From: Eubacterium sp.
Lineage (GTDB): Bacteria; Bacillota; Clostridia; Lachnospirales; Lachnospiraceae
DNA length: 64,000 nt
Direction: 5' to 3'
NCBI GenBank assembly: GCA_017634555.1
Contig: JAGBNF010000011.1
Location: 104,153-168,152, forward strand
This document shows positions 1 to 64,000 of the stretch, piece by piece. The notes beneath the pieces were generated by a model that was not told the origin of the DNA, did no database searches, and saw only the letters and a list, made by a program, of their open reading frames with translations. The position numbers were made by a program, and so were the translations under genes. The stretch's first letter is position 1. Each line of letters starts with the position of its first letter.

Positions 1-1
1 T

Positions 2-367
2 ATCGATGTTGACGGTCTCAAGATAATTAATGACACTTATGGTCACTCTGAGGGTGACTTTACGATCAAATCCGTGTCAGAGACTATTGAATTGTCATGC
101 GGCTCTATGGATGTATGCGGAAGAATCGGCGGAGACGAATTTGTAATCATAGGCCGTGGGGAAAATTTTGCTGATATATTCAAGAAAAGATTTGATGCTG
201 AACTCGAAAGGAAAAACCAAGAAATGAATAAGCCATATGAGCTTTCGGCAAGTGTCGGCTTTATTAATGCGATCCCGGACAAGTCTGATACACTGATTGA
301 GTTCATCCAACAAGCAGATGCAGAAATGTATCGTGTAAAAAAAGCTCGAAGAAAACAAAGAATTTAG
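2..367 (+). CDS. GGDEF domain protein, C-terminal part (cut by window start)
   Basis: The gene begins before the window, and an open frame runs from base 2 to the TAG at 365-367. The visible 121 residues are the second half of a diguanylate cyclase domain. They include an IDVDGLKIINDTYGHSEGD segment, which matches the substrate and metal-binding start of GGDEF domains, and an intact GGDEF active-site motif (RIGGDEF). The C-terminal SVGFI and ADAEMYRVKK segments are also typical. The intact signature suggests active synthesis of cyclic di-GMP from two GTP, but the sensor part is outside the window. No I-site RxxD is visible before GGDEF. Confidence in the domain is high. Confidence 0.93.
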   Translation: MDVDGLKIINDTYGHSEGDFTIKSVSETIELSCGSMDVCGRIGGDEFVIIGRGENFADIFKKRFDAELERKNQEMNKPYELSASVGFINAIPDKSDTLIEFIQQADAEMYRVKKARRKQRI

Positions 368-433
368 TTCTCATTGCTATATTGGCAACATAACTGCAGT
401 AAGGTATTGTTTATGCATCAGATCAGATAATCA

Positions 434-619
434 TTGATGATAGCTATCTTTCCATTGGCGGATATTACGGCTTTTATGGTAATCATCGGAACCGTCTTCG
501 GCCTTGTTGAAGATATTCCTTATGCGATAGGTGCGACTCCTTCTATCATGCTGATCAGAGGATTAACAATGGGACATGTCGGTTACTTTTTCGCAACCTG
601 TAGTTGCATAATAGTATAA
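434..619 (+). pseudogene. PrsW-like membrane protease fragment (remnant)
   Basis: A 61-codon open stretch encodes a hydrophobic peptide with GTVFGLVEDIPYA and LIRGLTMGHVGYFF. These resemble the glutamate-containing membrane segment and the following arginine/histidine segment of PrsW-type intramembrane proteases. A complete PrsW protein has several more membrane helices, and nothing matching them lies on either side, so this is probably a truncated remnant. There is no convincing ribosome binding site before the ATG. The family call rests on short motif resemblance only. Confidence 0.4.
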
Positions 620-729
620 AACAGCACTTAACGGTTGGTGGAGTTAACTGTGTATATTTGATAATCTATATCTGCAACGCGGAGCACAAGTAACTTAAGT
701 ACAGCAGATATGGATGATAAGGAGTTAAT

Positions 730-1398
730 ATGAGTTTTGGAAAGAATCTTCAATATTTACGCCAGCTAAGTAAAAACATGACGCAGGAAGCGTTGGCAGA
801 GAAGCTGAATGTAAGTCGACAGACAATCTCAAAATGGGAAATGGATGCAGCAAATCCTGAAATGGACAAGGCACTTGAAATATGTAAGATATTTAACTGC
901 ACTTTGGATAATCTTTTCAGGGAAGAAATGGATAAAAGAAGCGATGCATATTCTGATCTTCGTGTGGAAGAATTAGCAGGATTTTCCTATATTGAGCATA
1001 CGGTGATCAGTACAGATCCTGAAAGTGATGCGATAGGAAGAATGTATAGAATTGCAGAAGAAAACGGAATTGAAAATCCGAGAGTGGTCGGATGGGATTT
1101 TCCGAATCTGTCACAGGAGCAGATTAATGTCTTTAATATGCATGGATATACTGCAGCTTTGATCTTGCCTGATGGTGTAAAACCGGAAGGATACCAGATC
1201 AAGGAACAGGCAGCTCATAAATATGTGGCTATTCACATTGAAAGACCGTTTGATAATCCTTTTGTGACTATACCGGGAGCTTATCATACTTTGTTTGATT
1301 ATATGAGAACAAATGGACTGGAGCGTGTGGATAACGAAGTAATCCCAGGCTTTGAGACGGATGGAGAGAGCATGGATGTTTATATTGCATGCAAGTAG
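730..1398 (+). CDS. XRE-family regulator with GyrI-like effector-binding domain
   Basis: This 222-residue protein starts with a helix-turn-helix of the XRE type (roughly residues 5-60, with TQEALAEKLNVSRQTISKWE). From about residue 75 it has a domain like the GyrI/AraC effector-binding fold, with the FSYIEHTVIS and VAIHIERPF strands and a C-terminal MDVYIACK strand. Such proteins are usually cytosolic one-component regulators that bind a small hydrophobic ligand. An AAGGAG ribosome binding site precedes the ATG. The acetyltransferase gene starts 11 bases downstream, so the two are probably co-transcribed. The ligand is not predictable. Confidence 0.85.
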   Translation: MSFGKNLQYLRQLSKNMTQEALAEKLNVSRQTISKWEMDAANPEMDKALEICKIFNCTLDNLFREEMDKRSDAYSDLRVEELAGFSYIEHTVISTDPESDAIGRMYRIAEENGIENPRVVGWDFPNLSQEQINVFNMHGYTAALILPDGVKPEGYQIKEQAAHKYVAIHIERPFDNPFVTIPGAYHTLFDYMRTNGLERVDNEVIPGFETDGESMDVYIACK

Positions 1399-1409
1399 AA
1401 GGAGAGGCT

Positions 1410-1871
1410 ATGAGTTTGCAATTCTTAAAGGCAGGCACCGCTGATGTGTTGACGTTGAACGGAATATCAAAGCGTGCATTTGACAGCGATATTCTGATTG
1501 GAGCAGTATCAACAGGCGGACCTCCGGGATATATGTCAGTACCATTTCATACGAAGATGGCAAGACAGGGGCATCTGTATAAATTAATAGATGAAAGACT
1601 GATCGTTGGCGGAGCAATCCTGTTTTTGGAAAATGATGTATTGAATATAGGCAGGATTTTCGTTGCGCCGGAACATTTTCGCAAAGGATATGGACTATTC
1701 ATGATGAGGGAGATAGAGGAGATGTTTTCTGAGGTAAAGGAGATTACTCTTGATACACCAGTCTGGAATGTCAGAACAAATGCGTTCTATTCTAAGCTTG
1801 GCTACAAGGAAATAAAGCGTGATAAAGAGTTTGTATTTTATTCAAAACGTCTCGGATCGGAATCAACTTAA
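1410..1871 (+). CDS. GNAT-family N-acetyltransferase
   Basis: The ATG at 1410 is chosen because AAGGAGAGG lies just upstream; an in-frame ATG 21 bases earlier has no such site. The 153-residue product has the GNAT core: a beta strand ending IGRIFVAPEHFRKGYGLFMM, which is the acetyl-CoA pyrophosphate loop in the form RKGYG, then a TPVWNVRTNAFYSKLGYKE segment typical of motif B. It would transfer an acetyl group from acetyl-CoA to an unknown amine. It follows the XRE regulator by 11 bases and is closed by a strong terminator. Confidence 0.85.
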   Translation: MSLQFLKAGTADVLTLNGISKRAFDSDILIGAVSTGGPPGYMSVPFHTKMARQGHLYKLIDERLIVGGAILFLENDVLNIGRIFVAPEHFRKGYGLFMMREIEEMFSEVKEITLDTPVWNVRTNAFYSKLGYKEIKRDKEFVFYSKRLGSEST

Positions 1872-1880
1872 TAGAGTTAA

Positions 1881-1926
1881 AACAGCACCGTTTGATGAGG
1901 ATTACTCATCGGCGGTGCTGTTTTTA
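1881..1926 (+). terminator. Intrinsic terminator after GNAT gene
   Basis: The arms ACAGCACCG and CGGTGCTGT, extended by TGATGAG/CTCATC, form a long hairpin followed by TTTTTA. It ends the XRE-GNAT transcript. Confidence 0.9.
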
Positions 1927-2049
1927 TGGTATAGGTACAACCCATACTACCGGTATGGGAAAATACCCGCATAATTATATTATCAGTATATTTACCGCCA
2001 TTATCGTCTGTCTTATAATATTTCTATCATCATTAAAGGAAGATGCGAT

Positions 2050-2254
2050 ATGGATATAAACATTGCGGAAAATATACGGTCTTACAGGAAACAGCATGGA
2101 CTGACTGGGAAAAAGTAGAAGAATGTGTAACAACGGAATCGTTGTGACTGATCTGAAGGAATATGATTACGATCTCAGCGGTGGCTTCAATTCACTTGAT
2201 CACAGTGGTTTTCCTCTTTCCATGATCATTCAGGGAAGGAAAATAGATAAATAA
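2050..2254 (+). pseudogene. Degraded segment with XRE helix-turn-helix start and a second short remnant
   Basis: An ATG at 2050 begins MDINIAENIRSYRKQHGLTG, the first helix of an XRE regulator, but the frame stops at 2116-2118 just where the recognition helix should begin. A second short frame, 2123-2254, encodes 43 residues including SGGFNSLDHSGFPLSMIIQG, which I do not recognise. Neither piece has a good ribosome binding site upstream. Together with the single-gene fragments on both sides, this looks like the debris of one or more lost genes. Confidence 0.5.
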
Positions 2255-2307
2255 ACGGTGATGGATAACAAAGGCAAAAAGTAAGATTGATTGGGAGGAG
2301 GAGAAGG

Positions 2308-2499
2308 ATGGAAAATGCAATTTATGAATGGCTGATGGATGAAAAAACTCCGGAGGTTAGGCTCAGAACTCTGAAGGAATATAAGAAACTGTCGGATGAT
2401 GATGAAAGTGTCGCCCAGTGCAAAAATGAACTGCTTCAGAGCAAAGTATATGAGCGGGGGCTGAAAAAGCTAAAGAAGAATAAGGCGTGGGACAAGTAG
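2308..2499 (+). CDS. Short protein, possible N-terminal remnant of a larger helical protein
   Basis: The ATG at 2308 is preceded by a strong GGAGGAGGAG. The product is 63 residues, highly charged and predicted helical, starting MENAIYEWLMDEKTPEVRLRT and ending in a lysine-rich tail. The beginning resembles the first helices of clostridial alpha/alpha-barrel proteins with a WLLEDDTPEVRYRT-type opening, which are several times longer. It may therefore be a truncated copy that still has its own translation signals. Its stop lies 11 bases before the kinase start, so it could now act mainly as a translational lead-in. Confidence 0.5.
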   Translation: MENAIYEWLMDEKTPEVRLRTLKEYKKLSDDDESVAQCKNELLQSKVYERGLKKLKKNKAWDK

Positions 2500-2510
2500 G
2501 AGGAATTTGG

Positions 2511-3503
2511 TTGAATAGAATTATAGAACAAGTGAAACAATGTTTTGATATTGAAGACTGTACATTCATTCCGGTGTGCGGTCATGAAGGCGGTCGTAAC
2601 AGTATTATGATCGTCAGCAGGAACGGGGATAAACAGTATATTCTTCGAGTTTCTGATCTTAGTGATCGAACTGAGAAGGATTATCTTGCAGAAACAGAGT
2701 ATATTCATTACCTGGCTGAGAATGGTGCGCCTGTGGCGGATGTAATTCCATCGGTTCAGGGTAGACTGGTGGAACGCATTGAAGTATATGACAAAGAGAT
2801 TTTTGTCAGTCTGTTTGCTTATGCTAAGGGAATGCTGATTGCGGATAACGGCTACCGTTACAGGGATGGTGCATCACTGGACGAATACTTCTATAACACA
2901 GGCAAAGCATTGGGAGCAATTCATAGACTGTCCAAGGAATATGAGCCTGAACATACTCGTCAGGATTACTTCGATAAATACAATATGACATATCTGGATC
3001 AACTGATTCCGGATGAATATAGTGAACTGAAGGCAGCTATCGCCAAGCGTCTGGATGAATTCCTTGCGCTTCCTAAGAATAAAGACATCTATGGTCTGGT
3101 TCACTTTGATTACAGCGATGGCAATTACCATGTCGATATGAATACAGGGGAGATTAAGGTGTTTGACTTTGATAACTGTATGAACTGCTGGTATATGTTT
3201 GACCTTGCTAATCTCTGGATTCATAACGAAGGCTGGACATGGCAGGAAGCTGACCCGGGCAAGAGATTTGCTCTGATGCAGCAATGCTTCGACTGTCAGT
3301 TGCAGGGATATAAATCCGAAACGGAAGTTCCGGAGGAGATGCTTGAAAAACTTCCACTGTTCATTGACATGGTACTGATTGAGAATATCGTGGATGAATT
3401 TGAATGTGCCATCCGTGAAGGTGAAGAGCTTGATTATGAAGATATCGAGGATGCAGCACAGAACCTCATCGAAGCGATACCATATGCAGGTTTTGGAGGA
3501 TAA
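2511..3503 (+). CDS. Aminoglycoside phosphotransferase-family kinase (APH fold)
   Basis: The TTG at 2511 is favoured as start because TAGGAGG sits about seven bases upstream; an in-frame GTG at 2487 would place that site inside the gene. The roughly 330-residue protein has the APH/choline kinase fold. The catalytic loop is VHFDYSDGNYHV (pattern HxDxxxxN), followed by the metal-binding VFDFDN. ATP-dependent phosphorylation of a small alcohol or amine is expected. The family includes antibiotic kinases but also homoserine and other metabolic kinases, and nothing here proves resistance. It is preceded by a 63-residue gene and followed after 5 bases by a broken membrane gene. Confidence 0.85.
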   Translation: MNRIIEQVKQCFDIEDCTFIPVCGHEGGRNSIMIVSRNGDKQYILRVSDLSDRTEKDYLAETEYIHYLAENGAPVADVIPSVQGRLVERIEVYDKEIFVSLFAYAKGMLIADNGYRYRDGASLDEYFYNTGKALGAIHRLSKEYEPEHTRQDYFDKYNMTYLDQLIPDEYSELKAAIAKRLDEFLALPKNKDIYGLVHFDYSDGNYHVDMNTGEIKVFDFDNCMNCWYMFDLANLWIHNEGWTWQEADPGKRFALMQQCFDCQLQGYKSETEVPEEMLEKLPLFIDMVLIENIVDEFECAIREGEELDYEDIEDAAQNLIEAIPYAGFGG

Positions 3504-3508
3504 ATAAA

Positions 3509-3823
3509 ATGCAGATATATTTGGGAGCGGCATTACTGGTAATAGTTATGATCTTAAGCGTTCTTCTGATATGTGGTCTGCCCCTCGGGGAGCTGACTAT
3601 GGGTGGGAGATATAAAGTGTGGCCCCCCGAAGATGCGAGGACTTGCAGTAAGCCAATTGGTTGTTCAGGGCTTTGCACTATATATCATTCTTGCGGGAGG
3701 AAGGATACTTCCCGTATTTATATCGAATAAGGCTACAAGAATTGCATGTGTATAATGACGCCCATGTCCTTGGCTGAGGCAATCTGTTTTACAATTACGG
3801 CAATAAGCTTAATAGAAACATAA
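3509..3823 (+). pseudogene. Small membrane protein gene broken by a poly-C frameshift
   Basis: The first frame (from ATG 3509) encodes a membrane helix and then LPLGELTMGGRYKVWPP. At the run of six C at 3623-3628 the homologous reading moves to another frame, giving PPKMRGLAVSQLVVQGFALY and then ILAGGRILPVFISNKATRIA, which is again membrane-like. That frame stops after ACV. A further piece (3755-3823) reads MTPMSLAEAICFTITAISLI, like the last helix of the same kind of protein. The central helix appears to be missing. I read this as one four-helix membrane protein inactivated by a homopolymer frameshift and a deletion. A base-calling error could explain the first change but not the second. Confidence 0.7.
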
Positions 3824-3844
3824 ATTTAAAGGATGGTTACACGA

Positions 3845-4522
3845 ATGGAACTTAAGAGATTAACAGAACATATTTGGTATATGCCATATGAGACCGAAAG
3901 AGACCGCCCAAATCTTGGATATATCCGGGGGGAACGCTGGAGCCTTGCAGTCGATGCAGGACATTCGGAAGCACATACCAAAGAATTCTATGAACTTCTG
4001 GAAAAGGAAAATCTTCCTCTTCCAAGTATAACGGTTCTTACACACTGGCATTGGGATCACACCTTTGGAATGCATGCCGTTAATGGACTGTGTATAGCAA
4101 ATGAATTGACTGATAAGCACCTGATGCAGTGGAAGGAGAAAATAGAGAATAACGGTACGGATGAATTCTTCTCACTCAGTGAAAGCATCAGATGCGAATA
4201 TAAGGAAAATGATAAGGTTATTGTCAAGACTGCAGATATGACATTTTCAGGAGAAATGACGTTGAATCTCGGAGACGTAACGGTAAAGCTTATTCAGGCA
4301 GAGTCACCGCATACGGATGATTCTACACTTGTTTATGTATGTGAAGACAAAACACTGTTTCTCGGAGACTCTACCTGTCAGGAATTCAGTACCGGAATTA
4401 AGAATAAGACACTTTGCAAAAAACTATACGATACTATCAAGGATATCAATCCGGAAATCTGTCTTGAGGGACATTGGACATCGACGGATACAGAGGATTC
4501 TTTGTCTGATCTGATGCAATAA
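3845..4522 (+). CDS. MBL-fold metallo-hydrolase
   Basis: The start at ATG 3845 is supported by AAAGGATGG eight bases upstream. The 225-residue protein carries the metallo-beta-lactamase-fold metal site: HWHWDH (about residue 68) with a following FGMH, the later histidine in ESPHTDD, the bridging aspartate in LFLGDST, and a C-terminal histidine in EGHW. It should be a cytosolic two-metal hydrolase acting on an ester, amide or thioester. It is a generic family member rather than a classical beta-lactamase, as there is no signal peptide. The substrate is unknown. Confidence 0.85.
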   Translation: MELKRLTEHIWYMPYETERDRPNLGYIRGERWSLAVDAGHSEAHTKEFYELLEKENLPLPSITVLTHWHWDHTFGMHAVNGLCIANELTDKHLMQWKEKIENNGTDEFFSLSESIRCEYKENDKVIVKTADMTFSGEMTLNLGDVTVKLIQAESPHTDDSTLVYVCEDKTLFLGDSTCQEFSTGIKNKTLCKKLYDTIKDINPEICLEGHWTSTDTEDSLSDLMQ

Positions 4523-4558
4523 TGTTATGGTATATAGATTGAGGAGCAGGAATAGAAT

Positions 4559-5332
4559 ATGAATTATTTTGTTGAAGGTTTACAGGGAAGCGGAAAGAGT
4601 ACCCTGGTCGGAAAATTGTCGGATAAACATCCGGATTATAATGTGTTTCGTGAAGGCGATTATAATCCCGTAGAACTGGCCTGGTGTTCTTATGTTTCGG
4701 AGGATAATTATCCTTCCATTCTGGAAAAATATGATGATATAAAAAATGAACTGACATTGAAAAGTCACGCGGAAGACGGGCATGTGATCATCTGCTACAC
4801 ACAGATAATCACGGATATTCCGGGATTCCACAAGGATCTGGAGCAATACGAGATTTACAATAATCGTATATCCCGCGATGACTTTAAGAGTATTATTCTG
4901 AAGCGCTATTCTGACTGGAATACAGATAATAACATTTTTGAATGCTCGCTTTTTCAGAATATAGTAGAGGATATGATACTGTTTCAGAATGCATCCGATG
5001 AGGAGATAATCGCGTTTTACAGAGAAATCAAAGATGTTCTGAGTGGAAGGGATTATCATATAGAATACCTTATGAGTGAGGATGTACGTTCGAATATCAA
5101 TGTGATCAGAAAAGAAAGATCGGATGATCAGGGAAATGAACTTTGGTTTCCTCTGATGCTTAAGTATTTTAACGAATCACCATTTGCAAAGATAAACGGA
5201 TTATCCGGTGAAGAAGATATGCTTTCTCACTTCTGTCACAGACAGGAATTGGAAATCAAAATTTGCAGGGAGATTTTTTCCGACAGATATACTATACTTA
5301 AGTCTAAGTCCTACAGAGATGAGGACATATAA
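4559..5332 (+). CDS. P-loop NTPase of unknown function
   Basis: The 257-residue protein opens with a beta strand and a clean Walker A motif, GLQGSGKST, at residues 7-15, as in small nucleoside or shikimate-type kinases and related P-loop ATPases. There is no membrane segment. A clear lid or substrate motif of a named kinase is not visible, and the remainder is rich in acidic and aromatic residues. A GAGGAG site lies before the ATG. It sits 36 bases after the MBL hydrolase and 36 bases before the isochorismatase fusion, so the three may be one transcript. Similar proteins are usually annotated only as ATP-binding hypothetical proteins. Confidence 0.6.
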   Translation: MNYFVEGLQGSGKSTLVGKLSDKHPDYNVFREGDYNPVELAWCSYVSEDNYPSILEKYDDIKNELTLKSHAEDGHVIICYTQIITDIPGFHKDLEQYEIYNNRISRDDFKSIILKRYSDWNTDNNIFECSLFQNIVEDMILFQNASDEEIIAFYREIKDVLSGRDYHIEYLMSEDVRSNINVIRKERSDDQGNELWFPLMLKYFNESPFAKINGLSGEEDMLSHFCHRQELEIKICREIFSDRYTILKSKSYRDEDI

Positions 5333-5368
5333 ACTAAGTAAACATATGATGGAGGACAGGGGAAAATT

Positions 5369-6463
5369 ATGGTTTTACTTGTTGTAGATACACAGAAGGG
5401 ATGTTTTAACGAAGACCTATATTTGTTTGATACTGTAAGAAAAAATATCAAACAGTTAATTGCTTTAGCGAGAGGGAATAATGTCGAGGTTCTCTATGTC
5501 CAGCATGACGATGGTCCGGGAACTGATCTGGATAAGAATGCGGATAATTATGAGATATATGAGGAATTTGCTCCGACAAAAGATGAGAAGCGTTTTGAAA
5601 AAAATGTAAACAGTGCGTTTCATCCTATGACAGGATTAACTGATTACTTAAATTCTAAGGGTGAAAAAGATATTTTAACCATCGGTGTATCAACAGATTA
5701 TTGTATGGATGCGACCATAAAAGGCGGATTTGAAAGAGGCTTCAACATGATCGTTCCTGCATACACAAACTCAACCTATGATAATCCTTATTTTGATAGG
5801 GAAACTGCCTACAAGTACTTTAATGAATTTATGTGGCCGAAGAGGTATGCAAAATGTATATCTTTTGATGAAGCTGTGAAAATGATACAGAATTATAAGG
5901 CAGAGGATACTTCTTATGGAATCGAGCCTTGCGGTACACTTGAGATTGAAACGGACAGACTGCTGCTTCGTCAGTTTAAGCTTTCTGATGCGGAGTCGGC
6001 GTGCAAAAACTGGGCGGGATGTTATGAGGTTCAGAATGAGTACGGAGAACCAACCTATGATACCCCTGAAGCTGCAAAGGAACTTCTGGAGAAATATATC
6101 AAAGGATATAAGAACGGTTTTTATTACAGATGGGCTGTAATAGAAAAAGGATCAGGAGAGTGTATCGGACAGGTGGCATATTTCCTGGTTGATACTCATA
6201 ATAATTTTGGAGAGGTAGAGTACTGTATAGGTACTGAGTATCAGGGCAAGGGCTATGCAACAGAAGCAACAAAAGCAGTGATTGACTACGGTTTCGATAA
6301 GATACATTTTCATAAGGTTCAGATATGTGTCAGACCTGCCAATATAAAGTCTAAGAAGGTTATTGAGAAATGTGGATTTGAGTATGAAGGTACACTCAGA
6401 GACTACTTCTTTATAGACGGTAAATATGAAGGCAGAATGTATTTTTCTAAATTAAAGAATTAA
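5369..6463 (+). CDS. Isochorismatase-like cysteine hydrolase fused to RimJ/RimL-type acetyltransferase
   Basis: Two enzymes are joined in one 364-residue frame. Residues 1 to about 180 are an isochorismatase-family cysteine hydrolase, with the LLVVDTQKGCF start (catalytic Asp), a lysine in the FEKNVNSAF segment and the nucleophile in GVSTDYCMDA. From about residue 190 (LEIETDRLLLRQFKLSDA) to the end is a RimJ/RimL-type GNAT with the acetyl-CoA loop GKGYATEA and a C-terminal VIEKCGFEYEGTLRDY. Both active sites look complete. The cysteine hydrolase could act on an amide or nicotinamide-like substrate. The frame is continuous across the linker and there is no internal ribosome binding site, so I treat it as a real fusion. 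Confidence 0.85.
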   Translation: MVLLVVDTQKGCFNEDLYLFDTVRKNIKQLIALARGNNVEVLYVQHDDGPGTDLDKNADNYEIYEEFAPTKDEKRFEKNVNSAFHPMTGLTDYLNSKGEKDILTIGVSTDYCMDATIKGGFERGFNMIVPAYTNSTYDNPYFDRETAYKYFNEFMWPKRYAKCISFDEAVKMIQNYKAEDTSYGIEPCGTLEIETDRLLLRQFKLSDAESACKNWAGCYEVQNEYGEPTYDTPEAAKELLEKYIKGYKNGFYYRWAVIEKGSGECIGQVAYFLVDTHNNFGEVEYCIGTEYQGKGYATEATKAVIDYGFDKIHFHKVQICVRPANIKSKKVIEKCGFEYEGTLRDYFFIDGKYEGRMYFSKLKN

Positions 6464-6478
6464 AAAAGAGAGGCAGGA

Positions 6479-6556
6479 ATGGAAAAACAGCTTCCGGAAT
6501 ATTTTGAGAGAGAACTTGGGAATAAGCTGATTGCATTTGTTGCTAGGGCAGAGTGA
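6479..6556 (+). CDS. Very short open frame, probable gene remnant
   Basis: An ATG preceded by AGAGGCAGG opens a 25-codon frame (MEKQLPEYFERELGNKLIAF, then VARAE). It ends six bases before the next start. It looks like the truncated N-terminus of a longer protein and may only serve translational coupling. I cannot assign a function. Confidence 0.35.
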   Translation: MEKQLPEYFERELGNKLIAFVARAE

Positions 6557-6562
6557 GAGATT

Positions 6563-7600
6563 ATGTATAACGAATATTTAGAAAAAACGGAATATGTGGA
6601 TTATGATGATGCGGGCATCAGAAATGTGGCAGAACATTTAAGAAATCAGGCACAGGATGAAGTTTCTCTTATAAGGGATACATTTTACTTTGTAAGAGAT
6701 GAGATAAAGCATTCATGGGATGCACAGGACAGCCGTGTTACTGTTACAGCGAGCGATGCGCTCAGAGAAGGTGTTGGAATATGCTGGGCTAAGTCGAATC
6801 TTCTGGCAGCTCTCCTTCGTGCAAATGGGATTCCGGCAGGATTTTCCTACCAGCGACTAACTCTCGGAGATACACCGGATACAGGGTTCTGTATTCATGC
6901 TATGAATACGGTTTATGTGAAGAGTCTTAACAAGTGGATAAGACTTGATGCAAGAGGCAATAAGGAAGGCGTAAATGCTGAGTTTTCGGTAGAAGAGGAA
7001 CAACTGGCATTTCAGATAAAATCTGAGGGAGAGATTGATTATCACGATAATCATTCATATCCGGATAAGAGCCTTATGAAGGTTTTAAGAGAAAGCACTG
7101 ATGCCATTGATATGTATCTTCATCATTTACCGGATCAGCTTTCTTATGATGTAACATATAAGGTTGCAACCGTTGATGACATGGAACAGATGATGAGCAG
7201 TCGTCTTGAAATGCTCAGGGTGGTGAATGATCTGGATCTTGCTTATGAGTACAGTGATGAGATCGTCGAAAGCAGTATAGAATATTTTAAAAACGGAGAT
7301 CATACCACTGTTCTTGCTATGGATGGAGACCGTGTTATAGGCTGTGCCACAATGTGCTACATATATATCATGCCGACATTCTCACATCCTACAGGAAAGA
7401 GGGCACACCTAATGAATGTATATACCATGAAAGAGTGGCAGAGACACGGCATCGCAAAGAAAATGGTATCGATGCTGATGGACGAATCCCGTAAAAGAGG
7501 AGTCACAGAGGTCAGTCTTGATGCAACCGAGGAGGGACGCTTTCTTTATAAAAATCTTGGCTTTGTTGATTCGACAGAAGGTATGGTATTCACAATGTGA
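6563..7600 (+). CDS. Transglutaminase-like protein fused to GNAT acetyltransferase
   Basis: The 345-residue protein has an N-terminal transglutaminase/cysteine-protease-like domain (about residues 15-170). Its triad candidates are the cysteine in GVGICWAKS, the histidine in CIHAMNTV and the aspartate in RLDARGN. From about residue 195 there is a GNAT domain with YTMKEWQRHGIAKKMV, which is the acetyl-CoA loop, and LYKNLGFVDS. The protein has no signal peptide, so the transglutaminase-like domain acts in the cytosol. This is the second acetyltransferase fusion in a row; the gene 100 bases upstream joins a GNAT to another cysteine hydrolase. The substrates are unknown. Confidence 0.85.
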   Translation: MYNEYLEKTEYVDYDDAGIRNVAEHLRNQAQDEVSLIRDTFYFVRDEIKHSWDAQDSRVTVTASDALREGVGICWAKSNLLAALLRANGIPAGFSYQRLTLGDTPDTGFCIHAMNTVYVKSLNKWIRLDARGNKEGVNAEFSVEEEQLAFQIKSEGEIDYHDNHSYPDKSLMKVLRESTDAIDMYLHHLPDQLSYDVTYKVATVDDMEQMMSSRLEMLRVVNDLDLAYEYSDEIVESSIEYFKNGDHTTVLAMDGDRVIGCATMCYIYIMPTFSHPTGKRAHLMNVYTMKEWQRHGIAKKMVSMLMDESRKRGVTEVSLDATEEGRFLYKNLGFVDSTEGMVFTM

Positions 7601-7627
7601 TTCTGTTACGGAACAAAAATATATAGA

Positions 7628-7670
7628 AGAAATCGGATATCTGATCTGGATATTCGGTTTCTTTTTTTGT
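7628..7670 (+). terminator. Intrinsic terminator after the transglutaminase-GNAT gene
   Basis: GAAATCGGATATC pairs with GATATTCGGTTTC through a six-base loop, with GU pairs, and is followed by a run of seven T. Confidence 0.85.
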
Positions 7671-7805
7671 TTGACACGAATAAGAAATTCTTAATGGTAT
7701 CTTTTGATTATTCAGCAGCTTATGTAAAAGGTGATTTAAGATGTGAGGCATATAATATAGTCAGATAGGGTGGAAACATGGGATTGAATAAAAGGAGATA
7801 GGTAT

Positions 7806-8627
7806 ATGTATAAGAAAGGTTTAGTAACAATTATAGGATTAAGTTTAGGAATGGCAGCTGTGTTCGGCGGATGCGGTAAGTCGGAAAAGACGGTTGAGGT
7901 TGAAGCTGTAGATAAGGCCGAGACCGGTATGGTTGATGGTACAGCAAAAGAAACTATAGACATCACGGAAACAACAACAGAAGCAACAACGGAAACAATC
8001 AGCATTACTGAAAAAACGTCAGAGCTTTCTACAGAAAAGGCAGTAGATGTAACTGCATTTGCTGATTTCATATCAGATCCGTATTCCTATGAATGGGAAA
8101 AAATCGGAAATCCTGAGCAGGTATTTAACTGGGATGGTTATCAGCTTATAGAACTTGACGGAGACGATTCACCGGAGATGATAGTAACAAGCTTAAATGA
8201 GTGCAGTCCGACGGATGGTCTGCAGCATTATCTGGTACTTGATAATACCGATAGCGGTCTCGTAATAAATGAGATGGCAGATGGAGTTGCATCAGCAGGT
8301 GGATATAGAGGAACACTGTATTATCTTCCAAACAGTTCGGTTATATATGATATGTCTATCAGCGCACCGTACGGCGCTCCGGGCTTTACTCTGTATAAAT
8401 CAGAGAACGGAAAGATCGAATATAAAGAGAGTGCATTCTTTGATCCGAATCCGGAAGCAGGTGAAGAAGCTTTGGAGCAGGGTCAATGGTACTGGGGAAG
8501 CAATGTCGTAACTCAGGAGGAATATGACAGTAAGATAGATGAATTTACAGATTCACAGTCAGGAATAGCATTTAATGAGATTCAGTATATGGATAAGGAT
8601 TCTATGATGAAAGAATTGAACAAGTAA
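7806..8627 (+). CDS. Lipoprotein of unknown function
   Basis: The 273-residue product starts with a lipoprotein signal peptide whose lipobox ends FGGC at about residue 23, so it should be anchored to the outer face of the membrane. A threonine- and glutamate-rich linker (TETTTEATTETI and similar, residues 45-75) follows, then a soluble domain of about 190 residues. That domain contains LIELDGDDSPEMIV, which resembles the aspartate-rich FG-GAP/VCBS-like calcium loops of secreted proteins. AAGGAG precedes the start. The gene stands alone between two terminator or promoter regions. I do not recognise a catalytic motif. Confidence 0.75.
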   Translation: MYKKGLVTIIGLSLGMAAVFGGCGKSEKTVEVEAVDKAETGMVDGTAKETIDITETTTEATTETISITEKTSELSTEKAVDVTAFADFISDPYSYEWEKIGNPEQVFNWDGYQLIELDGDDSPEMIVTSLNECSPTDGLQHYLVLDNTDSGLVINEMADGVASAGGYRGTLYYLPNSSVIYDMSISAPYGAPGFTLYKSENGKIEYKESAFFDPNPEAGEEALEQGQWYWGSNVVTQEEYDSKIDEFTDSQSGIAFNEIQYMDKDSMMKELNK

Positions 8628-8640
8628 GTGTTTTTCTTTT

Positions 8641-8666
8641 CAAAACGTTTTCTTAAGTAGTATAAT
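8641..8666 (+). promoter_or_regulatory. Promoter region with cre-like palindrome before the sensor-GGDEF gene
   Basis: A consensus -10 (TATAAT, 8661-8666) is preceded by the palindromic CAAAACGTTTTC at 8641-8652. This resembles a catabolite-responsive element or other LacI-family operator. The -35 box is weak, which would fit a regulated promoter. The regulator cannot be named from sequence alone. Confidence 0.45.
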
Positions 8667-8714
8667 AATATATATTGGGAAATGGGAGAATGTAATTCTT
8701 TTTGGGGGTTACTT

Positions 8715-10613
8715 ATGAAGAGAAAGATTGCTGTATTTACAAACGGATGGAATGACGACTATCTGGATTTTGCGCTGGAAGGAATCAGAAAACGTGCCGC
8801 TGAGGATAATATAGATGTATTTATATTTATGGATTATACATCTTATGATAAGGTCGAAGGTGATATCATTGGTGAGCTTAATATCCTGAATCTTCCGAAG
8901 CTGGCAGCTTTTGATGGAGTGCTGCTGCTCGGGAATACGTTGAATAATGCCGGAGAGAATGCAATCCTTCGTGAGAAAGTACTTGAAGCGAAGGTTCCTT
9001 CGTTATGCGTAGAATATCTGCTTGAGGGTATAAACTGCATAAGAACCGAAAATGTGAACGGTATGAAAGAACTCATGGAGCATATGATAACAGTTCACGG
9101 AGTTAAGGATATATTTTGGATAAGCGGTCCTCATGATAATGAAGAAAGTAATGAAAGATATAATGCATTAGTTGAGACTATGAAAGAGCACGGGCTTACT
9201 GTGGATCCGGAGAAATCCTTTGAAGGCTGCTGGAGCTATGCGATAGTAGAAGAAAACCTTCCGAAGATCCTTTCCAAGATGGATAAGCTTCCGGACGCAT
9301 TTATCTGTGCGAATGATTCAATGGCGCTTGCTACATGTGTTGCGCTTGATAATGCAGGTATAAAGGTTCCGCAGGATGTAAAGGTAACGGGCTTTGACAA
9401 TCTCATGAGCGGTAACTATTTTTCACCGATCCTTACATCTGTAGACCGTGGATGGCAGCAACGAAGCTATCAGGCAATGGACAGCCTTATAGGACTTATG
9501 AACGGTGACCCCGATTTTGGTGATAAGGTTTATCATTCAACCTTTGATAAGGGTGAATCCTGCGGATGTTCGATGGGCGATGCGGGACAGAGAATACAGA
9601 AAGAAGCAAGAACCAGAGCATTTAGTATTCCTGTTGAAAGAACAATCTTTGATTGGCATCTGATAAAAATCGATGAAGCGGTTACAAATGTAAAGACGCC
9701 GGAAGCTATACATGATGCATTTGCCGGGCTGATGGAACAAGACCATAATTATGAAGGGGATGACTTCTTCATATGTCTGGATCAGCAGTTCGTTGAGTCC
9801 ATGGAGAGAGAGGTGACCGGTAATACCGAAGGCTACAGTAAAGGAATCGATGTTATATACGGGATGGAAAAAGGTGTAACAATTCCGAGATATACAATAT
9901 CGGTTGATGAATTAGTTCCGGGATATGACCCTGATTCATCGGAAACTGTGTTATATCTGATAGTGCCGCTTCATATCTATGCCGAATGTATAGGCTATTA
10001 TGTAAGTAAGAATTACATAAAAATGATCAAGGATTTCTATATAAATTCTTTGACAAGGCATGTTGCATCCGGTCTCGTAAGAGCACGTCAGAATATAAAG
10101 CTTGAGACGTTTAATAAGCTGCTTGCAGATATATCGGTAAGAGATGAGCTTACGGGACTCTATAACCGAATGGGATATGAGAAGATAGCAATCCCTTATC
10201 TTGATGAGCTTCGACGCACAAAAAAGAAATCGGTTATCATGGTTGCGGATATAAACAGAATGAAGATGATAAACGATCAGTATGGTCATCTTCAGGGTGA
10301 TACGGCGATCAAAATCGTGGCAAGCGTTTTAAAGTCTTCTATTCCGAATACCTGGAAGGCCGTAAGGTACGGCGGTGATGAATATGTTATTATTGGAGAG
10401 TACGAGGCCTCGGAGGATATGGAGGCAATCAAGAAGAAAGTCCTTGATAAAGTTACGAGGATTTCCGAGGACCTGAATCTTCCTTTCAAGCTCAGTGTAA
10501 GTATCGGATATGTACTCATAGATCCGGATAATAATCTCGGAAATGAAGAGTACTTCCGAATGGCTGATGAAGCAATGTATGAGATGAAGCAGGAGGCGCA
10601 TAAACTGTACTAA
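8715..10613 (+). CDS. LacI/periplasmic-binding-like sensor fused to GGDEF diguanylate cyclase
   Basis: I favour ATG 8715 (GGGGGTT upstream) over the in-frame ATG 8682. Residues 1 to about 280 have the type I periplasmic-binding/LacI effector fold: KIAVFTNGWNDDYLDFALEGI at the start, then DAFICANDSMALATCVALDNAGIKVP and VTGFDN, as in LacI-family effector domains. A middle segment contains GESCGCSMGD. The C-terminal 180 residues are a GGDEF domain with YGGDEYVIIG at about residue 552 and SVSIGYV. There is no helix-turn-helix and no signal peptide. The protein therefore appears to sense a cytosolic sugar-like ligand and make cyclic di-GMP instead of binding DNA. Confidence 0.88.
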   Translation: MKRKIAVFTNGWNDDYLDFALEGIRKRAAEDNIDVFIFMDYTSYDKVEGDIIGELNILNLPKLAAFDGVLLLGNTLNNAGENAILREKVLEAKVPSLCVEYLLEGINCIRTENVNGMKELMEHMITVHGVKDIFWISGPHDNEESNERYNALVETMKEHGLTVDPEKSFEGCWSYAIVEENLPKILSKMDKLPDAFICANDSMALATCVALDNAGIKVPQDVKVTGFDNLMSGNYFSPILTSVDRGWQQRSYQAMDSLIGLMNGDPDFGDKVYHSTFDKGESCGCSMGDAGQRIQKEARTRAFSIPVERTIFDWHLIKIDEAVTNVKTPEAIHDAFAGLMEQDHNYEGDDFFICLDQQFVESMEREVTGNTEGYSKGIDVIYGMEKGVTIPRYTISVDELVPGYDPDSSETVLYLIVPLHIYAECIGYYVSKNYIKMIKDFYINSLTRHVASGLVRARQNIKLETFNKLLADISVRDELTGLYNRMGYEKIAIPYLDELRRTKKKSVIMVADINRMKMINDQYGHLQGDTAIKIVASVLKSSIPNTWKAVRYGGDEYVIIGEYEASEDMEAIKKKVLDKVTRISEDLNLPFKLSVSIGYVLIDPDNNLGNEEYFRMADEAMYEMKQEAHKLY

Positions 10614-10643
10614 AACAACGAAGTTTCTTGGTAGATGTGCCAT

Positions 10644-10717
10644 TTGCAACTTGTAATAAAATAAGTTATGATGAAACAGTACGATTTTGAGCAGTGATCG
10701 TACTGTTTTATTGTTTT
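10644..10717 (+). promoter_or_regulatory. Promoter nested in a terminator-like hairpin
   Basis: TTGCAA (10644-10649) and TATGAT (10667-10672) are spaced by exactly 17 bases and form a good sigma-A promoter for the AroB-like gene. A 12-bp hairpin (arms 10674-10685 and 10697-10708) followed by a T-rich tract overlaps the expected start site near 10679. Read-through RNA from the upstream GGDEF gene would form the full hairpin. RNA started at this promoter would carry only part of the 5' arm. The same layout, with related sequence around the -10, recurs at 16854-16925. Confidence 0.7.
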
Positions 10718-10755
10718 TGGCGAATATAGCCAATTAGAGTTTAAGGTGGTATTAA

Positions 10756-11868
10756 ATGAATAAATTCAGAGTTGAGTTAAAAAAAGTAGTTGATGACAGC
10801 TATGATATCGAAGTCGGCTACGAACTTATGGACAGCCTGATAAGAGACATTAAGGAAGGACTTGTCGGAAAGCTTCATAAGTTTGCTGTTATCACTGATA
10901 GTATAGTAAAGGATCTTTATGCCGAGAAGGTCTGTGAGCTTTTAAAGGCAGAGGGTTATCAGGTGGATCTCTTCGTATTCCCTGAAGGTGAGAAGAGTAA
11001 GACACGTGAGGTTAAAGCTGATATCGAAGACAGAATGCTTGAAGCAGGCTACAGAAGAGACTGCTGCATTATCGCAGTGGGTGGCGGAGTTGTTACGGAT
11101 CTTGCGGGCTTTATAGCAGGAACCTATGGAAGAGGAGTTCCGTTTATCAATTATGCAACTACTCTTCTGGCTGCAGCAGATGCATCAGTCGGAGGAAAAA
11201 CAGCGGTTGATACACCGCTTGCCACAAACCTTATCGGACTGTTCAATCAGCCAAAGAAGGTTTATATAGATATAGCAACCTGGAAGACCCTTCCGAAGAG
11301 ACAGATAATCAGTGGACTTGCGGATACTATCAAGCATGCATGTATTAAGGACAGAGCATTCTTTGATTATCTGGATGAACATATGGAGGAAATCCTGAAC
11401 CTGGAAAGAGAAGCCTGCGAGCACATTTCCGAGGAAAACTGCAGGATCAAGTATGAGGTTGTTATGAAGGACGAGAGAGAGTCAGGTCTCAGAGAGATAC
11501 TCAATCTCGGACATACTGTAGGACGTGCCATAGAAACAGTCAGCGATTATGAGCTTATGCATGGTGAAGCTGTTTCAATAGGTATAGTTGCCGAGGTTTA
11601 TCTGGCAGAGAAGCTGGGACTTATCACAGTCGATGATAGAGACAAGGTTGTAAGCCTTCTCGATAAGGCAGGACTTCCGACACGCATTCCTGACTATATT
11701 GACAGGGAGGCACTGGTTAAGAAGCTATATACAGATAAGAAGGTTCGTGACGGACGACTTCGCTTCGTGCTTCAGGACAGCATAGGAAGTGTAAAGGAAT
11801 TTGAGCCGGGTAACTTTGCAAAGCCTCTGGATGAGGATTTTGTAAGAGAAGTTATTCAGATATTATGA
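10756..11868 (+). CDS. 3-dehydroquinate synthase family sugar-phosphate cyclase (AroB-like)
   Basis: The 370-residue protein is full length for the family. It shows the NAD-binding glycine run VGGGVVTDLAGFIAGTYGRG, the substrate segment SVGGKTAVDTPLATNLIG, and the zinc histidines in NLGHTVGRAIE and MHGEAVSIG. Compared with classical AroB, the zinc-ligand glutamate of GLAEVIK is aspartate here (SGLADTIKHA), and the lysine of the PLGKN motif is threonine. It could be the organism's dehydroquinate synthase (DAHP to 3-dehydroquinate) or a divergent cyclase making another carbasugar. Its stop overlaps the start of a response regulator by four bases, and no other shikimate gene is nearby. The family is certain but the substrate is less so. 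Confidence 0.82.
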   Translation: MNKFRVELKKVVDDSYDIEVGYELMDSLIRDIKEGLVGKLHKFAVITDSIVKDLYAEKVCELLKAEGYQVDLFVFPEGEKSKTREVKADIEDRMLEAGYRRDCCIIAVGGGVVTDLAGFIAGTYGRGVPFINYATTLLAAADASVGGKTAVDTPLATNLIGLFNQPKKVYIDIATWKTLPKRQIISGLADTIKHACIKDRAFFDYLDEHMEEILNLEREACEHISEENCRIKYEVVMKDERESGLREILNLGHTVGRAIETVSDYELMHGEAVSIGIVAEVYLAEKLGLITVDDRDKVVSLLDKAGLPTRIPDYIDREALVKKLYTDKKVRDGRLRFVLQDSIGSVKEFEPGNFAKPLDEDFVREVIQIL

Positions 11869-12557
11869 TGAGAGTTGCAGTATGTGACGATGAAAAGAGA
11901 ATACGGGAGGAGATTGCAGGCAGGATAAGAGAAAGCCTTCCTGACTGTGAGATTGATGTTTATGGGAGCGGGAAGGAGCTTCTTAAAGCATTACGGGAAC
12001 GTACATTTGATCTGCTCCTTCTGGATATAGATATGCCGGAAATAAGCGGCCTAGAGCTTGCGTCTCAGATTATGTCGGGGACTGAGCGGCCACTTATCGT
12101 ATTTGTCACAAGTCATGATGAGCTTGTATATGACAGTCTTCAGCTGCATCCCTTCGGCTTTGTCAGAAAGTCTCATCTGGATGATGAACTGACACGAGTT
12201 CTGCGGGATGCGGCAGAGGAGGTCTGTGCCCGTGACAGACATTTCTGTTTTCATACCTCCTCAGGGGATGTCAGACTTAAGACGGAAGATATACTTTATT
12301 TTGAATCTGACGGTAATTACATCAAGGTTAAAACTGTCGATGCGGAATACCGTTTCAGAGAAACCATGCAGGTACTTGAAAACACACTTGTACAGGATGG
12401 CTTTGTCAGAGTACATAAGGGCTTTCTCGTGAATCAGGAAGCAGTTAAGATCATTAATTCAGATATGATCATTCTTACTGATAATTCTGAAATTCCGCTG
12501 GGAAGAAGCTATCAGGAAAATGCAAGAAGAACGCTTATGAGGAGTATGCTCAGGTGA
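11865..12557 (+). CDS. LytTR-family response regulator
   Basis: Residues 1 to about 120 form a receiver domain with the acidic pair CDDE, the phospho-acceptor aspartate in LLLLDIDMPEISG and the lysine in FVRKS. Residues 130-230 form a LytTR DNA-binding domain (ILYFESDGNYIKVKT, FVRVHKGFLVNQEAV, IPLGRSY). Proteins of this type (AgrA, VirR) bind paired direct repeats upstream of target promoters. The start overlaps the AroB-like stop (ATGA), and the kinase gene overlaps its own stop, so the three are translationally coupled. Confidence 0.92.
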   Translation: MMRVAVCDDEKRIREEIAGRIRESLPDCEIDVYGSGKELLKALRERTFDLLLLDIDMPEISGLELASQIMSGTERPLIVFVTSHDELVYDSLQLHPFGFVRKSHLDDELTRVLRDAAEEVCARDRHFCFHTSSGDVRLKTEDILYFESDGNYIKVKTVDAEYRFRETMQVLENTLVQDGFVRVHKGFLVNQEAVKIINSDMIILTDNSEIPLGRSYQENARRTLMRSMLR

Positions 12558-13279
12558 TCGGTAGGAAGAATCAATCAAATGCAGATTATGAAGAACTCAG
12601 CAGAAAGTATGATGAGCTCTTTGCAAAATGTGAGGAGCTGGAATTTGAGCTTTCTGAAATGAGGGTAAATACCGATAATATTGAGAAGCAGGAAGAGGAG
12701 ATACGCAGTCTTCATGAAAGCATGCGGAGCATTAAGCATGATATGAAGAATCATCTAATGGTCACTCTTTCTTATCTGAATGACGGAGACAGTGAGGCTG
12801 CGAAGACGTACATTTCCGGAATACTCAATAAGCTGAATAAGATACACAGTTATATAGAGACGGGCAACTCGCTGCTGAATCATATATTGAATGAGAAGCT
12901 GGCAGAGGCGCGTCAGCATGGAATAGATATCAAGGCAGAGGTTGAAAACCTGGCATTTGATAAGATGGAGAGCATGGATTTTTCTGCCCTTCTTTCAAAT
13001 ATGCTTGATAATGCCATAGAGGCATGCATGAAGGAAGAGACACCGCAGCTGGGGGTCAGAATTTCGAAGCAGAGAGCATATGAAACAATAGTAGTAAAGA
13101 ATAAGATTTCCGGATCGGTACTCGACAGTAATCCGGAGCTTGTAACATCGAAGTCCGATTCCGTTGAACACGGAAGAGGCATTCCGCAGATTAAAGGAAT
13201 TGTAGAAAAATACAGTGGCATATGCGACTTCTATGAGGAAGATGGCTTCTTCACAGTCTGTGCGTTTATCCCACTATAG
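12554..13279 (+). CDS. Soluble GHKL histidine kinase (AgrC-like, no membrane sensor)
   Basis: Translation starts at a GTG that overlaps the regulator's stop. The 241-residue protein begins with a coiled coil (about residues 10-55), followed by the phospho-acceptor segment SIKHDMKNHLMVTLSYL and a GHKL ATPase domain with LLSNMLDNAIEACMKE (N box) and HGRGIPQIKGI (G box). Kinases that pair with LytTR regulators normally carry five to seven membrane helices first. None is present here, so the signal must be cytosolic or come from a partner such as the downstream transporter. Confidence 0.88.
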   Translation: MIGRKNQSNADYEELSRKYDELFAKCEELEFELSEMRVNTDNIEKQEEEIRSLHESMRSIKHDMKNHLMVTLSYLNDGDSEAAKTYISGILNKLNKIHSYIETGNSLLNHILNEKLAEARQHGIDIKAEVENLAFDKMESMDFSALLSNMLDNAIEACMKEETPQLGVRISKQRAYETIVVKNKISGSVLDSNPELVTSKSDSVEHGRGIPQIKGIVEKYSGICDFYEEDGFFTVCAFIPL

Positions 13280-13297
13280 ATACCGTTTATCCCAGGT

Positions 13298-13322
13298 CCC
13301 TTGTAATAGTATATTACAGGGG
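13298..13322 (+). promoter_or_regulatory. Inverted repeat between the kinase and transporter genes
   Basis: CCCTTGTAATA and TATTACAGGGG form a near-perfect 11-bp inverted repeat with a three-base centre and no T run. It lies in the only gap (65 bases) of the operon. It is a candidate operator or RNA processing hairpin. Confidence 0.45.
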
Positions 13323-13344
13323 ATATTATCGTTTTGAGGTTGGC

Positions 13345-14280
13345 ATGATTAATTTTGAGAACGTATCCAAATTCATAATTTCAGATGTCTCACTTCATAT
13401 TCCGAAAGGAACGGTGACGGGACTTATAGGTCATACCGGCGCCGGAAAGACAACGCTGGTCAGACTTGCCGCAGGACTTCTCCTTCCCGAAAGAGGAAGA
13501 GTGAGAGTGATGAGCGAGGACCCCATAGCATATCGCGGGAAATACGGTTCCAAACTTAGCGTGTTCCTGGCAGGCGTACATCATCTTGCAGATGAGGATT
13601 CGGCAATGACTGCTCTTAATATGCTGCAGGAAATGTACCGCATACCGAAAGACATTTTCGAGGCTCGCTACAATGAGCTGTCCGAGAGATTCGGGTTTAA
13701 GGCTTATGAGAGGAATCCTCTGAAATCACTTTCCGTCGGACAGAGACAGAGGGTGGAGCTGGCTTCGGTGTTTATTATGGATTCAGAGCTTATGATCCTT
13801 GATGAACCCGAGGTGGGCCTTGATGATATGGGAAAGCAGGCACTTGAAGAGCTGATCAGGGACAGAGCGTCCCGGGGGGCTACATTTCTCATCACCTCCC
13901 ATAATATGGCGGGGATATCAAAGACCTGTTCGCGACTTGCCATACTGGCCAAAGGACACCTGATATTCCACGGTAGCGAGGATTCTCTAAGAAGCAGATA
14001 TCTTCCGATCAATACACTTACGATCACTTATGAGGGAGCGATTCCGAATATAGATGATCTTCCGATAGTGAGATACAGGATGGAAGGAAAGCAAATCAGC
14101 TATGATTACAATTCCCGTTATATAACCGCATCGGAGCTTATGGAGGTTCTTATGGCACAGACTGAGATTACGGATATCAAGATTAAGAAACCTGACCTCG
14201 AACAGATTGTTATTTCTATAATGAAGTCGGAGGAAAAAGATGAGTTTTATCGAGGTAAAGAACATCAGCAAAAAATATAA
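13345..14280 (+). CDS. ABC transporter ATP-binding protein
   Basis: This 311-residue ATPase has Walker A GHTGAGKTT, signature LSVGQRQRVELA, Walker B LMILDEPEVGLD and the switch histidine in ITSHNM. The signature is LSVGQ rather than LSGGQ, and the C-terminal 90 residues resemble the extension of drug-export ATPases. Its last 41 bases overlap the next ATPase gene. It is probably one half of a heterodimeric ATPase serving the two permeases downstream (15226-16823). Confidence 0.88.
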   Translation: MINFENVSKFIISDVSLHIPKGTVTGLIGHTGAGKTTLVRLAAGLLLPERGRVRVMSEDPIAYRGKYGSKLSVFLAGVHHLADEDSAMTALNMLQEMYRIPKDIFEARYNELSERFGFKAYERNPLKSLSVGQRQRVELASVFIMDSELMILDEPEVGLDDMGKQALEELIRDRASRGATFLITSHNMAGISKTCSRLAILAKGHLIFHGSEDSLRSRYLPINTLTITYEGAIPNIDDLPIVRYRMEGKQISYDYNSRYITASELMEVLMAQTEITDIKIKKPDLEQIVISIMKSEEKDEFYRGKEHQQKI

Positions 14281-15229
14281 GATAAGCAAGAGGAAAAGCG
14301 GAATTCCGGGAATGCTTGCGAACCTTTTTGTTCCGAAGTTCGAAGATAAGGAAGCGGTGAAGGATATCAGCTTCTCGATAGAGCAGGGTGAAATGGTGGG
14401 CTTTGTGGGACCAAACGGTGCCGGCAAATCCACTACGATAAAAATGCTTTCGGGAATCCTCTATCCGGATAAGGGTGAGATATCGGTATCCGGGATAATC
14501 CCTTATAAGCAGAGACGTGAGTATGTCGGAAAGATAGGCGTTGTGTTCGGACAGAAGTCGCAGCTTCAGTGGGACCTTCCGGTTATGGACAGCTTTGAAC
14601 TTCTTAAGGCAATATACAGAGTTCCCGATGAAGTGTATAAGAAGAATATTGACAGATATACCGAGATGCTGGATATGTCGGGATTTCTGAAGCAGCCGGT
14701 AAGACAGCTTTCTCTCGGACAGAGAATGAGGGCAGATATAGCTGCGGCGCTGCTGCATTCTCCGGAGATCGTATTCTTCGATGAACCGACCATTGGTGTG
14801 GATGTGGTCGGTAAAGACAGCATAAGAAATTTCATAAGAGAGCTGAATGAGGAAGATAAGGTAACGATGATCTTTACCACTCATGATATGCAGGATATCG
14901 AGAAGACCTGCAACAGACTTATCATCATCAACAAGGGCTCCAAGATTTTTGACGGAACACTGGATGAGGTTAGACGTCTTCACGGATCGTCACGTCAGCT
15001 GGATGTATATTTCATGAATGATGAGACGGTAAAGCCGATACCGGGCGTTGAGATAGAAGAGGTTGATAAACGTCACAGTCAGCTTATCTTTGACGGACGA
15101 AAGGTCCGCATAAATGACCTTATGAGCCAGCTGCTTACAAAGTACAATGTAAAGGATATCAATATCGCTGAGCCAGATATAGAAAGCATAATCAGAAAGA
15201 TATACAGCAGAGAGAAGGTGGCTGTATGA
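14240..15229 (+). CDS. ABC transporter ATP-binding protein (ABC-2/DrrA-like)
   Basis: The 329-residue protein begins inside the end of the previous gene after a GGAGG site. It has Walker A GPNGAGKST, signature LSLGQRMRADIA, Walker B IVFFDEPTIGVD and the switch histidine in FTTHDM. The N-terminal SFIEVKNISKKYKISKRKSG opening with a long first loop is typical of ATPases that pair with ABC-2 permeases of the DUF990 type. It overlaps the first permease gene by four bases. An exporter is likely; the cargo is unknown. Confidence 0.9.
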   Translation: MSFIEVKNISKKYKISKRKSGIPGMLANLFVPKFEDKEAVKDISFSIEQGEMVGFVGPNGAGKSTTIKMLSGILYPDKGEISVSGIIPYKQRREYVGKIGVVFGQKSQLQWDLPVMDSFELLKAIYRVPDEVYKKNIDRYTEMLDMSGFLKQPVRQLSLGQRMRADIAAALLHSPEIVFFDEPTIGVDVVGKDSIRNFIRELNEEDKVTMIFTTHDMQDIEKTCNRLIIINKGSKIFDGTLDEVRRLHGSSRQLDVYFMNDETVKPIPGVEIEEVDKRHSQLIFDGRKVRINDLMSQLLTKYNVKDINIAEPDIESIIRKIYSREKVAV

Positions 15230-16014
15230 GAGCTTACTACGCATATGCGAAGAAAACATTTCTCGGAAAGAGTGCTTACAGATTCGATCACCTGATGGGA
15301 ATTTTGTCCACCTGTCTGCAGTTCTTTATCTTTTATGAGATTTACAGAGCTCTTTACGGAGGTAGTGACAGTGTCGACGGAATAACGATGTCGATGGTCA
15401 CCACAAACTTTGTGCTGTCCTTCGGACTGGGTGCTGTATTTACTCCGAATGATTATTTTCTCCCGAGCAGGATATGGGACGGAAGCATTTCCACGGAGCT
15501 ACTTCGACCTATGAGTTTTAAGGGCAGAATGATCGCGGAAAATGTGGGAGAGGCGGTATTCAATCTCATATTCAAATTTATACCGATTCTTATTATCGCC
15601 TTACTCACAACGGGAATGTCAAAGCCGGCGGGGGCACTGAACCTGATACTCTTTATAGTCAGTGCGATCCTAGGATACGGAGTTTTATGGACCATAAGCT
15701 TTGCGGTTCAGATGACCTCCTTCTGGCTCATTAATATCTGGAGTCTTATTACCATCAAGGATGTTTTTGTAAACATCCTTTCGGGAAAAATGATACCGCT
15801 CTGGTTCATGCCGGTATGGATGGCGGGAGTTTTGAAGTATTCTCCTTTCGCATCCATATATTTTACTCCGGTGGAGATATATCTAGGACAGCTTTCAGGC
15901 TCCGAGATAGGTTATAAATGTCTGCTTCAGATCATATGGATAGTTGTTATATATGCTGTCGGAGATTTCCTTTGGAACAAAGGACAGAAGAAGCTTGTGG
16001 TACAGGGAGGTTAA
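15226..16014 (+). CDS. ABC-2 family permease (first subunit)
   Basis: The 262-residue protein has about six membrane helices. An N-terminal cytosolic start (MRAYYAYAKKTFLGKSAYR) leads into the first helix, and a LPSRIWDGSISTELLRPMSF loop matches the conserved coupling loop of DUF990-type permeases (the next permease has a parallel GSFDRFLLRP). The start overlaps the ATPase stop (ATGA). It presumably forms a heterodimer with the next protein. Confidence 0.85.
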   Translation: MRAYYAYAKKTFLGKSAYRFDHLMGILSTCLQFFIFYEIYRALYGGSDSVDGITMSMVTTNFVLSFGLGAVFTPNDYFLPSRIWDGSISTELLRPMSFKGRMIAENVGEAVFNLIFKFIPILIIALLTTGMSKPAGALNLILFIVSAILGYGVLWTISFAVQMTSFWLINIWSLITIKDVFVNILSGKMIPLWFMPVWMAGVLKYSPFASIYFTPVEIYLGQLSGSEIGYKCLLQIIWIVVIYAVGDFLWNKGQKKLVVQGG

Positions 16015-16016
16015 CA

Positions 16017-16823
16017 GTGGGCGATACGATACATTTAATGGCTGTATATACGAAGACAACAGCAAAGGCGTGGTTTCAATACAGAGTTGATGCGCTGCTC
16101 AAATCTCTGGCAGTTTTTTTGAGAGAATCCACAGCCATAATCGTCATATATTTCACGCTTCTTAAGTTTGATACGCTCAGTGGCTGGAATATATATGAGA
16201 TGCTGTTTCTCTGCAGTCTCATCTTTATGACATACGGAATAATGATCATATTCTTCACGGGAATCAGAGATTTTGGAAAGACTGTCCGTGACGGAAGCTT
16301 CGACAGGTTCCTGCTGAGACCGAGAGGACTGCTGTTCCAGATACTTTTCTCAAATGCGGACTGGTTCGCGTCGATCGGACAGGGCGGCCTAGGAGTAGCT
16401 CTCTTCATAGTGTCTGCCGGAAAAGTCGGAGTCAGCTGGAATGCGGAGAATATCTGCTACTATATTCTTACGGTTGCGGGAGGAGTGCTGATCCAGGGTG
16501 CCATATTCCTTTTTCTTGCAGCGCTGAATATCTATCTGCTGGAAACCAACAGCCTCAAGGAGCTGTTGTACTGGAATATGCGAAAATTTGCGGGATATCC
16601 TATAAGCATATTCGGAAAGCTTATTCAGACAATCATGATTTATATTATGCCCTTTGCTTTTGTTAATTATTTTCCGGCACAGTATCTTCTCAGAAAAAAC
16701 GATATGAATCAGTATCCCGCATTTTACATGTATCTGACTCCTGTTATAGGTATAGTCATGTACATTCTTTCGTACCTTTTCTGGAGATATTCCATAAGGT
16801 TTTACAAGAGCTCGGGAAACTAG
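16017..16823 (+). CDS. ABC-2 family permease (second subunit)
   Basis: The GTG at 16017 is the likely start: ACAGGGAGG lies just upstream, and it follows the previous stop by two bases. An open frame extends further upstream inside the other gene without a comparable site. The roughly 268-residue protein has about six membrane helices and the coupling-loop motif RDGSFDRFLLRPRGL. With the first permease and two ATPases it makes a four-component exporter of the kind seen in antibiotic or peptide efflux. Confidence 0.85.
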   Translation: MGDTIHLMAVYTKTTAKAWFQYRVDALLKSLAVFLRESTAIIVIYFTLLKFDTLSGWNIYEMLFLCSLIFMTYGIMIIFFTGIRDFGKTVRDGSFDRFLLRPRGLLFQILFSNADWFASIGQGGLGVALFIVSAGKVGVSWNAENICYYILTVAGGVLIQGAIFLFLAALNIYLLETNSLKELLYWNMRKFAGYPISIFGKLIQTIMIYIMPFAFVNYFPAQYLLRKNDMNQYPAFYMYLTPVIGIVMYILSYLFWRYSIRFYKSSGN

Positions 16824-16853
16824 AAATAATTGAGCGAAAGGCTTAGTTATTCT

Positions 16854-16925
16854 TTGAAAAATGAAATAGAATAAGTTATTATGATACAGTGTAGTCTTAA
16901 TTATGAGACACACTGTATCATTTTA
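16854..16925 (+). promoter_or_regulatory. Promoter nested in a terminator-like hairpin (second copy)
   Basis: TTGAAA (16854-16859) and TATTAT (16877-16882) are 17 bases apart. An 11-bp hairpin (16882-16892 with 16910-16920, TGATACAGTGT/ACACTGTATCA) followed by TTTTA starts at the last base of the -10 and covers the expected start near 16889. It shares ATAAGTTAT, one variable base, then ATGA with the 10644 copy. It would end the ABC operon and start the hydrolase operon. Confidence 0.7.
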
Positions 16926-16945
16926 GATTATGGGGTAATAAGAAT

Positions 16946-18550
16946 ATGGGATTACTAGAAAGACCAACAGTAAAGAGTTTAGAGAATGGCGGGAAATACT
17001 GGGAGCATGATTATGATGCTTTCTGTCTGAAGGCATATGTGCCTGCAACCGAGATTGACGGGCAGGTAAATAATTATGGCTTCAGAGCCCCGCTTCTTCT
17101 TGTATTTGAGGAAGAAAAGCGTTCAGCCGACGAGGCAGTGAAGTTTGCTGAGGAAACCGGACTTGCCAAGATCGCATCATCATATGATGCAAGTGTTCTT
17201 TTCGTATATCCGACCTGCGAAGGCGGATGGGATAAGGCTGAGGAAAATGTTTATATCGATCTTATTGCTGAGGTGAAGAACCATTTCATATATGAGGACG
17301 GAATCGCACCTATTACTGATTTCTTCACACAGGAGTTTAAGGGATATTTCATCAGAGGAGCCATATTCCGTGCGGATATCTACAGCTACGGAAAGTCTGC
17401 GGATTATGTGGCAACGAAGCTTCTGAAGAAGATAGACGGAGAGTATCTCTGGGGACCGGGTGAGATAACGCCTGCATGCTGCTATATGGAGAGACTCAGC
17501 GTTACTCCGGTTATAGAGAGGAAAGATATACCTGTCATCAGTGTAGGCAACAGTCCGGAGATTAATGAGTATTTCAAGGAATGTGAGAATCATCTTATAG
17601 AGGACAGCTCCGATTATGTGGGAGATTACAATTCATTTGTAAGATGCTATAAGATGTGGTGCGGCGTTATTGAAGAGGAGCCTGACTTTGAGGAACTGGG
17701 CATTGTAGAGGATGCAGGCTGCACGACAGTTAAGACATCACCTGACAATAAGGGCAGATTCAAGGATGAGCCGGAGCATAAGGTAGGATACTTCGCATAC
17801 TATAACAAGGGACTTTTCGATAAGGGACCGGTACCTCTTCTTGTAGGTTTCCACGGCGGTGGAGATTCATCGATGTACCTTACATTTGTTTCGGGCTGGT
17901 GGGAGATAGCTCATGAGGAGAATTTCCTCTTCGTATCTATAGAGAACCATCAGGATGTAACGGCTACCGAGGCAATTCAGGTTATAGAGGATTTGAAGAA
18001 GAAATATGATATCGACGAGAATCGTATCTATGCGACAGGATTCTCAATGGGCTGCGGAAAGACCTGGGATCTGTACCATGAGTATCCGGAAGTTTTTGCG
18101 GGATTTGCGCCGGCAAGTGCACTCTTCCCGATCAAGAATAATCCTTTCGGTATGTCACTGGGTGATCCTCGCCTTAATATGACAGTTGCGGTACCATTCT
18201 TCTATTCAGGAGGAGAGAATTCACATCTTGCAGAGCTGCCGTATCACAGCGAAGGCGCTCTTGAGAGAATTCAGTATTTCGCTGAAGTTAATAAGCTTGC
18301 AGCAGATTTTAACATAAGCTATGAGGATAAGGACAACTGGAAGGATAAGTTCTACGGAGCAGAGCCTGACAGAGTCGAGGAAGTGGCAAATGAGCCGAGA
18401 CAAAGCGTGCTTACTATAAGATACTACAACAGCACCGACGGTGTATGCCGCAGTGCGCTTGCCAGCGTAAGCAATCAGGTTCATGAATGCAGACAGCATA
18501 CAAACAGACAGGCATGGAAATTTATATCTCAGTTTGTAAGAGGAAAGTAA
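16946..18550 (+). CDS. Tandem alpha/beta hydrolase (esterase, PHB-depolymerase-like C-terminal half)
   Basis: The 534-residue protein seems to hold two alpha/beta-hydrolase-like halves. The first (to about residue 230) has strands such as PLLLVFEEEKR and SVLFVYPTCEGGW but no nucleophile elbow. The second has PVPLLVGFHGGGDSS, an oxyanion-hole region, the nucleophile elbow YATGFSMGCGKTW (GxSxG, serine near residue 367) and a C-terminal histidine candidate (VHECRQHTN). There is no signal peptide, so it acts inside the cell. The GH127 gene starts two bases after its stop. Together they suggest intracellular breakdown of esterified plant arabinose-containing oligosaccharides; this is inference from context. 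Confidence 0.75.
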   Translation: MGLLERPTVKSLENGGKYWEHDYDAFCLKAYVPATEIDGQVNNYGFRAPLLLVFEEEKRSADEAVKFAEETGLAKIASSYDASVLFVYPTCEGGWDKAEENVYIDLIAEVKNHFIYEDGIAPITDFFTQEFKGYFIRGAIFRADIYSYGKSADYVATKLLKKIDGEYLWGPGEITPACCYMERLSVTPVIERKDIPVISVGNSPEINEYFKECENHLIEDSSDYVGDYNSFVRCYKMWCGVIEEEPDFEELGIVEDAGCTTVKTSPDNKGRFKDEPEHKVGYFAYYNKGLFDKGPVPLLVGFHGGGDSSMYLTFVSGWWEIAHEENFLFVSIENHQDVTATEAIQVIEDLKKKYDIDENRIYATGFSMGCGKTWDLYHEYPEVFAGFAPASALFPIKNNPFGMSLGDPRLNMTVAVPFFYSGGENSHLAELPYHSEGALERIQYFAEVNKLAADFNISYEDKDNWKDKFYGAEPDRVEEVANEPRQSVLTIRYYNSTDGVCRSALASVSNQVHECRQHTNRQAWKFISQFVRGK

Positions 18551-18551
18551 T

Positions 18552-20384
18552 ATGGATAAGGCATTAAGAACATACACATTTAAAGAAGTAAAGGTAAAGG
18601 AAGGACTCTTCCGTAAGAGAATGGAGGTTAACAGAGCATATCTCCGAGAGCTTGATGACACATGTCTGCTTCAGAATTATTATTTTGAAGCAGGAATCAT
18701 AATTCCGGGACTTATGACTCTGGAGAATCCTGCAGAGGCAAATATGCACTGGGGTTGGGAGGCACCATCCTGCCAGCTTAGAGGACATTTCCTCGGACAC
18801 TATATGTCTGCAGCTGCCATGCTGATAGCAAATGACGGAGATGAGATTCTCTCCGCAAAGCTTTGCCATATCGTAAGCGAGCTCCGCAGATGTCAGCTGG
18901 CAAACGGAGGAAAATGGGCAGGCTCTATTCCGGAGAAGTATTTTGAATTCATGATAACAAGCGGCTATATCTGGTCGCCTCAGTATACTATTCATAAGCT
19001 TCTAATGGGACTTCTGGATACATATAAATATACCGGCAACGAGGAAGCACTTCTCATTCTTTCGGGAATGGCAGACTGGTTCACAGACTGGACCGAGGAC
19101 GTGAAGAAGAGAAGTCCGGAGACCATATTTAAGGGTGAGCAGGCCGGAATGCTTGAATTATGGGCAGATGCATATACTGTGACCGAAGATGAGAAATACA
19201 GAAAGCTTGCCGAAACATATAAGGATCAGGGAATCTTCAAGCTTATCAGAGCAGGTAAGGATGCCCTTACAGATGAGCATACAAATGCCAGCATTCCTAT
19301 CATTCAGGGTGCAGCTAAAATGTATGAGCTGACAGGTGATGAGGACTGGAGAAATATAGTTGAAACCTTCTGGGATCTGGCTGTTACAAAGAGAGGCATG
19401 TTTGCAACTACAGGACAGAATGCAGGTGAGTTCTGGATACCGCCTGAAAAGATGGGCGAATATAGAGGTGACCGTGGTCAGGAATTCTGTACAGTATACA
19501 ACATGGTCCGTGTTGCGGAGTATCTTTTCAAATGGACCAAGAAGGCAGAATATTCGGATTATATAGAGAGATGTATATATAACGGCTTCCTGGCTCAGCA
19601 GTCTGCAGAGACCGGTATGCCGACCTATTTCCTCCCTATGACAACAGGTTCAAAGAAGAAATGGGCTACAAAGAGAAATGATTTCTGGTGCTGCCAGGGA
19701 ACTATGATCCAGTCGGCAACTAAGTATCCGGAGATGATCTACTCGGCAGATGATGAAAACAGAAAGATATATGTAAATCAGTATATTCCTTCAGAGGTTA
19801 CAGGAAAGCTGGGAGATAAGGATATTAAGATTGAACAGACTCTCGGAATGATGGGACGTGAGGTTGCAACACTTTTCGAGGAGCATTCCATCAGCGAGAA
19901 GTCCAGATGGAAGATGAGATTCGTGGTTGAAGAGGGCGACGGTATCACTGTTTCATTCAGAATTCCTGAATGGGTAGTGGAGCAGCCGACTATTTCCGTA
20001 AACGGAAGCGAGAAGAATTTCGATGAGCTTAAGACCGAGGAAGGCTATACAGATGTTGAGGGATTAAAGGCAGGAGACGTGATAGACATCTATCTTCCTT
20101 CAGCTATACATGCAGAGAGACTTCCGGATATGAAGTATCTTGCAGCATTCCTTGACGGACCGATAGTACTTGCCGGACTTACTGAGGATATAGATACCAT
20201 CAAGGGTGATTTTGATGCACCTGAAGAATTTCTTGATAAGGTTTCAGAACATGCTTATGATATATTTGTATGGCTCCAGAATAATTACAGAACAAAACGT
20301 CAGTCGAAGAATTTCAAGCTGATTCCATTATATGATGTTAAGGATGAACCATATACTCTTTACTTTGAAGAGATAAAGGAGTAA
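18552..20384 (+). CDS. GH127-family beta-L-arabinofuranosidase (DUF1680)
   Basis: The 610-residue protein matches glycoside hydrolase family 127 along its length, with an (alpha/alpha)6 barrel followed by beta-sandwich regions. The zinc-thiolate active site is visible: Glu311 and Cys313 in GQEFCTVYNM and the pair Cys380-Cys381 in FWCCQGT, one of which is the catalytic nucleophile in this family. The GHFLGHYMSA and YTIHKLLMGLLD segments are also typical. It should release L-arabinofuranose from beta-linked oligosaccharides in the cytosol, as there is no signal peptide. It is coupled to the upstream hydrolase. Confidence 0.92.
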   Translation: MDKALRTYTFKEVKVKEGLFRKRMEVNRAYLRELDDTCLLQNYYFEAGIIIPGLMTLENPAEANMHWGWEAPSCQLRGHFLGHYMSAAAMLIANDGDEILSAKLCHIVSELRRCQLANGGKWAGSIPEKYFEFMITSGYIWSPQYTIHKLLMGLLDTYKYTGNEEALLILSGMADWFTDWTEDVKKRSPETIFKGEQAGMLELWADAYTVTEDEKYRKLAETYKDQGIFKLIRAGKDALTDEHTNASIPIIQGAAKMYELTGDEDWRNIVETFWDLAVTKRGMFATTGQNAGEFWIPPEKMGEYRGDRGQEFCTVYNMVRVAEYLFKWTKKAEYSDYIERCIYNGFLAQQSAETGMPTYFLPMTTGSKKKWATKRNDFWCCQGTMIQSATKYPEMIYSADDENRKIYVNQYIPSEVTGKLGDKDIKIEQTLGMMGREVATLFEEHSISEKSRWKMRFVVEEGDGITVSFRIPEWVVEQPTISVNGSEKNFDELKTEEGYTDVEGLKAGDVIDIYLPSAIHAERLPDMKYLAAFLDGPIVLAGLTEDIDTIKGDFDAPEEFLDKVSEHAYDIFVWLQNNYRTKRQSKNFKLIPLYDVKDEPYTLYFEEIKE

Positions 20385-20437
20385 TGTGACCTTAAGGGGG
20401 TTATAAATTATATATTTAAGAGAAGGAGAGTAAAACT

Positions 20438-20674
20438 ATGGAAACAAAAGCAGCAATCATCGCAATCATTGTGAAAGACGTAAAGTCATCAACCGAGATC
20501 AATGCAGTACTTCATGAGTATAATGACTGCATCATCGGAAGAATGGGAATCCCATACCGTACTAAGGGAATCAATATCATCAGCATCGCAGTGGATGCAG
20601 ATATGGATACCATCAACACCATGGCCGGAAGAATCGGACGAATTGAAGGCGTTTCAGCAAAGACAGTTTACTAA
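20438..20674 (+). CDS. TM1266-like iron-only hydrogenase system regulator
   Basis: The 78-residue protein is a small ACT-like, ferredoxin-fold protein of the TM1266 family, often annotated as an iron-only hydrogenase system regulator. The conserved run HEYNDCIIGRMGIPY and the GINIISIAVDAD strand are visible. A strong GAAGGAGAG precedes the start. In other clostridia the family sits beside hydE, hydF and hydG. Here HydF is about 6 kb and HydE about 13 kb away on the same strand. Its molecular role is not settled. Confidence 0.85.
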   Translation: METKAAIIAIIVKDVKSSTEINAVLHEYNDCIIGRMGIPYRTKGINIISIAVDADMDTINTMAGRIGRIEGVSAKTVY

Positions 20675-20702
20675 TTGCTGTAAAATGTACCTAAAACAGC
20701 CG

Positions 20703-20719
20703 TGTTACGGAGCGTAACA
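20703..20719 (+). terminator. Short hairpin after the TM1266-like gene
   Basis: TGTTACG and CGTAACA form a perfect 7-bp stem with a three-base loop, followed by CCCTGTTACAAAGGGTTTC. There is no clean T run, so it may be a weak terminator or a processing site. The TGTTAC/GTAACA unit recurs three times in 30 bases. Confidence 0.4.
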
Positions 20720-20850
20720 GCCCTGTTACAAAGGGTTTCTTGCAAGTTACGACTTTTTTGAAATATGCTGTACTCAGAGGTCAGCAATGCATATCTCAGT
20801 GAAAAATGTGTTGGTGACAGTAATAAAATTTTAGTACGGAGGTCAAAAAT

Positions 20851-21426
20851 ATGACGTTTGGTGAAAAGTTGAAAAATGCAAGAAAAGAAGCAGGGTTTAC
20901 TCAGGAGCAGTTTGCTGAGAAGATGAGTATCTCAAGATCGGCAGTTGCAAAGTGGGAAAGTGATAAGGGTTTGCCTGATGTGAATAATCTGAAGATTATG
21001 TCACAGCTTCTGGGAGTCAGTATAGATCATCTTCTGGATGAGGATGAAAGTCTGAACCTGATGGAGACGAAGGAACCGATCAATCTTGAAGAGTATGAGA
21101 AGTCGGGGCATTGCAGAGATAAGAAGGATGCAGCGTGTCTTGAGAGATTCGCAAAAGCCGATGCGATATATCCTCTTATAAGAAGCAAAAAGTTGAGCAA
21201 GATGGAAGCTGTAATTGATTTTATAACCCTGCCGGGAGTCGTTCAGCTTACGGATTATGCGAATGATCATGACGGCTACTATCTTGTTGAAGAAGGAACA
21301 AAGCAGTATCTCGTTCGCATTTCGAAGGAGTTTCTCTTCATCAGCCAGCTGATAGCGAAGGTTGATCCGAAGAAATTCATTATCGATAATAATGTCTTCA
21401 AAAAGGCAACCTACAGATTAAAATAA
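20851..21426 (+). CDS. XRE-family transcriptional regulator
   Basis: The 191-residue protein has an N-terminal XRE helix-turn-helix (TQEQFAEKMSISRSAVAKWES, residues about 18-40, then VSIDHLLDEDES). Its C-terminal domain of about 100 residues (KMEAVIDFITLPGVVQLTDYA and following) I cannot assign to a named effector family. CGGAGG precedes the ATG. It stands alone between the hydrogenase regulator and the ABC operon and is closed by its own terminator. It might control either neighbour. Confidence 0.82.
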   Translation: MTFGEKLKNARKEAGFTQEQFAEKMSISRSAVAKWESDKGLPDVNNLKIMSQLLGVSIDHLLDEDESLNLMETKEPINLEEYEKSGHCRDKKDAACLERFAKADAIYPLIRSKKLSKMEAVIDFITLPGVVQLTDYANDHDGYYLVEEGTKQYLVRISKEFLFISQLIAKVDPKKFIIDNNVFKKATYRLK

Positions 21427-21443
21427 TAGTAAATATAAGAAAT

Positions 21444-21485
21444 AGCCGTCCTGACTCCTGCTAAAGATTAGGACGGCTTTTCTTA
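21444..21485 (+). terminator. Intrinsic terminator after the XRE gene
   Basis: AGCCGTCCT and AGGACGGCT pair across a 17-base loop, followed by TTTTCTT. Confidence 0.88.
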
Positions 21486-21654
21486 TAAGCTGTTTTATTA
21501 CAGGATCGGGTGAGGAGTACTCACCTTCTGATTATCCTGTTAAGGATATTGTAGTTAAACATTTGATAATTGTCAAAAAGTATTAGTGCAAAAAAGATAC
21601 ATAGGAAATTCTTTGGACAGTATAAATGGAAAAAAGAAAATGTATTATCTTGAA

Positions 21655-21672
21655 ATGTGACTTTAGTCACAT
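21655..21672 (+). promoter_or_regulatory. Candidate response-regulator operator (18-bp palindrome)
   Basis: ATGTGACT-TT-AGTCACAT is a perfect palindrome around a two-base centre. Its centre lies about 67 bases before the inferred start of the ABC transporter/two-component operon, whose -10 is consensus but whose -35 is poor. That spacing fits activation by the NarL-type regulator encoded at 26119. Confidence 0.6.
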
Positions 21673-21717
21673 CGGAATTGTTTCTTTTCTCACTACAAAG
21701 CTTTGGATAAAATTTTA

Positions 21718-21768
21718 TATAATGAGTGTGTCAATGAGATATGAGTCATTGGCGCACTCATTTTTGTT
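21718..21768 (+). promoter_or_regulatory. -10 box overlapping a long hairpin with T run
   Basis: TATAAT (21718-21723) runs into a 17-bp hairpin (21721-21737 with 21746-21762, two GU pairs, eight-base loop) that is followed by TTTTGTT. The expected transcript start near 21730 falls within the 5' arm, so only about half of the stem would form in RNA made here. Because the upstream XRE gene already has a terminator, this hairpin is probably regulatory or insulating. Confidence 0.6.
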
Positions 21769-21809
21769 AAGAAATTTAGATATAGATATTTTGAAGAATG
21801 GAGAGAACG

Positions 21810-22562
21810 ATGGGAACTATATTAAAGCTGAACGAGCTGACAAAGAAGTATGGCAGCAAGGTGGTTGTAGATAATTTAAATATTGAGATTAAGGAAGGCG
21901 AGGTATTCGGACTTCTGGGACCTAACGGTGCAGGAAAGAGTACCACAATGAATATGGTCTGTGATCTGGTGAAGCCGACTCTCGGAAGTGTGGAGTTCTT
22001 CGGAAAGGATTTCCAGAAGAATCGTAAGGAGCTGGTTGATAAGCTGGGATACATTCCACAGGATCTGGCAATACACGGAAATCTGAAGGCCTGGGAAAAT
22101 GTAGAGCTCTTCACATCACTTTATGGAATAAAGGGTGCGGAGCTGAAGAAGAGAATCGATGAAAGTCTTGAATATGTTGGTCTTCTTGACAGGCGAAATG
22201 ATTTCGCGAAAACATTTTCCGGAGGTATGAAGAGACGACTTAATATTGCCTGTGCCATAGGACATCATCCGAAGCTTCTTATCTTCGATGAGCCGACAGT
22301 AGGTATCGATCCACAGTCAAGAAACTTCATTCTGGATAAGATAAAGGAATCCAATAAGAACGGAGCCACAGTTATTTATACAAGCCACTACATGGAAGAG
22401 GTTGAAGCAATCTGTACAAGGATAGCAATCATGGATAACGGTAAGGTTATAGCAACAGGAACCAGTGAGGAGCTGAAGAAGATGGTTGTTGAAGATACAT
22501 CAACAATTACCCTTGAGGAAGTTTTCCTTGAACTTACAGGAAAGAAACTTAGAGATTATTAA
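21810..22562 (+). CDS. ABC transporter ATP-binding protein (LnrL-like)
   Basis: ATG 21810 follows GGAGAG closely and is preferred to the in-frame ATG 21798. The roughly 250-residue ATPase has Walker A GPNGAGKST, signature FSGGMKRRLNIA, Walker B LLIFDEPTVGID and the switch histidine in YTSHYMEE. It is followed by two ABC-2 permeases, a histidine kinase and a NarL-type regulator. This is the same order of functions as the LnrLMN-LnrJK linearmycin-resistance system of Bacillus, so it may export or exclude a membrane-active antibiotic. Confidence 0.9.
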   Translation: MGTILKLNELTKKYGSKVVVDNLNIEIKEGEVFGLLGPNGAGKSTTMNMVCDLVKPTLGSVEFFGKDFQKNRKELVDKLGYIPQDLAIHGNLKAWENVELFTSLYGIKGAELKKRIDESLEYVGLLDRRNDFAKTFSGGMKRRLNIACAIGHHPKLLIFDEPTVGIDPQSRNFILDKIKESNKNGATVIYTSHYMEEVEAICTRIAIMDNGKVIATGTSEELKKMVVEDTSTITLEEVFLELTGKKLRDY

Positions 22563-22575
22563 TGAGGTTACAGAG

Positions 22576-23643
22576 ATGAACAGATATTTGATAAAAAATA
22601 ATATAAAGCTGATGTACAGAAGCTGGGGAAATATCCTTCTCTTTGTCATCATGCCGGTTATCCTGGTGTTCTGTCTATCCAGTGCCTTTGATACTCTGAT
22701 GAGCAAGTATGAAGAGACTGATATGACAGCAGGCTATCGTATAGAGGGAGACGGAATTACACAGGAGATGATAGATGCCATGGCTGAAGTGGCAGAAGAA
22801 AACAGTATTACCCTTAATGAATATCCGACAGGTGATCCTGAGAAGCTGATCCGGGATAACGGACTTACAGGTTTTATCGTATTTAAGGCTGATACCTATA
22901 CCGTGTATGAAGATAGTTCAGCTAAGGGAAAGGTACTGGAATACTTTGTAAATGAATTCTATGGAAATGCATCGGCAGCAGCCATGGGAGTAGATACAGA
23001 CGCTGTAAAGCTTACAGTGGAACATCCTGAATACAAGAAATCTATAGATTCAAAAGATTACTATGGAATAGTTGAGATTATCTACTTTGGATGGTGTGCA
23101 ATTGTTGCCGGTGCAGGAATCTTTATGAATGAGAAGAAATATAAGATAAGAAAGAGATATCAGGTGGCCAATCTGACACCGTTCAAGGAATATATGAGTA
23201 AATTTATTCCGATAGCAGTAATTGCATCAATCGGTACTGTTATCGCAGCACTTCTGACGGTGGTTTTACTGGGGGTGCATTGGGGCAATCCGCTTCTCTC
23301 AATAGGAATACTGATCGCATCTGTAGCGGCAGCTTCCGCATTTGGAATAATGATCTATAACATTACAGACAACATGATATCAACGATCATCATTACCTTC
23401 GTAATTGTATGGATTTTCGGGTTCTGGGGAGGTGCTTTTGAGACATATCTTTTCTCATCACATCCGATGATCCTGAAAATGATATCACCGCTTTATCATA
23501 TCAACAGAGCACTTACAGAGTTATCCTGTATGGGACAGAGTGATTTTGTAGGAAGCGCAGTTGGTTATTCAGGCCTGATAATAGCAGCGGCGTCAGGAAT
23601 TGCGATACTTTTCGGACAGATCAGAAAGAGAGGAAGAGCATGA
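22576..23643 (+). CDS. ABC-2 type permease (LnrM-like)
   Basis: ATG 22576 is the likely start (MNRYLIKNNIKLMYRSWGN); an open frame reaches further upstream only inside the ATPase gene. The roughly 355-residue protein has one N-terminal membrane helix, an extracellular domain of about 150 residues, and then about five helices. This is the layout of ABC-2 permeases with an external loop. The next gene overlaps it by four bases. Confidence 0.87.
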   Translation: MNRYLIKNNIKLMYRSWGNILLFVIMPVILVFCLSSAFDTLMSKYEETDMTAGYRIEGDGITQEMIDAMAEVAEENSITLNEYPTGDPEKLIRDNGLTGFIVFKADTYTVYEDSSAKGKVLEYFVNEFYGNASAAAMGVDTDAVKLTVEHPEYKKSIDSKDYYGIVEIIYFGWCAIVAGAGIFMNEKKYKIRKRYQVANLTPFKEYMSKFIPIAVIASIGTVIAALLTVVLLGVHWGNPLLSIGILIASVAAASAFGIMIYNITDNMISTIIITFVIVWIFGFWGGAFETYLFSSHPMILKMISPLYHINRALTELSCMGQSDFVGSAVGYSGLIIAAASGIAILFGQIRKRGRA

Positions 23644-24905
23644 AAGTATTAATCAAATCAAGCTTAAAGCTTTTGATAAGAACAAAAATAATCTGGCTGT
23701 TTATAGTTATTATGCCGATACTATCAACACTGATTTTAAAGAGCAATAATGAATATACAGCGTATATGGATGAATTAAATCGTCTGGTGGAGCTGGATAG
23801 TGCGGATGAAAAGGTAGCATATAATGCTGAAAAGGGCGACTATGTAGTTAAGGTATATGATGCCTCTAAATCCGAATTGTCGGAATATCTTATAGACAGG
23901 CTGGCAGACAGTGGAATGTTCATCCTTTGCAGAGCAGACATTTCAGGTGAAGAGATTACAGACGATTATATAAAGGATCATATTGAGTTTGATGGAAATG
24001 AAGACAGAATGGGGGCTGCTCTTTATATCACAGCTGACTTCAGCGAAAAGGTGATGGACGGTAAGCTGGGTGAAGCGCTTATCATGTATGTGCTTTCAGA
24101 CGATGCGAGAACGGAATGCTTCGAAAGCGAGCTGACATTGCAGCTTTCAAGAATGGATTCAGTAAGAGCTCACGCATCCGGTGAATCAGAATTAGTTGAA
24201 GGTCTTAAATCTATAGATGAGATGACTCCGGAAAAGGAGGTAATCTCGGTTACTACTAACAAAGCAAGAAAGCTTACAGCTGAGCAGACTAATCAGAAGG
24301 CTCAGATGGGATATGCATTTTCATTCCTGACCCTTGGCTTTGTCTTTGCAGGTTTCTTTGTGGCAAACGGAGTTATCAAGGAGCAGAAGAACGGAGTATT
24401 TACAAGAGTAAATCTTTCAAAGACAAGTGCACTTACATACTTCACATCAAAGTTTGTAACAGTGTTTACGGTTTCAGTGGCGATGACCGTAATAGTCGGA
24501 GCATGCAGCTTTATGCTGGATATGAATGAACTGGGAATGGACAGGATCACATTTCTCGCACTGGTATTCATGATGGGACTTATATTCAGCTCGCTCAGTA
24601 TGTTCGTAGCCATAATGCTGAATGATATATTCAGTGCAAGTATAGCTACATTTACACTATGGTGTATGTCATCACTTTTCAGTGGCCTGTACTTCCCTCT
24701 GGATGACACAAATGATGCAATCAGGATAATCTCATCTCTGATGCCTCAGAAATGGTTCCTGGACGGAACAGAAATGATATTTGTTGGAGACAATAAGGTT
24801 TTTGGTATGTTAATATGTATTACAGCAGCATATCTGATAGTAACTTTAAGTCTCGGAAGTATCGGACTGAAAGTCAGAAGGAGCACAGAGTGGGGAGTTT
24901 CATAA
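23640..24905 (+). CDS. ABC-2 type permease (LnrN-like)
   Basis: The 421-residue protein repeats the layout of the previous gene: one N-terminal helix (IIWLFIVIMPILSTLIL), a large extracellular domain to about residue 215, and then six helices including GYAFSFLTLGFVFAGFFVANG. Its start overlaps the previous stop (ATGA). The two would form the membrane heterodimer of the exporter. Confidence 0.87.
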   Translation: MKVLIKSSLKLLIRTKIIWLFIVIMPILSTLILKSNNEYTAYMDELNRLVELDSADEKVAYNAEKGDYVVKVYDASKSELSEYLIDRLADSGMFILCRADISGEEITDDYIKDHIEFDGNEDRMGAALYITADFSEKVMDGKLGEALIMYVLSDDARTECFESELTLQLSRMDSVRAHASGESELVEGLKSIDEMTPEKEVISVTTNKARKLTAEQTNQKAQMGYAFSFLTLGFVFAGFFVANGVIKEQKNGVFTRVNLSKTSALTYFTSKFVTVFTVSVAMTVIVGACSFMLDMNELGMDRITFLALVFMMGLIFSSLSMFVAIMLNDIFSASIATFTLWCMSSLFSGLYFPLDDTNDAIRIISSLMPQKWFLDGTEMIFVGDNKVFGMLICITAAYLIVTLSLGSIGLKVRRSTEWGVS

Positions 24906-26065
24906 ACGACAACCTTCTTAAGGAAAGATATTTTCTTATATCCCGTATAGTGATCATGGTTCTGCTTGGCTTGTACGGAATAATAGAAATGGAAAAAGCA
25001 ACAGGAGTATCTGCAGAGATACTCCTGCTTATTTCGTTGTTTGTATCTATGATCTGTCTGAAGGAATTTACTGAAGGAAAGAAGAAGCTGATCTTTATTG
25101 CTGCAGCGGCGGCTGCCTATATTCTGCTTTTATATCTCGGTGGGATCAGTTTCAGCATGTTGGGAGTATTTATATACTATGAGCTTCTGTTATGCCTTAA
25201 GGCCACCAGGTTTTGGTATTTTCTGATATATCTGGACGTTATCATAGAAAGGTTTTTCCTTGCCAGAGTCCTGGAGGAGGAGCCGATGGAACTTATAATA
25301 CAGCTTATCATACTCACATTTATGCTTGTATTTTATGTGCAGCATGAATTCGTTGTTACGGATTATGAGAAGCAGATGATGCAGGAAACACGCACTCAGC
25401 AGGATCTGAAAAGAGATATGCGTATTCAGGAATCCACTACCAGAGAGCAGATGAAGAAGAATATACTTATGTCGGAGAATAAGATTCTGGAAGATAGAGC
25501 TGCTCTTTCGCAGACACTTCATGATAAGCTGGGACATAATATCAACGGTTCCATCTATCAGCTTGAAGCGGTCAAGGTATTAATGGATAAGGAGCCGGAG
25601 AAGGCCCGCAGCATGGCACAGGCGGTTATTGATCAGCTTAGAACGGGAATGGATGAGATACGTGCCATCCTCAGAAAAGAGCGGCCGGAGAAGAAGCAGA
25701 TGGCACTGCTTCAGCTTTATGAGCTCTGTGAAGACTGCAACAATAAGGGCGTAGAGGCTGAGCTTTCAAATGAGGGAGATATATCAAGGGTTCCCGATCA
25801 TATGTGGGAGGTAATCCTGGACAATACATTTGAAGCAGTGACCAATTCCATGAAATATTCGAAATGTACCCGTATAGATATAAGTATTATAGTACTAAAT
25901 AAGATGGTGAAATGTACCGTTACGGATGATGGCGTTGGCTGTCCGAAAATAGATGACGGAATGGGAATCTCAGGAATGAGGCAGAGAGTAAGAGCTGCCG
26001 GCGGATCTATCGATTTTGAGACAGAAGTGGGCTTCAAGGTAAGCATGCTGCTGCCGCTGGAGTAA
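24890..26065 (+). CDS. NarL-type sensor histidine kinase (HisKA_3)
   Basis: GTG 24890 is chosen because AAGGAG lies six bases upstream, inside the end of the permease gene. The roughly 391-residue kinase has about five membrane helices in the first 150 residues with short loops, then a coiled segment and the HisKA_3 phospho-acceptor (LSQTLHDKLGHNINGSIYQLE). An ATPase domain with LDNTFEAVTNSMKYS and a short GMGISGMRQRV G box follows. Kinases with almost no extracellular domain beside ABC-2 exporters typically sense membrane stress or the transporter itself. Confidence 0.9.
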   Translation: MGSFINDNLLKERYFLISRIVIMVLLGLYGIIEMEKATGVSAEILLLISLFVSMICLKEFTEGKKKLIFIAAAAAAYILLLYLGGISFSMLGVFIYYELLLCLKATRFWYFLIYLDVIIERFFLARVLEEEPMELIIQLIILTFMLVFYVQHEFVVTDYEKQMMQETRTQQDLKRDMRIQESTTREQMKKNILMSENKILEDRAALSQTLHDKLGHNINGSIYQLEAVKVLMDKEPEKARSMAQAVIDQLRTGMDEIRAILRKERPEKKQMALLQLYELCEDCNNKGVEAELSNEGDISRVPDHMWEVILDNTFEAVTNSMKYSKCTRIDISIIVLNKMVKCTVTDDGVGCPKIDDGMGISGMRQRVRAAGGSIDFETEVGFKVSMLLPLE

Positions 26066-26072
26066 TGTTAAT

Positions 26073-26085
26073 GGTGCCAGGCACC
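26073..26085 (+). repeat. Short perfect palindrome GGTGCC-A-GGCACC
   Basis: A 6-bp perfect stem with a single central base sits between the kinase and regulator genes, followed by GTGAAAAAAGTGTG. The string GAAAAAAGTGTGG occurs again after the first NifH-like gene near 36842. It could be a small dispersed repeat; this window alone cannot show that. Confidence 0.35.
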
Positions 26086-26118
26086 GTGAAAAAAGTGTGA
26101 TACCGGAAAGGCTGATAT

Positions 26119-26772
26119 ATGGATAAGATAAAAGTAATAATTGCAGATGACAGCGATTTCGTAAGAGACGGAATGAAGATAATCCTGGATGTGGATGATG
26201 ATTTCGAAGTGCTGGGTGCGGCTGCAAACGGCCGAGAGGCGATAGAGCTGGCTGAAAAGAATAAGCCGGATATATTCCTTATGGATATTCAGATGCCTGA
26301 GATGGACGGGATCGAGGCAACTAAGTATATCGTAGAGCATGGTCTCGGAAAGGTTCTGATACTGACCACATTTGACGATGACGATCTGGTTCAACAGGCT
26401 CTCCAGAACGGGGCTAAGGGATATCTGATAAAGAATCATACACCGGAGCATCTGAAGCAGATGATACGTTCTGTATATAACGGAACAGGCGTAATGGAGG
26501 AAAGCATTCTGGAGTCTCTTGCAGGAAAAGCCGGTTCAGGTGACGGAAGCGGAGCCGACAGCGCAGCGACAGGCTTTGATGCAGAAGGCTATTCCGAAAG
26601 GGAGCTTGATATAGTAAAGGCTGTGGCTGAAGGCCTATCCAACAAGGAGATAGCGGCAAAGCTCTTTATCTCTGAGGGAACGGTAAAGAACTATATTACA
26701 AATATTCTCGCAAAAGAAAACCTTTCACATCGCACGGCTCTTGCGGTATACTATCTGACAGGTAAAAAGTAA
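26119..26772 (+). CDS. NarL/FixJ-family response regulator
   Basis: The 217-residue protein has a receiver domain with IADDSDFVRDG (acidic pocket), the phospho-acceptor aspartate in DIFLMDIQMPEMDG and the lysine in GYLIKNH. A LuxR-type helix-turn-helix follows at about residues 155-215 (YSERELDIVKAVAEGLSNKEIAAKLFISEGTVKNYI). A glycine- and serine-rich linker separates the two. It should be phosphorylated by the kinase encoded just upstream and bind inverted repeats, with the palindrome at 21655 as the best candidate. HydF follows 38 bases later. Confidence 0.92.
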   Translation: MDKIKVIIADDSDFVRDGMKIILDVDDDFEVLGAAANGREAIELAEKNKPDIFLMDIQMPEMDGIEATKYIVEHGLGKVLILTTFDDDDLVQQALQNGAKGYLIKNHTPEHLKQMIRSVYNGTGVMEESILESLAGKAGSGDGSGADSAATGFDAEGYSERELDIVKAVAEGLSNKEIAAKLFISEGTVKNYITNILAKENLSHRTALAVYYLTGKK

Positions 26773-26810
26773 ACAGGCATATAAGCAGATAGTTGCAAAG
26801 GAGTTTTGAC

Positions 26811-28049
26811 ATGAGCCTTAATGATACACCTTCAGGCGAGCGCCTGAGAATCAGTTTTTTTGGAAAGAGAAATGCGGGTAAGTCCAGCCTTGTAAATGCA
26901 ATTACAGGTCAGGAGCTGGCTGTAGTTTCGGATACTCTTGGAACCACTACAGATCCGGTATCCAAGGCAATGGAGCTGCTTCCGCTGGGACCGGTTGTTA
27001 TTACAGACACTCCGGGCTTTGATGACTCGGGAGAGCTGGGAGAGCTGAGAGTCAGAAAGACCAAGCAGATCCTCAATAAAACAGATATTGCAGTTCTTGT
27101 TACGGATGCTTCAAGAGAGCTTGATGCAACAGAGCAGGAGCTTATCGATATTTTTAAGAATAAGAATATTCCATACGTGGTTGTAAAGAATAAGATGGAT
27201 CTCGTAAAGGAGATCTCCGGTCAGGGAAATGCAGCAGGTGAAAACGGGGCTGCCGGAGTGATCTATGTCAGCGCAACCGAGAAGACAAACATTTATGAAC
27301 TTAAGGAGCTTATAGGAAAAAGCGTAAATATGGACGGACCTACTGTTCGTCTTGTGGGAGATATTATCGAGCCTGAGCAGATGATAGTTCTTGTCATCCC
27401 TATCGATGAGTCTGCTCCGAAGGGAAGACTTATCCTTCCTCAGCAGCAGGCAATAAGGGATATACTTGAGTCAGGCGCATACTCCATTTCCACAAGAGAG
27501 ACAGAGCTTGCAGATCTGCTTGAGAAGATGAACCCGAAGCCGGATCTGGTTATTACAGACAGCCAGGCTTTCGAACTTGTAAGCAGTATTGTTCCTGAGG
27601 ATATACGCCTTACATCCTTCTCGATCCTTATGGCAAGATATAAGGGCTTCCTCGATACCGCGGTTATGGGAGCCAAGGCAATCTCAGAGCTTAAGGACGG
27701 AGATAAGGTTCTCATCAGTGAGGGCTGCACTCATCACAGACAGTGCAACGATATCGGAACAGTGAAGCTGCCTCGTTTCCTGAAGCAGAAGACAGGTAAA
27801 GAGATAGAGATAATAACATCCTCTGGAACCGAATTCCCTGAGGATCTGTCTGAGTACAGTCTCATAATCCATTGCGGCGGATGTATGCTTACATCACGTG
27901 AGATGGTATATCGTATGAAATGTGCGGAAGACGCAGGAATTCCATTTACAAACTATGGAGTTGCCATCGCATATATGAAGGGCATCCTTCCGAGAAGCCT
28001 CGAGGTATTCCCGGAACTTCTTGAGAAGCTGGAAAATTCAGCAGAGTAA
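26811..28049 (+). CDS. hydF: [FeFe]-hydrogenase maturation GTPase HydF
   Basis: ATG 26811 has AAAGGAG upstream; the in-frame TTG 26793 overlaps that site. The roughly 412-residue protein begins with a TrmE/Era-like GTPase domain (G1 GKRNAGKSS, G3 DTPG, G4 KNKMD). It continues with a dimerisation domain and a C-terminal cluster-binding domain containing HHRQCND and the later CGGCM. This is the HydF pattern CxHx(46-53)HCxxC in a close form (EGCTHH then IHCGGC). HydF is the scaffold that carries the 2Fe precursor made by HydE and HydG and delivers it to the hydrogenase. It follows the response regulator by 38 bases, an unusual partner, and is closed by a strong terminator. Confidence 0.95.
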   Translation: MSLNDTPSGERLRISFFGKRNAGKSSLVNAITGQELAVVSDTLGTTTDPVSKAMELLPLGPVVITDTPGFDDSGELGELRVRKTKQILNKTDIAVLVTDASRELDATEQELIDIFKNKNIPYVVVKNKMDLVKEISGQGNAAGENGAAGVIYVSATEKTNIYELKELIGKSVNMDGPTVRLVGDIIEPEQMIVLVIPIDESAPKGRLILPQQQAIRDILESGAYSISTRETELADLLEKMNPKPDLVITDSQAFELVSSIVPEDIRLTSFSILMARYKGFLDTAVMGAKAISELKDGDKVLISEGCTHHRQCNDIGTVKLPRFLKQKTGKEIEIITSSGTEFPEDLSEYSLIIHCGGCMLTSREMVYRMKCAEDAGIPFTNYGVAIAYMKGILPRSLEVFPELLEKLENSAE

Positions 28050-28085
28050 AGTAAGAGTAATAAATCGAATAGCTATGTATCAAAA

Positions 28086-28126
28086 AACGGCAATCGGATC
28101 ATCTATGTATGAATCCGATTGCCGTT
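28086..28126. terminator. Bidirectional terminator between hydF and the dlt-like operon
   Basis: AACGGCAATCGGAT and ATCCGATTGCCGTT form a perfect 14-bp stem with T-rich flanks on both sides. It lies between convergent genes and can serve both. Confidence 0.92.
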
Positions 28127-28137
28127 ATAATTTTGGT

Positions 28138-28365
28138 CTATTCGTCCATCAGTCTTTCGATCATTTCCCACAGGGATTCTGCGGAATTGAAGTTATCAGG
28201 AATCAGCTCAGCAGGGGAAACAACAATATCGTATTCCTCCTCGATTGCCTGAACGAGTGAGATGATAGCGAATGAATCAAGTATGTTATCATCAACGAGT
28301 GTTGTACAGTTTTCAACATCCTCACCCGGAATTATCTCTTCAAGAATCTCCAATAATCTGTCCAT
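28138..28365 (-). CDS. Acyl/aminoacyl carrier protein (DltC-like)
   Basis: The start at 28365 (MDRLLEILEEIIPG) has AAGGAG upstream; a longer open frame to 28422 has no such site. The 75-residue, very acidic, helical protein has the phosphopantetheine attachment serine in DDNILDSFAIISLV, as in acyl and D-alanyl carrier proteins. It is the last gene of a five-gene minus-strand operon. Its likely role is to carry an amino acid thioester made by the adenylation enzyme at 29698. Confidence 0.9.
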   Translation of the reverse strand: MDRLLEILEEIIPGEDVENCTTLVDDNILDSFAIISLVQAIEEEYDIVVSPAELIPDNFNSAESLWEMIERLMDE

Positions 28366-28433
28366 AGATTTTCTCCTTTTTAAATTCATTAAATACTTTT
28401 TCACCAGATGACGGAGCATCATGCGTTAAGCGT

Positions 28434-29675
28434 TTATGATACTACAGCGCTGCCGTCGTTTATCGGATTAGTCTCCATATGATCTCTGACAAGTCTTATA
28501 TTTCCTTCGGTATCTCTTATCAGGATTGCAGGAAGGTCACGGCTCAGGAAAAGAGCTATACCTTCGGTCAGTGCATAAGCTCCCGTCAGATCAAAGGAAA
28601 GTACATCACCTTTACAGAGATGAGGAAGTACGGCCTTTCTCACAAGAATGTCATTTACCGAACATAGAGATCCGGCAAGTACATATTCTTCGGTTTCCGT
28701 GTCGGAACTGTCTGAAGCAGAATTATCTGATGCACCGGGATTATCATCCTTCGGAATGACGTTTATATAAGGAACTTTCATTCCCGCCATGCTTCCGTAA
28801 TAGGTTATCTGATGAATACCGCCCTCAAGTATAGCATAATTTGTTCCAAATGTGGATTTAATATCTGCAACACCGGTATAATACTTCGCCGAAGGTGCGG
28901 CGATGAAGCGGCCGTATTCAAATGTGATATCATCGAAGACTTCTCTGATGCCGCTTTCCTCAACCAGCGCTGCCAGGCCGTCCAGCTGCTGTTCAGCATT
29001 TATAAGCTCGGCTTTACGTCCGTCGGTTTCTCCGGTACTGAAGTAATCTGTTCCGATTCCCGGTCCGAATTCGAGAGAAAATCGCTGTCCGAATTTTTCG
29101 GAAAGCTCCTTACCGTAGGAAGCAAGCTCTGTCAGCTCGGAGCCGATCCTCTTCAGATTCTTCTGTGTTCCCGAGAAGAAATGTATTCCTAAAAGCTTCA
29201 GGTTAGCGGATGCATTTACTGCTGCGATCAGCTTCTCGAGAGTCTCCTTATCCACGCCGAACTGATTGCCTGAAGAAAGACGGATATAGCATTCTAGTAT
29301 GACTTCCTTCTCGGCAGCTTCATTATCAAGAATGTTGAACTGTTCTTCGGATTCGATGGTATAAGCACCCTTGCCCATGCCCAGCTCAAGTATTCTTTTT
29401 ATACTTTCATTTGTTTTATTTACACCCGAAACAAGAAGCTTTTCCGGAGCTGCTCCCTGTCTTATACATATCTCATATTCGCCCGGAGAACAGACCTCAA
29501 GTCTGTCGGTCATTTCCGAGAGAGTTCCCGCAAGAACGGGAGCGGCCTTAAGAGCAAAGCAGAGTCCGATTCCCGGAAGCTTGGCTCTCATCAGCGCAGT
29601 ACGTTCCTTCAGCTGAGACTCATCATAGAGATAGAAAGGTGTTTTATATTTTTCGATTATCGCTTTTTCGTTCAC
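28434..29675 (-). CDS. Fold-type III PLP decarboxylase (DapDC/BtrK-like)
   Basis: Of two GTG candidates at 29684 and 29675, the second has AAAAGGG at a proper eight-base distance. The roughly 413-residue protein has the alanine-racemase-like barrel with the PLP lysine in CFALKAAP, the histidine segment LLGIHFFSGTQ, the phosphate loop FGPGIG, and EYGRFIAAPSA. The second-subunit cysteine motif reads CSVNDIL rather than the CESGD of diaminopimelate decarboxylase, and TGAYA is present. In the butirosin pathway a relative (BtrK) decarboxylates glutamate while it is bound to a carrier protein. Its place between a carrier protein and an adenylation enzyme suggests the same here. The substrate is not proven. 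Confidence 0.82.
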   Translation of the reverse strand: MNEKAIIEKYKTPFYLYDESQLKERTALMRAKLPGIGLCFALKAAPVLAGTLSEMTDRLEVCSPGEYEICIRQGAAPEKLLVSGVNKTNESIKRILELGMGKGAYTIESEEQFNILDNEAAEKEVILECYIRLSSGNQFGVDKETLEKLIAAVNASANLKLLGIHFFSGTQKNLKRIGSELTELASYGKELSEKFGQRFSLEFGPGIGTDYFSTGETDGRKAELINAEQQLDGLAALVEESGIREVFDDITFEYGRFIAAPSAKYYTGVADIKSTFGTNYAILEGGIHQITYYGSMAGMKVPYINVIPKDDNPGASDNSASDSSDTETEEYVLAGSLCSVNDILVRKAVLPHLCKGDVLSFDLTGAYALTEGIALFLSRDLPAILIRDTEGNIRLVRDHMETNPINDGSAVVS

Positions 29676-29697
29676 AACATTCACCCTTTTATAAATG

Positions 29698-31239
29698 TCA
29701 TTTCTTTGCAGCTATGAGACTCCTCAGATTATTTCTGTCAATCTTTCCGTTCTTTGTAAGAGGAAGCTCATCTATAAATTTATAAATATTCGGAAGCATA
29801 TATTCCGGAAGAATCTTCTTCAGTCCTTCCACGATAGCCTTCTTATCATTTGATCCGGTACAGAATGCGATTATCCTGTAACGGGTTTCGTCATAGAGAC
29901 AGCAGGCCTGCTGCAGCTCAGGAAGACTGTTCAGTGCGCGTTCTATTTCTTCAAGCTCGATTCTGTGTCCGTTATGTTTTATCTGGAAATCCTTACGTCC
30001 CGCAAAGTAGAGCAGTCCGTCCTTCCAATATCCGAGGTCGCCAGTTTTATAGGTTCGTACCGGATTTCCGTCGCTCATTTTCATCTGAACGAAGGCGGTC
30101 GCAGTAACCTCAGGATTATTATAATAACCGAGAGCAAGCTCGTCGCCGCTGACACAGATCTCGCCGACTGTATTTTCGGAATCCACAGGAATTATCTCAC
30201 CTGCATCATTTATAAGGTTTACTGTCTTACCAGGAAATGTGCGGCCGGCCGGAAGTTTTCCTTCTACCGCATTATCACGGCTCACTCTATAATAGGATGA
30301 GTTGCAGGTTACCTCCGTCGGTCCGTAGAGATTTACGAATTCGGCATCCGGATAAACCTCCATCCAGTCACTGAGGTGTTTCGGCGGCATTTCCTCTCCG
30401 CTGAAAAGAACCTTGTTGATGCATGGCGGGATTTTATACATAAACTCATGCAGGCGGTTCAGCAGTACCAGTGCCGATACGGCCCATATGAGAGTAGTAA
30501 CCTTATGATCCTCCAGCATATCCATTACACCGTTCGGAAGACGGAAATATGAGGTCGGTATTATCACCATGGAAGCACCGAGCTTCATACAGCTGTAGAT
30601 ATCCTTCACTGATACGTCGAAATCGAAAGGAGCCTGATTACCGATCACATCTTCTTCGGTGATGCCGAACATTTCGGTAAAGCTGTCGATGAAGCTTATG
30701 ACCGAAGCGTGTCCCACCAGTACGCCCTTCGGAACTCCGGTGGATCCGGATGTAAAGTTGCAGTAAAGAGGAGCCGTCGGTGACTGTGTGAGTCTTATAT
30801 CATTAAGGACAGTCTGTACCTCGGCAGAATCAGGATCAGTTGCAATGGCTGATTCTCTTAAATCCGATCCTATAAGAACCTGTCCGGTGAAGCCCGATTC
30901 ATTCAGCTTATCAGTATATTCTTCAGTAGTGATGACAACCTCTGTCTTCAGTACCGAAAGGATGTTCTTGATTCTTTCAACCGGAAAGTCGGGATCGATA
31001 AGGCTGTAGAAGCCGCCCGCATATACGGTTCCGAAGAACATTTCAAGCGTTAAGACACTTTTCTTTATCATTACCGCAACGGGCTTATCACATTTCACAT
31101 GAGATGAGAGTATGTAGCCTGCAGACTTTGAGATTCTTAGTAATTCGCTATAGGTACAGCTCTCCTTATCATCCGTAACGGCTGTTTTTTCAGGAAGTCT
31201 CGCAGCAGAAGCCTCGAGATATTCGAGTACATTTTTCAT
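29698..31239 (-). CDS. Amino-acid adenylation enzyme (DltA-like)
   Basis: The 513-residue protein contains the standard adenylation core motifs in order: FTSGSTGVPKGV (A3), NLYGPTEV (A5), YKTGDLGYWKDG (A7), the hinge RKDFQIKHNGHRIELEEIE (A8) and the A10 lysine in LTKNGKIDR. It is a stand-alone domain without condensation or carrier parts, as in DltA (D-alanine activation). It would activate an amino acid with ATP and load the carrier protein at 28138. AAAGGTG precedes the ATG. The pocket residues cannot be read to a substrate here. Confidence 0.9.
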   Translation of the reverse strand: MKNVLEYLEASAARLPEKTAVTDDKESCTYSELLRISKSAGYILSSHVKCDKPVAVMIKKSVLTLEMFFGTVYAGGFYSLIDPDFPVERIKNILSVLKTEVVITTEEYTDKLNESGFTGQVLIGSDLRESAIATDPDSAEVQTVLNDIRLTQSPTAPLYCNFTSGSTGVPKGVLVGHASVISFIDSFTEMFGITEEDVIGNQAPFDFDVSVKDIYSCMKLGASMVIIPTSYFRLPNGVMDMLEDHKVTTLIWAVSALVLLNRLHEFMYKIPPCINKVLFSGEEMPPKHLSDWMEVYPDAEFVNLYGPTEVTCNSSYYRVSRDNAVEGKLPAGRTFPGKTVNLINDAGEIIPVDSENTVGEICVSGDELALGYYNNPEVTATAFVQMKMSDGNPVRTYKTGDLGYWKDGLLYFAGRKDFQIKHNGHRIELEEIERALNSLPELQQACCLYDETRYRIIAFCTGSNDKKAIVEGLKKILPEYMLPNIYKFIDELPLTKNGKIDRNNLRSLIAAKK

Positions 31240-31260
31240 AAATGTTCACCTTTCGGCAGA

Positions 31261-32163
31261 TTAAAAATCAAAATTGTCTTTAAGATATTCTATCATATAA
31301 ATCGAAATCTTTTCCGAACCGGAGGTGTTGATGTGATCACCGCCATCCAGAGAATCGGTTGCCCAGTCCAGCCCCAGCTCATCATTTAGAAGATTAAGGT
31401 CGAGATAGCTTATTCCCTTTGAATCCGCAAGAGCCTGCAGTGCATTGTGACGTCTGTAGTTATGGTTTGTAGGCGACGGGGCACTGACAAGAACAATCTC
31501 TGTGCCGTGCTCTCGGCAGAGGTCACATATCTTATCCATGTAGTATTCGTTGGTTTTGATTATCGGCTCTTTCTCATCGGTCGGGATCATATATTCACCG
31601 CCGGTATACGGATCAACCTCGGGACGGGTATCGAAGCCTCTGTAATGTGACAGCGGCTCCGCAGTCTTAACTCCGCTCAGCTCCTTCCAGGAATTGTGAT
31701 ACCTGAATACCGGAAATGTATGGAACATTACCGAATTAAAGGAGTGAAGAGTTTCCTTTGCGTCACCTGAGGTGGTGAAGAACATATTTCCCTCCAGAAG
31801 GATGACCTTAGGATTATGCACCTCGAGAAAATCCTCTACGGAATAGTATGCTTCGCTTACACGCTGGCCGGTCTGACCTACGATATAGGATGAAATGTTA
31901 CCTTCATCGAGAAGTATCCTTGGGGACAGGAGAACCACCGATTCACTGTCGCCGAATACGGCAACATCTATCGGGATATCCTTGTCGGCCATGGCTGATA
32001 CGAAGTAGGTATCCCTCTCGCCTGCACACTCCGGACGTCCCAGTCTTATGGGATCCATAAGGTATGATGTGAGCTTAAGGACTATGAAAAGAACTACAAG
32101 GAAGAGAAAAATCTCTATCCATCTTTTTAAGTTTTTGTTTTCGGATTTATCAGAAGCCTGCAT
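31261..32163 (-). CDS. SGNH-like membrane-anchored protein (DltD/AlgJ-like)
   Basis: The 300-residue protein has one N-terminal membrane anchor (about residues 17-37). An extracellular domain follows with SGNH-hydrolase landmarks: block I as VAVFGDSES (nucleophile serine) and block V as DGGDHINTSG (Asp/His pair). It would work outside the membrane with the MBOAT protein, as DltD does with DltB or AlgJ/AlgX with AlgI. Its first 14 bases overlap the MBOAT gene end, and GGAGGTGG lies upstream, so the two are coupled. Confidence 0.85.
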   Translation of the reverse strand: MQASDKSENKNLKRWIEIFLFLVVLFIVLKLTSYLMDPIRLGRPECAGERDTYFVSAMADKDIPIDVAVFGDSESVVLLSPRILLDEGNISSYIVGQTGQRVSEAYYSVEDFLEVHNPKVILLEGNMFFTTSGDAKETLHSFNSVMFHTFPVFRYHNSWKELSGVKTAEPLSHYRGFDTRPEVDPYTGGEYMIPTDEKEPIIKTNEYYMDKICDLCREHGTEIVLVSAPSPTNHNYRRHNALQALADSKGISYLDLNLLNDELGLDWATDSLDGGDHINTSGSEKISIYMIEYLKDNFDF

Positions 32164-33790
32164 AGATCATATCCACCTCCTCAAATCCCGGTCCGTAAAG
32201 ACCGAATATTAAGAGAACCATGATAAGCCCCAGTGTAAGTCCCCATCTGAGGAGAAGAGGCCTGCGAAGCAGTTCTCCTGTAATATCTACTCCTCGTTCC
32301 TTGATAACGCTGACAACTATGACAACCATGAGCATGATGAAAACCACTGCCCAGTCAGCAATGTCGAGGCCCCAGCCAAGAGCAGTTCCGTTCCAGAATA
32401 TGGACGGATTAAAGCGCCTAAATATATTACCGAACATTATAAATCCGTCCTTCAGTGTGTTTGCACGGAAGAACAGCTCGCCGGCGAAGATTACGATCCA
32501 GGTTCTGAGGATGCGTGTTATCTCAACGCCTGCGCTTTTTCTTGTAAGCTTAAGCTTCTCAAGACATTTATCTCCCAGAGGCTCAAAAATGAGCTCTGTT
32601 AATATCACAACAAAATAGAATACACCGTAGAATATATAGGTCCACTTCGGTCCGTGCCAGAGTCCGTTACATAACCATACCGGCAGAAGTGCCATGGCGC
32701 TTACCACCATTTTTGTCGGATGCTTGCTGAAACGTCCTTTAGCGAACTTACCCCATTTCTTGGCAAGAGAGCCGATGGATACAGGATAGAAAATATAGGT
32801 CTTAAACCATACACCCAGTGAGATATGCCATCTTCTCCAGAACTCGGATGCATTTCTTGCAAAGAAAGGCTGGCGGAAATTCTCCGGAAGTGCAATGCCA
32901 AATATTTTACTGCAGCCCAGTACCATATCGATACTTCCCGAAAAGTCCATGTATTCCATTACGGTAAAAAGAACCGCAGCGGCGATTACCTCGAAGCCGC
33001 GGATAGAGGAAGAGCTGTCGAAAAGAAGATTTACCGCAGGATAGAGTCTGTCTGCGATAACAAGCTTCTTCATGGCTCCCCAGATTATTCTGATATAACC
33101 CTGGATCACATTTTCCGGATCGATGGAGTCACCCTTGAAAAGGTCCTCATGAATATCGGTATATGCTGCGATAGGTCCTTCAACAATCGTAGGGAAAAAT
33201 GTGAGGAAAAGCAGCAGCTTCAGTGGATTCTTCTCAGCAGCCACCTTCTTCCAGTATACATCAACCATATAGCCGATGGCCTGCATGGAATAGAAGGATA
33301 TACCGAGCGGAAGCAGCAGGTTCTTAAGAGCAAATCGTTTTTCGCTGCCTGCGGCTTCAAAGATATGATTTACATTTTCAATAAAGAAATCGGAATATTT
33401 AAGATAAAGAAGCATACCGATCAGAGCCAGGATTCCGATAGTCAGGACAATCCTGCTCTTTTTTGTGTATGAATCTCTGATATCGGATTTCTCCTTACGT
33501 ATCTCATCCTTGGAACGGGGATTGCCCGAAGCATCCTCGGTGACCACGGACTTCACCTTCTCGGATTTTATTTTATCCAGCTTTTCGAGAAAGTGTCCTA
33601 TGAGAAATGTAACAGCCGTCGCCGCAGCGGGATACAGAAATATCCTTACGCCGATGGAGCTGTAGGTATAATAGTATGCCAAGGAAACCAGAAGCAGAAT
33701 AAACCATCTGATCTTCTTGGGAAATATCTGATATAGGAGTATTGTTCCCGGCAGAAATATAGCGCCGAAGGCAAGTTTATAATAAGCCAT
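32150..33790 (-). CDS. MBOAT-family O-acyltransferase (DltB/AlgI-like)
   Basis: The 546-residue protein has about eleven membrane helices. The MBOAT signatures include SFYSMQAIGYMVDVYW, the FWRRWHISLGVWFKTYIFYP block and the invariant histidine in NGLWHGPKW. A charged cytosolic loop (KLDKIKSEKVKSV and following) interrupts the N-terminal helices. This protein would take the group from the carrier thioester on the inner face and pass it to an extracellular polymer. It is the first gene of the operon, with an upstream TTCACA and TATAAT pair (16-base spacing) near 33830-33860. Confidence 0.92.
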   Translation of the reverse strand: MAYYKLAFGAIFLPGTILLYQIFPKKIRWFILLLVSLAYYYTYSSIGVRIFLYPAAATAVTFLIGHFLEKLDKIKSEKVKSVVTEDASGNPRSKDEIRKEKSDIRDSYTKKSRIVLTIGILALIGMLLYLKYSDFFIENVNHIFEAAGSEKRFALKNLLLPLGISFYSMQAIGYMVDVYWKKVAAEKNPLKLLLFLTFFPTIVEGPIAAYTDIHEDLFKGDSIDPENVIQGYIRIIWGAMKKLVIADRLYPAVNLLFDSSSSIRGFEVIAAAVLFTVMEYMDFSGSIDMVLGCSKIFGIALPENFRQPFFARNASEFWRRWHISLGVWFKTYIFYPVSIGSLAKKWGKFAKGRFSKHPTKMVVSAMALLPVWLCNGLWHGPKWTYIFYGVFYFVVILTELIFEPLGDKCLEKLKLTRKSAGVEITRILRTWIVIFAGELFFRANTLKDGFIMFGNIFRRFNPSIFWNGTALGWGLDIADWAVVFIMLMVVIVVSVIKERGVDITGELLRRPLLLRWGLTLGLIMVLLIFGLYGPGFEEVDMIYAGF

Positions 33791-33888
33791 TTTAGGAAGC
33801 TCCTCGGTTACATAGTAAAATTCGGGAACTATTATATCATAAAGAACAGCATTGTGAACAGCAGGCCTTTATTATAGGGTTTTCGTGT

Positions 33889-33917
33889 TTGACGCATATA
33901 TGGTGAAATGTTATCAT
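33889..33917 (+). promoter_or_regulatory. Promoter for the hydE operon
   Basis: TTGACG (33889-33894) and TATCAT (33912-33917) are separated by 17 bases, a strong sigma-A-like promoter. The leader to the hydE start is about 30 bases and shows no hairpin. Confidence 0.75.
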
Positions 33918-33954
33918 GACAGAAGAATTTTAACAATTTACGGGTAAACAAAAA

Positions 33955-35022
33955 ATGTCAGAGAGAACATCAAATCAGATATTAATAGATAAGCTTGAGG
34001 CAGAGCATGAACTGACCAAAGGCGAATGGATAACACTGCTCAGCACATATACCGATGAAGATAGAGCATACGCAGCCGAGAGAGCACGTACTGTGGCCGA
34101 CAGCGTATACGGAAAAAGTATATTCATCAGAGGAATAGTAGAATTTTCAAATGTATGCAAGAACAACTGCTACTATTGCGGAATCAGAGCAGGCAACGAC
34201 TGTCTCGAAAGATACAGACTTTCGGAAGAGGAAATCCTGAAATGCTGCAAGGCAGGCTATGAATACGGCTTCAGAACATTTGTCCTTCAGAGCGGGGAAG
34301 ACCTTACCTACAGCTGTGAGGATATATGCAGTATAGTATCTAAGCTGAAGAGTGAATATCCTGACTGTGCGGTAACGCTTTCCATCGGAGAGAAGAGCCG
34401 TGAGGAATATGCTGCATATAAGGCTGCGGGAGCTGACAGATATCTGCTCCGTCATGAAACAGCGGACGAAGAGCATTACGGAAAGCTTCATCCTTCGGAA
34501 ATGTCTTGGAAAAACAGAATGAGATGTCTGAAGGATCTGAAGGAGCTGGGCTTCCAGACAGGCTGCGGTATTATGGTGGGTTCACCTTACCAGACAGTAA
34601 ATTGTATCGCAGAGGATATGATATTCATGAGTGAATTTAAGCCGGAGATGATCGGCATCGGTCCATTTCTCCCGCATAAGGATACTCCTTTCAGGGATAT
34701 GCCGAAGGGATCCTATGAGCTGACACTCTTTCTTTTGAGTCTGTCGAGGCTTATGCTGCCGGAGGTTCTGCTTCCTGCAACAACAGCTCTCGGAACCATA
34801 AATCCGAGGGGCAGGGAAGAGGGAGTTCTTGCGGGGGCAAATGTAATAATGCCGAATCTGTCACCGATGGATGTCAGAAAAAATTACATGCTTTATGACA
34901 ATAAGATATGTACAGGCGATACATCGGCTGCATGCAGAGGATGCATTGAAGGAAGAATGGAGCAGATCGGATACAAGGTAGAGATTGCAAGGGGAGACCA
35001 TGTATCTTACGGTCGTAACTGA
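33955..35022 (+). CDS. hydE: [FeFe]-hydrogenase maturase HydE (radical SAM)
   Basis: The 355-residue protein has the radical SAM cluster motif CKNNCYYC at about residues 64-71 in FSNVCKNNCYYCGIRAGN, then LSEEEILKCCKAGYEYGFRTFVLQSGED, which is typical of HydE rather than BioB. MVGSPYQT, FLPHKDTPF and a C-terminal CRGCIEG follow. HydE helps build the dithiolate bridge precursor of the H-cluster. The ribosome binding site is weak. A membrane protein (27 bases) and a NifH-like protein (7 bases) follow closely, so HydE is apparently co-expressed with the nitrogenase-like system. Confidence 0.92.
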   Translation: MSERTSNQILIDKLEAEHELTKGEWITLLSTYTDEDRAYAAERARTVADSVYGKSIFIRGIVEFSNVCKNNCYYCGIRAGNDCLERYRLSEEEILKCCKAGYEYGFRTFVLQSGEDLTYSCEDICSIVSKLKSEYPDCAVTLSIGEKSREEYAAYKAAGADRYLLRHETADEEHYGKLHPSEMSWKNRMRCLKDLKELGFQTGCGIMVGSPYQTVNCIAEDMIFMSEFKPEMIGIGPFLPHKDTPFRDMPKGSYELTLFLLSLSRLMLPEVLLPATTALGTINPRGREEGVLAGANVIMPNLSPMDVRKNYMLYDNKICTGDTSAACRGCIEGRMEQIGYKVEIARGDHVSYGRN

Positions 35023-35049
35023 TAAAATATTATTTGTGAAGGTGATAGT

Positions 35050-36069
35050 ATGTTTACCGCAACGTTAGGTATTGTATTTGGATTGATATATTGGAAATAT
35101 GTTTTATTTCTGTTTCAGCTGCTGTTCGGAAAGCTGCTTAAGTATCCGGCGGTAAAGATTGAAATTTTCGGATGGGACGGACATAAATATAATGAAAATG
35201 AAAAACGCAGATGGCATAAGGTGAAGAGAAAAGTAATGCCGATAGTTTCTTTTGCGATGAGAAAGGGACCGGACAGGGAAAAGCTTTTAGTCTTCGGACC
35301 GTACGCTGCAAGTTTGCTGATACATCTTATTCCTTTTATCATTATCAGAACAAGCTACGGCTCAGGAGCTTATAATGAGGGAATCGGATTTTTTACTACA
35401 CTTACCCTGTTTATGTCACTGCTCATGCTCGTAGTAATCATCCTTTGTGCAGTAAGCATCAATAAACCTATAAATAAGGAGCTTACCAGACTTTATAAGG
35501 AACAGATATATTCACTGTGGAACGGCGCCTCCTTTTCTCAGATAAATGTGTACCAGGGACTTACATCGGATAAGAGCGCATCCGGTCATCTCAGGGCGCT
35601 GCATCTGAATATGTGTATTTATAAGGCATTGGACAGAGGTGATTATCAGATGCTGCCGCAGTATCTGCAGGCTCTCGATGGAATACTATTGACACCGAAT
35701 GGATATAATACGGCATATAATTTCACGAGCTGTTATTACAACATACTTTTCTATTCCTCATACATTTATATCAATCCTCAGAATGCAATGAAGATATATT
35801 CTCTTATTAAGGAAACGATTGAAAATGATATGCAGGCATACGGAAGCAGGATACTTGCCTACTATCAGTATTTCATACTCAAAAGGCCGGACCTTGCGGC
35901 AGCGTCACTGTTCAGGGCGGAGGAGGCATTAAAGAAGGCCAACATGGATATATATACCGAGGCCGAAATGAATCTGGACAGGAAATATATAAAAGAACTC
36001 AGAAATCGTATGGCCGGTGACAGCCTGGTACAGAGCTCGGAGAATCCGGTAATGAGATACGAACAGTAA
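35050..36069 (+). CDS. Membrane protein of unknown function with helical repeat-like C-terminus
   Basis: The 339-residue protein starts with a membrane helix, then a basic cytosolic loop with [20 protein letters not shown], and two further helices around residues 80-140. The C-terminal 190 residues are soluble and helical with repeated Tyr/Leu patterns ([37 protein letters not shown]) that resemble TPR-like hairpins. I recognise no named family. It lies between hydE and the first NifH-like gene with tight spacing and an AAGGTG site, so it probably serves the same system, perhaps as a membrane anchor or assembly factor. Confidence 0.7.
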
Positions 36070-36076
36070 AGGAGTT

Positions 36077-36832
36077 ATGATGATAAAGTTTGCAATATAC
36101 GGAAAAGGCGGAATAGGAAAATCCACCCTTTCATCAAATCTTTCGGCGGCATTTGCGGCCAACGGACTCAGGGTTATGCAGATAGGCTGTGATCCGAAGG
36201 CAGATTCCACATCTCTTCACAGACCGAAGGAAAAGATGACTACGGTGCTTGATCTGGTGAGGAGCGGAAAGCCTTTTACATTGGAAGATATGGTGAAGGA
36301 AAGCTCCTCCGGTGTTCTCTGCGTAGAGGCCGGCGGTCCGATTCCGGGACTTGGCTGTGCAGGGCGAGGAATTATAAATGCACTGGAATCCCTGGAGGCA
36401 AAGGGAGCATATGAGAAGTATCAGCCGGATGTTGTAATATATGATGTTCTCGGAGATGTAGTCTGTGGAGGCTTTACAATGCCTATGCGTAAGGGCTATG
36501 CCGATAAGGTATATATCGTTACATCAGGAGAGAAAATGTCCATATATGCTGCGGCCAATATAGCCATGGCTGTGGAGAATTTTAAGAAGCGTGACTATGC
36601 AAAGCTGGGCGGAATAATACTTAACTGCCGAGGCGTGGAAGATGAGGAAAGTCGTGCGGCTGAACTGGCGGCGGATTTTGATACTTCGGTAATTGCCACA
36701 ATACCGCGTGATAAGATATTTGCTGATGCGGAAGCAGAAGGCGGAACAATCGTTGAGCTTTATCCGGACAGCGAAGTGGCAAAGATTCTCCGCAAAGCTG
36801 CAGAGGATATTTACAGCAGTTTTAATGACTGA
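36077..36832 (+). CDS. NifH-like reductase ATPase (copy 1)
   Basis: The 251-residue protein is a nitrogenase iron-protein homologue. It has Walker [11 protein letters not shown], the switch region GCDPKADST, the two cysteines that would bridge a [4Fe-4S] cluster between subunits (Cys94 in GLGCAGRG and Cys130 in GDVVCGGF), and VTSGEKMS. The conserved arginine in AGRGI is kept. It is shorter than true NifH (about 290) and lacks its C-terminal extension. It should pass electrons to a D/K partner at the cost of ATP; the likely partner is the pair at 38363-40938. The gene is cut off from that pair by a terminator-bearing leader and a secreted-protein gene. Confidence 0.93.
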
Positions 36833-36895
36833 GAAGGCTTCGAAAAAAGTGTGGAATACACTGACCATAAAGTGTTAAAAAACACAGAATCTTGT

Positions 36896-36925
36896 TTGAC
36901 ACTCCTTCGACGGGCGTGTTAAAAT
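36896..36925 (+). promoter_or_regulatory. Promoter before the structured leader
   Basis: TTGACA (36896-36901), an 18-base spacer and TAAAAT (36920-36925) form a consensus-like promoter. RNA would start near 36932 and enter the folded leader. Confidence 0.75.
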
Positions 36926-36931
36926 ACGATA

Positions 36932-37067
36932 ACAGATTAATACTTAACCAACCTGATATTGAAACCTATAGGATGTTAAAAACATCCGCAGCTTGAGATA
37001 GAAGCATGTGGCATTAGTTCTATAGGGAATTACTGCACTCTTCTGTCGCAAGGAGAGTGTTTTTTTA
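36932..37067 (+). ncRNA. Structured leader RNA with three-way-junction-like fold and terminator
   Basis: CCTATAG (36965-36971) pairs with CTATAGG (37020-37026). Inside lie a hairpin (GGATGTT/AACATCC, 36971-36987) and a short stem (GCTT/AAGC, 36991-37005). These are followed by an intrinsic terminator, CACTCTTC/GGAGAGTG with seven T (37036-37067), just before the secreted-protein gene. The arrangement looks like a riboswitch expression platform. I compared it from memory with c-di-GMP, THF, purine, SAM and glycine riboswitches and saw no match to their conserved cores. The fold is read by eye and the ligand is unknown. Confidence 0.55.
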
Positions 37068-37093
37068 TTTATATGAAACAGGGGAGAATAAAA

Positions 37094-38341
37094 ATGAAGA
37101 AAAAAGCTATTTTATGTTTTTTTGCAGCACTTATTATTACTATTTCAACATTGCTCAGCAGTGCAGCGGTAAAGGCTGATACACCAAAGAAGGCAGCACT
37201 CATAAAGCAGGGAACGTACAAAGGTGAAGTAAGCAAATCAAACAAAAAGTATTATAAGGTAAATCTTGATTCGGCAGGTGAAATAATTGTGTTTGCTGAA
37301 TCTACCAACGGTGGAATATATATCAAAGTATTAGATGAAAAGTATAGAGTAATGAATTATAGTGGTTTTACCTACGGAGGTACAGAAATAGTAGTAGGTA
37401 ATCATTATGCTTTTAAAAATGAAGCAGAGTGGAGTCTGCAGGAGGGTACTTATTATATTGAAGTGATTACATATTCTGAAAATAAGGTTTCATATGAATT
37501 TGATATTTCTTTCAAGCTTTCAAATGAGACTTATTCCGAGAAGACGAATAATGATGCATTTAATTATAATCCGCTTCCTTTCGGAAAGGTTATACGCGGA
37601 TGGGCTTCAGATCAGGAATCGGCAAATAACGACTATATTGATATCTATCAGTTTACCTTAAAAGAGACTTCGGTATGTGATATCAAGTTTTACGGTTATA
37701 ACAGCTTCGAGGCAGGAGAGACAGATATCTATATACTTGATGAGAATGATAAAAAGGTATTTCATGATCTGATGTATGACAGTACCACTGAAAAATGTGC
37801 AACTAATAAAAAAATCAAACTGAGTCGAGGAACCTATAGATTCTGTGTAGTGGGACCGTCTTGGGGCTGTGTATTTTATAAGTTTAAGATCAATACATTT
37901 ACTGCACTGGACAGAGATGTTAACGGACTTTTCAAAAACCGTTATAACAATGAAATGGGCTGGTATTATGTGACTAACGGAATGATTAATCTGAAGAAGA
38001 CCGGAATAGTAAAATGCTCGCATAATGACAAGTATTATTATGTAGAAAAAGGAAGGCTCACATTTGATAAAACGGGTTTGGTTAAGGGAACTATAAATGG
38101 TAAGACAGGCTACTGGCATGTGAAGGACAGCAGAGTTAAGTTTGATACCACACTGGTAAAGTTTAACGGGAAATACTATGCGGTTTTCGACGGACTTTAT
38201 GATTCAACAAGAACGGCCATAGTAAAGTATAACAATTCTTATTGGTATGTGAAGAAGGGAAAGCTTCAGTCAGATTTTACCGGCAAGGTTAAGATAAACG
38301 GAAAAACCTATAACATAGTTAAGGGTAAAGTAAAGAAGTAA
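37094..38341 (+). CDS. Secreted protein with C-terminal cell-wall-binding-like repeats
   Basis: ATG 37094 (after GGGGAG) is preferred to ATG 37073. The roughly 415-residue protein has a signal peptide (KKKAILCFFAALIITIS, probable cleavage after VKA). A beta-rich region follows that resembles two copies of a bacterial pre-peptidase C-terminal-like domain (KYYKVNLDSAGEIIVFAES; YIDIYQFTLKETSVCDIKF). From about residue 280 there are short aromatic repeats (GWYYVTNGM, KYYYVEKGRLTFDKTG, GYWHVKDSRV, KYYAVFDGL, SYWYVKKGKL) like choline- or glucan-binding repeats. It is probably surface-associated. It sits within the nitrogenase-like region, 21 bases before the next D gene. Confidence 0.8.
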   Translation: MKKKAILCFFAALIITISTLLSSAAVKADTPKKAALIKQGTYKGEVSKSNKKYYKVNLDSAGEIIVFAESTNGGIYIKVLDEKYRVMNYSGFTYGGTEIVVGNHYAFKNEAEWSLQEGTYYIEVITYSENKVSYEFDISFKLSNETYSEKTNNDAFNYNPLPFGKVIRGWASDQESANNDYIDIYQFTLKETSVCDIKFYGYNSFEAGETDIYILDENDKKVFHDLMYDSTTEKCATNKKIKLSRGTYRFCVVGPSWGCVFYKFKINTFTALDRDVNGLFKNRYNNEMGWYYVTNGMINLKKTGIVKCSHNDKYYYVEKGRLTFDKTGLVKGTINGKTGYWHVKDSRVKFDTTLVKFNGKYYAVFDGLYDSTRTAIVKYNNSYWYVKKGKLQSDFTGKVKINGKTYNIVKGKVKK

Positions 38342-38362
38342 TAGGATATAAAGGAATATAGA

Positions 38363-39751
38363 ATGATAAAGTCACTTCGTACAACTGAAAAGAGGATTCC
38401 TGAACCGATAGCACTTTCGGAAATGGATTTCCCGGTACCGTTCTATGAAGGCCTGCAGTATAATGCACCTTCCCGCGGCGTCTGGAATATAGTTCATACA
38501 GGAATGTTGATTCCGGAATCTCATCAGGTCTATGTCTGTGCTCAGGGCTGCCTCAGAGGTGTAATCCTTACTGCAGCTGAAATGAATGAGACAGAACGTA
38601 TGTCCTGGGTTGCTCTCAGAGAAGAGGATATGTGGAACGGTGAGATGGAAAAGCGTGTCATCGAAGGAACGGCACATATAGTGGATCAGATGAAGTCACA
38701 TCCACGTTCGATTCTTATCTATCTCAGCTGTATGCATATGTTTGAAGGCTGTGACTTTACGATGATCACAGATGAATTATCTGAAATGTATCCCGACATT
38801 GATTTTGTCGAATGCTTCATGATCCCTACGATGAGAAAGACCATGTCTCCGGATTCAATGATGAAGCTGAGCCTTTATGAATCGGTGAAGAAGCGGGAGA
38901 GAGACGATGATCTTGCTGCGATAATCGGATGTAATCTTCCGAATGATAAGGCTTCGGATCTTGTGTCTCTTATAGAATTATCCGGAAAAAGAGTATGGGA
39001 TATAACAGATTGTAAAAGCTATGATGAGTATCTGCAGCTCGGGTCTGCAGGAACGGCAATATCCTATCTTTCGGTTTCGGATGCCGCAGGAAAGCAACTT
39101 TCGGAAAGACTGGGGCTTAAGTGGCTCCGGGCGCCTCTCAGATTCGATGAGAAAAAGGTAGATGAGAATCTCTATATGATCGGTGAAGAGCTGGGACTCT
39201 CCAAGGAAGTAATCGGAAAATGGATCAGCGAACGTAAGGCTAAGGCTTATGCTGCTTTAGACGAAGCGAAGAAGGTAGTGGGTGATACGGAAATCGCCAT
39301 AGACTATACCGCTTATCCTTATATATTAGAGCTGGCAGAACTCCTGCTTAAGCACGGTTTCAATGTTAAGAAGATATATTCGGATAACTTCCCGGCAGAT
39401 GAGAGAGAGGCCTTTGAAAGAATAGTTGATGAATACAGTGACAGAGATATAAAGGTGTATCCGACCAATGATCCTGCCATGAGATTTGCGGCTGCCGGAT
39501 GCAGTCTGAATCTGAAGAACGATACAGCTGAATCGTCAAGTGAAGGTGCTGTGAATACTCTGGCTATCGGTCAGAAGGCCGCTTACTTTACGGGAACAAC
39601 ACATTTTATTGATATAGTAGAAGGCGGCGGAACCTACGGCTATCATGCCGTACTGAAGCTGGCGGAGCTTATGATAGAAGCATTTAATAACGAGAAGGAT
39701 ACAAAGAAAGTTATCAGTCACAAGGGATGGGGGTGCGACAGCTGCCTATGA
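38363..39751 (+). CDS. Nitrogenase-like component 1 alpha subunit (NifD/E-like, copy 1)
   Basis: The 462-residue protein belongs to the nitrogenase component 1 superfamily. Possible cluster ligands are Cys59 and Cys63 in YVCAQGCLRG (equivalent to GPVGC of NifD) and Cys123 in IYLSCMHMFEGCD. The first P-cluster cysteine of NifD has no equivalent (SRGVWNIVHTG). The FeMo-cofactor ligands are also missing: the NifD His442 region reads GTYGYHAVLK, with Tyr at that position, and no Cys275 equivalent is seen. The C-terminus ends in a CDSC pair. AAAGG precedes the start, and the next gene overlaps by four bases. It is not a dinitrogen-fixing NifD; the reaction is unknown. Confidence 0.88.
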   Translation: MIKSLRTTEKRIPEPIALSEMDFPVPFYEGLQYNAPSRGVWNIVHTGMLIPESHQVYVCAQGCLRGVILTAAEMNETERMSWVALREEDMWNGEMEKRVIEGTAHIVDQMKSHPRSILIYLSCMHMFEGCDFTMITDELSEMYPDIDFVECFMIPTMRKTMSPDSMMKLSLYESVKKRERDDDLAAIIGCNLPNDKASDLVSLIELSGKRVWDITDCKSYDEYLQLGSAGTAISYLSVSDAAGKQLSERLGLKWLRAPLRFDEKKVDENLYMIGEELGLSKEVIGKWISERKAKAYAALDEAKKVVGDTEIAIDYTAYPYILELAELLLKHGFNVKKIYSDNFPADEREAFERIVDEYSDRDIKVYPTNDPAMRFAAAGCSLNLKNDTAESSSEGAVNTLAIGQKAAYFTGTTHFIDIVEGGGTYGYHAVLKLAELMIEAFNNEKDTKKVISHKGWGCDSCL

Positions 39752-40938
39752 ATCAGACTGCAAGAATTATTTCAATATATGCGGCAGATACCTCGGGCGT
39801 ATGCTCTGCACTTTATGAATTCGGCGGAATGACCGTAATCCATGATGCCTCGGGCTGTAACTCCACTTATACGACTCATGATGAACCGCGCTGGTACGAT
39901 ATGGACAGCATGATGTTTATATCGGGTCTTACCGAAAGTGATGCGGTAATGGGAAATGATGAGAAGTTTATAGATGACCTGGTTACTGCGGCAGAGGAGT
40001 TAAAACCGGAGTATATAGCAATATGTGCGTCGCCTATGCCTGCAATGATCGGAATCGATATGGATGCCATAGCCTATGAGGTTGAAAGCCGTACAGGAAT
40101 TCAGGCCTTCGATGTGAAGACCAACGGAATGCAGAGTTATATCACGGGAGCGGGAAATGCATTTCTTACGCTGTCCGAAAGATTTACAGGAACTGCGGAA
40201 GACGACGACGAAAAGGTACCGGGTACCATTAAGATAAATATTCTCGGCCTCACACCCCTGGATTTTCCACTGGGAACAGACAGGATTCTTCGTGAGTGGT
40301 TAGAGAGTGAGGGTTTTAAGGTAAATGCCTGTATCGGAATGGGTACTTCACTGGATGAGGTAAGGAGACTGAACAGAGCTGATGTAAGCCTTGTTATAGC
40401 ATCATCGGGAAAGGCTCTTGCCGAGAGTCTTAAGGAAAGATACGGAATTCCTTATGTAACAGGCGTTCCTTACGGACAGAGTTACGCTGCAGTGATTGCA
40501 GATATGCTGAGAAATGCAGATGTATCCAAGAGCTGCAGAAAATATGATAAAAGAATAGCTGTTCTGGGAGAAAGTATTCTTTCTGCATCGCTTGCTGCTG
40601 CCATATCCCTTGAGACGGGATACGGAGTAAGAGTTCTTGAAACCGTGGGAGACGGCGATATGTCTCAGCTTGTAAGTGAGGGAACAGTTAAGGATATAAA
40701 CGGAGCTGATTATATAGGTGACATTTCCTGTGATGACGAAGATCAGCTGGAGAAGGAAATCGAGAAGTCGGAAATCATAATAGGAGATCCGCTTTTCAAA
40801 CCTATATGTCACGGAAGGAAGTTTATAGAGATTCCTCATGATGCATTTTCGGGAAGATGCTTCAAGAAGTATGAGAAGAATATGATAGCTGCGGAACTGC
40901 CATTTCTGGATGAACTGAAGAAAATGTCAGAAGAGTAG
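39748..40938 (+). CDS. Nitrogenase-like component 1 beta subunit (NifK/N-like, copy 1)
   Basis: ATG 39748 overlaps the previous stop (ATGA); an in-frame ATG 21 bases earlier is possible. The roughly 396-residue protein has the three cysteines expected for a NifK-side cluster: Cys19 (SGVCSALYEFGG), Cys37 (HDASGCNST) and Cys93 (AICASPMPAMIGIDM). NifK is longer, with an N-terminal extension that is missing here. It would pair with the subunit at 38363 to form an (alpha beta)2 protein. The motif HDEPRW after Cys37 is shared with copy 2 (FDEPRW). Confidence 0.88.
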   Translation: MNQTARIISIYAADTSGVCSALYEFGGMTVIHDASGCNSTYTTHDEPRWYDMDSMMFISGLTESDAVMGNDEKFIDDLVTAAEELKPEYIAICASPMPAMIGIDMDAIAYEVESRTGIQAFDVKTNGMQSYITGAGNAFLTLSERFTGTAEDDDEKVPGTIKINILGLTPLDFPLGTDRILREWLESEGFKVNACIGMGTSLDEVRRLNRADVSLVIASSGKALAESLKERYGIPYVTGVPYGQSYAAVIADMLRNADVSKSCRKYDKRIAVLGESILSASLAAAISLETGYGVRVLETVGDGDMSQLVSEGTVKDINGADYIGDISCDDEDQLEKEIEKSEIIIGDPLFKPICHGRKFIEIPHDAFSGRCFKKYEKNMIAAELPFLDELKKMSEE

Positions 40939-40975
40939 GAAATGAATCTGCAGAATAGATAAAGGAGTTTAGATT

Positions 40976-41734
40976 ATGATAAAGGTTGCCATTTACGGAA
41001 AGGGCGGAATCGGTAAGTCCACAGTCACATCAAATCTGTCTGCGGCACTTGCTTCGCTGGGTAAAAAGGTAATACAGATAGGATGTGATCCGAAGGCTGA
41101 TTCCACTGCGAATCTTCTTTCGGGAAATCCGGTAACACCTGTAATGAATTATATGAGAGAGCATGATGAGGAGCCGACCTCACTGGACCAGATTACCAGA
41201 GAAGGCTTCGGCGGAGTTGTATGTATAGAGACAGGCGGACCGACACCGGGTCTCGGTTGTGCGGGAAGAGGAATCATTACCACATTTTCCCTGCTTGAGG
41301 AGCTGGAGCTTAATAAGAAATATAAGCCGGACGCCATACTTTATGATGTCCTGGGAGATGTAGTATGCGGAGGCTTTGCGGCACCTATCAGAGAAGGATA
41401 TGCCGATAAGGTCCTCATCGTAACATCAGGTGAGAAGATGGCACTTTATGCTGCTGATAACATCAACAGTGCGGTAAAGAATTTTCAGGATAGAAGCTAT
41501 GCAAAGGTCCGTGGTATCGTAATGAACCGCAGAGCTGTTGAGGGCGAAGAGGATAAGGTTCGCGCATTTGCTGAGAGAACATCCCTTCCGATAATCGCCG
41601 ATATTCCGAGAACAAATGATATCATTCACTACGAGGATCAGGGAAAGACAGTTATCGAGGGTGACCCGACACTGGAGGTCAGCAAGAGATTCCTTGATCT
41701 TGCAAGACTTCTGATCGAGGAAGATGAAGCGTGA
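40976..41734 (+). CDS. NifH-like reductase ATPase (copy 2)
   Basis: The 252-residue protein has the same plan as copy 1: [19 protein letters not shown], cluster cysteines Cys95 (GLGCAGRG) and Cys131 (GDVVCGGF), and [22 protein letters not shown] precedes the ATG, 37 bases after the first K gene and just before the second D gene, so it is probably the reductase for pair 2. The two copies differ mostly in the region after GCDPKADST (LHRPKEK against ANLLSGN), where reductase and partner meet in nitrogenase. Confidence 0.93.
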
Positions 41735-41769
41735 TCGGCGCAGCAAAAACTAATTGTAAGGAAATGTAT

Positions 41770-43053
41770 ATGTCAGAATCATTTTATAAAACTGCAAAAG
41801 AATTAAGTGGGCTGCAGCTTTCGGAGCTTCCGGGAGAACTGAAGAGTACGGAGCATCTGATCTACAGCTCGCCTGCAACCCTTTCCTTTAACTCACCGGG
41901 AGCAAAGGGCTTCGGCGTTAAGCGTGCCGGACTTGCCGTTCCTGATTCGGTAATGCTTCTTGTATCACCGGGCTGCTGCGGACGAAATACATCGCTTTTT
42001 CGTTCGGCACCGGAGTATCGTGACAGATTTTTCTTCCAGCTTCTGGATGATACGGATATAGTAACGGGAAGGCATCTTACAAAGATTCCGCAGGCGGCAG
42101 AGGAAATGCTTGCGGTTCTTGAGAAGAAGCCGTCAGCCATAATGATATGTATCACCTGTGTGGACGCACTTCTCGGTACGGATATGGAAAGAGTCTGCAG
42201 AAAGGTAACGGAGAAAACGGGAATCCCTGCAGTTGCATGCTATATGTATGCATTAACCAGAGAGAAGAGACTTCCTCCGATGGCAGCTGTAAGAACATCG
42301 GTTTATTCTCTGCTTGAGAAAAGGGAAAAGAGAAATTCCAGAGACATGAATATCATGGGATTTTTCACTCCGCTTATGGACAGCTCCGAGATTTATCCCC
42401 TCATGCAGTCCATCGGTATTAAGAATATCAGAGAGCTTTCAAGATGTGAGAACTTTGATGAATATAAGGAAATGTCACTTGCAAACTTTAATCTTGTACT
42501 GAATCCGGAGGCCAGGGCAGCGGCACAGGATATGGAGCAGAGACTTGGTATTCCATTTATAGAACTGCTCAGACTTTACAGAACGGATAAGATCAGAAAT
42601 CAGTACAGACTTCTGGGCCAGGCACTCGGTGCAGAGATTGACGATTCAGAGTATTTTGAAAATGCGAGAAAATGCATCGGTACATTAAAGGAGAAATACG
42701 GAAAGCTCAGCTTCTCCGTAGGTGAGATCCAGAACGGAGATCCTATCGAGATGGCACTTATGCTTGTTGAGGAAGGCTTCGAGGTTAAGGAAATCTTTGC
42801 AACCATCGGTGAGCTCAACTTCAGATTCCTGAAGAGGCTTGCACAGCTCAGTCCGGATACAAAGGTTTATTCGAATCTGTCACCGACAATGCTCCATTAC
42901 AGTGAGGAAAAGGTTGACTGCTATATAGGAGCAGACTGCGAGTATTATCATCCAAATACGCCGGGAATCGACTGGTGTGATGATAATCAGCCTTTTGGAT
43001 ATGATGGAGTGATAAAGCTTTTCGAAAGACTGACTGAAAAGCTTGGAGGATAG
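41770..43053 (+). CDS. Nitrogenase-like component 1 alpha subunit (copy 2)
   Basis: ATG 41770 (MSESFYKTAKELSG) has AAGGA seven bases upstream and is preferred over ATG 41764 and a GTG at 41731. The roughly 427-residue protein resembles copy 1. Candidate ligands are Cys69-Cys70 in VSPGCCGRN and Cys127/Cys130 in MICITCVDALLGTDME. The His442 region of NifD reads QPFGYDGVIKLFERL here, so the YHGYDG pattern is kept except that the histidine is phenylalanine. A cysteine before FDEY (SRCENFDEY) is shared with copy 1 (TDCKSYDEY). It has lost the classical cofactor ligands and is co-transcribed with the next gene. Confidence 0.87.
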   Translation: MSESFYKTAKELSGLQLSELPGELKSTEHLIYSSPATLSFNSPGAKGFGVKRAGLAVPDSVMLLVSPGCCGRNTSLFRSAPEYRDRFFFQLLDDTDIVTGRHLTKIPQAAEEMLAVLEKKPSAIMICITCVDALLGTDMERVCRKVTEKTGIPAVACYMYALTREKRLPPMAAVRTSVYSLLEKREKRNSRDMNIMGFFTPLMDSSEIYPLMQSIGIKNIRELSRCENFDEYKEMSLANFNLVLNPEARAAAQDMEQRLGIPFIELLRLYRTDKIRNQYRLLGQALGAEIDDSEYFENARKCIGTLKEKYGKLSFSVGEIQNGDPIEMALMLVEEGFEVKEIFATIGELNFRFLKRLAQLSPDTKVYSNLSPTMLHYSEEKVDCYIGADCEYYHPNTPGIDWCDDNQPFGYDGVIKLFERLTEKLGG

Positions 43054-43057
43054 TATA

Positions 43058-44170
43058 TTGAAAAAATTACTTAGATATTTATCACCATTTGCACCGGATC
43101 AGTCGGGGGCATGCGGTGTGTTATATGAGCTCGGCGGCCTTATAGTCATCTGTGACGCGGGCGGCTGTGCCGGAAATATATGCGGTTTCGATGAACCGAG
43201 ATGGTTCACGAAAAGAAGTGCCGTTTTTTCTGCGGGACTCAGAGATATGGATGCCATAATGGGCCGTGATGATAAGCTAATCGCAAAGCTGGCATCGGCT
43301 CAGGAAAGTCTCGGAGGAAAGTTCACGGCCATCGTTGCAACACCTGTGCCAGCCGTTATAGGTACCGATATGAAGGCACTTAAGAGAATGGCGGAAAAGA
43401 AGACGGGTGTTCCGTGTATAACCGTAAATGCCATCGGAACGAAGTACTACGACGAGGGCGAGAGTGAGGCCTGGGAGAAGCTGTTCCGTGAATTTGCGGG
43501 AGCAGCGGAGAATGGTACGGATAATGATAGCGAGAGTTCAGTAGGCAGCACATTTACCGGTGTTATCGGAGCGACACCTCTCGAAACAGGTTACTCGACA
43601 CCGGAACCGCTGATGCAGGGGCTCGAAAGATACGGAATTGAAAATCCTGTTATCTACTCAATGGGAACAGGACTGGATGAGATAAAGCTTGCGGGAGCCG
43701 CAGGAAAGAATCTGGTTGTCAGTGCAGCCGGAATCGCAGCTGCAGAGTATCTGAAGGAAGAATTCGGAGTACCTTATGAAACAGGTTATCCGTTTATTAC
43801 TGAAGAGGTGATAGCTGAAGCGAAGGAGATTAGGAACGGTAAGGTGCTTATCGTTCACTCACAGTTTGCTGCAAATGAACTGAGACGCGTAATACGTGAA
43901 GCTGGAAATGCAGAGGTGGACTGTGGTACATTTTTCATGATGAATGAGAATTATTCGGAAGAAAGTGACATCAGGCTTGCCGGTGAGGATGAGCTCTGGG
44001 AGCTTGCGGGCAGCGGAAAGTATGATGTGATAATCGCAGATGATGATATAAAGAGGCTGCTTGATGCAGCAGGATTTAAGGGGAAATTTATTGCATTTCC
44101 GCATTATGCCGTATCCGGCAGACCGCTGGATGAGGGAAAGACTTTATTTGATCTTGATTACAGTGATTGA
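43058..44170 (+). CDS. Nitrogenase-like component 1 beta subunit (copy 2)
   Basis: TTG 43058 is the likely start, since GGAGGA (43045-43050) lies seven bases before it and overlaps the end of the D gene. The roughly 370-residue protein aligns with copy 1 without gaps over the first 100 residues. Cys19 and Cys37 are kept, with extra cysteines at 32 and 42 (VICDAGGCAGNICGFDEPRW). The third ligand is replaced by valine (AIVATPVPAVIGTD against AICASPMPAMIGID), so its cluster must differ from that of copy 1. HypF follows after 15 bases. Confidence 0.87.
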   Translation: MKKLLRYLSPFAPDQSGACGVLYELGGLIVICDAGGCAGNICGFDEPRWFTKRSAVFSAGLRDMDAIMGRDDKLIAKLASAQESLGGKFTAIVATPVPAVIGTDMKALKRMAEKKTGVPCITVNAIGTKYYDEGESEAWEKLFREFAGAAENGTDNDSESSVGSTFTGVIGATPLETGYSTPEPLMQGLERYGIENPVIYSMGTGLDEIKLAGAAGKNLVVSAAGIAAAEYLKEEFGVPYETGYPFITEEVIAEAKEIRNGKVLIVHSQFAANELRRVIREAGNAEVDCGTFFMMNENYSEESDIRLAGEDELWELAGSGKYDVIIADDDIKRLLDAAGFKGKFIAFPHYAVSGRPLDEGKTLFDLDYSD

Positions 44171-44185
44171 TAGGAGGTGAGGTCA

Positions 44186-46600
44186 GTGCTCACATACAAC
44201 ATAAGAGTATACGGTATAGTCCAGGGCGTTGGCTTCAGACCTTTTGTCAGCAGGACATGTAAGGATAATGGGATTACCGGAACGGTGGCGAACAAGGGCT
44301 CTTACGTGGAAATCTTTGCTCAGGGCGAGGATGTGGGAGTACTCTTCGATGCGCTGCAGTACACTCCGCCGGACAGGGCAGTGATACTGAATACCATAAG
44401 TCATGAATGTGATATGGAGGAGTTCGGTACATTTGATATCATAGAAAGCGAGAAGGACGAGGGCGACATATTTGTATCGCCTGATATTGCAATCTGTGAG
44501 GAGTGTAAGAGAGAACTGTACGATAAGTCGAACAGAAGATACATGCATCCTTTTATCAACTGCACCAACTGCGGACCGAGACTTACGATACTGGATTCAA
44601 TGCCCTACGACAGAGAGCGTACGAGCATGAAGGAATTTGAAATGTGCCCGGAATGCGGGTATGAATATACGCATCCGGAGACAAGACGCTATGATGCGCA
44701 GCCTGTATGCTGTCCGAACTGCGGGCCGTCTGTTTATCTGATAGAGACGGGCCTTAGTAAGAGGGAAGAAGGGGAAGCTTCAGGGAAAGCAGCGGGTTCG
44801 GGAAAGGGCAGGATCACGACGCGAGGTCGTGACGCCATAACCGCTGCAAGACGTGCACTTTCCGAAGGAAAGATAGTTGCGGTGAAGGGTATCGGCGGAT
44901 TTCATCTTGCCTGTGACGCAAAGAATGAGGAAGCGGTTGCAAGACTGAGACAGCTGAAGCATAGACCGATGAAGCCATTCGCGGTCATGATGAAAAATAT
45001 GGATACAGTCCTCAGGGAATGCAGGTTTGATTATGATGTTCGTAAGCTTCTGACGGGATATCAGAAGCCGATCATTTTGCTGGAGAAGAAATGTGAAGAG
45101 GACGGAAAGGGCTGTACGCTGGCCGAGTCTGTCGCACCCGACAATCCTTATGTGGGTGTTATGCTTCCATATACTCCGCTTCACATGCTGCTCTTTGAAT
45201 ATGATGATGATTGTGAGATTTCGGACTGCCTCGTTATGACCAGTGCAAATGCATCCGGAGCACCGATATGCAGGACCGATGAGGATGCACTCTCTGAGAT
45301 TTCGGATTTTACGGATTTCATTCTTTCAAATGATCGAATGATAAGGACCAGAGCAGATGACTCTGTCACGGATTTTTATAAGGGACAGCCGTATATGATA
45401 AGGCGCTCCCGAGGATTTGCACCGCTGCCGGTTATGATAAGCAGCGATGATGAGATGAGAAAGCTTAAGGGCCATGTGCTGGCCGTGGGCGGAGAGCTGA
45501 AGAATACATTTGCGATAGCGAAGGATTCTCTGATATATCCGTCGGCATATGTGGGCGACATGGAGGATATAAGGACCGTAAATGCTCTCGAGGAGTCGAT
45601 AACCAGAATGGAGTCGCTGCTGGAAGCAAAGCCGTCGCTGGTTGTATGTGATCTGCATCCGAAGTATAATACAACTGCAGTTGCAGAGTCGCTGGGACTG
45701 CCTGTTATGAAGGTTCAGCATCATTATGCGCATATACTTTCATGTATGGCGGAGAATGATTATCTGGGTGAGGTTATCGGAGTCAGCTTTGACGGAACCG
45801 GCTACGGAACGGATGGTACTATCTGGGGCGGAGAGTTCCTGAGATGCAGCGTTTCGGGCTTTGAGAGACTGGGTTCCATAGCACCGTTCATTCAGTGCGG
45901 AGGAGATCTCTCTTCGAAGGAGGGCTGGAGAATCGCAACGTCACTGCTGGGGGATTTTATGGGAAGTAAAACTGATACGGACGATGGAGCCATTCATAAT
46001 GCCGCACTCAGTAAAGACGTGATATGCAGTGAGCTTAAGCTTTGTTCTCCTATGGAATTCTCACTTCTGGAAAATATGGCGCGAACGGGAATAAACAGCA
46101 TCACTTCAACAAGTGCGGGAAGACTTTTCGATGCGGTGAGTGCTGTACTTGGAGTGAGACGAAGCTCTACATTTGAGGGAGAAGCATCGACCTCGCTTAT
46201 GTTTGAGGCAGAGAGATATCTGAGAAAAAATAAGGATAAGCTGATACCGGCTGCGGCCGAAGGACTTCAGATAACACCTGACTTTACAAGCAGACTTGCC
46301 ATAAGTATTGCTGAGAGACTGCTGAACGGTGAGGATAGGGGAAGACTTGCCTACATGTTCCATTCGGAGCTTGCGGGATATATAGTTGAAAGCTGCAGGA
46401 AATATTCTGAAGAAACAGGAATACGAACTGCTGCTCTCAGCGGTGGTGTATTTCAGAATAAGCTGCTGCTCAGCCTTGTTGATGAAGGACTTACTGCTTC
46501 GGGAATCAAGGTTCTCCGGCACAGTCTGATACCTCCGAATGACGGAGGAATATGCGTCGGTCAGGCTCTGGCGGGGCTGGTACATTTAAAAGAATCATAA
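44186..46600 (+). CDS. hypF: Carbamoyltransferase HypF
   Basis: GTG 44186 is chosen with AGGAGG seven bases upstream; an earlier GTG at 44177 overlaps that site. The roughly 804-residue protein is full length. It has an acylphosphatase domain (RVYGIVQGVGFRPFV), two zinc fingers (CEECKREL to CTNCGPR, and CPECGYEY to CPNCGPS), a YrdC-like domain (GGFHLACDA, LKHRPMKPFAVM) and a carbamoyltransferase domain with VQHHYAHILSCMAEN and VSFDGTGYGTDGTIWGGEF. HypF turns carbamoyl phosphate into the thiocarboxamide on HypE that becomes cyanide. It is the first of the hyp genes and lies 15 bases after the nitrogenase-like genes. Confidence 0.97.
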   Translation: MLTYNIRVYGIVQGVGFRPFVSRTCKDNGITGTVANKGSYVEIFAQGEDVGVLFDALQYTPPDRAVILNTISHECDMEEFGTFDIIESEKDEGDIFVSPDIAICEECKRELYDKSNRRYMHPFINCTNCGPRLTILDSMPYDRERTSMKEFEMCPECGYEYTHPETRRYDAQPVCCPNCGPSVYLIETGLSKREEGEASGKAAGSGKGRITTRGRDAITAARRALSEGKIVAVKGIGGFHLACDAKNEEAVARLRQLKHRPMKPFAVMMKNMDTVLRECRFDYDVRKLLTGYQKPIILLEKKCEEDGKGCTLAESVAPDNPYVGVMLPYTPLHMLLFEYDDDCEISDCLVMTSANASGAPICRTDEDALSEISDFTDFILSNDRMIRTRADDSVTDFYKGQPYMIRRSRGFAPLPVMISSDDEMRKLKGHVLAVGGELKNTFAIAKDSLIYPSAYVGDMEDIRTVNALEESITRMESLLEAKPSLVVCDLHPKYNTTAVAESLGLPVMKVQHHYAHILSCMAENDYLGEVIGVSFDGTGYGTDGTIWGGEFLRCSVSGFERLGSIAPFIQCGGDLSSKEGWRIATSLLGDFMGSKTDTDDGAIHNAALSKDVICSELKLCSPMEFSLLENMARTGINSITSTSAGRLFDAVSAVLGVRRSSTFEGEASTSLMFEAERYLRKNKDKLIPAAAEGLQITPDFTSRLAISIAERLLNGEDRGRLAYMFHSELAGYIVESCRKYSEETGIRTAALSGGVFQNKLLLSLVDEGLTASGIKVLRHSLIPPNDGGICVGQALAGLVHLKES

Positions 46601-46634
46601 GTAAATTTATATAGATGATAGGGAGGATAATAAA

Positions 46635-46847
46635 ATGTGTGTAGGACTTGCTGCAAGAGTAGTAAATGTTAAGGACGGAACTGCGGTTATCGACGCAGGC
46701 GGAGCTAAAAGAGATGTAAGTGCAGAGCTTCTCGAGGACCTTGAGCCGGGCGATTATGTTATGGTTCATGCCGGAGTTGCTATTGCAAAGATAACTGATG
46801 ACGATGCCGATGAGACTATGGGCATCCTGAAGAAGCATGCGAGATAG
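46635..46847 (+). CDS. hypC: HypC-like chaperone
   Basis: The 70-residue protein starts MCVGLAARVV with the essential Cys2 after the initiator methionine, followed by the small beta-barrel and DYVMVHAGVAIAKI, typical of HypC/HybG. The usual proline of the MCLAIPG opening is missing. HypC holds the iron with HypD while CN and CO are attached. GGGAGG precedes the ATG. DHFR follows seven bases later. Confidence 0.93.
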   Translation: MCVGLAARVVNVKDGTAVIDAGGAKRDVSAELLEDLEPGDYVMVHAGVAIAKITDDDADETMGILKKHAR

Positions 46848-46854
46848 GTGAATT

Positions 46855-47328
46855 ATGGTAGGATTAATTGTTGCACGTTCGAAGAATAACGTAATAGGTA
46901 AAAACGGGATGATCCCGTGGAGAATAAAGGGCGAGCAGAAGCAGTTCAAGGAGCTCACCACAGGAAATGTGGTCGTTATGGGCCGCAAGTCTTATGAAGA
47001 GATAGGACATCCGCTTCCAAACAGAAAGACTATAGTGGTTTCAAGAACAAAGAAGTATGAGGGAGAGAACCTCGCAACTGCAGCTTCTGTTAAGGAAGCT
47101 ATCGCAATGGCAGGTGATGAGAAGGTTTATATTTCCGGCGGATACGGCCTCTATAAGGAAGCACTGCCTCTCGTTGATGTAATGTATATAACAGAGGTGG
47201 ACACAGTAGTTGAGGACGGAGACGTATTCTTTCCGGAATTCAATGCGGATGATTTCGAGGTGGAGACCGGAGAAACCGGCGGCGATGAGATCAAGTTCAC
47301 AAGAATGACCTATACGAGAAAAAAGTAA
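46855..47328 (+). CDS. folA: Dihydrofolate reductase
   Basis: The 157-residue protein is a standard type I DHFR. It shows IVARSKNNVIGKNGMIPWRI with the catalytic acid as glutamate (PWRIKGEQ), the NADPH-binding VVVMGRKSYEEIG, KTIVVSRT, YISGGYGLYKEAL and a TEVD segment. It reduces dihydrofolate to tetrahydrofolate with NADPH. Its place between hypC and hypD is unusual. It could be the housekeeping copy caught in the operon, or a folate link to the one-carbon or carbonyl chemistry of the system, which is speculative. Confidence 0.95.
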   Translation: MVGLIVARSKNNVIGKNGMIPWRIKGEQKQFKELTTGNVVVMGRKSYEEIGHPLPNRKTIVVSRTKKYEGENLATAASVKEAIAMAGDEKVYISGGYGLYKEALPLVDVMYITEVDTVVEDGDVFFPEFNADDFEVETGETGGDEIKFTRMTYTRKK

Positions 47329-47345
47329 GATAAAGGAAAAGACAA

Positions 47346-48398
47346 ATGAGTGAAGTAATTGATAATGCAAGAGAAATCATAACAGGCTATAAGGGCCGTA
47401 AGCTCCGCATCATGGAAGTATGCGGAACTCATACTCATGAGATATTCAGACTTGGTATCAGAAGTCTGCTTCCGGAGGATATAGATCTTATATCCGGCCC
47501 GGGATGTCCGGTGTGCGTTACTCCGGTAGGCTTTATCGATGAGGCAATATACCTTGCACTTGAGAAGAAATGTACCGTATGTACCTTCGGTGACCTGATC
47601 AAGGTTCCGGGTACTACACAGAATCTTGCCGGCGCAAGAGCGGACGGTGCTGATGTTCGTCCTGTATATTCACCGGATGATGCGGTTGAGCTTGCAAAGG
47701 AGAATCCTGAGCTTCAGGTGGTATTCCTTGCAGTAGGCTTTGAGACAACAACTCCTTCGGCATGTCTTGCTGTTAAGAAGGCTGAGCGGCTCGGACTGAA
47801 GAATTTTTCAATCCTTACAGCCAACAAGACAATGCCAAACGCATATGCAAAACTGAAGGGCAGCGCCGATGCATTTCTCTATCCGGGACATGTAAATGCC
47901 ATTACCGGAAATGCAACCTGTGAGAAGCTGAAGGAAGAGGGCGTATCAGGTGTTGTTGCGGGATTTACTGCGAACGAGCTTATGACGGCGCTTGCCGTAA
48001 CTATAGATAATCTTGAGAAGGGCGAGCCTTTCTTCGAGAACTGCTATCCGAGAGTCGTAAAGCCTGAGGGAAATGTAGCAGCTCAGAAGATAATGGATGA
48101 GGTAATGGAGCTCTGCGATACAGAGTGGAGAGGCCTCGGAGTTATCGAAATGTCAGGTATGAAGCTGAGAGAGAAGTATGCAGACTTCGACGCAAGGATC
48201 AAGTATGACATGCCTGAAATAAAGGGTAAGCCGAATCCTGCATGCCGATGCGGAGAAGTACTTCAGGGTAAATGCAAGCCTTCAGACTGTCCGATGTTCG
48301 GAAAAGTATGTACACCGCTTCATGCAGTGGGTGCATGTATGGTTTCCGATGAAGGAGCATGCGCGGCTTACTATACATATGGAGCTGCAGTACAGTAA
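47346..48398 (+). CDS. hypD: Hydrogenase maturation factor HypD
   Basis: The 350-residue protein has the conserved HypD features: MEVCGTHTHEIFR, SGPGCPVCVTP with the redox-active cysteines, GFETTTPS, FLYPGHVNAITG, and a C-terminal [4Fe-4S]-binding region with CRCGEVLQGKCKPSDCPMFG and GACMVSDEGACAAYY. HypD with HypC assembles the Fe(CN)2CO unit of NiFe hydrogenases. No NiFe hydrogenase subunit is present in the window. Confidence 0.97.
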   Translation: MSEVIDNAREIITGYKGRKLRIMEVCGTHTHEIFRLGIRSLLPEDIDLISGPGCPVCVTPVGFIDEAIYLALEKKCTVCTFGDLIKVPGTTQNLAGARADGADVRPVYSPDDAVELAKENPELQVVFLAVGFETTTPSACLAVKKAERLGLKNFSILTANKTMPNAYAKLKGSADAFLYPGHVNAITGNATCEKLKEEGVSGVVAGFTANELMTALAVTIDNLEKGEPFFENCYPRVVKPEGNVAAQKIMDEVMELCDTEWRGLGVIEMSGMKLREKYADFDARIKYDMPEIKGKPNPACRCGEVLQGKCKPSDCPMFGKVCTPLHAVGACMVSDEGACAAYYTYGAAVQ

Positions 48399-48473
48399 AT
48401 TTACACAAAATAAAAAGTAAAATTACTATAGATTTTTGGCTAATATTTATAGTATTATTGAAAGGAAAGAAAA

Positions 48474-49478
48474 ATGGACGAAAAGATAACACTTGCTCAT
48501 GGCTCCGGCGGAGTTCAGACAAATGAGCTTATAGGAAATATATTCAAGAAGCACTTTGCAAACCCGTATCTTACGGCTGATGATGCGGCTGTACTTGATA
48601 TGACTGCTGGTAAGATTGCGATGTCTACAGATGGATTTATAGTTTCTCCGTACGAGTTCCCGGGCGGAAATATCGGAAAGCTTTCAATCTGCGGAACCGT
48701 TAATGATGTTGCCTGTATGGGTGCAAAGCCTGAATATCTTACATGCTCTTTTGTTATTGAAGAGGGATTTCCTGTAGAGAAGCTCGAGGAGATTGCCGAG
48801 GCTATGGGAAAGACAGCAGAAGAAGCAGGGGTATATCTGGTTGCGGGAGATACCAAGGTTGCGGGAAGAGGACAGGTTGATAAAATCTTCATTACCACAA
48901 CAGGTATCGGACATATAATTGAAGGAGCAGCTACCTCGGGTGCGTATGCAAAGCCGGGAGATAAAATCATTGTTACAGGCGATATCGGTCGTCATGGCTG
49001 CACTATTCTTCTTGCGAGAAATGATTTTAAGATTGATGCGGATGTTACAAGTGACTGTGCTCCGCTTGCGAAAAATGTAGCAGCAGTTCTTGAGGCTACA
49101 AAGGACGTACATGTAATTAGAGATGCGACTAGAGGCGGCGTGGGAACCGTTCTCTATGAAATAGCAGCAGAGAGTAATGTGGGGATTTCACTCGATGCTG
49201 ATAAGATTCCGGTTCATGACGGAGTTCGCGGTGTATGTTCTATGCTCGGACTTGAGCCGCTTTATCTTGCATGTGAGGGAAGACTGGTAATCTTCGCACC
49301 TGCAGAGGAAGCAGATAAGATAATAGATGCACTTCACGGATGCAAGAATTCGGAAGGTGCCTCTGTAATTGGAGAAGTAACAGAGGAGAATACGGGAAAG
49401 GTAATACTTAATACCGCAGTCGGCGCGAAAACATTTCTTTCAAGACCAAGCGGAGAGCTATTACCAAGGATATGCTAA
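48474..49478 (+). CDS. hypE: HypE, carbamoyl-dehydrating cyanide donor
   Basis: The 334-residue protein has the HypE/PurM fold: LAHGSGGVQTNELI at the start, DDAAVLDM, STDGFIVSPYEFPGGNIGKLSICGTVNDVAC and VAGDTKVA. It ends in the invariant C-terminal PRIC, whose cysteine carries the carbamoyl group and then the cyanide. The active end is intact, so cyanide production is likely. The gap before it is 75 bases and AT-rich. It is the last gene of the nitrogenase-like/hyp operon. Confidence 0.97.
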   Translation: MDEKITLAHGSGGVQTNELIGNIFKKHFANPYLTADDAAVLDMTAGKIAMSTDGFIVSPYEFPGGNIGKLSICGTVNDVACMGAKPEYLTCSFVIEEGFPVEKLEEIAEAMGKTAEEAGVYLVAGDTKVAGRGQVDKIFITTTGIGHIIEGAATSGAYAKPGDKIIVTGDIGRHGCTILLARNDFKIDADVTSDCAPLAKNVAAVLEATKDVHVIRDATRGGVGTVLYEIAAESNVGISLDADKIPVHDGVRGVCSMLGLEPLYLACEGRLVIFAPAEEADKIIDALHGCKNSEGASVIGEVTEENTGKVILNTAVGAKTFLSRPSGELLPRIC

Positions 49479-49486
49479 CGAAGTAA

Positions 49487-49570
49487 CTTTCAGCAGGTTA
49501 TGATGATAACAGAAGGCAGCTAGGTGCGCAGCACCGGCATAATGAATGATTTTTCCGTAAACTGCTGAAG
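49487..49570 (+). repeat. Long-range inverted repeat after hypE
   Basis: CTTTCAGCAG (49487-49496) and CTGCTGAAG (49562-49570) can pair and enclose a smaller hairpin, GGTGC-GCA-GCACC (49523-49535). Together they fill the 123-base gap between hypE and the nucleoside hydrolase gene. There is no clear T run after it, so it is a weak terminator or an RNA stability element. Confidence 0.45.
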
Positions 49571-49601
49571 CGTGTAAAGCATATATTTGTTGGGGTGTAA
49601 A

Positions 49602-50735
49602 ATGAGAAAGTATAGCAGGGGGTGTCGACAATTTCATAGGAAATTTATGTCGTTATTTCTGGCTGTACTGTTATCTGTCAGTGCTTCTTCGTGCGGGCGA
49701 ACAAAGATCAGTCCGAACCCTTATCCGAGTGGTGAGGTAATCATTGAGGTTACTTCCGAGGAGGAGGAAGAGGAAGAGTACACAGGAAAGAAACGTAAAA
49801 TAATCATAGATACGGATACAGGTGCCGATGATTGTTCGGCTATCATCCTTGCAGCAAAGAATCCTAACGTTGAGATCCTCGGAGTTACAACGATGGTCGG
49901 AAATGTGGGACTTGAGCAGAGCAACAATAATGCGCTTATGGCATTAGAGATCGCAGGCTGTGATGCACCTGTACATGAGGGCTCCGATCAGAGGTTCGGT
50001 GGCAAAAGGATTGAAGCTGCCAGCGTATTCGGAGATGACGGAATGGGAGATGCAGACCTTATCCATCCGAAGGGCGAGATACAGGGTAATGATGGAGTCA
50101 ACTTCATCATTGATATGGTCAATCAGTATCCGGGAGAGGTCGAGATAGTTTCACTCGGTCCGGCAACAAATATAGCTAAGGCCATTTACCGTGCACCCGA
50201 TACCATGAAGAACGTCAAGATGATATGGTCTATGGGTACTACGGGTTATGGTCCGGGAGATGCATCACCGGTTGCCGAATTCAATGTATATAATGATGTT
50301 CAGGCATATAGGGAGTTGGTAAGTTCGGGTGTCCCACTCACCATAATCGGACTCGATATGTGTGACGGCGAAGCAATGTGGACAAATGAACAGTTTGAGG
50401 AGCTTGAAGAGCTGAATGATACAGGCAAGTTTGTGGCTGAATCCTTCGGAAAGCTTCGTCTGTTCTATGCAAAGAACGGATCTGAAAAGGCCACTATGAA
50501 CTGTGACAGTCTTGCAATGATGTGTGTTCTTCATCCGAGATTTATCAAGAGCACCTCTAAGGTTCATGCCAGCTGTATAGTCGAAAACGGAGAAACCTAC
50601 GGACAGGTTATATTCTACAGACAGGGATTTACCTACGACCAGGTTTCCAATGATTATGATTATAATGTAACCCTTGTAACAGATGTTGCAAAGGGTAAGT
50701 ATTTTGAAATGTATAAAGAGGCAATATCGAAATGA
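49602..50735 (+). CDS. Nucleoside hydrolase-family lipoprotein
   Basis: ATG 49602 has GGGGTG at a good distance; a TTG five codons earlier does not. The roughly 377-residue protein has a lipoprotein signal (FLAVLLSVSASSC) and an acidic linker with a run of glutamates. A nucleoside hydrolase domain follows, opening with IIIDTDTGADDCSAI, the aspartate cluster that binds calcium and ribose, and continuing with VSLGPATNIA and AEFNVYNDVQA. It would split the N-glycosidic bond of ribonucleosides at the cell surface. The last bases overlap the next gene (ATGA). Confidence 0.9.
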   Translation: MRKYSRGCRQFHRKFMSLFLAVLLSVSASSCGRTKISPNPYPSGEVIIEVTSEEEEEEEYTGKKRKIIIDTDTGADDCSAIILAAKNPNVEILGVTTMVGNVGLEQSNNNALMALEIAGCDAPVHEGSDQRFGGKRIEAASVFGDDGMGDADLIHPKGEIQGNDGVNFIIDMVNQYPGEVEIVSLGPATNIAKAIYRAPDTMKNVKMIWSMGTTGYGPGDASPVAEFNVYNDVQAYRELVSSGVPLTIIGLDMCDGEAMWTNEQFEELEELNDTGKFVAESFGKLRLFYAKNGSEKATMNCDSLAMMCVLHPRFIKSTSKVHASCIVENGETYGQVIFYRQGFTYDQVSNDYDYNVTLVTDVAKGKYFEMYKEAISK

Positions 50736-51811
50736 AAAAGAGGTTTTTATACCTGATGCTTGCAATGGGGTTATGCTTATCAGGTTGCGGTAATAAGAAT
50801 TCGCACGAATCCAGTGAATTGATAACTGAAGCAGTTATTACCGTTGAAAGTACAACTGAGGCATCAGCAAACTCCGAGGAAATTGATACTACCGAGAATA
50901 TTGATGAAAATGCCGATACTGCCGAAAATACGGAAGAGATAACAGAGAATGTAACGGAGGACGTTGCGACACCGGCGGCTCCTAAGAAATTGGAAGTTGA
51001 TGAGCTTTCGGATGTTTCAAAGATTGATGAAATTACCTTTACATGCACATACGAAGGTGTAAAGCATGACTTCCGGGTGTATCTTCCGGATAATGCGGAA
51101 AATGCACCGCTTGCCATAATGCTTCATGGATACGGAGAGTCCGCGGCAAAAATGAAAGAGAAGACTCATTTCGATGAAGATGCGGTACCGAGTGGAGTTG
51201 CGGTAGTATACGTTGACGGAGCTACAGATCCCGGGGATGCAACTTCATCTACCGGATGGAATTCGGGAATAAGTGCAACAGGAAACAATGATATATGTTT
51301 TCTTGTCTCACTTTCGGAATATCTCGTTAAGGAGTATTCACTGAATGCGGATAAGGTCTTTGCCGTAGGCTTCAGTAATGGTGCATTTATGACACACAGG
51401 ATAGCAATGGAAGGTGCAGCCACCTTTGCGGGAGTTGTAAGTGTTGCCGGAAAGATGCCTGAAAGTATATGGGAAGAAAGAGGAAATACGGGAAGTATAA
51501 GCTTCTTCCAGGTTACAGGCGAGAAGGATGATGTAGTTCCCAAGTACAGTGATAACAGTGCGAAATATGCGAAGGATCCTGCCATCGAAGACGTTATGGA
51601 TTACTGGGTAAGCCTGAACGGTCTTGAGCAGGAAAGAACCGAGGAGATAGGAAAGGGGTCTGAGCTTACTAAATATTCCGCTGACGGAAAGGCTGCGAAG
51701 GTATGGAATCTCTCAATCAAGGGAGGTCGTCATTCATGGCCGGAAGAGAATGTAACGGATATAAATATTAATTCGCTTATCCTTGAATTTATTGAGCAGT
51801 CAGGCAGATAG
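50732..51811 (+). CDS. PHB-depolymerase/feruloyl-esterase-like lipoprotein
   Basis: The 359-residue protein has a lipoprotein signal (LMLAMGLCLSGC) and an acidic Thr/Glu-rich linker to about residue 85. An alpha/beta hydrolase of the LpqC type follows, with APLAIMLHGYGESA (oxyanion region), the nucleophile elbow VFAVGFSNGAFMTHR, an aspartate in TGEKDDVVP and a histidine in GGRHSWPE. It should release acyl or feruloyl esters outside the cell. It is translationally coupled to the nucleoside hydrolase lipoprotein. Confidence 0.87.
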   Translation: MKKRFLYLMLAMGLCLSGCGNKNSHESSELITEAVITVESTTEASANSEEIDTTENIDENADTAENTEEITENVTEDVATPAAPKKLEVDELSDVSKIDEITFTCTYEGVKHDFRVYLPDNAENAPLAIMLHGYGESAAKMKEKTHFDEDAVPSGVAVVYVDGATDPGDATSSTGWNSGISATGNNDICFLVSLSEYLVKEYSLNADKVFAVGFSNGAFMTHRIAMEGAATFAGVVSVAGKMPESIWEERGNTGSISFFQVTGEKDDVVPKYSDNSAKYAKDPAIEDVMDYWVSLNGLEQERTEEIGKGSELTKYSADGKAAKVWNLSIKGGRHSWPEENVTDININSLILEFIEQSGR

Positions 51812-51832
51812 AATAAATATTCAATTTTATAA

Positions 51833-51888
51833 TTGACACCATTGGTCGAACGTGTTAGACTTCAATTGTGAGGTCGAACTCGTTCGAC
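51833..51888 (+). promoter_or_regulatory. Promoter with two BlaI-type operators
   Basis: TTGACA (51833-51838) and TAGACT (51856-51861) are 17 bases apart. Operator 1 (GTCGAAC-GT-GTTAGAC, 51845-51860) fills the spacer and most of the -10. Operator 2 (GTCGAAC-TC-GTTCGAC, 51873-51888, a perfect palindrome) lies downstream, 28 bases centre to centre. This is a textbook autoregulatory layout for the BlaI-like gene that follows. Confidence 0.82.
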
Positions 51889-51950
51889 TTTTTATGTAAA
51901 AATGCAATTTTTATTTTTTTGAAACAATTTAGATGCAAGAGAGGTATACC

Positions 51951-52304
51951 ATGGCTACACCAAAAGTATTTGAGAGTGAATATAGATTTTGTCTTCTTCT
52001 CTGGGAGAATGAACCGATTAAAAGTACAGAGCTGGCTAAGCTTTGCGAGGCTGAGCTTGGATGGAAGAAGGCTACAACCTACACAGTTATCAAGAGACTT
52101 ACAGAGAGAGGTGTCATCAAGAGTGATAATGCTGTGATCACTTCGCTGGTGTCGAAGGAAGAGGTACAGGCTGCTGAGGTTGAGGAGGTTGTAGAGAAAA
52201 CATTTGCGGGAAACATTCCTCAGTTTTTTGCAGCATTCAGCCGTGGCAGAAAGCTCAGTAAGAGTGAGATAGACGAAATCCAAAAGATGATAGACGAAAT
52301 GTGA
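51951..52304 (+). CDS. BlaI/MecI-family repressor
   Basis: ATG 51951 (MATPKVFESEYRFCLLLWENE) follows GAGAGG; an in-frame ATG 18 bases earlier is less likely. The roughly 117-residue protein is a winged-helix repressor with SELAKLCEAELGWKKATTYTVIKRL-like recognition elements (visible as ELAKLCEAELGWKKATTY and TVIKRLTERG). The C-terminal dimerisation helices end in EIDEIQKMIDEM. It should bind the two palindromes just upstream. The protease-like partner follows 12 bases later. Confidence 0.92.
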   Translation: MATPKVFESEYRFCLLLWENEPIKSTELAKLCEAELGWKKATTYTVIKRLTERGVIKSDNAVITSLVSKEEVQAAEVEEVVEKTFAGNIPQFFAAFSRGRKLSKSEIDEIQKMIDEM

Positions 52305-52316
52305 TGGGAGTATTAG

Positions 52317-53723
52317 ATGAAGGAAGTATTTACCGGGATTCTTAATATCAGTATATCGGCCTGCTTTCTTATAGCAGTGTGCATTTTAGTGCGGCTGTTT
52401 TTCAAGAATATGCCTAAGTTTGTGAGATGCCTGATGTGGCTTATCGTTGCAGTAAGGCTTGCTGTTCCGTTCTCTATCGAAAGCTCATTCAGTTTACTTC
52501 CGGCGAAGGAATATGTAACTATTGAAAAGACTGAATATATAGGTGAGAACGTCTGTTATACATACATGGAGACTGCAACAGTTCCCGATAATTCAGAAAC
52601 AGCGGAGATTTATTACGCGGGAGATGATGATGTTCGAGAAGCCGCACATTTCGACAAGGGGATGAATAAGGAAGCGTCTGTCGATGTTATGGGTATTCTT
52701 TCGTATGTCTGGATCGCAGGCGTTGCAGCGGTACTCATATATGCACTCATCGTATATGTTAAGCTCAGACGTATGGTTTCCGATGCGGTAATCCTTAGAG
52801 AAAACATTTACCAGTCGGAAAAGGTGGGAACTGCCTTCGTGCTCGGAATTATCAGTCCGAAGATCTATATCCCTTATCACCTCAGTCTGAACGAGCTTTT
52901 CATGGTCGTTAATCATGAAAGGGCACATATCAGAAGAAGGGACCATCTGGTAAAGCCGATGGGATTTATCCTTGTTGCGGTTTACTGGTTCAATCCGCTG
53001 GTATGGCTTGCCTATATTCTTCTCTGCAGAGACATTGAGCTTGCATGTGATGAGAAGGTAATTAAGAAAATCGGTTACGATAAGAAAAAAGAGTATTCTC
53101 AGGCGCTGCTTAATCTCAGTGTTCCGAGAAAGTATATATCTGCATGTCCGGTTGCCTTTGGCGAACTGGGTGTGGGAGAAAGAGTAAAGAACGTGATCAG
53201 GATGAAGAAGGGTGGAAGATTAATCCTCTCGGCTGCGCTTATGGTATGTGCGGTTCTGGCATTGGGATTTCTTACTTATCCAAAGAAGGATGCAGAAGAA
53301 TCGGCGATGGAGAAATCTATTATTGTAAAGCCGATAGAGCTTGAGGGGGCTTCTGAATCCGAGATTAAATCGGTTAATAATGATGATCCGAATGAAATAT
53401 ACACAGATGTTCCGGATAAGGTTTATGCCACAATTCTTTCGCCGGTGCTCGGTGAAGGTGTTATGGAAAAGAATATTGTAACAACGGTTGACAGTACATT
53501 TATTGACACAGAAGACGGAACAAAGGTTGTAAGCGTTCAGGGCGGTAAGGTTGAAGATATTAGCTCGGATGAAAATGGCGGCGTTATCACGATTATAAAT
53601 GATAAGGGCCGGACATATATCTATTCGTATCTGAATGACAGTGATATTCAGGTAAATATAGGTGAGGAGGTTAATGCAGGAGACGTTATATCAAGTGTTG
53701 GATGGAATCAGGAAAGTGAATAA
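52317..53723 (+). CDS. BlaR1/MecR1-like M56 membrane peptidase with degenerate M23-like C-terminus
   Basis: The 468-residue protein has about four membrane helices. Its cytosolic M56 zinc-protease domain contains VVNHERAHIRRRDHLVK (HExxH) and the ELACDEKVIKK segment. After the last helix (about residue 300-325) the extracellular part is not a beta-lactam-binding domain. It ends in a LytM/M23-like barrel (VVSVQGGKVEDISSDENGG, INIGEEV-type end as VNIGEEVNAGDVISSVG) in which the YAHL histidine motif is YSYL, so the barrel is probably a binding domain. On sensing a cell-wall signal it would cleave the BlaI-like repressor. Confidence 0.87.
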   Translation: MKEVFTGILNISISACFLIAVCILVRLFFKNMPKFVRCLMWLIVAVRLAVPFSIESSFSLLPAKEYVTIEKTEYIGENVCYTYMETATVPDNSETAEIYYAGDDDVREAAHFDKGMNKEASVDVMGILSYVWIAGVAAVLIYALIVYVKLRRMVSDAVILRENIYQSEKVGTAFVLGIISPKIYIPYHLSLNELFMVVNHERAHIRRRDHLVKPMGFILVAVYWFNPLVWLAYILLCRDIELACDEKVIKKIGYDKKKEYSQALLNLSVPRKYISACPVAFGELGVGERVKNVIRMKKGGRLILSAALMVCAVLALGFLTYPKKDAEESAMEKSIIVKPIELEGASESEIKSVNNDDPNEIYTDVPDKVYATILSPVLGEGVMEKNIVTTVDSTFIDTEDGTKVVSVQGGKVEDISSDENGGVITIINDKGRTYIYSYLNDSDIQVNIGEEVNAGDVISSVGWNQESE

Positions 53724-53870
53724 TTAAATTTATTTTCTAATCTGATTTTAATCTTTCTTAAAAGACCATTTAAACTTCGAATGATAAATTATACCCATCG
53801 AAAGCGAAAAAACAAAGCTTCGAAAGAAAACTTATTAAATATATAATTTATTAAAACGGAGGACAAAAAA

Positions 53871-54365
53871 ATGGAAGAATTCGAAAAGATTGAAGAACTT
53901 GTAAGAGTAACAGGAGTATCATTTGAGGAAGCAACAAACGCACTTAGAGCATGTGACGGAAATATCGTTGATGCTATGGTATATCTCGAGAAGCTTGGAA
54001 AGCTTAATGTTGGCGCTAAGCCGGCAGGAAACACAGTAGATGATAAATGCAGAAAGGCATTTGAAGATGTTAAGAAGCCGGCAGGTAAGTTCGTTGATTT
54101 CATGACAAAGAACAAGCTCAACATCAAAAAGGGTGATGACACATTTGCATCTGTTCCTGTTGGAGCAGCAGCAGTTCTCGGACTTGCAGCTCCTATCGCA
54201 ATTCCTGCAGCATTCGTTTCAATGATGTGTGGATATGAGTATTCATTCACAGGAGAGCAGTCAGGAGTTGATAAGGCTAACGAGGTTATGGGAAAGGCTG
54301 AAGAGGCAGCTGCTAAGGCAAAGGAAGCTGCAGAGAAGGCTAAGGATGAATTTGACAAGCTTTAA
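53871..54365 (+). CDS. UBA-like/DUF4342 protein
   Basis: The 164-residue protein begins with a UBA/EF-Ts-N-like three-helix motif (VRVTGVSFEEATNALRACDG, then NIVDAMVYLEK). The middle matches DUF4342-type proteins (FASVPVGAAAVLGLAAPIAIPAA), with one or two hydrophobic segments. The C-terminal 35 residues are an Ala/Lys/Glu helix (AEEAAAKAKEAAEKAKDEF). CGGAGG precedes the start. Its codon use is strongly biased to a few codons, as in highly expressed genes. The function is unknown. Confidence 0.8.
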   Translation: MEEFEKIEELVRVTGVSFEEATNALRACDGNIVDAMVYLEKLGKLNVGAKPAGNTVDDKCRKAFEDVKKPAGKFVDFMTKNKLNIKKGDDTFASVPVGAAAVLGLAAPIAIPAAFVSMMCGYEYSFTGEQSGVDKANEVMGKAEEAAAKAKEAAEKAKDEFDKL

Positions 54366-54385
54366 TTCATAAAGATACACTCTCA

Positions 54386-54427
54386 AAAAGAGCGGCAGTT
54401 CACAATAATGTGAGCTGCCGCTCTTTT
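54386..54427. terminator. Bidirectional terminator
   Basis: AAAAGAGCGGCAG and CTGCCGCTCTTTT pair, with an inner TCACA/TGTGA extension, and T runs lie on both strands. It separates the convergent UBA-like gene and trpB2. Confidence 0.92.
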
Positions 54428-54480
54428 ACTTTGTTCTAATGCATCGTAAAGGGTGCTTTTTTATTCTAGATTAATGTTGA

Positions 54481-55851
54481 TTACAGATTAACCTGTGGAA
54501 GTGTAGCGAGTGACTTCTGGAGATCTTCATCTGATGGGATGAAATCTGACATTTCATGATCGTTATACTTCTGGTAAGCAACCATATCAAAGTATCCTGT
54601 ACCTGTAAGACCGAATACGATGTTCTTCTCTTCACCTGTTTCCTTGCACTTAAGTGCTTCGTCGATAGCAACGCGGATAGCGTGGCTTGACTCAGGAGCA
54701 GGAAGGATTCCTTCAACTCTTGCAAACATTTCAGCTGCTTCGAATACGCTTGTCTGCTCAACGCTTCTTGCCTTGAGAAGTCCCTGATCGTAAAGCTCTG
54801 AAACAACGCTGCTCATTCCGTGATATCTGAGACCACCTGCATGGTTAGCTGATGGGATGAATCCACTTCCGAGTGTGTACATCTTAGCAAGAGGACAAAC
54901 CTTACCTGTATCGCAGAAGTCATATGCATACTTACCTCTTGTAAGACTTGGGCATGATGCAGGCTCTACTGCGATGATTTCGTAATCTGCCTCTCCGCGG
55001 AGCATTTCACCTGCGAATGGAGAGATAAGACCACCAAGGTTTGAACCACCGCCGGCACATCCGATGATTGTGTCAGCCTTGATTCCGTACTTATCAAGAG
55101 CTGTCTTTGTCTCAAGACCGATTACTGACTGATGAAGAAGCACCTGAGACAGAACGGAACCAAGAACATAACGGTAACCTTCCTGTGTAGTAGCTGCTTC
55201 AACAGCTTCTGATATAGCGCATCCGAGACTTCCTGTTGTTCCAGGGAACTCGGCATTGATCTTTCTACCTACTTCTGTATTCATTGATGGTGAAGGGGTA
55301 ACCTGAGCACCGTAGGTTCTCATAACCTCACGTCTGAAAGGCTTCTGCTCGTAAGAAACCTTAACCATATATACCTGACAATCAAGATCGAAATATGAAC
55401 AAGCCATTGAAAGAGCTGTACCCCACTGACCTGCACCGGTCTCTGTTGTAACACCCTTAAGGCCCTGCTTCTTAGCATAGTAAGCCTGAGCGATAGCTGA
55501 ATTCAGCTTGTGGCTTCCTGATGTATTGTTACCCTCGAACTTGTAGTAAATGTGTGCAGGAGTGCCGAGTTTTTTCTCAAGGCAGTATGCACGAACAAGT
55601 GGTGATGGGCGGTACATTTTATAGAAATTTCTGATTTCTTCCGGAATATCGAAATAAGCAGTTGTATCATCAAGCTCCTGCTTAGCAAGCTCTTCACAGA
55701 ATATCGGTGAAAGCTCTTCAAGTGTTATAGGCTTGAGGGTTCCCGGATTAAGGATCGGTGCAGGTTTTTTCTTCATGTCTGCACGAACGTTGTACCACTG
55801 CTGTGGCATCTCGGATTCTTCAAGATAGATTTTGTACGGTATTTCGTTCAT
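54481..55851 (-). CDS. trpB: Tryptophan synthase beta-like protein TrpB2
   Basis: The start at 55851 (MNEIPYKIYLEESEMP) has GGAGG upstream; an open frame continues further but only through the leader. The roughly 456-residue protein is of the longer TrpB2 type, with the PLP lysine in NNTSGSHKLNSA, ETGAGQWGTALS and the phosphate loop GCAGGGSNLGG. The opening EMPQQWYNVRADMKK-type segment is typical of TrpB2. It joins indole (or makes it available) with serine to give tryptophan and often works without TrpA. No other trp gene is near. It stands alone with its own promoter and leader hairpin. Confidence 0.93.
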   Translation of the reverse strand: MNEIPYKIYLEESEMPQQWYNVRADMKKKPAPILNPGTLKPITLEELSPIFCEELAKQELDDTTAYFDIPEEIRNFYKMYRPSPLVRAYCLEKKLGTPAHIYYKFEGNNTSGSHKLNSAIAQAYYAKKQGLKGVTTETGAGQWGTALSMACSYFDLDCQVYMVKVSYEQKPFRREVMRTYGAQVTPSPSMNTEVGRKINAEFPGTTGSLGCAISEAVEAATTQEGYRYVLGSVLSQVLLHQSVIGLETKTALDKYGIKADTIIGCAGGGSNLGGLISPFAGEMLRGEADYEIIAVEPASCPSLTRGKYAYDFCDTGKVCPLAKMYTLGSGFIPSANHAGGLRYHGMSSVVSELYDQGLLKARSVEQTSVFEAAEMFARVEGILPAPESSHAIRVAIDEALKCKETGEEKNIVFGLTGTGYFDMVAYQKYNDHEMSDFIPSDEDLQKSLATLPQVNL

Positions 55852-55877
55852 TTGTAAACCTCCGAATTTCTTTGATT

Positions 55878-55916
55878 CAAAAATAAATGCTCCGTGCCAA
55901 AACGCATCTCGGAGCA
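55878..55916 (-). terminator. Leader hairpin with T run upstream of trpB2 (candidate attenuator)
   Basis: Read on the minus strand, TGCTCCG (55916-55910) pairs with CGGAGCA (55894-55888) and is followed by TTTATTTTT. The hairpin starts about eight bases after the inferred transcript start and about 30 bases before the trpB2 ribosome binding site. A T-box core (GGTGGNACCGCG) is not seen. It may attenuate transcription. Confidence 0.65.
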
Positions 55917-55930
55917 CCACACTAAGCACA

Positions 55931-55959
55931 ATTTTACCACTTGAGGGGGGAATGAGCAA
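55931..55959 (-). promoter_or_regulatory. trpB2 promoter
   Basis: On the minus strand, TTGCTC (55959-55954), 17 bases and TAAAAT (55936-55931) make a good promoter, with start expected near 55924. The region from 55960 to 56181 is AT-rich and holds no gene I can support. It contains a small stem, GAAGCT/AGCTTC, just before the glycosyltransferase start. Confidence 0.7.
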
Positions 55960-56181
55960 TAAAAAGTAAAGCGGGGATAGTGTCGTTCACAAACAATATA
56001 TGTTGTTTACTCAGTAAAGGTTGAAGGCAATGACAGTATTTTTTATTCTGATACATGTCGGACTAAAAGAGAGAATAAAGGAAAACTAATTTGTGAACTA
56101 TATAGTTATTCTATTATCACGTTGTAGTAGGGAAAGGAGAGAATTGAAGCTGATATAAATAGCTTCATTCAAATATAGTTT

Positions 56182-57426
56182 ATGAAATTATTTATAAATA
56201 CTCTTTTGATAATTGATTTGATATTAATTATATCTACTTTTCTGTCTGCTAAATATTATATTAGATACAGAAAAAAAATAAAGAAAACACCGGAGATTGG
56301 TTCAGATAATAAGAAGTATTTTGTTTTGTTACCGGCGTTTAAAGAACAAGAACTTGTAAAAGAAACATTGGATTACTATTCCCATATAAAAGTTAATAAT
56401 TGTAAAGTGATGGTTATTACTTCAGAACAAGAGGAATATGAAAATAGAATAAATAAAAGAAATATAAAAACAACAAAGGATTGTGTTGATAAATATTTAA
56501 GTGATAATCGAAATAGCAATATTATTCATTTACATGGAAATTATACGAAGGGTACAAAATCGACGCAATTGAACTTTGCTTTAGATACAATCAAAGATTC
56601 ATTAAAAGATAACGAGTATTCAAGTTGTTATATAGGTGTTTATGATTTTGATTCAAGACCGAATTTGGATGTTATAGATGATCTAAGCAGAATAGTAAAC
56701 ACACAAAATAGTCCTGAAATAGTCCAACAGATTCCAATTAATACAAAGAATTATAATCGGCTTGTGAAACAAAAAAACTATGCAATGATAGTGCACTGTT
56801 TTCAAACTATGATAAGAAGCGTAGGGATTGAATTGGCTTCTTTATTCTTAAATATGAAAAAAATATGCGCGCCTTTATATTGTATGGGTGCGGGAATGTA
56901 CATAAGAATGGATACTTTATTGGAAAATGGTTGCTTTCCTGAACCGATAGATGATTTGGAATTGGGTTATCGATTGTATTTAAAGGGAAAGAGGTTTGGT
57001 TTATTTCCAGAATATAATTCTGTTGAGTGTCCATCTTCAGTTAGGGAGATAGTTAAACAGGATGTGGGAATATTCAAAGGTGTATGTTTGGGAGTATTTG
57101 AACTAAATACAAAAGCGACGTTTGTTAGGAAGATAATCTTGGGATTTACAATATTACATAATATTTTGTTAAGAACTGTGATTCCATGGATATATCTTGG
57201 ATATCTATTGTTTTGTTTATTCAAACTAGAAGTAGATATTACTATGATTTCTATTTTATTTTTGCCGATATTAAGAACTTTAGTAGGGGGATATGCGTTG
57301 TTTAACGCAACGCCTAATAGGATTAAATGTCAGTTCAGTGGAATAATAGGAATAATAACATATTCATATTTATGGAGAATGATTAGAACTTTTGGTCCTT
57401 TCAAATATATATTTTCTAAACAATAA
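56182..57426 (+). CDS. Membrane-bound family 2 glycosyltransferase
   Basis: The 414-residue protein has an N-terminal membrane helix, a GT2-type catalytic domain and about four C-terminal membrane helices. Visible motifs are FVLLPAFKEQELVKETLDYY at the start of the nucleotide-sugar fold, the metal-binding GVYDFDSRPN (a DxD form) and the acceptor-site PIDDLELGYRL (EDxEL-like). It should add sugar from a nucleotide donor to a lipid or polysaccharide on the cytosolic face. No clear ribosome binding site precedes the ATG. The gene is much more AT-rich than those before 55 kb, which suggests acquisition. Confidence 0.82.
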   Translation: MKLFINTLLIIDLILIISTFLSAKYYIRYRKKIKKTPEIGSDNKKYFVLLPAFKEQELVKETLDYYSHIKVNNCKVMVITSEQEEYENRINKRNIKTTKDCVDKYLSDNRNSNIIHLHGNYTKGTKSTQLNFALDTIKDSLKDNEYSSCYIGVYDFDSRPNLDVIDDLSRIVNTQNSPEIVQQIPINTKNYNRLVKQKNYAMIVHCFQTMIRSVGIELASLFLNMKKICAPLYCMGAGMYIRMDTLLENGCFPEPIDDLELGYRLYLKGKRFGLFPEYNSVECPSSVREIVKQDVGIFKGVCLGVFELNTKATFVRKIILGFTILHNILLRTVIPWIYLGYLLFCLFKLEVDITMISILFLPILRTLVGGYALFNATPNRIKCQFSGIIGIITYSYLWRMIRTFGPFKYIFSKQ

Positions 57427-57502
57427 CATGTTATGTATAAAGGCTTGATAGGGGATAATGAGAATAAGAAGATGTGTATATTGAATAGTACAATAGAGAA
57501 CG

Positions 57503-57512
57503 AAAAAAAAAA
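57503..57512 (+). other. Ten-A tract joining two frames at the start of the kinase-like gene
   Basis: A frame opened at ATG 57433 (and ATG 57472) runs through ten A and stops at 57523. The next frame over is open from 57489 and encodes KIVEKLGNSYSSDVYKV, which looks like the true beginning of the kinase lobe but has no ATG of its own. A one-base backward slip in the A run would join the start to the main frame. Confidence 0.5.
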
Positions 57513-57554
57513 TATAAGATTGTAGAAAAACTCGGTAATTCTTATAGCTCAGAT

Positions 57555-59360
57555 GTGTATAAGGTTATATCTGAAGGGAATGATTTTGTTTTGAAGTTTC
57601 CTTATGATGAGTTGACTTTTGACAGAGAAAAAATGGTTTTGGAAGCTCTGCAAAAATGTCGATTTAGAGCACCTCGAAAGGTATGTGAGTTATTGTATGA
57701 AGGAAAAAGAGGAATTGTAATGACATATGTTCAGGGATTGAACATAGAGGAGACTTTATTATCTAAAAAGATTGTTCGAGAGATAGTGAAAACAATTTAT
57801 GAGTTTGAGAGGAAATCATCAATGAATGAGAAAGTTATGTTAGATGTAAGTCTTATAAAGAATGCTTCAATATATTGCTTTGAAAGTGCCATGGGCACGG
57901 TAGCGAAATGGTTAAATAGAGATTATCAAATGATATTTGCAAGAATGCTGGAATTTCATTATACCAACGAAAATGGTGCAAACCTATGCAGTGGGTTGAG
58001 CAGCGGAATAGATTTTGATGTCTTATTTAATTCGTATGAGGAATATCATGGGATAAGAACCAGCTTGAAAAAAACAGAAGGTAATGAACTGAGAATCATA
58101 AAAAATGAAATTGATTCGAAGATGCCTGTAATGTTGTTTATTGTTCCAAGACTATGTAATTGGACAGACGAGAAAGACTACAGAATATATTTCCTAGTAA
58201 TTGGTTATGATGAGGAAGGCGTTTATGGTTATGACCTTCATAGTGATTCTAATAATATAATTTATGTCAGAAATGAGATAATTACCGAAAACTATAGGGA
58301 ACAGACAGATGTTGCGGTTTTTGAAGTGGTTACGGATCAAAAAAAGGTGGATTTTAATAATGTAAAGGATATTATCAAGCCTATTTATCATAATTTTACC
58401 ATTTTTGATGAGATGAAGTTGTTTGCACATGATTTCAAAGCATATTTTACAGATCAGGTTAAATACGAAAGAATTAATGATTTCAGACAGATGGATTTGC
58501 TTAATAGATTTGCCGATATAGTTCGTAGTAGAAAACTTTTTGCAGAAACTTGTTACTATATTTCAAAGAAAAATGATGATGAATTCGCATATTATATTGG
58601 TTATTGTTTTGATGATATAGGTGAAGGCTGGAACAAAGTTTGGCGTCTTCTTGCTAAAGCGTTCATTCTGAATAAAGGTGGAGCTATGAATTCCAGAGGA
58701 CTTTCGGTTATTGAGCAGGTTGCAAACGGAATAATAGAAGTTGCTGATTATGAAAAAGAAGTTATAGATAATGTTTTTGGAGAATGTCGGATTGAGAATA
58801 AGATAATAAAATCATCCGGAAAAATGGATGAGGATAATTATCAGGCTGTAATTGATGTAGATCTGAGAGATGTATATAACAATAAGGCATTTAAGGATAA
58901 CAGTGATATCAGTCCGAATTTTACCGAACAGGGAGAGTACTTTCTGTATGAAAATATCGTAGATAACAGGAATATTCCATTCGGGAATATTGATTTTCAT
59001 ATTAATGAAAAGATGGACAATTTTATATGTGCAAATCAGAAGGTCAAGATCCCGAAAGATTCATATCAGAAGATTTATATTATGGGATGTGCTGAATGGG
59101 GAAGCGGCAGCGGATTGATCAAGGTATGTGACTCTGAGAAGAAAGATGAGATGCTTCTATTGGAGTTTCAGGATTGGTTTTTCTGCAAGATGAAAAACTC
59201 ATCAACTTGGAGAGGAAAAGCAAATGATTGTGAGAATCAAACGGTTGATAGAGGCCTTTTCTGCCTTGATTTTGAGGTGGACAGTTCAAAAGAAATTTCA
59301 GAACTTATATTCCCGGATATTCCGAATGTACATATATTCGGAATAAAACTTATAAAGTAA
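57555..59360 (+). CDS. Chimeric protein: kinase N-lobe-like, BtrH/C39-like middle, carbohydrate-binding-like end
   Basis: GTG 57555 is the first usable start in this frame, but the kinase-like sequence begins earlier (see the A tract). Residues 1 to about 85 resemble a protein-kinase N-lobe (DFVLKFPYDELTFDREKMVLEAL with a candidate ATP lysine, then RGIVMTYVQGLNIEE as hinge). There is no C-lobe: no HRD or DFG is seen. From about 95 to 265 the pattern NASIYCFESAMGTVAKWLN, then a long acyl-handling-like region and YRIYFLVIGYDEEGVYGYDLHS, resembles the C39-peptidase/BtrH-like fold. The last 180 residues look like a beta-sandwich with NIPFGNIDFHI and IYIMGCAEWGSGSG. It is coupled with three ABC exporters. 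Function unknown. Confidence 0.55.
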   Translation: MYKVISEGNDFVLKFPYDELTFDREKMVLEALQKCRFRAPRKVCELLYEGKRGIVMTYVQGLNIEETLLSKKIVREIVKTIYEFERKSSMNEKVMLDVSLIKNASIYCFESAMGTVAKWLNRDYQMIFARMLEFHYTNENGANLCSGLSSGIDFDVLFNSYEEYHGIRTSLKKTEGNELRIIKNEIDSKMPVMLFIVPRLCNWTDEKDYRIYFLVIGYDEEGVYGYDLHSDSNNIIYVRNEIITENYREQTDVAVFEVVTDQKKVDFNNVKDIIKPIYHNFTIFDEMKLFAHDFKAYFTDQVKYERINDFRQMDLLNRFADIVRSRKLFAETCYYISKKNDDEFAYYIGYCFDDIGEGWNKVWRLLAKAFILNKGGAMNSRGLSVIEQVANGIIEVADYEKEVIDNVFGECRIENKIIKSSGKMDEDNYQAVIDVDLRDVYNNKAFKDNSDISPNFTEQGEYFLYENIVDNRNIPFGNIDFHINEKMDNFICANQKVKIPKDSYQKIYIMGCAEWGSGSGLIKVCDSEKKDEMLLLEFQDWFFCKMKNSSTWRGKANDCENQTVDRGLFCLDFEVDSSKEISELIFPDIPNVHIFGIKLIK

Positions 59361-59395
59361 TATCTAATAAAAATATATAAAAGAGAGTTATATAA

Positions 59396-61222
59396 ATGAG
59401 TACAAAAACAAGTACATTTAAACAGTGGAAATATGCACTTAAAAAGATATGGGAAGCAGATAAACTGCTTCTCATATTTACATTATTTAAGAATGCAGTG
59501 GAACAGGCATTCAATGTGTTCTTTTTTGTTTATCTTACAAAGTATTTATTTAATTGTATAGATAATGGAATTGAGTACAATAAAATATTTTGGTTTTTAG
59601 TAATGGCCTGTTCGTTTCATGTAGTTGTTCTTTTTGTGTGTGGTTGGTATGAAGCATACAGAAAGGTGAAAACTCCTGAAATCTATAGGAGTATATTCCA
59701 TAGAGTTATGGAATTATCGAATCATTTGGAGTTAAAGGACTATGAGTCTCCGGATTTTTACGATCGTTATGCTAGGGCTCTTGATAAATGTGTTGATGAT
59801 TCGATGAATATTGCAATAAAGACCGGAGTATTTATAGGAAACGTTATTTCAACGATTCTTTCGTTGGTGATTATTGTTACAGTAGATCCTGTTCTGATTG
59901 TATTTATGATCATACCTATGTTTATCAGTCTCTATTTTGGAACCAAGAACAGCAAGTGTAATTATGATCGAGAGAAAGCTATTACTCGAGATAAGAGAAC
60001 AGCGGATTATGTTAAAAGAGTTTATTATGAGAAAAAGTATGCTGCTGAGGTAAGACTTTATGATATTAATTCGCTAATGCTTGAGAAGCAGGAAAATGCG
60101 ATTGAAAAAATGGAGGAAGTGTCACTTCGTTACAGAATGAAGTCGGCATTTTATGCATTTGTAATGAAGGGCAGTTATTCAGTTTTGGCCGGAATAGTTG
60201 CATATTTCTATGTTGCGGTAAAGGTAAGATACGGTAATGTATCCGACGTTTCAAGTTATATTGCAATGATAACAGCAATGGCATTCTCAATTAATCAGTT
60301 AAAGGCTGCTGTTGAAAACAGAATCTTTATAGCCAATGAGTCGATACTGTTTAAGAATCTCGAAGAGTTTCTGGAGAAGGATGTCAAAGAGGAAGAGAAT
60401 AAACCTGATATAGGTGAGATTGAGAAGGTCGAGCTGTGCAACGTATCATTCACTTATCCGGGAGCCCAAAAGCCAACTATAAAGGATGTTAGCCTTACCT
60501 GGAAAAAGGGAGAAAAGATTGCGATAGTAGGTTTTAACGGAGCAGGAAAGACCACAATCATAAAGCTCATAATGGGATTATACCCAGTTACATCCGGAAG
60601 TATTCTGATAAATGATAAAAACATAAATGATATCAATCTTGAGGCATACAGAAAAAGGTTTGGTACGGTTTTTCAGGATCTGCAGGTTTTTGCAATTCCA
60701 CTGGTTGAAAATGTATTGATGAGAAGACCGGAGAGTAAGGCGGATTATGAACTCGCTGAAAAAGCACTTATAAATGCACAATTTGATATACATCATGGAG
60801 GACTTGTAAAGGGGCTGGACACCATGATCAGCAGGGAATTTGATAAAACAGGATTTGTTCCGTCAGGAGGACAGGCACAGAAGATTGCAATCGCAAGAGT
60901 ATTTGCTCATGAGCCTGATATGGCCATACTTGATGAACCGTCATCGGCACTTGATCCTTTGGCAGAATACAATATGTATAACAATATGATGAAGCTGTCA
61001 AAGGGAAGAGGCGTTATCTTTATATCACATAGATTATCATCAGCAAGAATGGCAGATAAGATTTACATGATGAAAGATGGGACAATAGTTGAACAGGGAA
61101 ATCATGATGATATGATGGCTGTTCATGGAGACTATTATGATATGTTTATGCTTCAAGCAGAAAACTATCAGGAGAGTCTTCCTGAGGAAATACTAAAAGG
61201 AGAAGCGGCATTTTATGGATAA
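59396..61222 (+). CDS. ABC exporter, fused membrane and ATPase domains (first of three)
   Basis: The 608-residue protein has about six membrane helices in the first 330 residues. KDYESPDFYDRY in the first cytosolic loop is typical of peptide and lantibiotic-type exporters. The ATPase domain has Walker A GFNGAGKTT, signature PSGGQAQK, Walker B MAILDEPSSALD and the switch histidine in ISHRLSS. The signature has Pro instead of Leu before SGGQ. No C39 peptidase domain is present. Its end overlaps the next exporter gene by eight bases. Confidence 0.93.
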   Translation: MSTKTSTFKQWKYALKKIWEADKLLLIFTLFKNAVEQAFNVFFFVYLTKYLFNCIDNGIEYNKIFWFLVMACSFHVVVLFVCGWYEAYRKVKTPEIYRSIFHRVMELSNHLELKDYESPDFYDRYARALDKCVDDSMNIAIKTGVFIGNVISTILSLVIIVTVDPVLIVFMIIPMFISLYFGTKNSKCNYDREKAITRDKRTADYVKRVYYEKKYAAEVRLYDINSLMLEKQENAIEKMEEVSLRYRMKSAFYAFVMKGSYSVLAGIVAYFYVAVKVRYGNVSDVSSYIAMITAMAFSINQLKAAVENRIFIANESILFKNLEEFLEKDVKEEENKPDIGEIEKVELCNVSFTYPGAQKPTIKDVSLTWKKGEKIAIVGFNGAGKTTIIKLIMGLYPVTSGSILINDKNINDINLEAYRKRFGTVFQDLQVFAIPLVENVLMRRPESKADYELAEKALINAQFDIHHGGLVKGLDTMISREFDKTGFVPSGGQAQKIAIARVFAHEPDMAILDEPSSALDPLAEYNMYNNMMKLSKGRGVIFISHRLSSARMADKIYMMKDGTIVEQGNHDDMMAVHGDYYDMFMLQAENYQESLPEEILKGEAAFYG

Positions 61223-63023
61223 AAAAGTAAAAGTACCTATTAAGAAAATGATCCGTAATGCTGTATTCATGATAAAATATGCAGCTCGTTATGATAGACC
61301 ATTGATTGTAAGAATAATAATACTCTTTGTATTATCTAAGGCCGGAATGGCAGCAAATGATACATTTATTCTAAGAATGATTATTAATGGACTAACAGGT
61401 AAAACACCATTTTCGGAGATTGTAGTAGTCCTCATCATATCGTTGGTTTTAGTAATATGTCTGGAGTGGATAAATCAGCTTATATATGAGTGGTCAAAGG
61501 CTAAACTTATTAAGTTGAGCGGAAAGATACAACGTGATCTTATTGAAAAAAACAGCAAGATGGATCTCATCTACTATGATGATCCAGATTACTTCGATAC
61601 ATATGTAATAGTTGCAAGTAATGCTGATACTATGACTGAGAAAACTGTTATGGCTGTTAGTAAAATACTGGGAGGTATAGTTGCGTTAACGGTTGCTTCA
61701 ATTCTTATTTTTAGTATAAATCCGATTCTTGCCCTATTCCCTATTGCAGGATTTATAATCAATCTTTTAACTAGATTCAAGATTGAAGCGCTTAATTATG
61801 CGTGGGAAGTTGAGAATAGAGGTGCACTCAGAAAAGCGGATTACTCAAAGAGAGTATTCTATCAGCCTGAATATGCCAAGGAATGTAAGCTCACAGATGT
61901 TAAAACACCGCTTAGATATCAGTTCGACGAGGCAATTGACGAAGCTGTTGCAGCAGGCAAGAAATATGCGCCTGCTATGACGTGGCTTTCGCTCTTAAAC
62001 TGGATATCGGTATTTTCAATCTTCTCATTCTTTGCGGTTCCGGCATATCTTGGATATCTGGCACTGGTTGTAAAATCAATAGCACTCGGAGAAGTTGCTT
62101 CTGCGAATAATGCATCGAATTATATACGTAGAAACCTTGATGAGATTAACTTTTGTTTGGTAGATCTTCAGCAGATAGGACAGTTTGCGGATAAATTCAG
62201 ATTATTGTTGGAATATAAACCGCTTATTGAAACTGCAAGAGGAATAACACCGGAGGCTGACCCTCAGATAATAAAGATTGAAAATGTAAGCTTTAGGTAT
62301 CCGAATGCCGAGAAGAATACACTGAATGATGTATCAATAGAGATAAATCCGGGCGAAAAGATTGCAATTGTAGGAGAAAACGGCGCTGGAAAAACAACAT
62401 TTGTTAAGCTTCTGATGCGTCTATATGATGTTACATCCGGAAGTATAAAATACGGTGATCATGATATCAGAGAGTACACGACCAAGGATTACAGAAAAAA
62501 GATCAGTGCGGTGTTTCAGGATTACAATGTTTATGCAGCCACACTTGCAGAAAACGTTTTGATGCACAAGGTTAATGATGATGAAAAGGAAATTGCTGTA
62601 AAAGCTCTGGAGAAAGCAGATTTTGGTAAGAAGTTGAGCATGCTTTCAGCAGGTGTTGACACAAATCTTACACGTGAGTTTTGTGATGATGGAGTTAATC
62701 TTTCAGGAGGTGAAAGCCAGAAGGTCGCGATCTCCAGAATATTTGCAAATCACGGAAACAGAACGGTTTCAATACTTGATGAACCGTCTTCAGCATTGGA
62801 TCCGGTATCTGAGTATAAGCTTAACAAGAATCTGATCGAGAACGCAAAGGATGATACGATAATCTTCATATCGCATAGATTATCAACTACCAGAATGGCT
62901 GACAGAATATACCTTTTTGAGAATGGTCTGATAAAGGAACAGGGAACTCATGATGAATTAATGAGTATCAACGGACGCTATAGAGAGATGTTTGACAGGC
63001 AGGCAAAGAATTACATTGTTTAG
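61215..63023 (+). CDS. ABC exporter, fused membrane and ATPase domains (second of three)
   Basis: The 602-residue protein repeats the plan: a membrane domain with IYYDDPDYFDTY in its first cytosolic loop, Walker A GENGAGKTT, signature LSGGESQK, Walker B VSILDEPSSALD and the switch histidine in ISHRLST. It starts inside the end of the first exporter gene, which suggests a heterodimer. A third exporter begins 14 bases after its stop. Confidence 0.93.
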   Translation: MDKKVKVPIKKMIRNAVFMIKYAARYDRPLIVRIIILFVLSKAGMAANDTFILRMIINGLTGKTPFSEIVVVLIISLVLVICLEWINQLIYEWSKAKLIKLSGKIQRDLIEKNSKMDLIYYDDPDYFDTYVIVASNADTMTEKTVMAVSKILGGIVALTVASILIFSINPILALFPIAGFIINLLTRFKIEALNYAWEVENRGALRKADYSKRVFYQPEYAKECKLTDVKTPLRYQFDEAIDEAVAAGKKYAPAMTWLSLLNWISVFSIFSFFAVPAYLGYLALVVKSIALGEVASANNASNYIRRNLDEINFCLVDLQQIGQFADKFRLLLEYKPLIETARGITPEADPQIIKIENVSFRYPNAEKNTLNDVSIEINPGEKIAIVGENGAGKTTFVKLLMRLYDVTSGSIKYGDHDIREYTTKDYRKKISAVFQDYNVYAATLAENVLMHKVNDDEKEIAVKALEKADFGKKLSMLSAGVDTNLTREFCDDGVNLSGGESQKVAISRIFANHGNRTVSILDEPSSALDPVSEYKLNKNLIENAKDDTIIFISHRLSTTRMADRIYLFENGLIKEQGTHDELMSINGRYREMFDRQAKNYIV

Positions 63024-63037
63024 GACAGGATGAAGAA

Positions 63038-64000
63038 ATGAAAAAAACAAAAAAGAAAATTTCAACCAAGACGGTGTGGTCAAACAATTGGTTTGGATTA
63101 AAGGAAGTTCATTCATTTTCGAAGAAGAGGATATATTTTTCATTTGCCAGACAATTAATTAATTACGGGCTCTGGGTGTTTTATAGTGCATATTTTGTAA
63201 AGTTGGTATTGGATAATATAGAGAGAGAACGACCAATAAAGGAAGTTGTTGTAACTATTTTGATTATTGGAGCAATCAGCTTGATACTAAACGGAATAGT
63301 ATTTTATTCTGAAAATGTTGTATTTCCATTGGAAAATATAAAAATCTACAAGGGGATATATAACAAAATATTCAGAAAATCAGAAAATGTAGAGCTGAAT
63401 TGTTATGATAATCCGGAATTCTATAACAAATATACGGTAGCGCTGGACAACATAGGGGATAAGCTGAGTGCAAACGTTGATAACGTAACTGAGATAATCG
63501 GTGGAATAGTGGGCGGTATTATCGCATTCAAGACGATGATAGAGATAGATCCTATCACAATTCTATTTCTTATTGCCCCACTGATTGGAAACTTTTACTT
63601 TGCACCCAAAATAAACGGTATTGCTTACAACAGGTATAAAGACGGAGTTCCTTATGACAGAAGGATTGAGTATGTGAATCGTGTTATGTATCTTGAGAAA
63701 TACTCTAAGGAGCTTAGACTATATAACATTTTTAACGTACTTAAGAACATGCTTAATGATGCATCAATTAAAAAGTCGAATATCTGGAAAAAGTATTTTA
63801 ATAAAGCGTTTATTTTTGGAGTACTGCAATATGTATTTTCTTATGTGATCATATTTGAGGGCGTGCTCTTATATGGATCTTACAGAGCACTTGCGTCCAA
63901 TCCGAGAACTATTACTTTTGCAGAAATGGCGGTACTTACAAGTGTTATGGTAATGGCTTCGTGGGTATGGGTAAGAATAATTAATGCATATAACAGAAGC
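63038..64000 (+). CDS. ABC exporter, third of three (cut by window end)
   Basis: An open frame of 321 codons runs from ATG 63038 to the end of the window without a stop. It starts MKKTKKKISTKTVWSNNWFG, continues with membrane helices, and carries CYDNPEFYNKYTVAL, the same cytosolic-loop motif as in the two exporters upstream. Only the membrane domain is visible; the ATPase part would lie beyond the window. GGACAGG stands before the start. It is probably a third half-transporter of the same locus. Confidence 0.88.
   Translation, partial: MKKTKKKISTKTVWSNNWFGLKEVHSFSKKRIYFSFARQLINYGLWVFYSAYFVKLVLDNIERERPIKEVVVTILIIGAISLILNGIVFYSENVVFPLENIKIYKGIYNKIFRKSENVELNCYDNPEFYNKYTVALDNIGDKLSANVDNVTEIIGGIVGGIIAFKTMIEIDPITILFLIAPLIGNFYFAPKINGIAYNRYKDGVPYDRRIEYVNRVMYLEKYSKELRLYNIFNVLKNMLNDASIKKSNIWKKYFNKAFIFGVLQYVFSYVIIFEGVLLYGSYRALASNPRTITFAEMAVLTSVMVMASWVWVRIINAYNRS

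Follow-up and report, generated by a model that had tools for sequence, protein, structure and literature searches.

The locus described here lies in a 64,000-nucleotide stretch of Eubacterium sp. DNA (the window) and, judged from its genes, likely encodes a pathway that builds the two-iron part of the H-cluster, the active site of [FeFe]-hydrogenases, without HydG. In the best reading, HypF, HypC, HypD and HypE together with nitrogenase-like enzymes would replace HydG and pass an Fe-CN/CO synthon to HydE and HydF; the substitution is drawn from comparative genomics and the chemistry is proposed by inference. HydE, HydF and a TM1266-family protein are encoded in the window, HydG was not found, and together these observations point to assembly of the [FeFe]-hydrogenase H-cluster. 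The relevant genes are as follows.

20438..20674, + strand: TM1266-family putative regulator of the iron-only hydrogenase system, 78 aa (TIGR03959, 104.5 bits, cut-off 60.8; Pfam TM1266-like, 1.8e-29)
26793..28049, + strand: HydF, H-cluster maturation GTPase and scaffold (TIGR03918, 558.3 bits, cut-off 325.55; sole match in the assembly at 1e-50)
33955..35022, + strand: HydE, radical-SAM H-cluster maturase (TIGR03956, 565 bits, cut-off 254.6; sole match in the assembly at 1e-40)
35050..36069, + strand: uncharacterised 339-aa protein between HydE and H1, a membrane protein by eye (no Pfam or NCBIfam family)
36077..36832, + strand: H1, NifH-like ATP-dependent Fe-protein (Fer4_NifH, 8e-84)
37073..38341, + strand: choline-binding-repeat protein, inserted between H1 and D1 (PF21540)
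38363..39751, + strand: D1, nitrogenase component-1-like, NifD/NifE-like (Oxidored_nitro, 1.4e-17)
39727..40938, + strand: K1, nitrogenase component-1-like partner (Oxidored_nitro, 2.7e-33)
40976..41734, + strand: H2, NifH-like ATP-dependent Fe-protein (Fer4_NifH, 1.1e-87; best solved relative 1cp2)
41731..43053, + strand: D2, nitrogenase component-1-like, marker of the Hyp-linked set (Oxidored_nitro, 2.2e-30)
43043..44170, + strand: K2, nitrogenase component-1-like partner (Oxidored_nitro, 9.7e-21)
44177..46600, + strand: HypF, carbamoyltransferase (TIGR00143, 718.6 bits, cut-off 466.1)
46635..46847, + strand: HypC, chaperone of the Fe(CN)2CO unit (TIGR00074, 64.2 bits, cut-off 48)
46855..47328, + strand: dihydrofolate reductase (DHFR) between hypC and hypD (PF00186, 5.3e-45)
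47346..48398, + strand: HypD (TIGR00075, 408.9 bits, cut-off 192.8)
48474..49478, + strand: HypE, with the C-terminal end PRIC (TIGR02124, 422.5 bits, cut-off 251.6)

A preliminary description of this DNA had placed two H/D/K sets in line with hypF, hypC, hypD and hypE, and these open reading frames were confirmed; the gaps of 4-37 bases that it gave are about right except for two overlaps, the spacings from K1 to HypD being, in order, 37, -4, -11, 6, 34, 7 and 17 bases. It had overlooked the occurrence of HydE, HydF and TM1266 in the same window together with the unfound HydG, and it mentioned neither the choline-binding-repeat gene nor the DHFR gene. The choline-binding-repeat protein is outside the conserved set, and locus L087 has no such ORF between H1 and D1. 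DHFR, matched in 4/80 named loci, is probably a lineage-specific passenger, and both proteins were set aside as pathway parts on the grounds of lineage specificity. The 339-aa protein, to which L087 has a similar ORF (49%), is also outside the general operon. No Rfam family exceeded its gathering score in the window.

The linkage is conserved in relatives. Among 80 loci found through D2, which are the 80 best matches and hence partly close relatives, K2, HypF, HypC and HypD occur in 46/46 having at least 8.5 kb downstream, and D1 and K1 in 56/57 having at least 6 kb upstream. The usual order in the named loci is TM1266-HydF-HydE-H1D1K1-H2D2K2-HypFCDE, with no second H beside D1K1 in four of the 18 Hyp-linked genomes (L032, L035, L054, L059). 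Genome G091, in which the system is spread over three contigs, is not counted among the 18 but agrees with them, HydF and a partial HydE being present and neither HydG nor NiFe hydrogenase found. A further 50 genomes among the 80 found through D2 comprise Ruminococcus albus, R. bicirculans, Lachnospiraceae and metagenome-assembled genomes.

According to PMC9431212, the CO and CN of [FeFe]-hydrogenases are considered to come from HydG. With TIGR03955 at 1e-80, HydG was detected in 131 of 299 family-sample genomes and in 0/18 of those with the Hyp-linked system (Fisher p = 2.5e-5, although such values overstate independence because the genomes are related). HydE and HydF are present in all 18, one HydF and one full HydE in each (for HydF, no more than the 20 best candidates of each genome were scored), G124 also carrying pieces of an extra, broken HydE. 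The 50 further genomes gave the same picture, with HydG in 0/50 (1e-60) and HydF in 50/50 (at most the best 29 candidates per genome). Concealment of HydG by poor assembly was ruled out, since the 18 include the single-contig genomes G191 and G232 and the further 50 include R. bicirculans 80/3. Compared with HydE/HydF/HydG maturation, the locus thus shares HydE, HydF and TM1266, all over their family cut-offs, but has nitrogenase-like enzymes and HypFCDE in place of the unfound HydG.

The retained maturases also bear on the reading, which we consider quite unlikely, that HydE and HydF have been recruited to a cluster whose product is a novel CN/CO-iron cofactor of some enzyme that is not an [FeFe]-hydrogenase. 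In its favour, NifEN and NifDK set a precedent for nitrogenase-like pairs that assemble or employ cofactors, and the best match to the [FeFe]-hydrogenase large subunit (PF02906) in the window's own assembly, which is 72% complete, is merely 1.3e-63 (2.0e-57 in G083). Against this, PF02906 is matched at 1e-80 or better in 16/18 Hyp-linked genomes and at 1e-70 or better in 46/50 of the further genomes, each of the 18 keeps its one HydF and one full HydE, and TM1266 goes with the operon; TM1266 also adjoins HydG in L061 and L063. Most residues invariant in HydG genomes are likewise kept (95/106 in HydE and 73/73 in HydF) and no fixed difference was seen. Three HydE residues that never vary in HydG genomes are infrequent in the HydG-less set, namely L61 (31%), G113 (22%) and V298 (29%); in this comparison L061, L062, L063 and L027 were counted as HydG-positive and two G011 sequences (L204, L205) were left out. 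Two R. albus strains other than R. albus 7 are among the HydG-less genomes, and R. albus 7 is described in PMC6776011 as making H2 with [FeFe]-hydrogenases.

HypC, HypD, HypE and HypF all exceed their NCBIfam cut-offs and keep their hallmark motifs, including the C-terminal PR[IVL]C of HypE in 69/69 sequences, so that Fe(CN)2CO synthesis is expected. The set has these four proteins in common with the HypABCDEF maturation of NiFe hydrogenases, but differs in that most carriers were found to have neither HypA nor a NiFe large subunit and in that the hyp genes lie within an [FeFe]-hydrogenase maturation locus. The preliminary description had reported HypA and NiFe hydrogenase missing from the window, and neither HypA nor the NiFe large subunit was found in its whole assembly either. 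It is extremely improbable that this incomplete assembly hides a NiFe hydrogenase for which the hyp genes work and that their neighbours are coincidental: the NiFe large subunit was not found in 16/18 Hyp-linked genomes, including single-contig G191 and G232, and the two NiFe-positive genomes carry a second HypD beside NiFe, while HypA was not found in 15/18 (it occurs in G069, G230 and G243) nor in 9/9 isolate genomes. A NiFe maturation locus was therefore ruled out. NiFe hydrogenase occurs in 2/18 Hyp-linked genomes as against 34/36 other HypD genomes, and the Hyp genes are dedicated to the nitrogenase-like/[FeFe] system, not to NiFe hydrogenase.

The two H/D/K sets are paralogous, with identities of 23% between D1 and D2, 34% between K1 and K2 and 54% between H1 and H2. 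The H1 set displays GCAGRG and D[VI][VI]CGGF in 80/80 sequences. Conserved cysteines comprise C59, C63 and C123 of D1 (87/87), C44 of K1 (91/94), C82, C83, C140 and C143 of D2 (96/96), and C42 and C47 of K2 (84/84). No D/K protein reaches the NCBIfam cut-off of a known reductase. H2 scores 299 bits against 394 for nifH, H1 302 against 402 for CfbC, and K1 48 against 654 for nifD and 54 against 509 for the BchB-type family. The duplicated pairs, the Fe-protein motifs and part of the interface cysteines recall NifDK/NifEN and other component-1 families; in contrast, all scores stay under the nitrogenase-type NCBIfam cut-offs, and in the D2 profile the residue aligned with the cofactor-binding cysteine of NifD (Cys275) is not cysteine. 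A free-standing nitrogenase was ruled out, as the family cut-offs were not reached. The architecture of a NifH-like plus a NifD/K-like component is that of the DPOR and CfbCD reductases, from which the present proteins differ by scores far under the cut-offs, by their linkage to hydrogenase maturation and by a conserved set without a tetrapyrrole-synthesis gene.

DPOR, COR and CfbCD are nitrogenase-like two-component enzymes that act on tetrapyrroles, and BchB-type chains are among the structural matches of K1 and K2. These relatives lend some weight to an explanation in which only the Hyp proteins serve the H-cluster, HypCD delivering CN and CO to HydE and HydF, while the nitrogenase-like sets reduce something unrelated, such as a tetrapyrrole, and merely share the operon. 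The transporters met in a Hyp-free variant of the system, in which a similar HDK set and HydF (mostly with HydE too) are paired with an ABC importer, could be read likewise: in the importer of L022, the FecCD and Peripla_BP_2 genes score highest, though under cut-off throughout, with NCBIfam families that include B12, heme and siderophore transporters. In one genome of this variant the ABC transporter is fused to a TM1266 regulator domain. We regard such a division of labour as unlikely, for D2, K2 and HypF are linked in every named locus with sufficient room, and in G117 and G227, in which neither HydG nor HypD was found, H1D1K1 lies beside HydE and HydF. The latter arrangement indicates that an H1D1K1 set also accompanies HydE and HydF in genomes where no Hyp was found. 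In all, an H1D1K1-like set occurs together with HydF in seven genomes that lack both HydG and HypD, and six of these carry HydE as well; HypFCDE is thus not the sole possible partner.

The association was also examined in a hand-picked panel of 80 genomes, 63 of them HydG-negative. Of these 63, 36 match K1 at 1e-22 or better and 26 of them have HydF, whereas HydF occurs in 1 of the other 27. Among those 27, HydE and HydF are both present in G011 (86% complete) alone; retention of HydE and HydF tracks the nitrogenase-like genes. Ten HydG-less panel genomes with a strong K1 match have no HydF, nine of these also having no HydE, and a strong K1 match and HydG occur together in four genomes (G072, G143, G224, G262), none with HypD. 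The panel bears directly on the idea that HydG function is dispensable, HydE and HydF scavenging cellular CO and cyanide while the linked genes have another role. According to PMC9431212, about 1% activation of HydA is obtained with HydF whose maturation involved HydE alone, and some genomes have a HydA with H-cluster motifs, no HydE, HydF or HydG over cut-offs and no strong K1 match, although the motif patterns are imperfect (1/3 in the HydG-positive control G012, 2/3 in R. albus and R. bicirculans). HydA without HydG is therefore no proof of replacement. Dispensability is nevertheless very unlikely, given that G011 alone retains HydE and HydF when both HydG and a strong K1 match are missing.

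HypF and HypE generate cyanide from carbamoyl phosphate and load it onto the iron of HypC-HypD, and in the proposed HydG-independent pathway they would do so as the first step. The ATP-driven H2/D2K2 and D1K1 enzymes, the latter served by H1 or by an H that both share, would then reduce or remodel the Fe-CN/CO unit, for example through supply of CO from CO2 or through ligand exchange, yielding the Fe(CO)x(CN) synthon otherwise made by HydG, and HydE and HydF would complete the cluster as usual. The product is presumably that of HydG or a close relative, and the order in which the D/K pairs act and the origin of CO are likewise proposed by inference. Of the possibilities raised in the preliminary description, a HypCDEF product handled on a nitrogenase-like scaffold fits this scheme, while an independent new reductase that bears a CN/CO centre of its own is less probable. 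We lean towards a second H-cluster route in which the Fe-cyanide/CO unit of HypFCDE, converted by two ATP-driven nitrogenase-like enzymes, replaces the splitting of tyrosine by HydG, and in which the Hyp-free variant may import a precursor through its ABC transporter. The system had been thought undescribed, and the literature searched, judged by title or the start of the abstract, contains no description of a link between nitrogenase-like proteins, Hyp and [FeFe]-hydrogenase maturation. To our knowledge, such a route would give the nitrogenase superfamily its first part in the making of a hydrogenase cofactor, and it would bridge NiFe and FeFe maturation.

The apparent replacement of HydG is carried by Ruminococcus albus, a known rumen H2 producer, as well as by many bacteria of rumen and gut that bear the label Lachnospiraceae or Ruminococcus. 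Rumen genomes have been scored nitrogenase-positive although N2 fixation is negligible, as stated in PMC6776011, and the nitrogenase-like/Hyp system is one possible explanation. Replacement of HydG could also bear on acetogenic clostridia, which according to PMC9431212 have HydE and HydF with HydG undetected; its authors also put forward atypical HydG candidates for them. The findings give a testable function to nitrogenase-like proteins that formed an orphan group, and they suggest a new way of making hydrogenase active sites.

The two sets of NifH-, NifD- and NifK-like genes joined to hypF, hypC, hypD and hypE in the preliminary description were borne out by ORF listing and family scans, and genes for HydE, HydF and a TM1266-family protein, overlooked at that stage, are also present. 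The relevant genes of the window are:

20438-20674, TM1266-family putative regulator of the iron-only hydrogenase system (TIGR03959, 104.5 bits)
26793-28049, HydF (TIGR03918, 558.3 bits)
33955-35022, HydE, upstream of the H/D/K sets (TIGR03956, 565 bits; family cut-off 254.6)
36077-36832, H1
37073-38341, protein with choline-binding repeats, an insertion that separates H1 from D1
38363-39751, D1
39727-40938, K1
40976-41734, H2
41731-43053, D2
43043-44170, K2
44177-46600, HypF
46635-46847, HypC
46855-47328, dihydrofolate reductase resembling DfrF (250.8 bits, below the DfrF cut-off of 320), flanked by hypC and hypD
47346-48398, HypD
48474-49478, HypE

From K1 to HypD the genes overlap or almost abut, and D1/D2, K1/K2 and H1/H2 are paralogues that share 23%, 34% and 54% identity, respectively. 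Going by family name, HydE, HydF and TM1266 are assigned to [FeFe]-hydrogenase maturation. HydE and HydF are the sole matches to their families in the window's own assembly (2.33 Mb, 72% complete), where the best match to the [FeFe]-hydrogenase large subunit (PF02906) is a 478-residue frame (1.3e-63) read as sensor-like. The genome of the nearest locus among those returned (L087) has a PF02906 match of 1.9e-97 and HydF; HydG was not found in a search of that genome, nor was a choline-binding-repeat ORF between H1 and D1 of the locus. The interval between TM1266 and HydF (21798-26772) encodes two systems, none of whose family matches reaches its cut-off: an ABC transporter that includes two SagH-like permeases, and a two-component system of NarL type.

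Among 299 genomes of the same family, K1 matched at 0.001 or better in 92 and at 1e-22 or better, termed strong, in 40; gene order was read from 40 loci (8.7-19.9 kb) of 38 strong-K1 genomes, G198 being excluded and the window's genome not refetched. Nitrogenase-like genes adjoin HypD, forming a Hyp-linked system, in 18 genomes, the window's included. HydG (1e-80), the accepted CO and CN source of the H-cluster, was detected in 131/299 family genomes and in 0/18 of those with the Hyp-linked system (Fisher p = 2.5e-5, relatedness ignored). HydE and HydF both occur in all 18. HydE is on the fetched stretch itself in 7 of them and HydF in 6 (window counted); in the remainder each lies elsewhere. 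A hand-picked panel of 80 genomes comprised the 40 with strong K1, another 25 with HypD and 15 more. HydE and HydF are present in every one of its 17 HydG genomes; of the 63 HydG-negative genomes, HydF and HydE were each found in 26/36 with strong K1 and 1/27 without, a group that includes weaker K1 matches and whose single exception is G011 (86% complete). Within this panel, therefore, HydE and HydF accompany HydG or the nitrogenase-like genes and almost never occur otherwise. From such gene content we infer that HypFCDE and the nitrogenase-like enzymes probably replace HydG, with HydE and HydF retained. The second H beside D1K1 is missing in four Hyp-linked genomes (L032, L035, L054, L059), and a single H may therefore serve both pairs. 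The D2 frames of L034 and L056 extend to 854 and 812 residues with no separate K2, and are read as apparent D2-K2 fusions.

A D2 profile run against 84,980 species genomes returned 486 relatives, of which the best 80 were kept as named loci. These best 80 include Ruminococcus albus KH2T6 and AR67, R. bicirculans 80/3, Ruminococcus FC2018 and YE71 and four Lachnospiraceae isolates, as well as MAGs labelled Lentisphaeria and Synergistaceae. In the 50 of the 80 tested for hydrogenase genes, selected because they were isolates or because their contigs looked longer by eye, HydG (1e-60) was found in 0/50, HydF in 50/50 and PF02906 (1e-70 or better) in 46/50. The usual order is TM1266-HydF-HydE-H1-D1-K1-H2-D2-K2-HypF-HypC-HypD-HypE. 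Downstream of D2, K2, HypF, HypC and HypD occur in 46/46 loci with at least 8.5 kb and HypE in 42/46; upstream, D1 and K1 each occur in 56/57 and H1 in 55/57 loci with at least 6 kb, and a TM1266-like ORF in 43/45, HydE in 32/45 and HydF in 29/45 with at least 8.5 kb. The TM1266-like ORFs were identified by similarity, with TIGR03959 checks on L117, L141, L027, L029 and the HydG loci L061 and L063. A dihydrofolate reductase match occurs in 4/80 named loci. The order differs in the family sample, where HypF, HypC, HypD and HypE follow D2 in every one of the 11 loci that extend far enough, with D1 further downstream in 10/11.

The possibility that these hyp genes serve a NiFe hydrogenase encoded elsewhere was examined in the 54 HypD genomes. 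NiFe hydrogenase was found in 34/36 without the Hyp-linked system (exceptions G051 and G091) and in only 2/18 with it (Fisher p = 1e-9), and in both of the latter (G069, G230) the NiFe-bearing contig carries an additional HypD. A search for HypA found none in 15/18 Hyp-linked genomes and none in 9/9 isolate genomes. By gene content, the hyp genes of the system are dedicated to it and set apart from NiFe hydrogenase. When the sets are restricted to sequences similar to the proteins of the window, the HypE C-terminal PR[IVL]C (69/69), HypD GPGCPVC (78/78) and HypC MC[VLI] near the N-terminal start (58/59) are conserved.

The H proteins display the GCAGRG and D..CGGF motifs (H1 80/80, H2 93/93) and the P-loop (79/80 and 92/93). 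In filtered sets, conserved cysteines comprise D1 C59, C63 and C123 (87/87), D2 C82, C83, C140 and C143 (96/96), K2 C42 and C47 (84/84) and K1 C44 (91/94). In MAG loci L154, L160 and L163, which have extra ORFs between operon genes, valine replaces K1 C44. Alignments to solved chains place D2 C143 and D1 C123 at a conserved NifD/NifE cysteine that serves as a ligand of the interface cluster, which fits a putative iron-sulfur cluster between D and K. In contrast to NifD, whose cofactor cysteine is Cys275, the D2 profile has no cysteine at the aligned position, and D/K scores fall far below every NCBIfam nitrogenase-type cut-off.

HydE (18 vs 59 sequences) and HydF (19 vs 50) were compared between HydG and HydG-less sets, the larger set in each case taking in loci from genomes not themselves HydG-tested. 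Of the sites invariant in HydG genomes, 95/106 in HydE and 73/73 in HydF are retained in at least 90% of the HydG-less set; fixed differences were found in neither protein, and HydE L61, G113 and V298 are altered in most of the HydG-less set. Single-gene trees required 11 (HydE) and 10 (HydF) parsimony label changes (shuffled means 16.2 and 16.7); thus, the switch was repeated or the HydE/HydF genes were exchanged. These comparisons argue that HydE and HydF are handed an identical or almost identical substrate whether or not HydG is present.

Seven genomes (G048, G117, G134, G226, G227, G245, G281) contain an H1D1K1-like set and HydF, with neither HydG nor HypD found; six have HydE, and ABC-importer-like ORFs adjoin the set or HydF. 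The set of G048 is more distant (D 25%, K 35%). Loci of G227 (L022), G117 (L029) and G134 (L038) combine H1D1K1, the importer and HydE and/or HydF nearby. In L022 (importer-type locus at 7758-15360) a family scan confirmed FecCD and Peripla_BP_2 genes, together with an ABC ATPase that carries a fused TM1266-like domain. These genomes may import a precursor. Strong K1 and HydG coexist in four genomes, none with HypD, and ten with strong K1 have neither HydG nor HydF. A more distant HDK group (L045-L047, L049-L053; G293, G152, G004, G244, G295, G059, G285, G228) lies mostly beside importer-like ORFs; its genomes have neither HydE nor HydF. Seven genomes (G017, G008, G022, G160, G032, G293, G050) carry ORFs of HydA type that match each of the three H-cluster motif patterns (L187-L192, L206); none of the seven yielded HydE, HydF or HydG above the cut-offs, and strong K1 is missing except in G293.

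Fe(CN)2CO is made by HypF, HypE, HypC and HypD. A passage of PMC9431212 gives an Fe(CO)2CN synthon as the form in which HydG makes CO and CN. Passages of PMC6776011 attribute H2 production by R. albus 7 to [FeFe]-hydrogenases, the two R. albus strains tested for HydG here being other than strain 7, and report a nitrogenase-positive score for 23% of 501 rumen genomes, with negligible rumen N2 fixation. The pathway's reactions, which we infer in a further step upon the HydG replacement, would on the simplest reading begin with cyanide-bearing iron from HypFCDE. Both H2D2K2 and D1K1 would be driven by ATP and, working at low potential as reductases or serving as scaffolds, would convert it into a form that HydE accepts, possibly by CO2 reduction to CO or by cyanide exchange.
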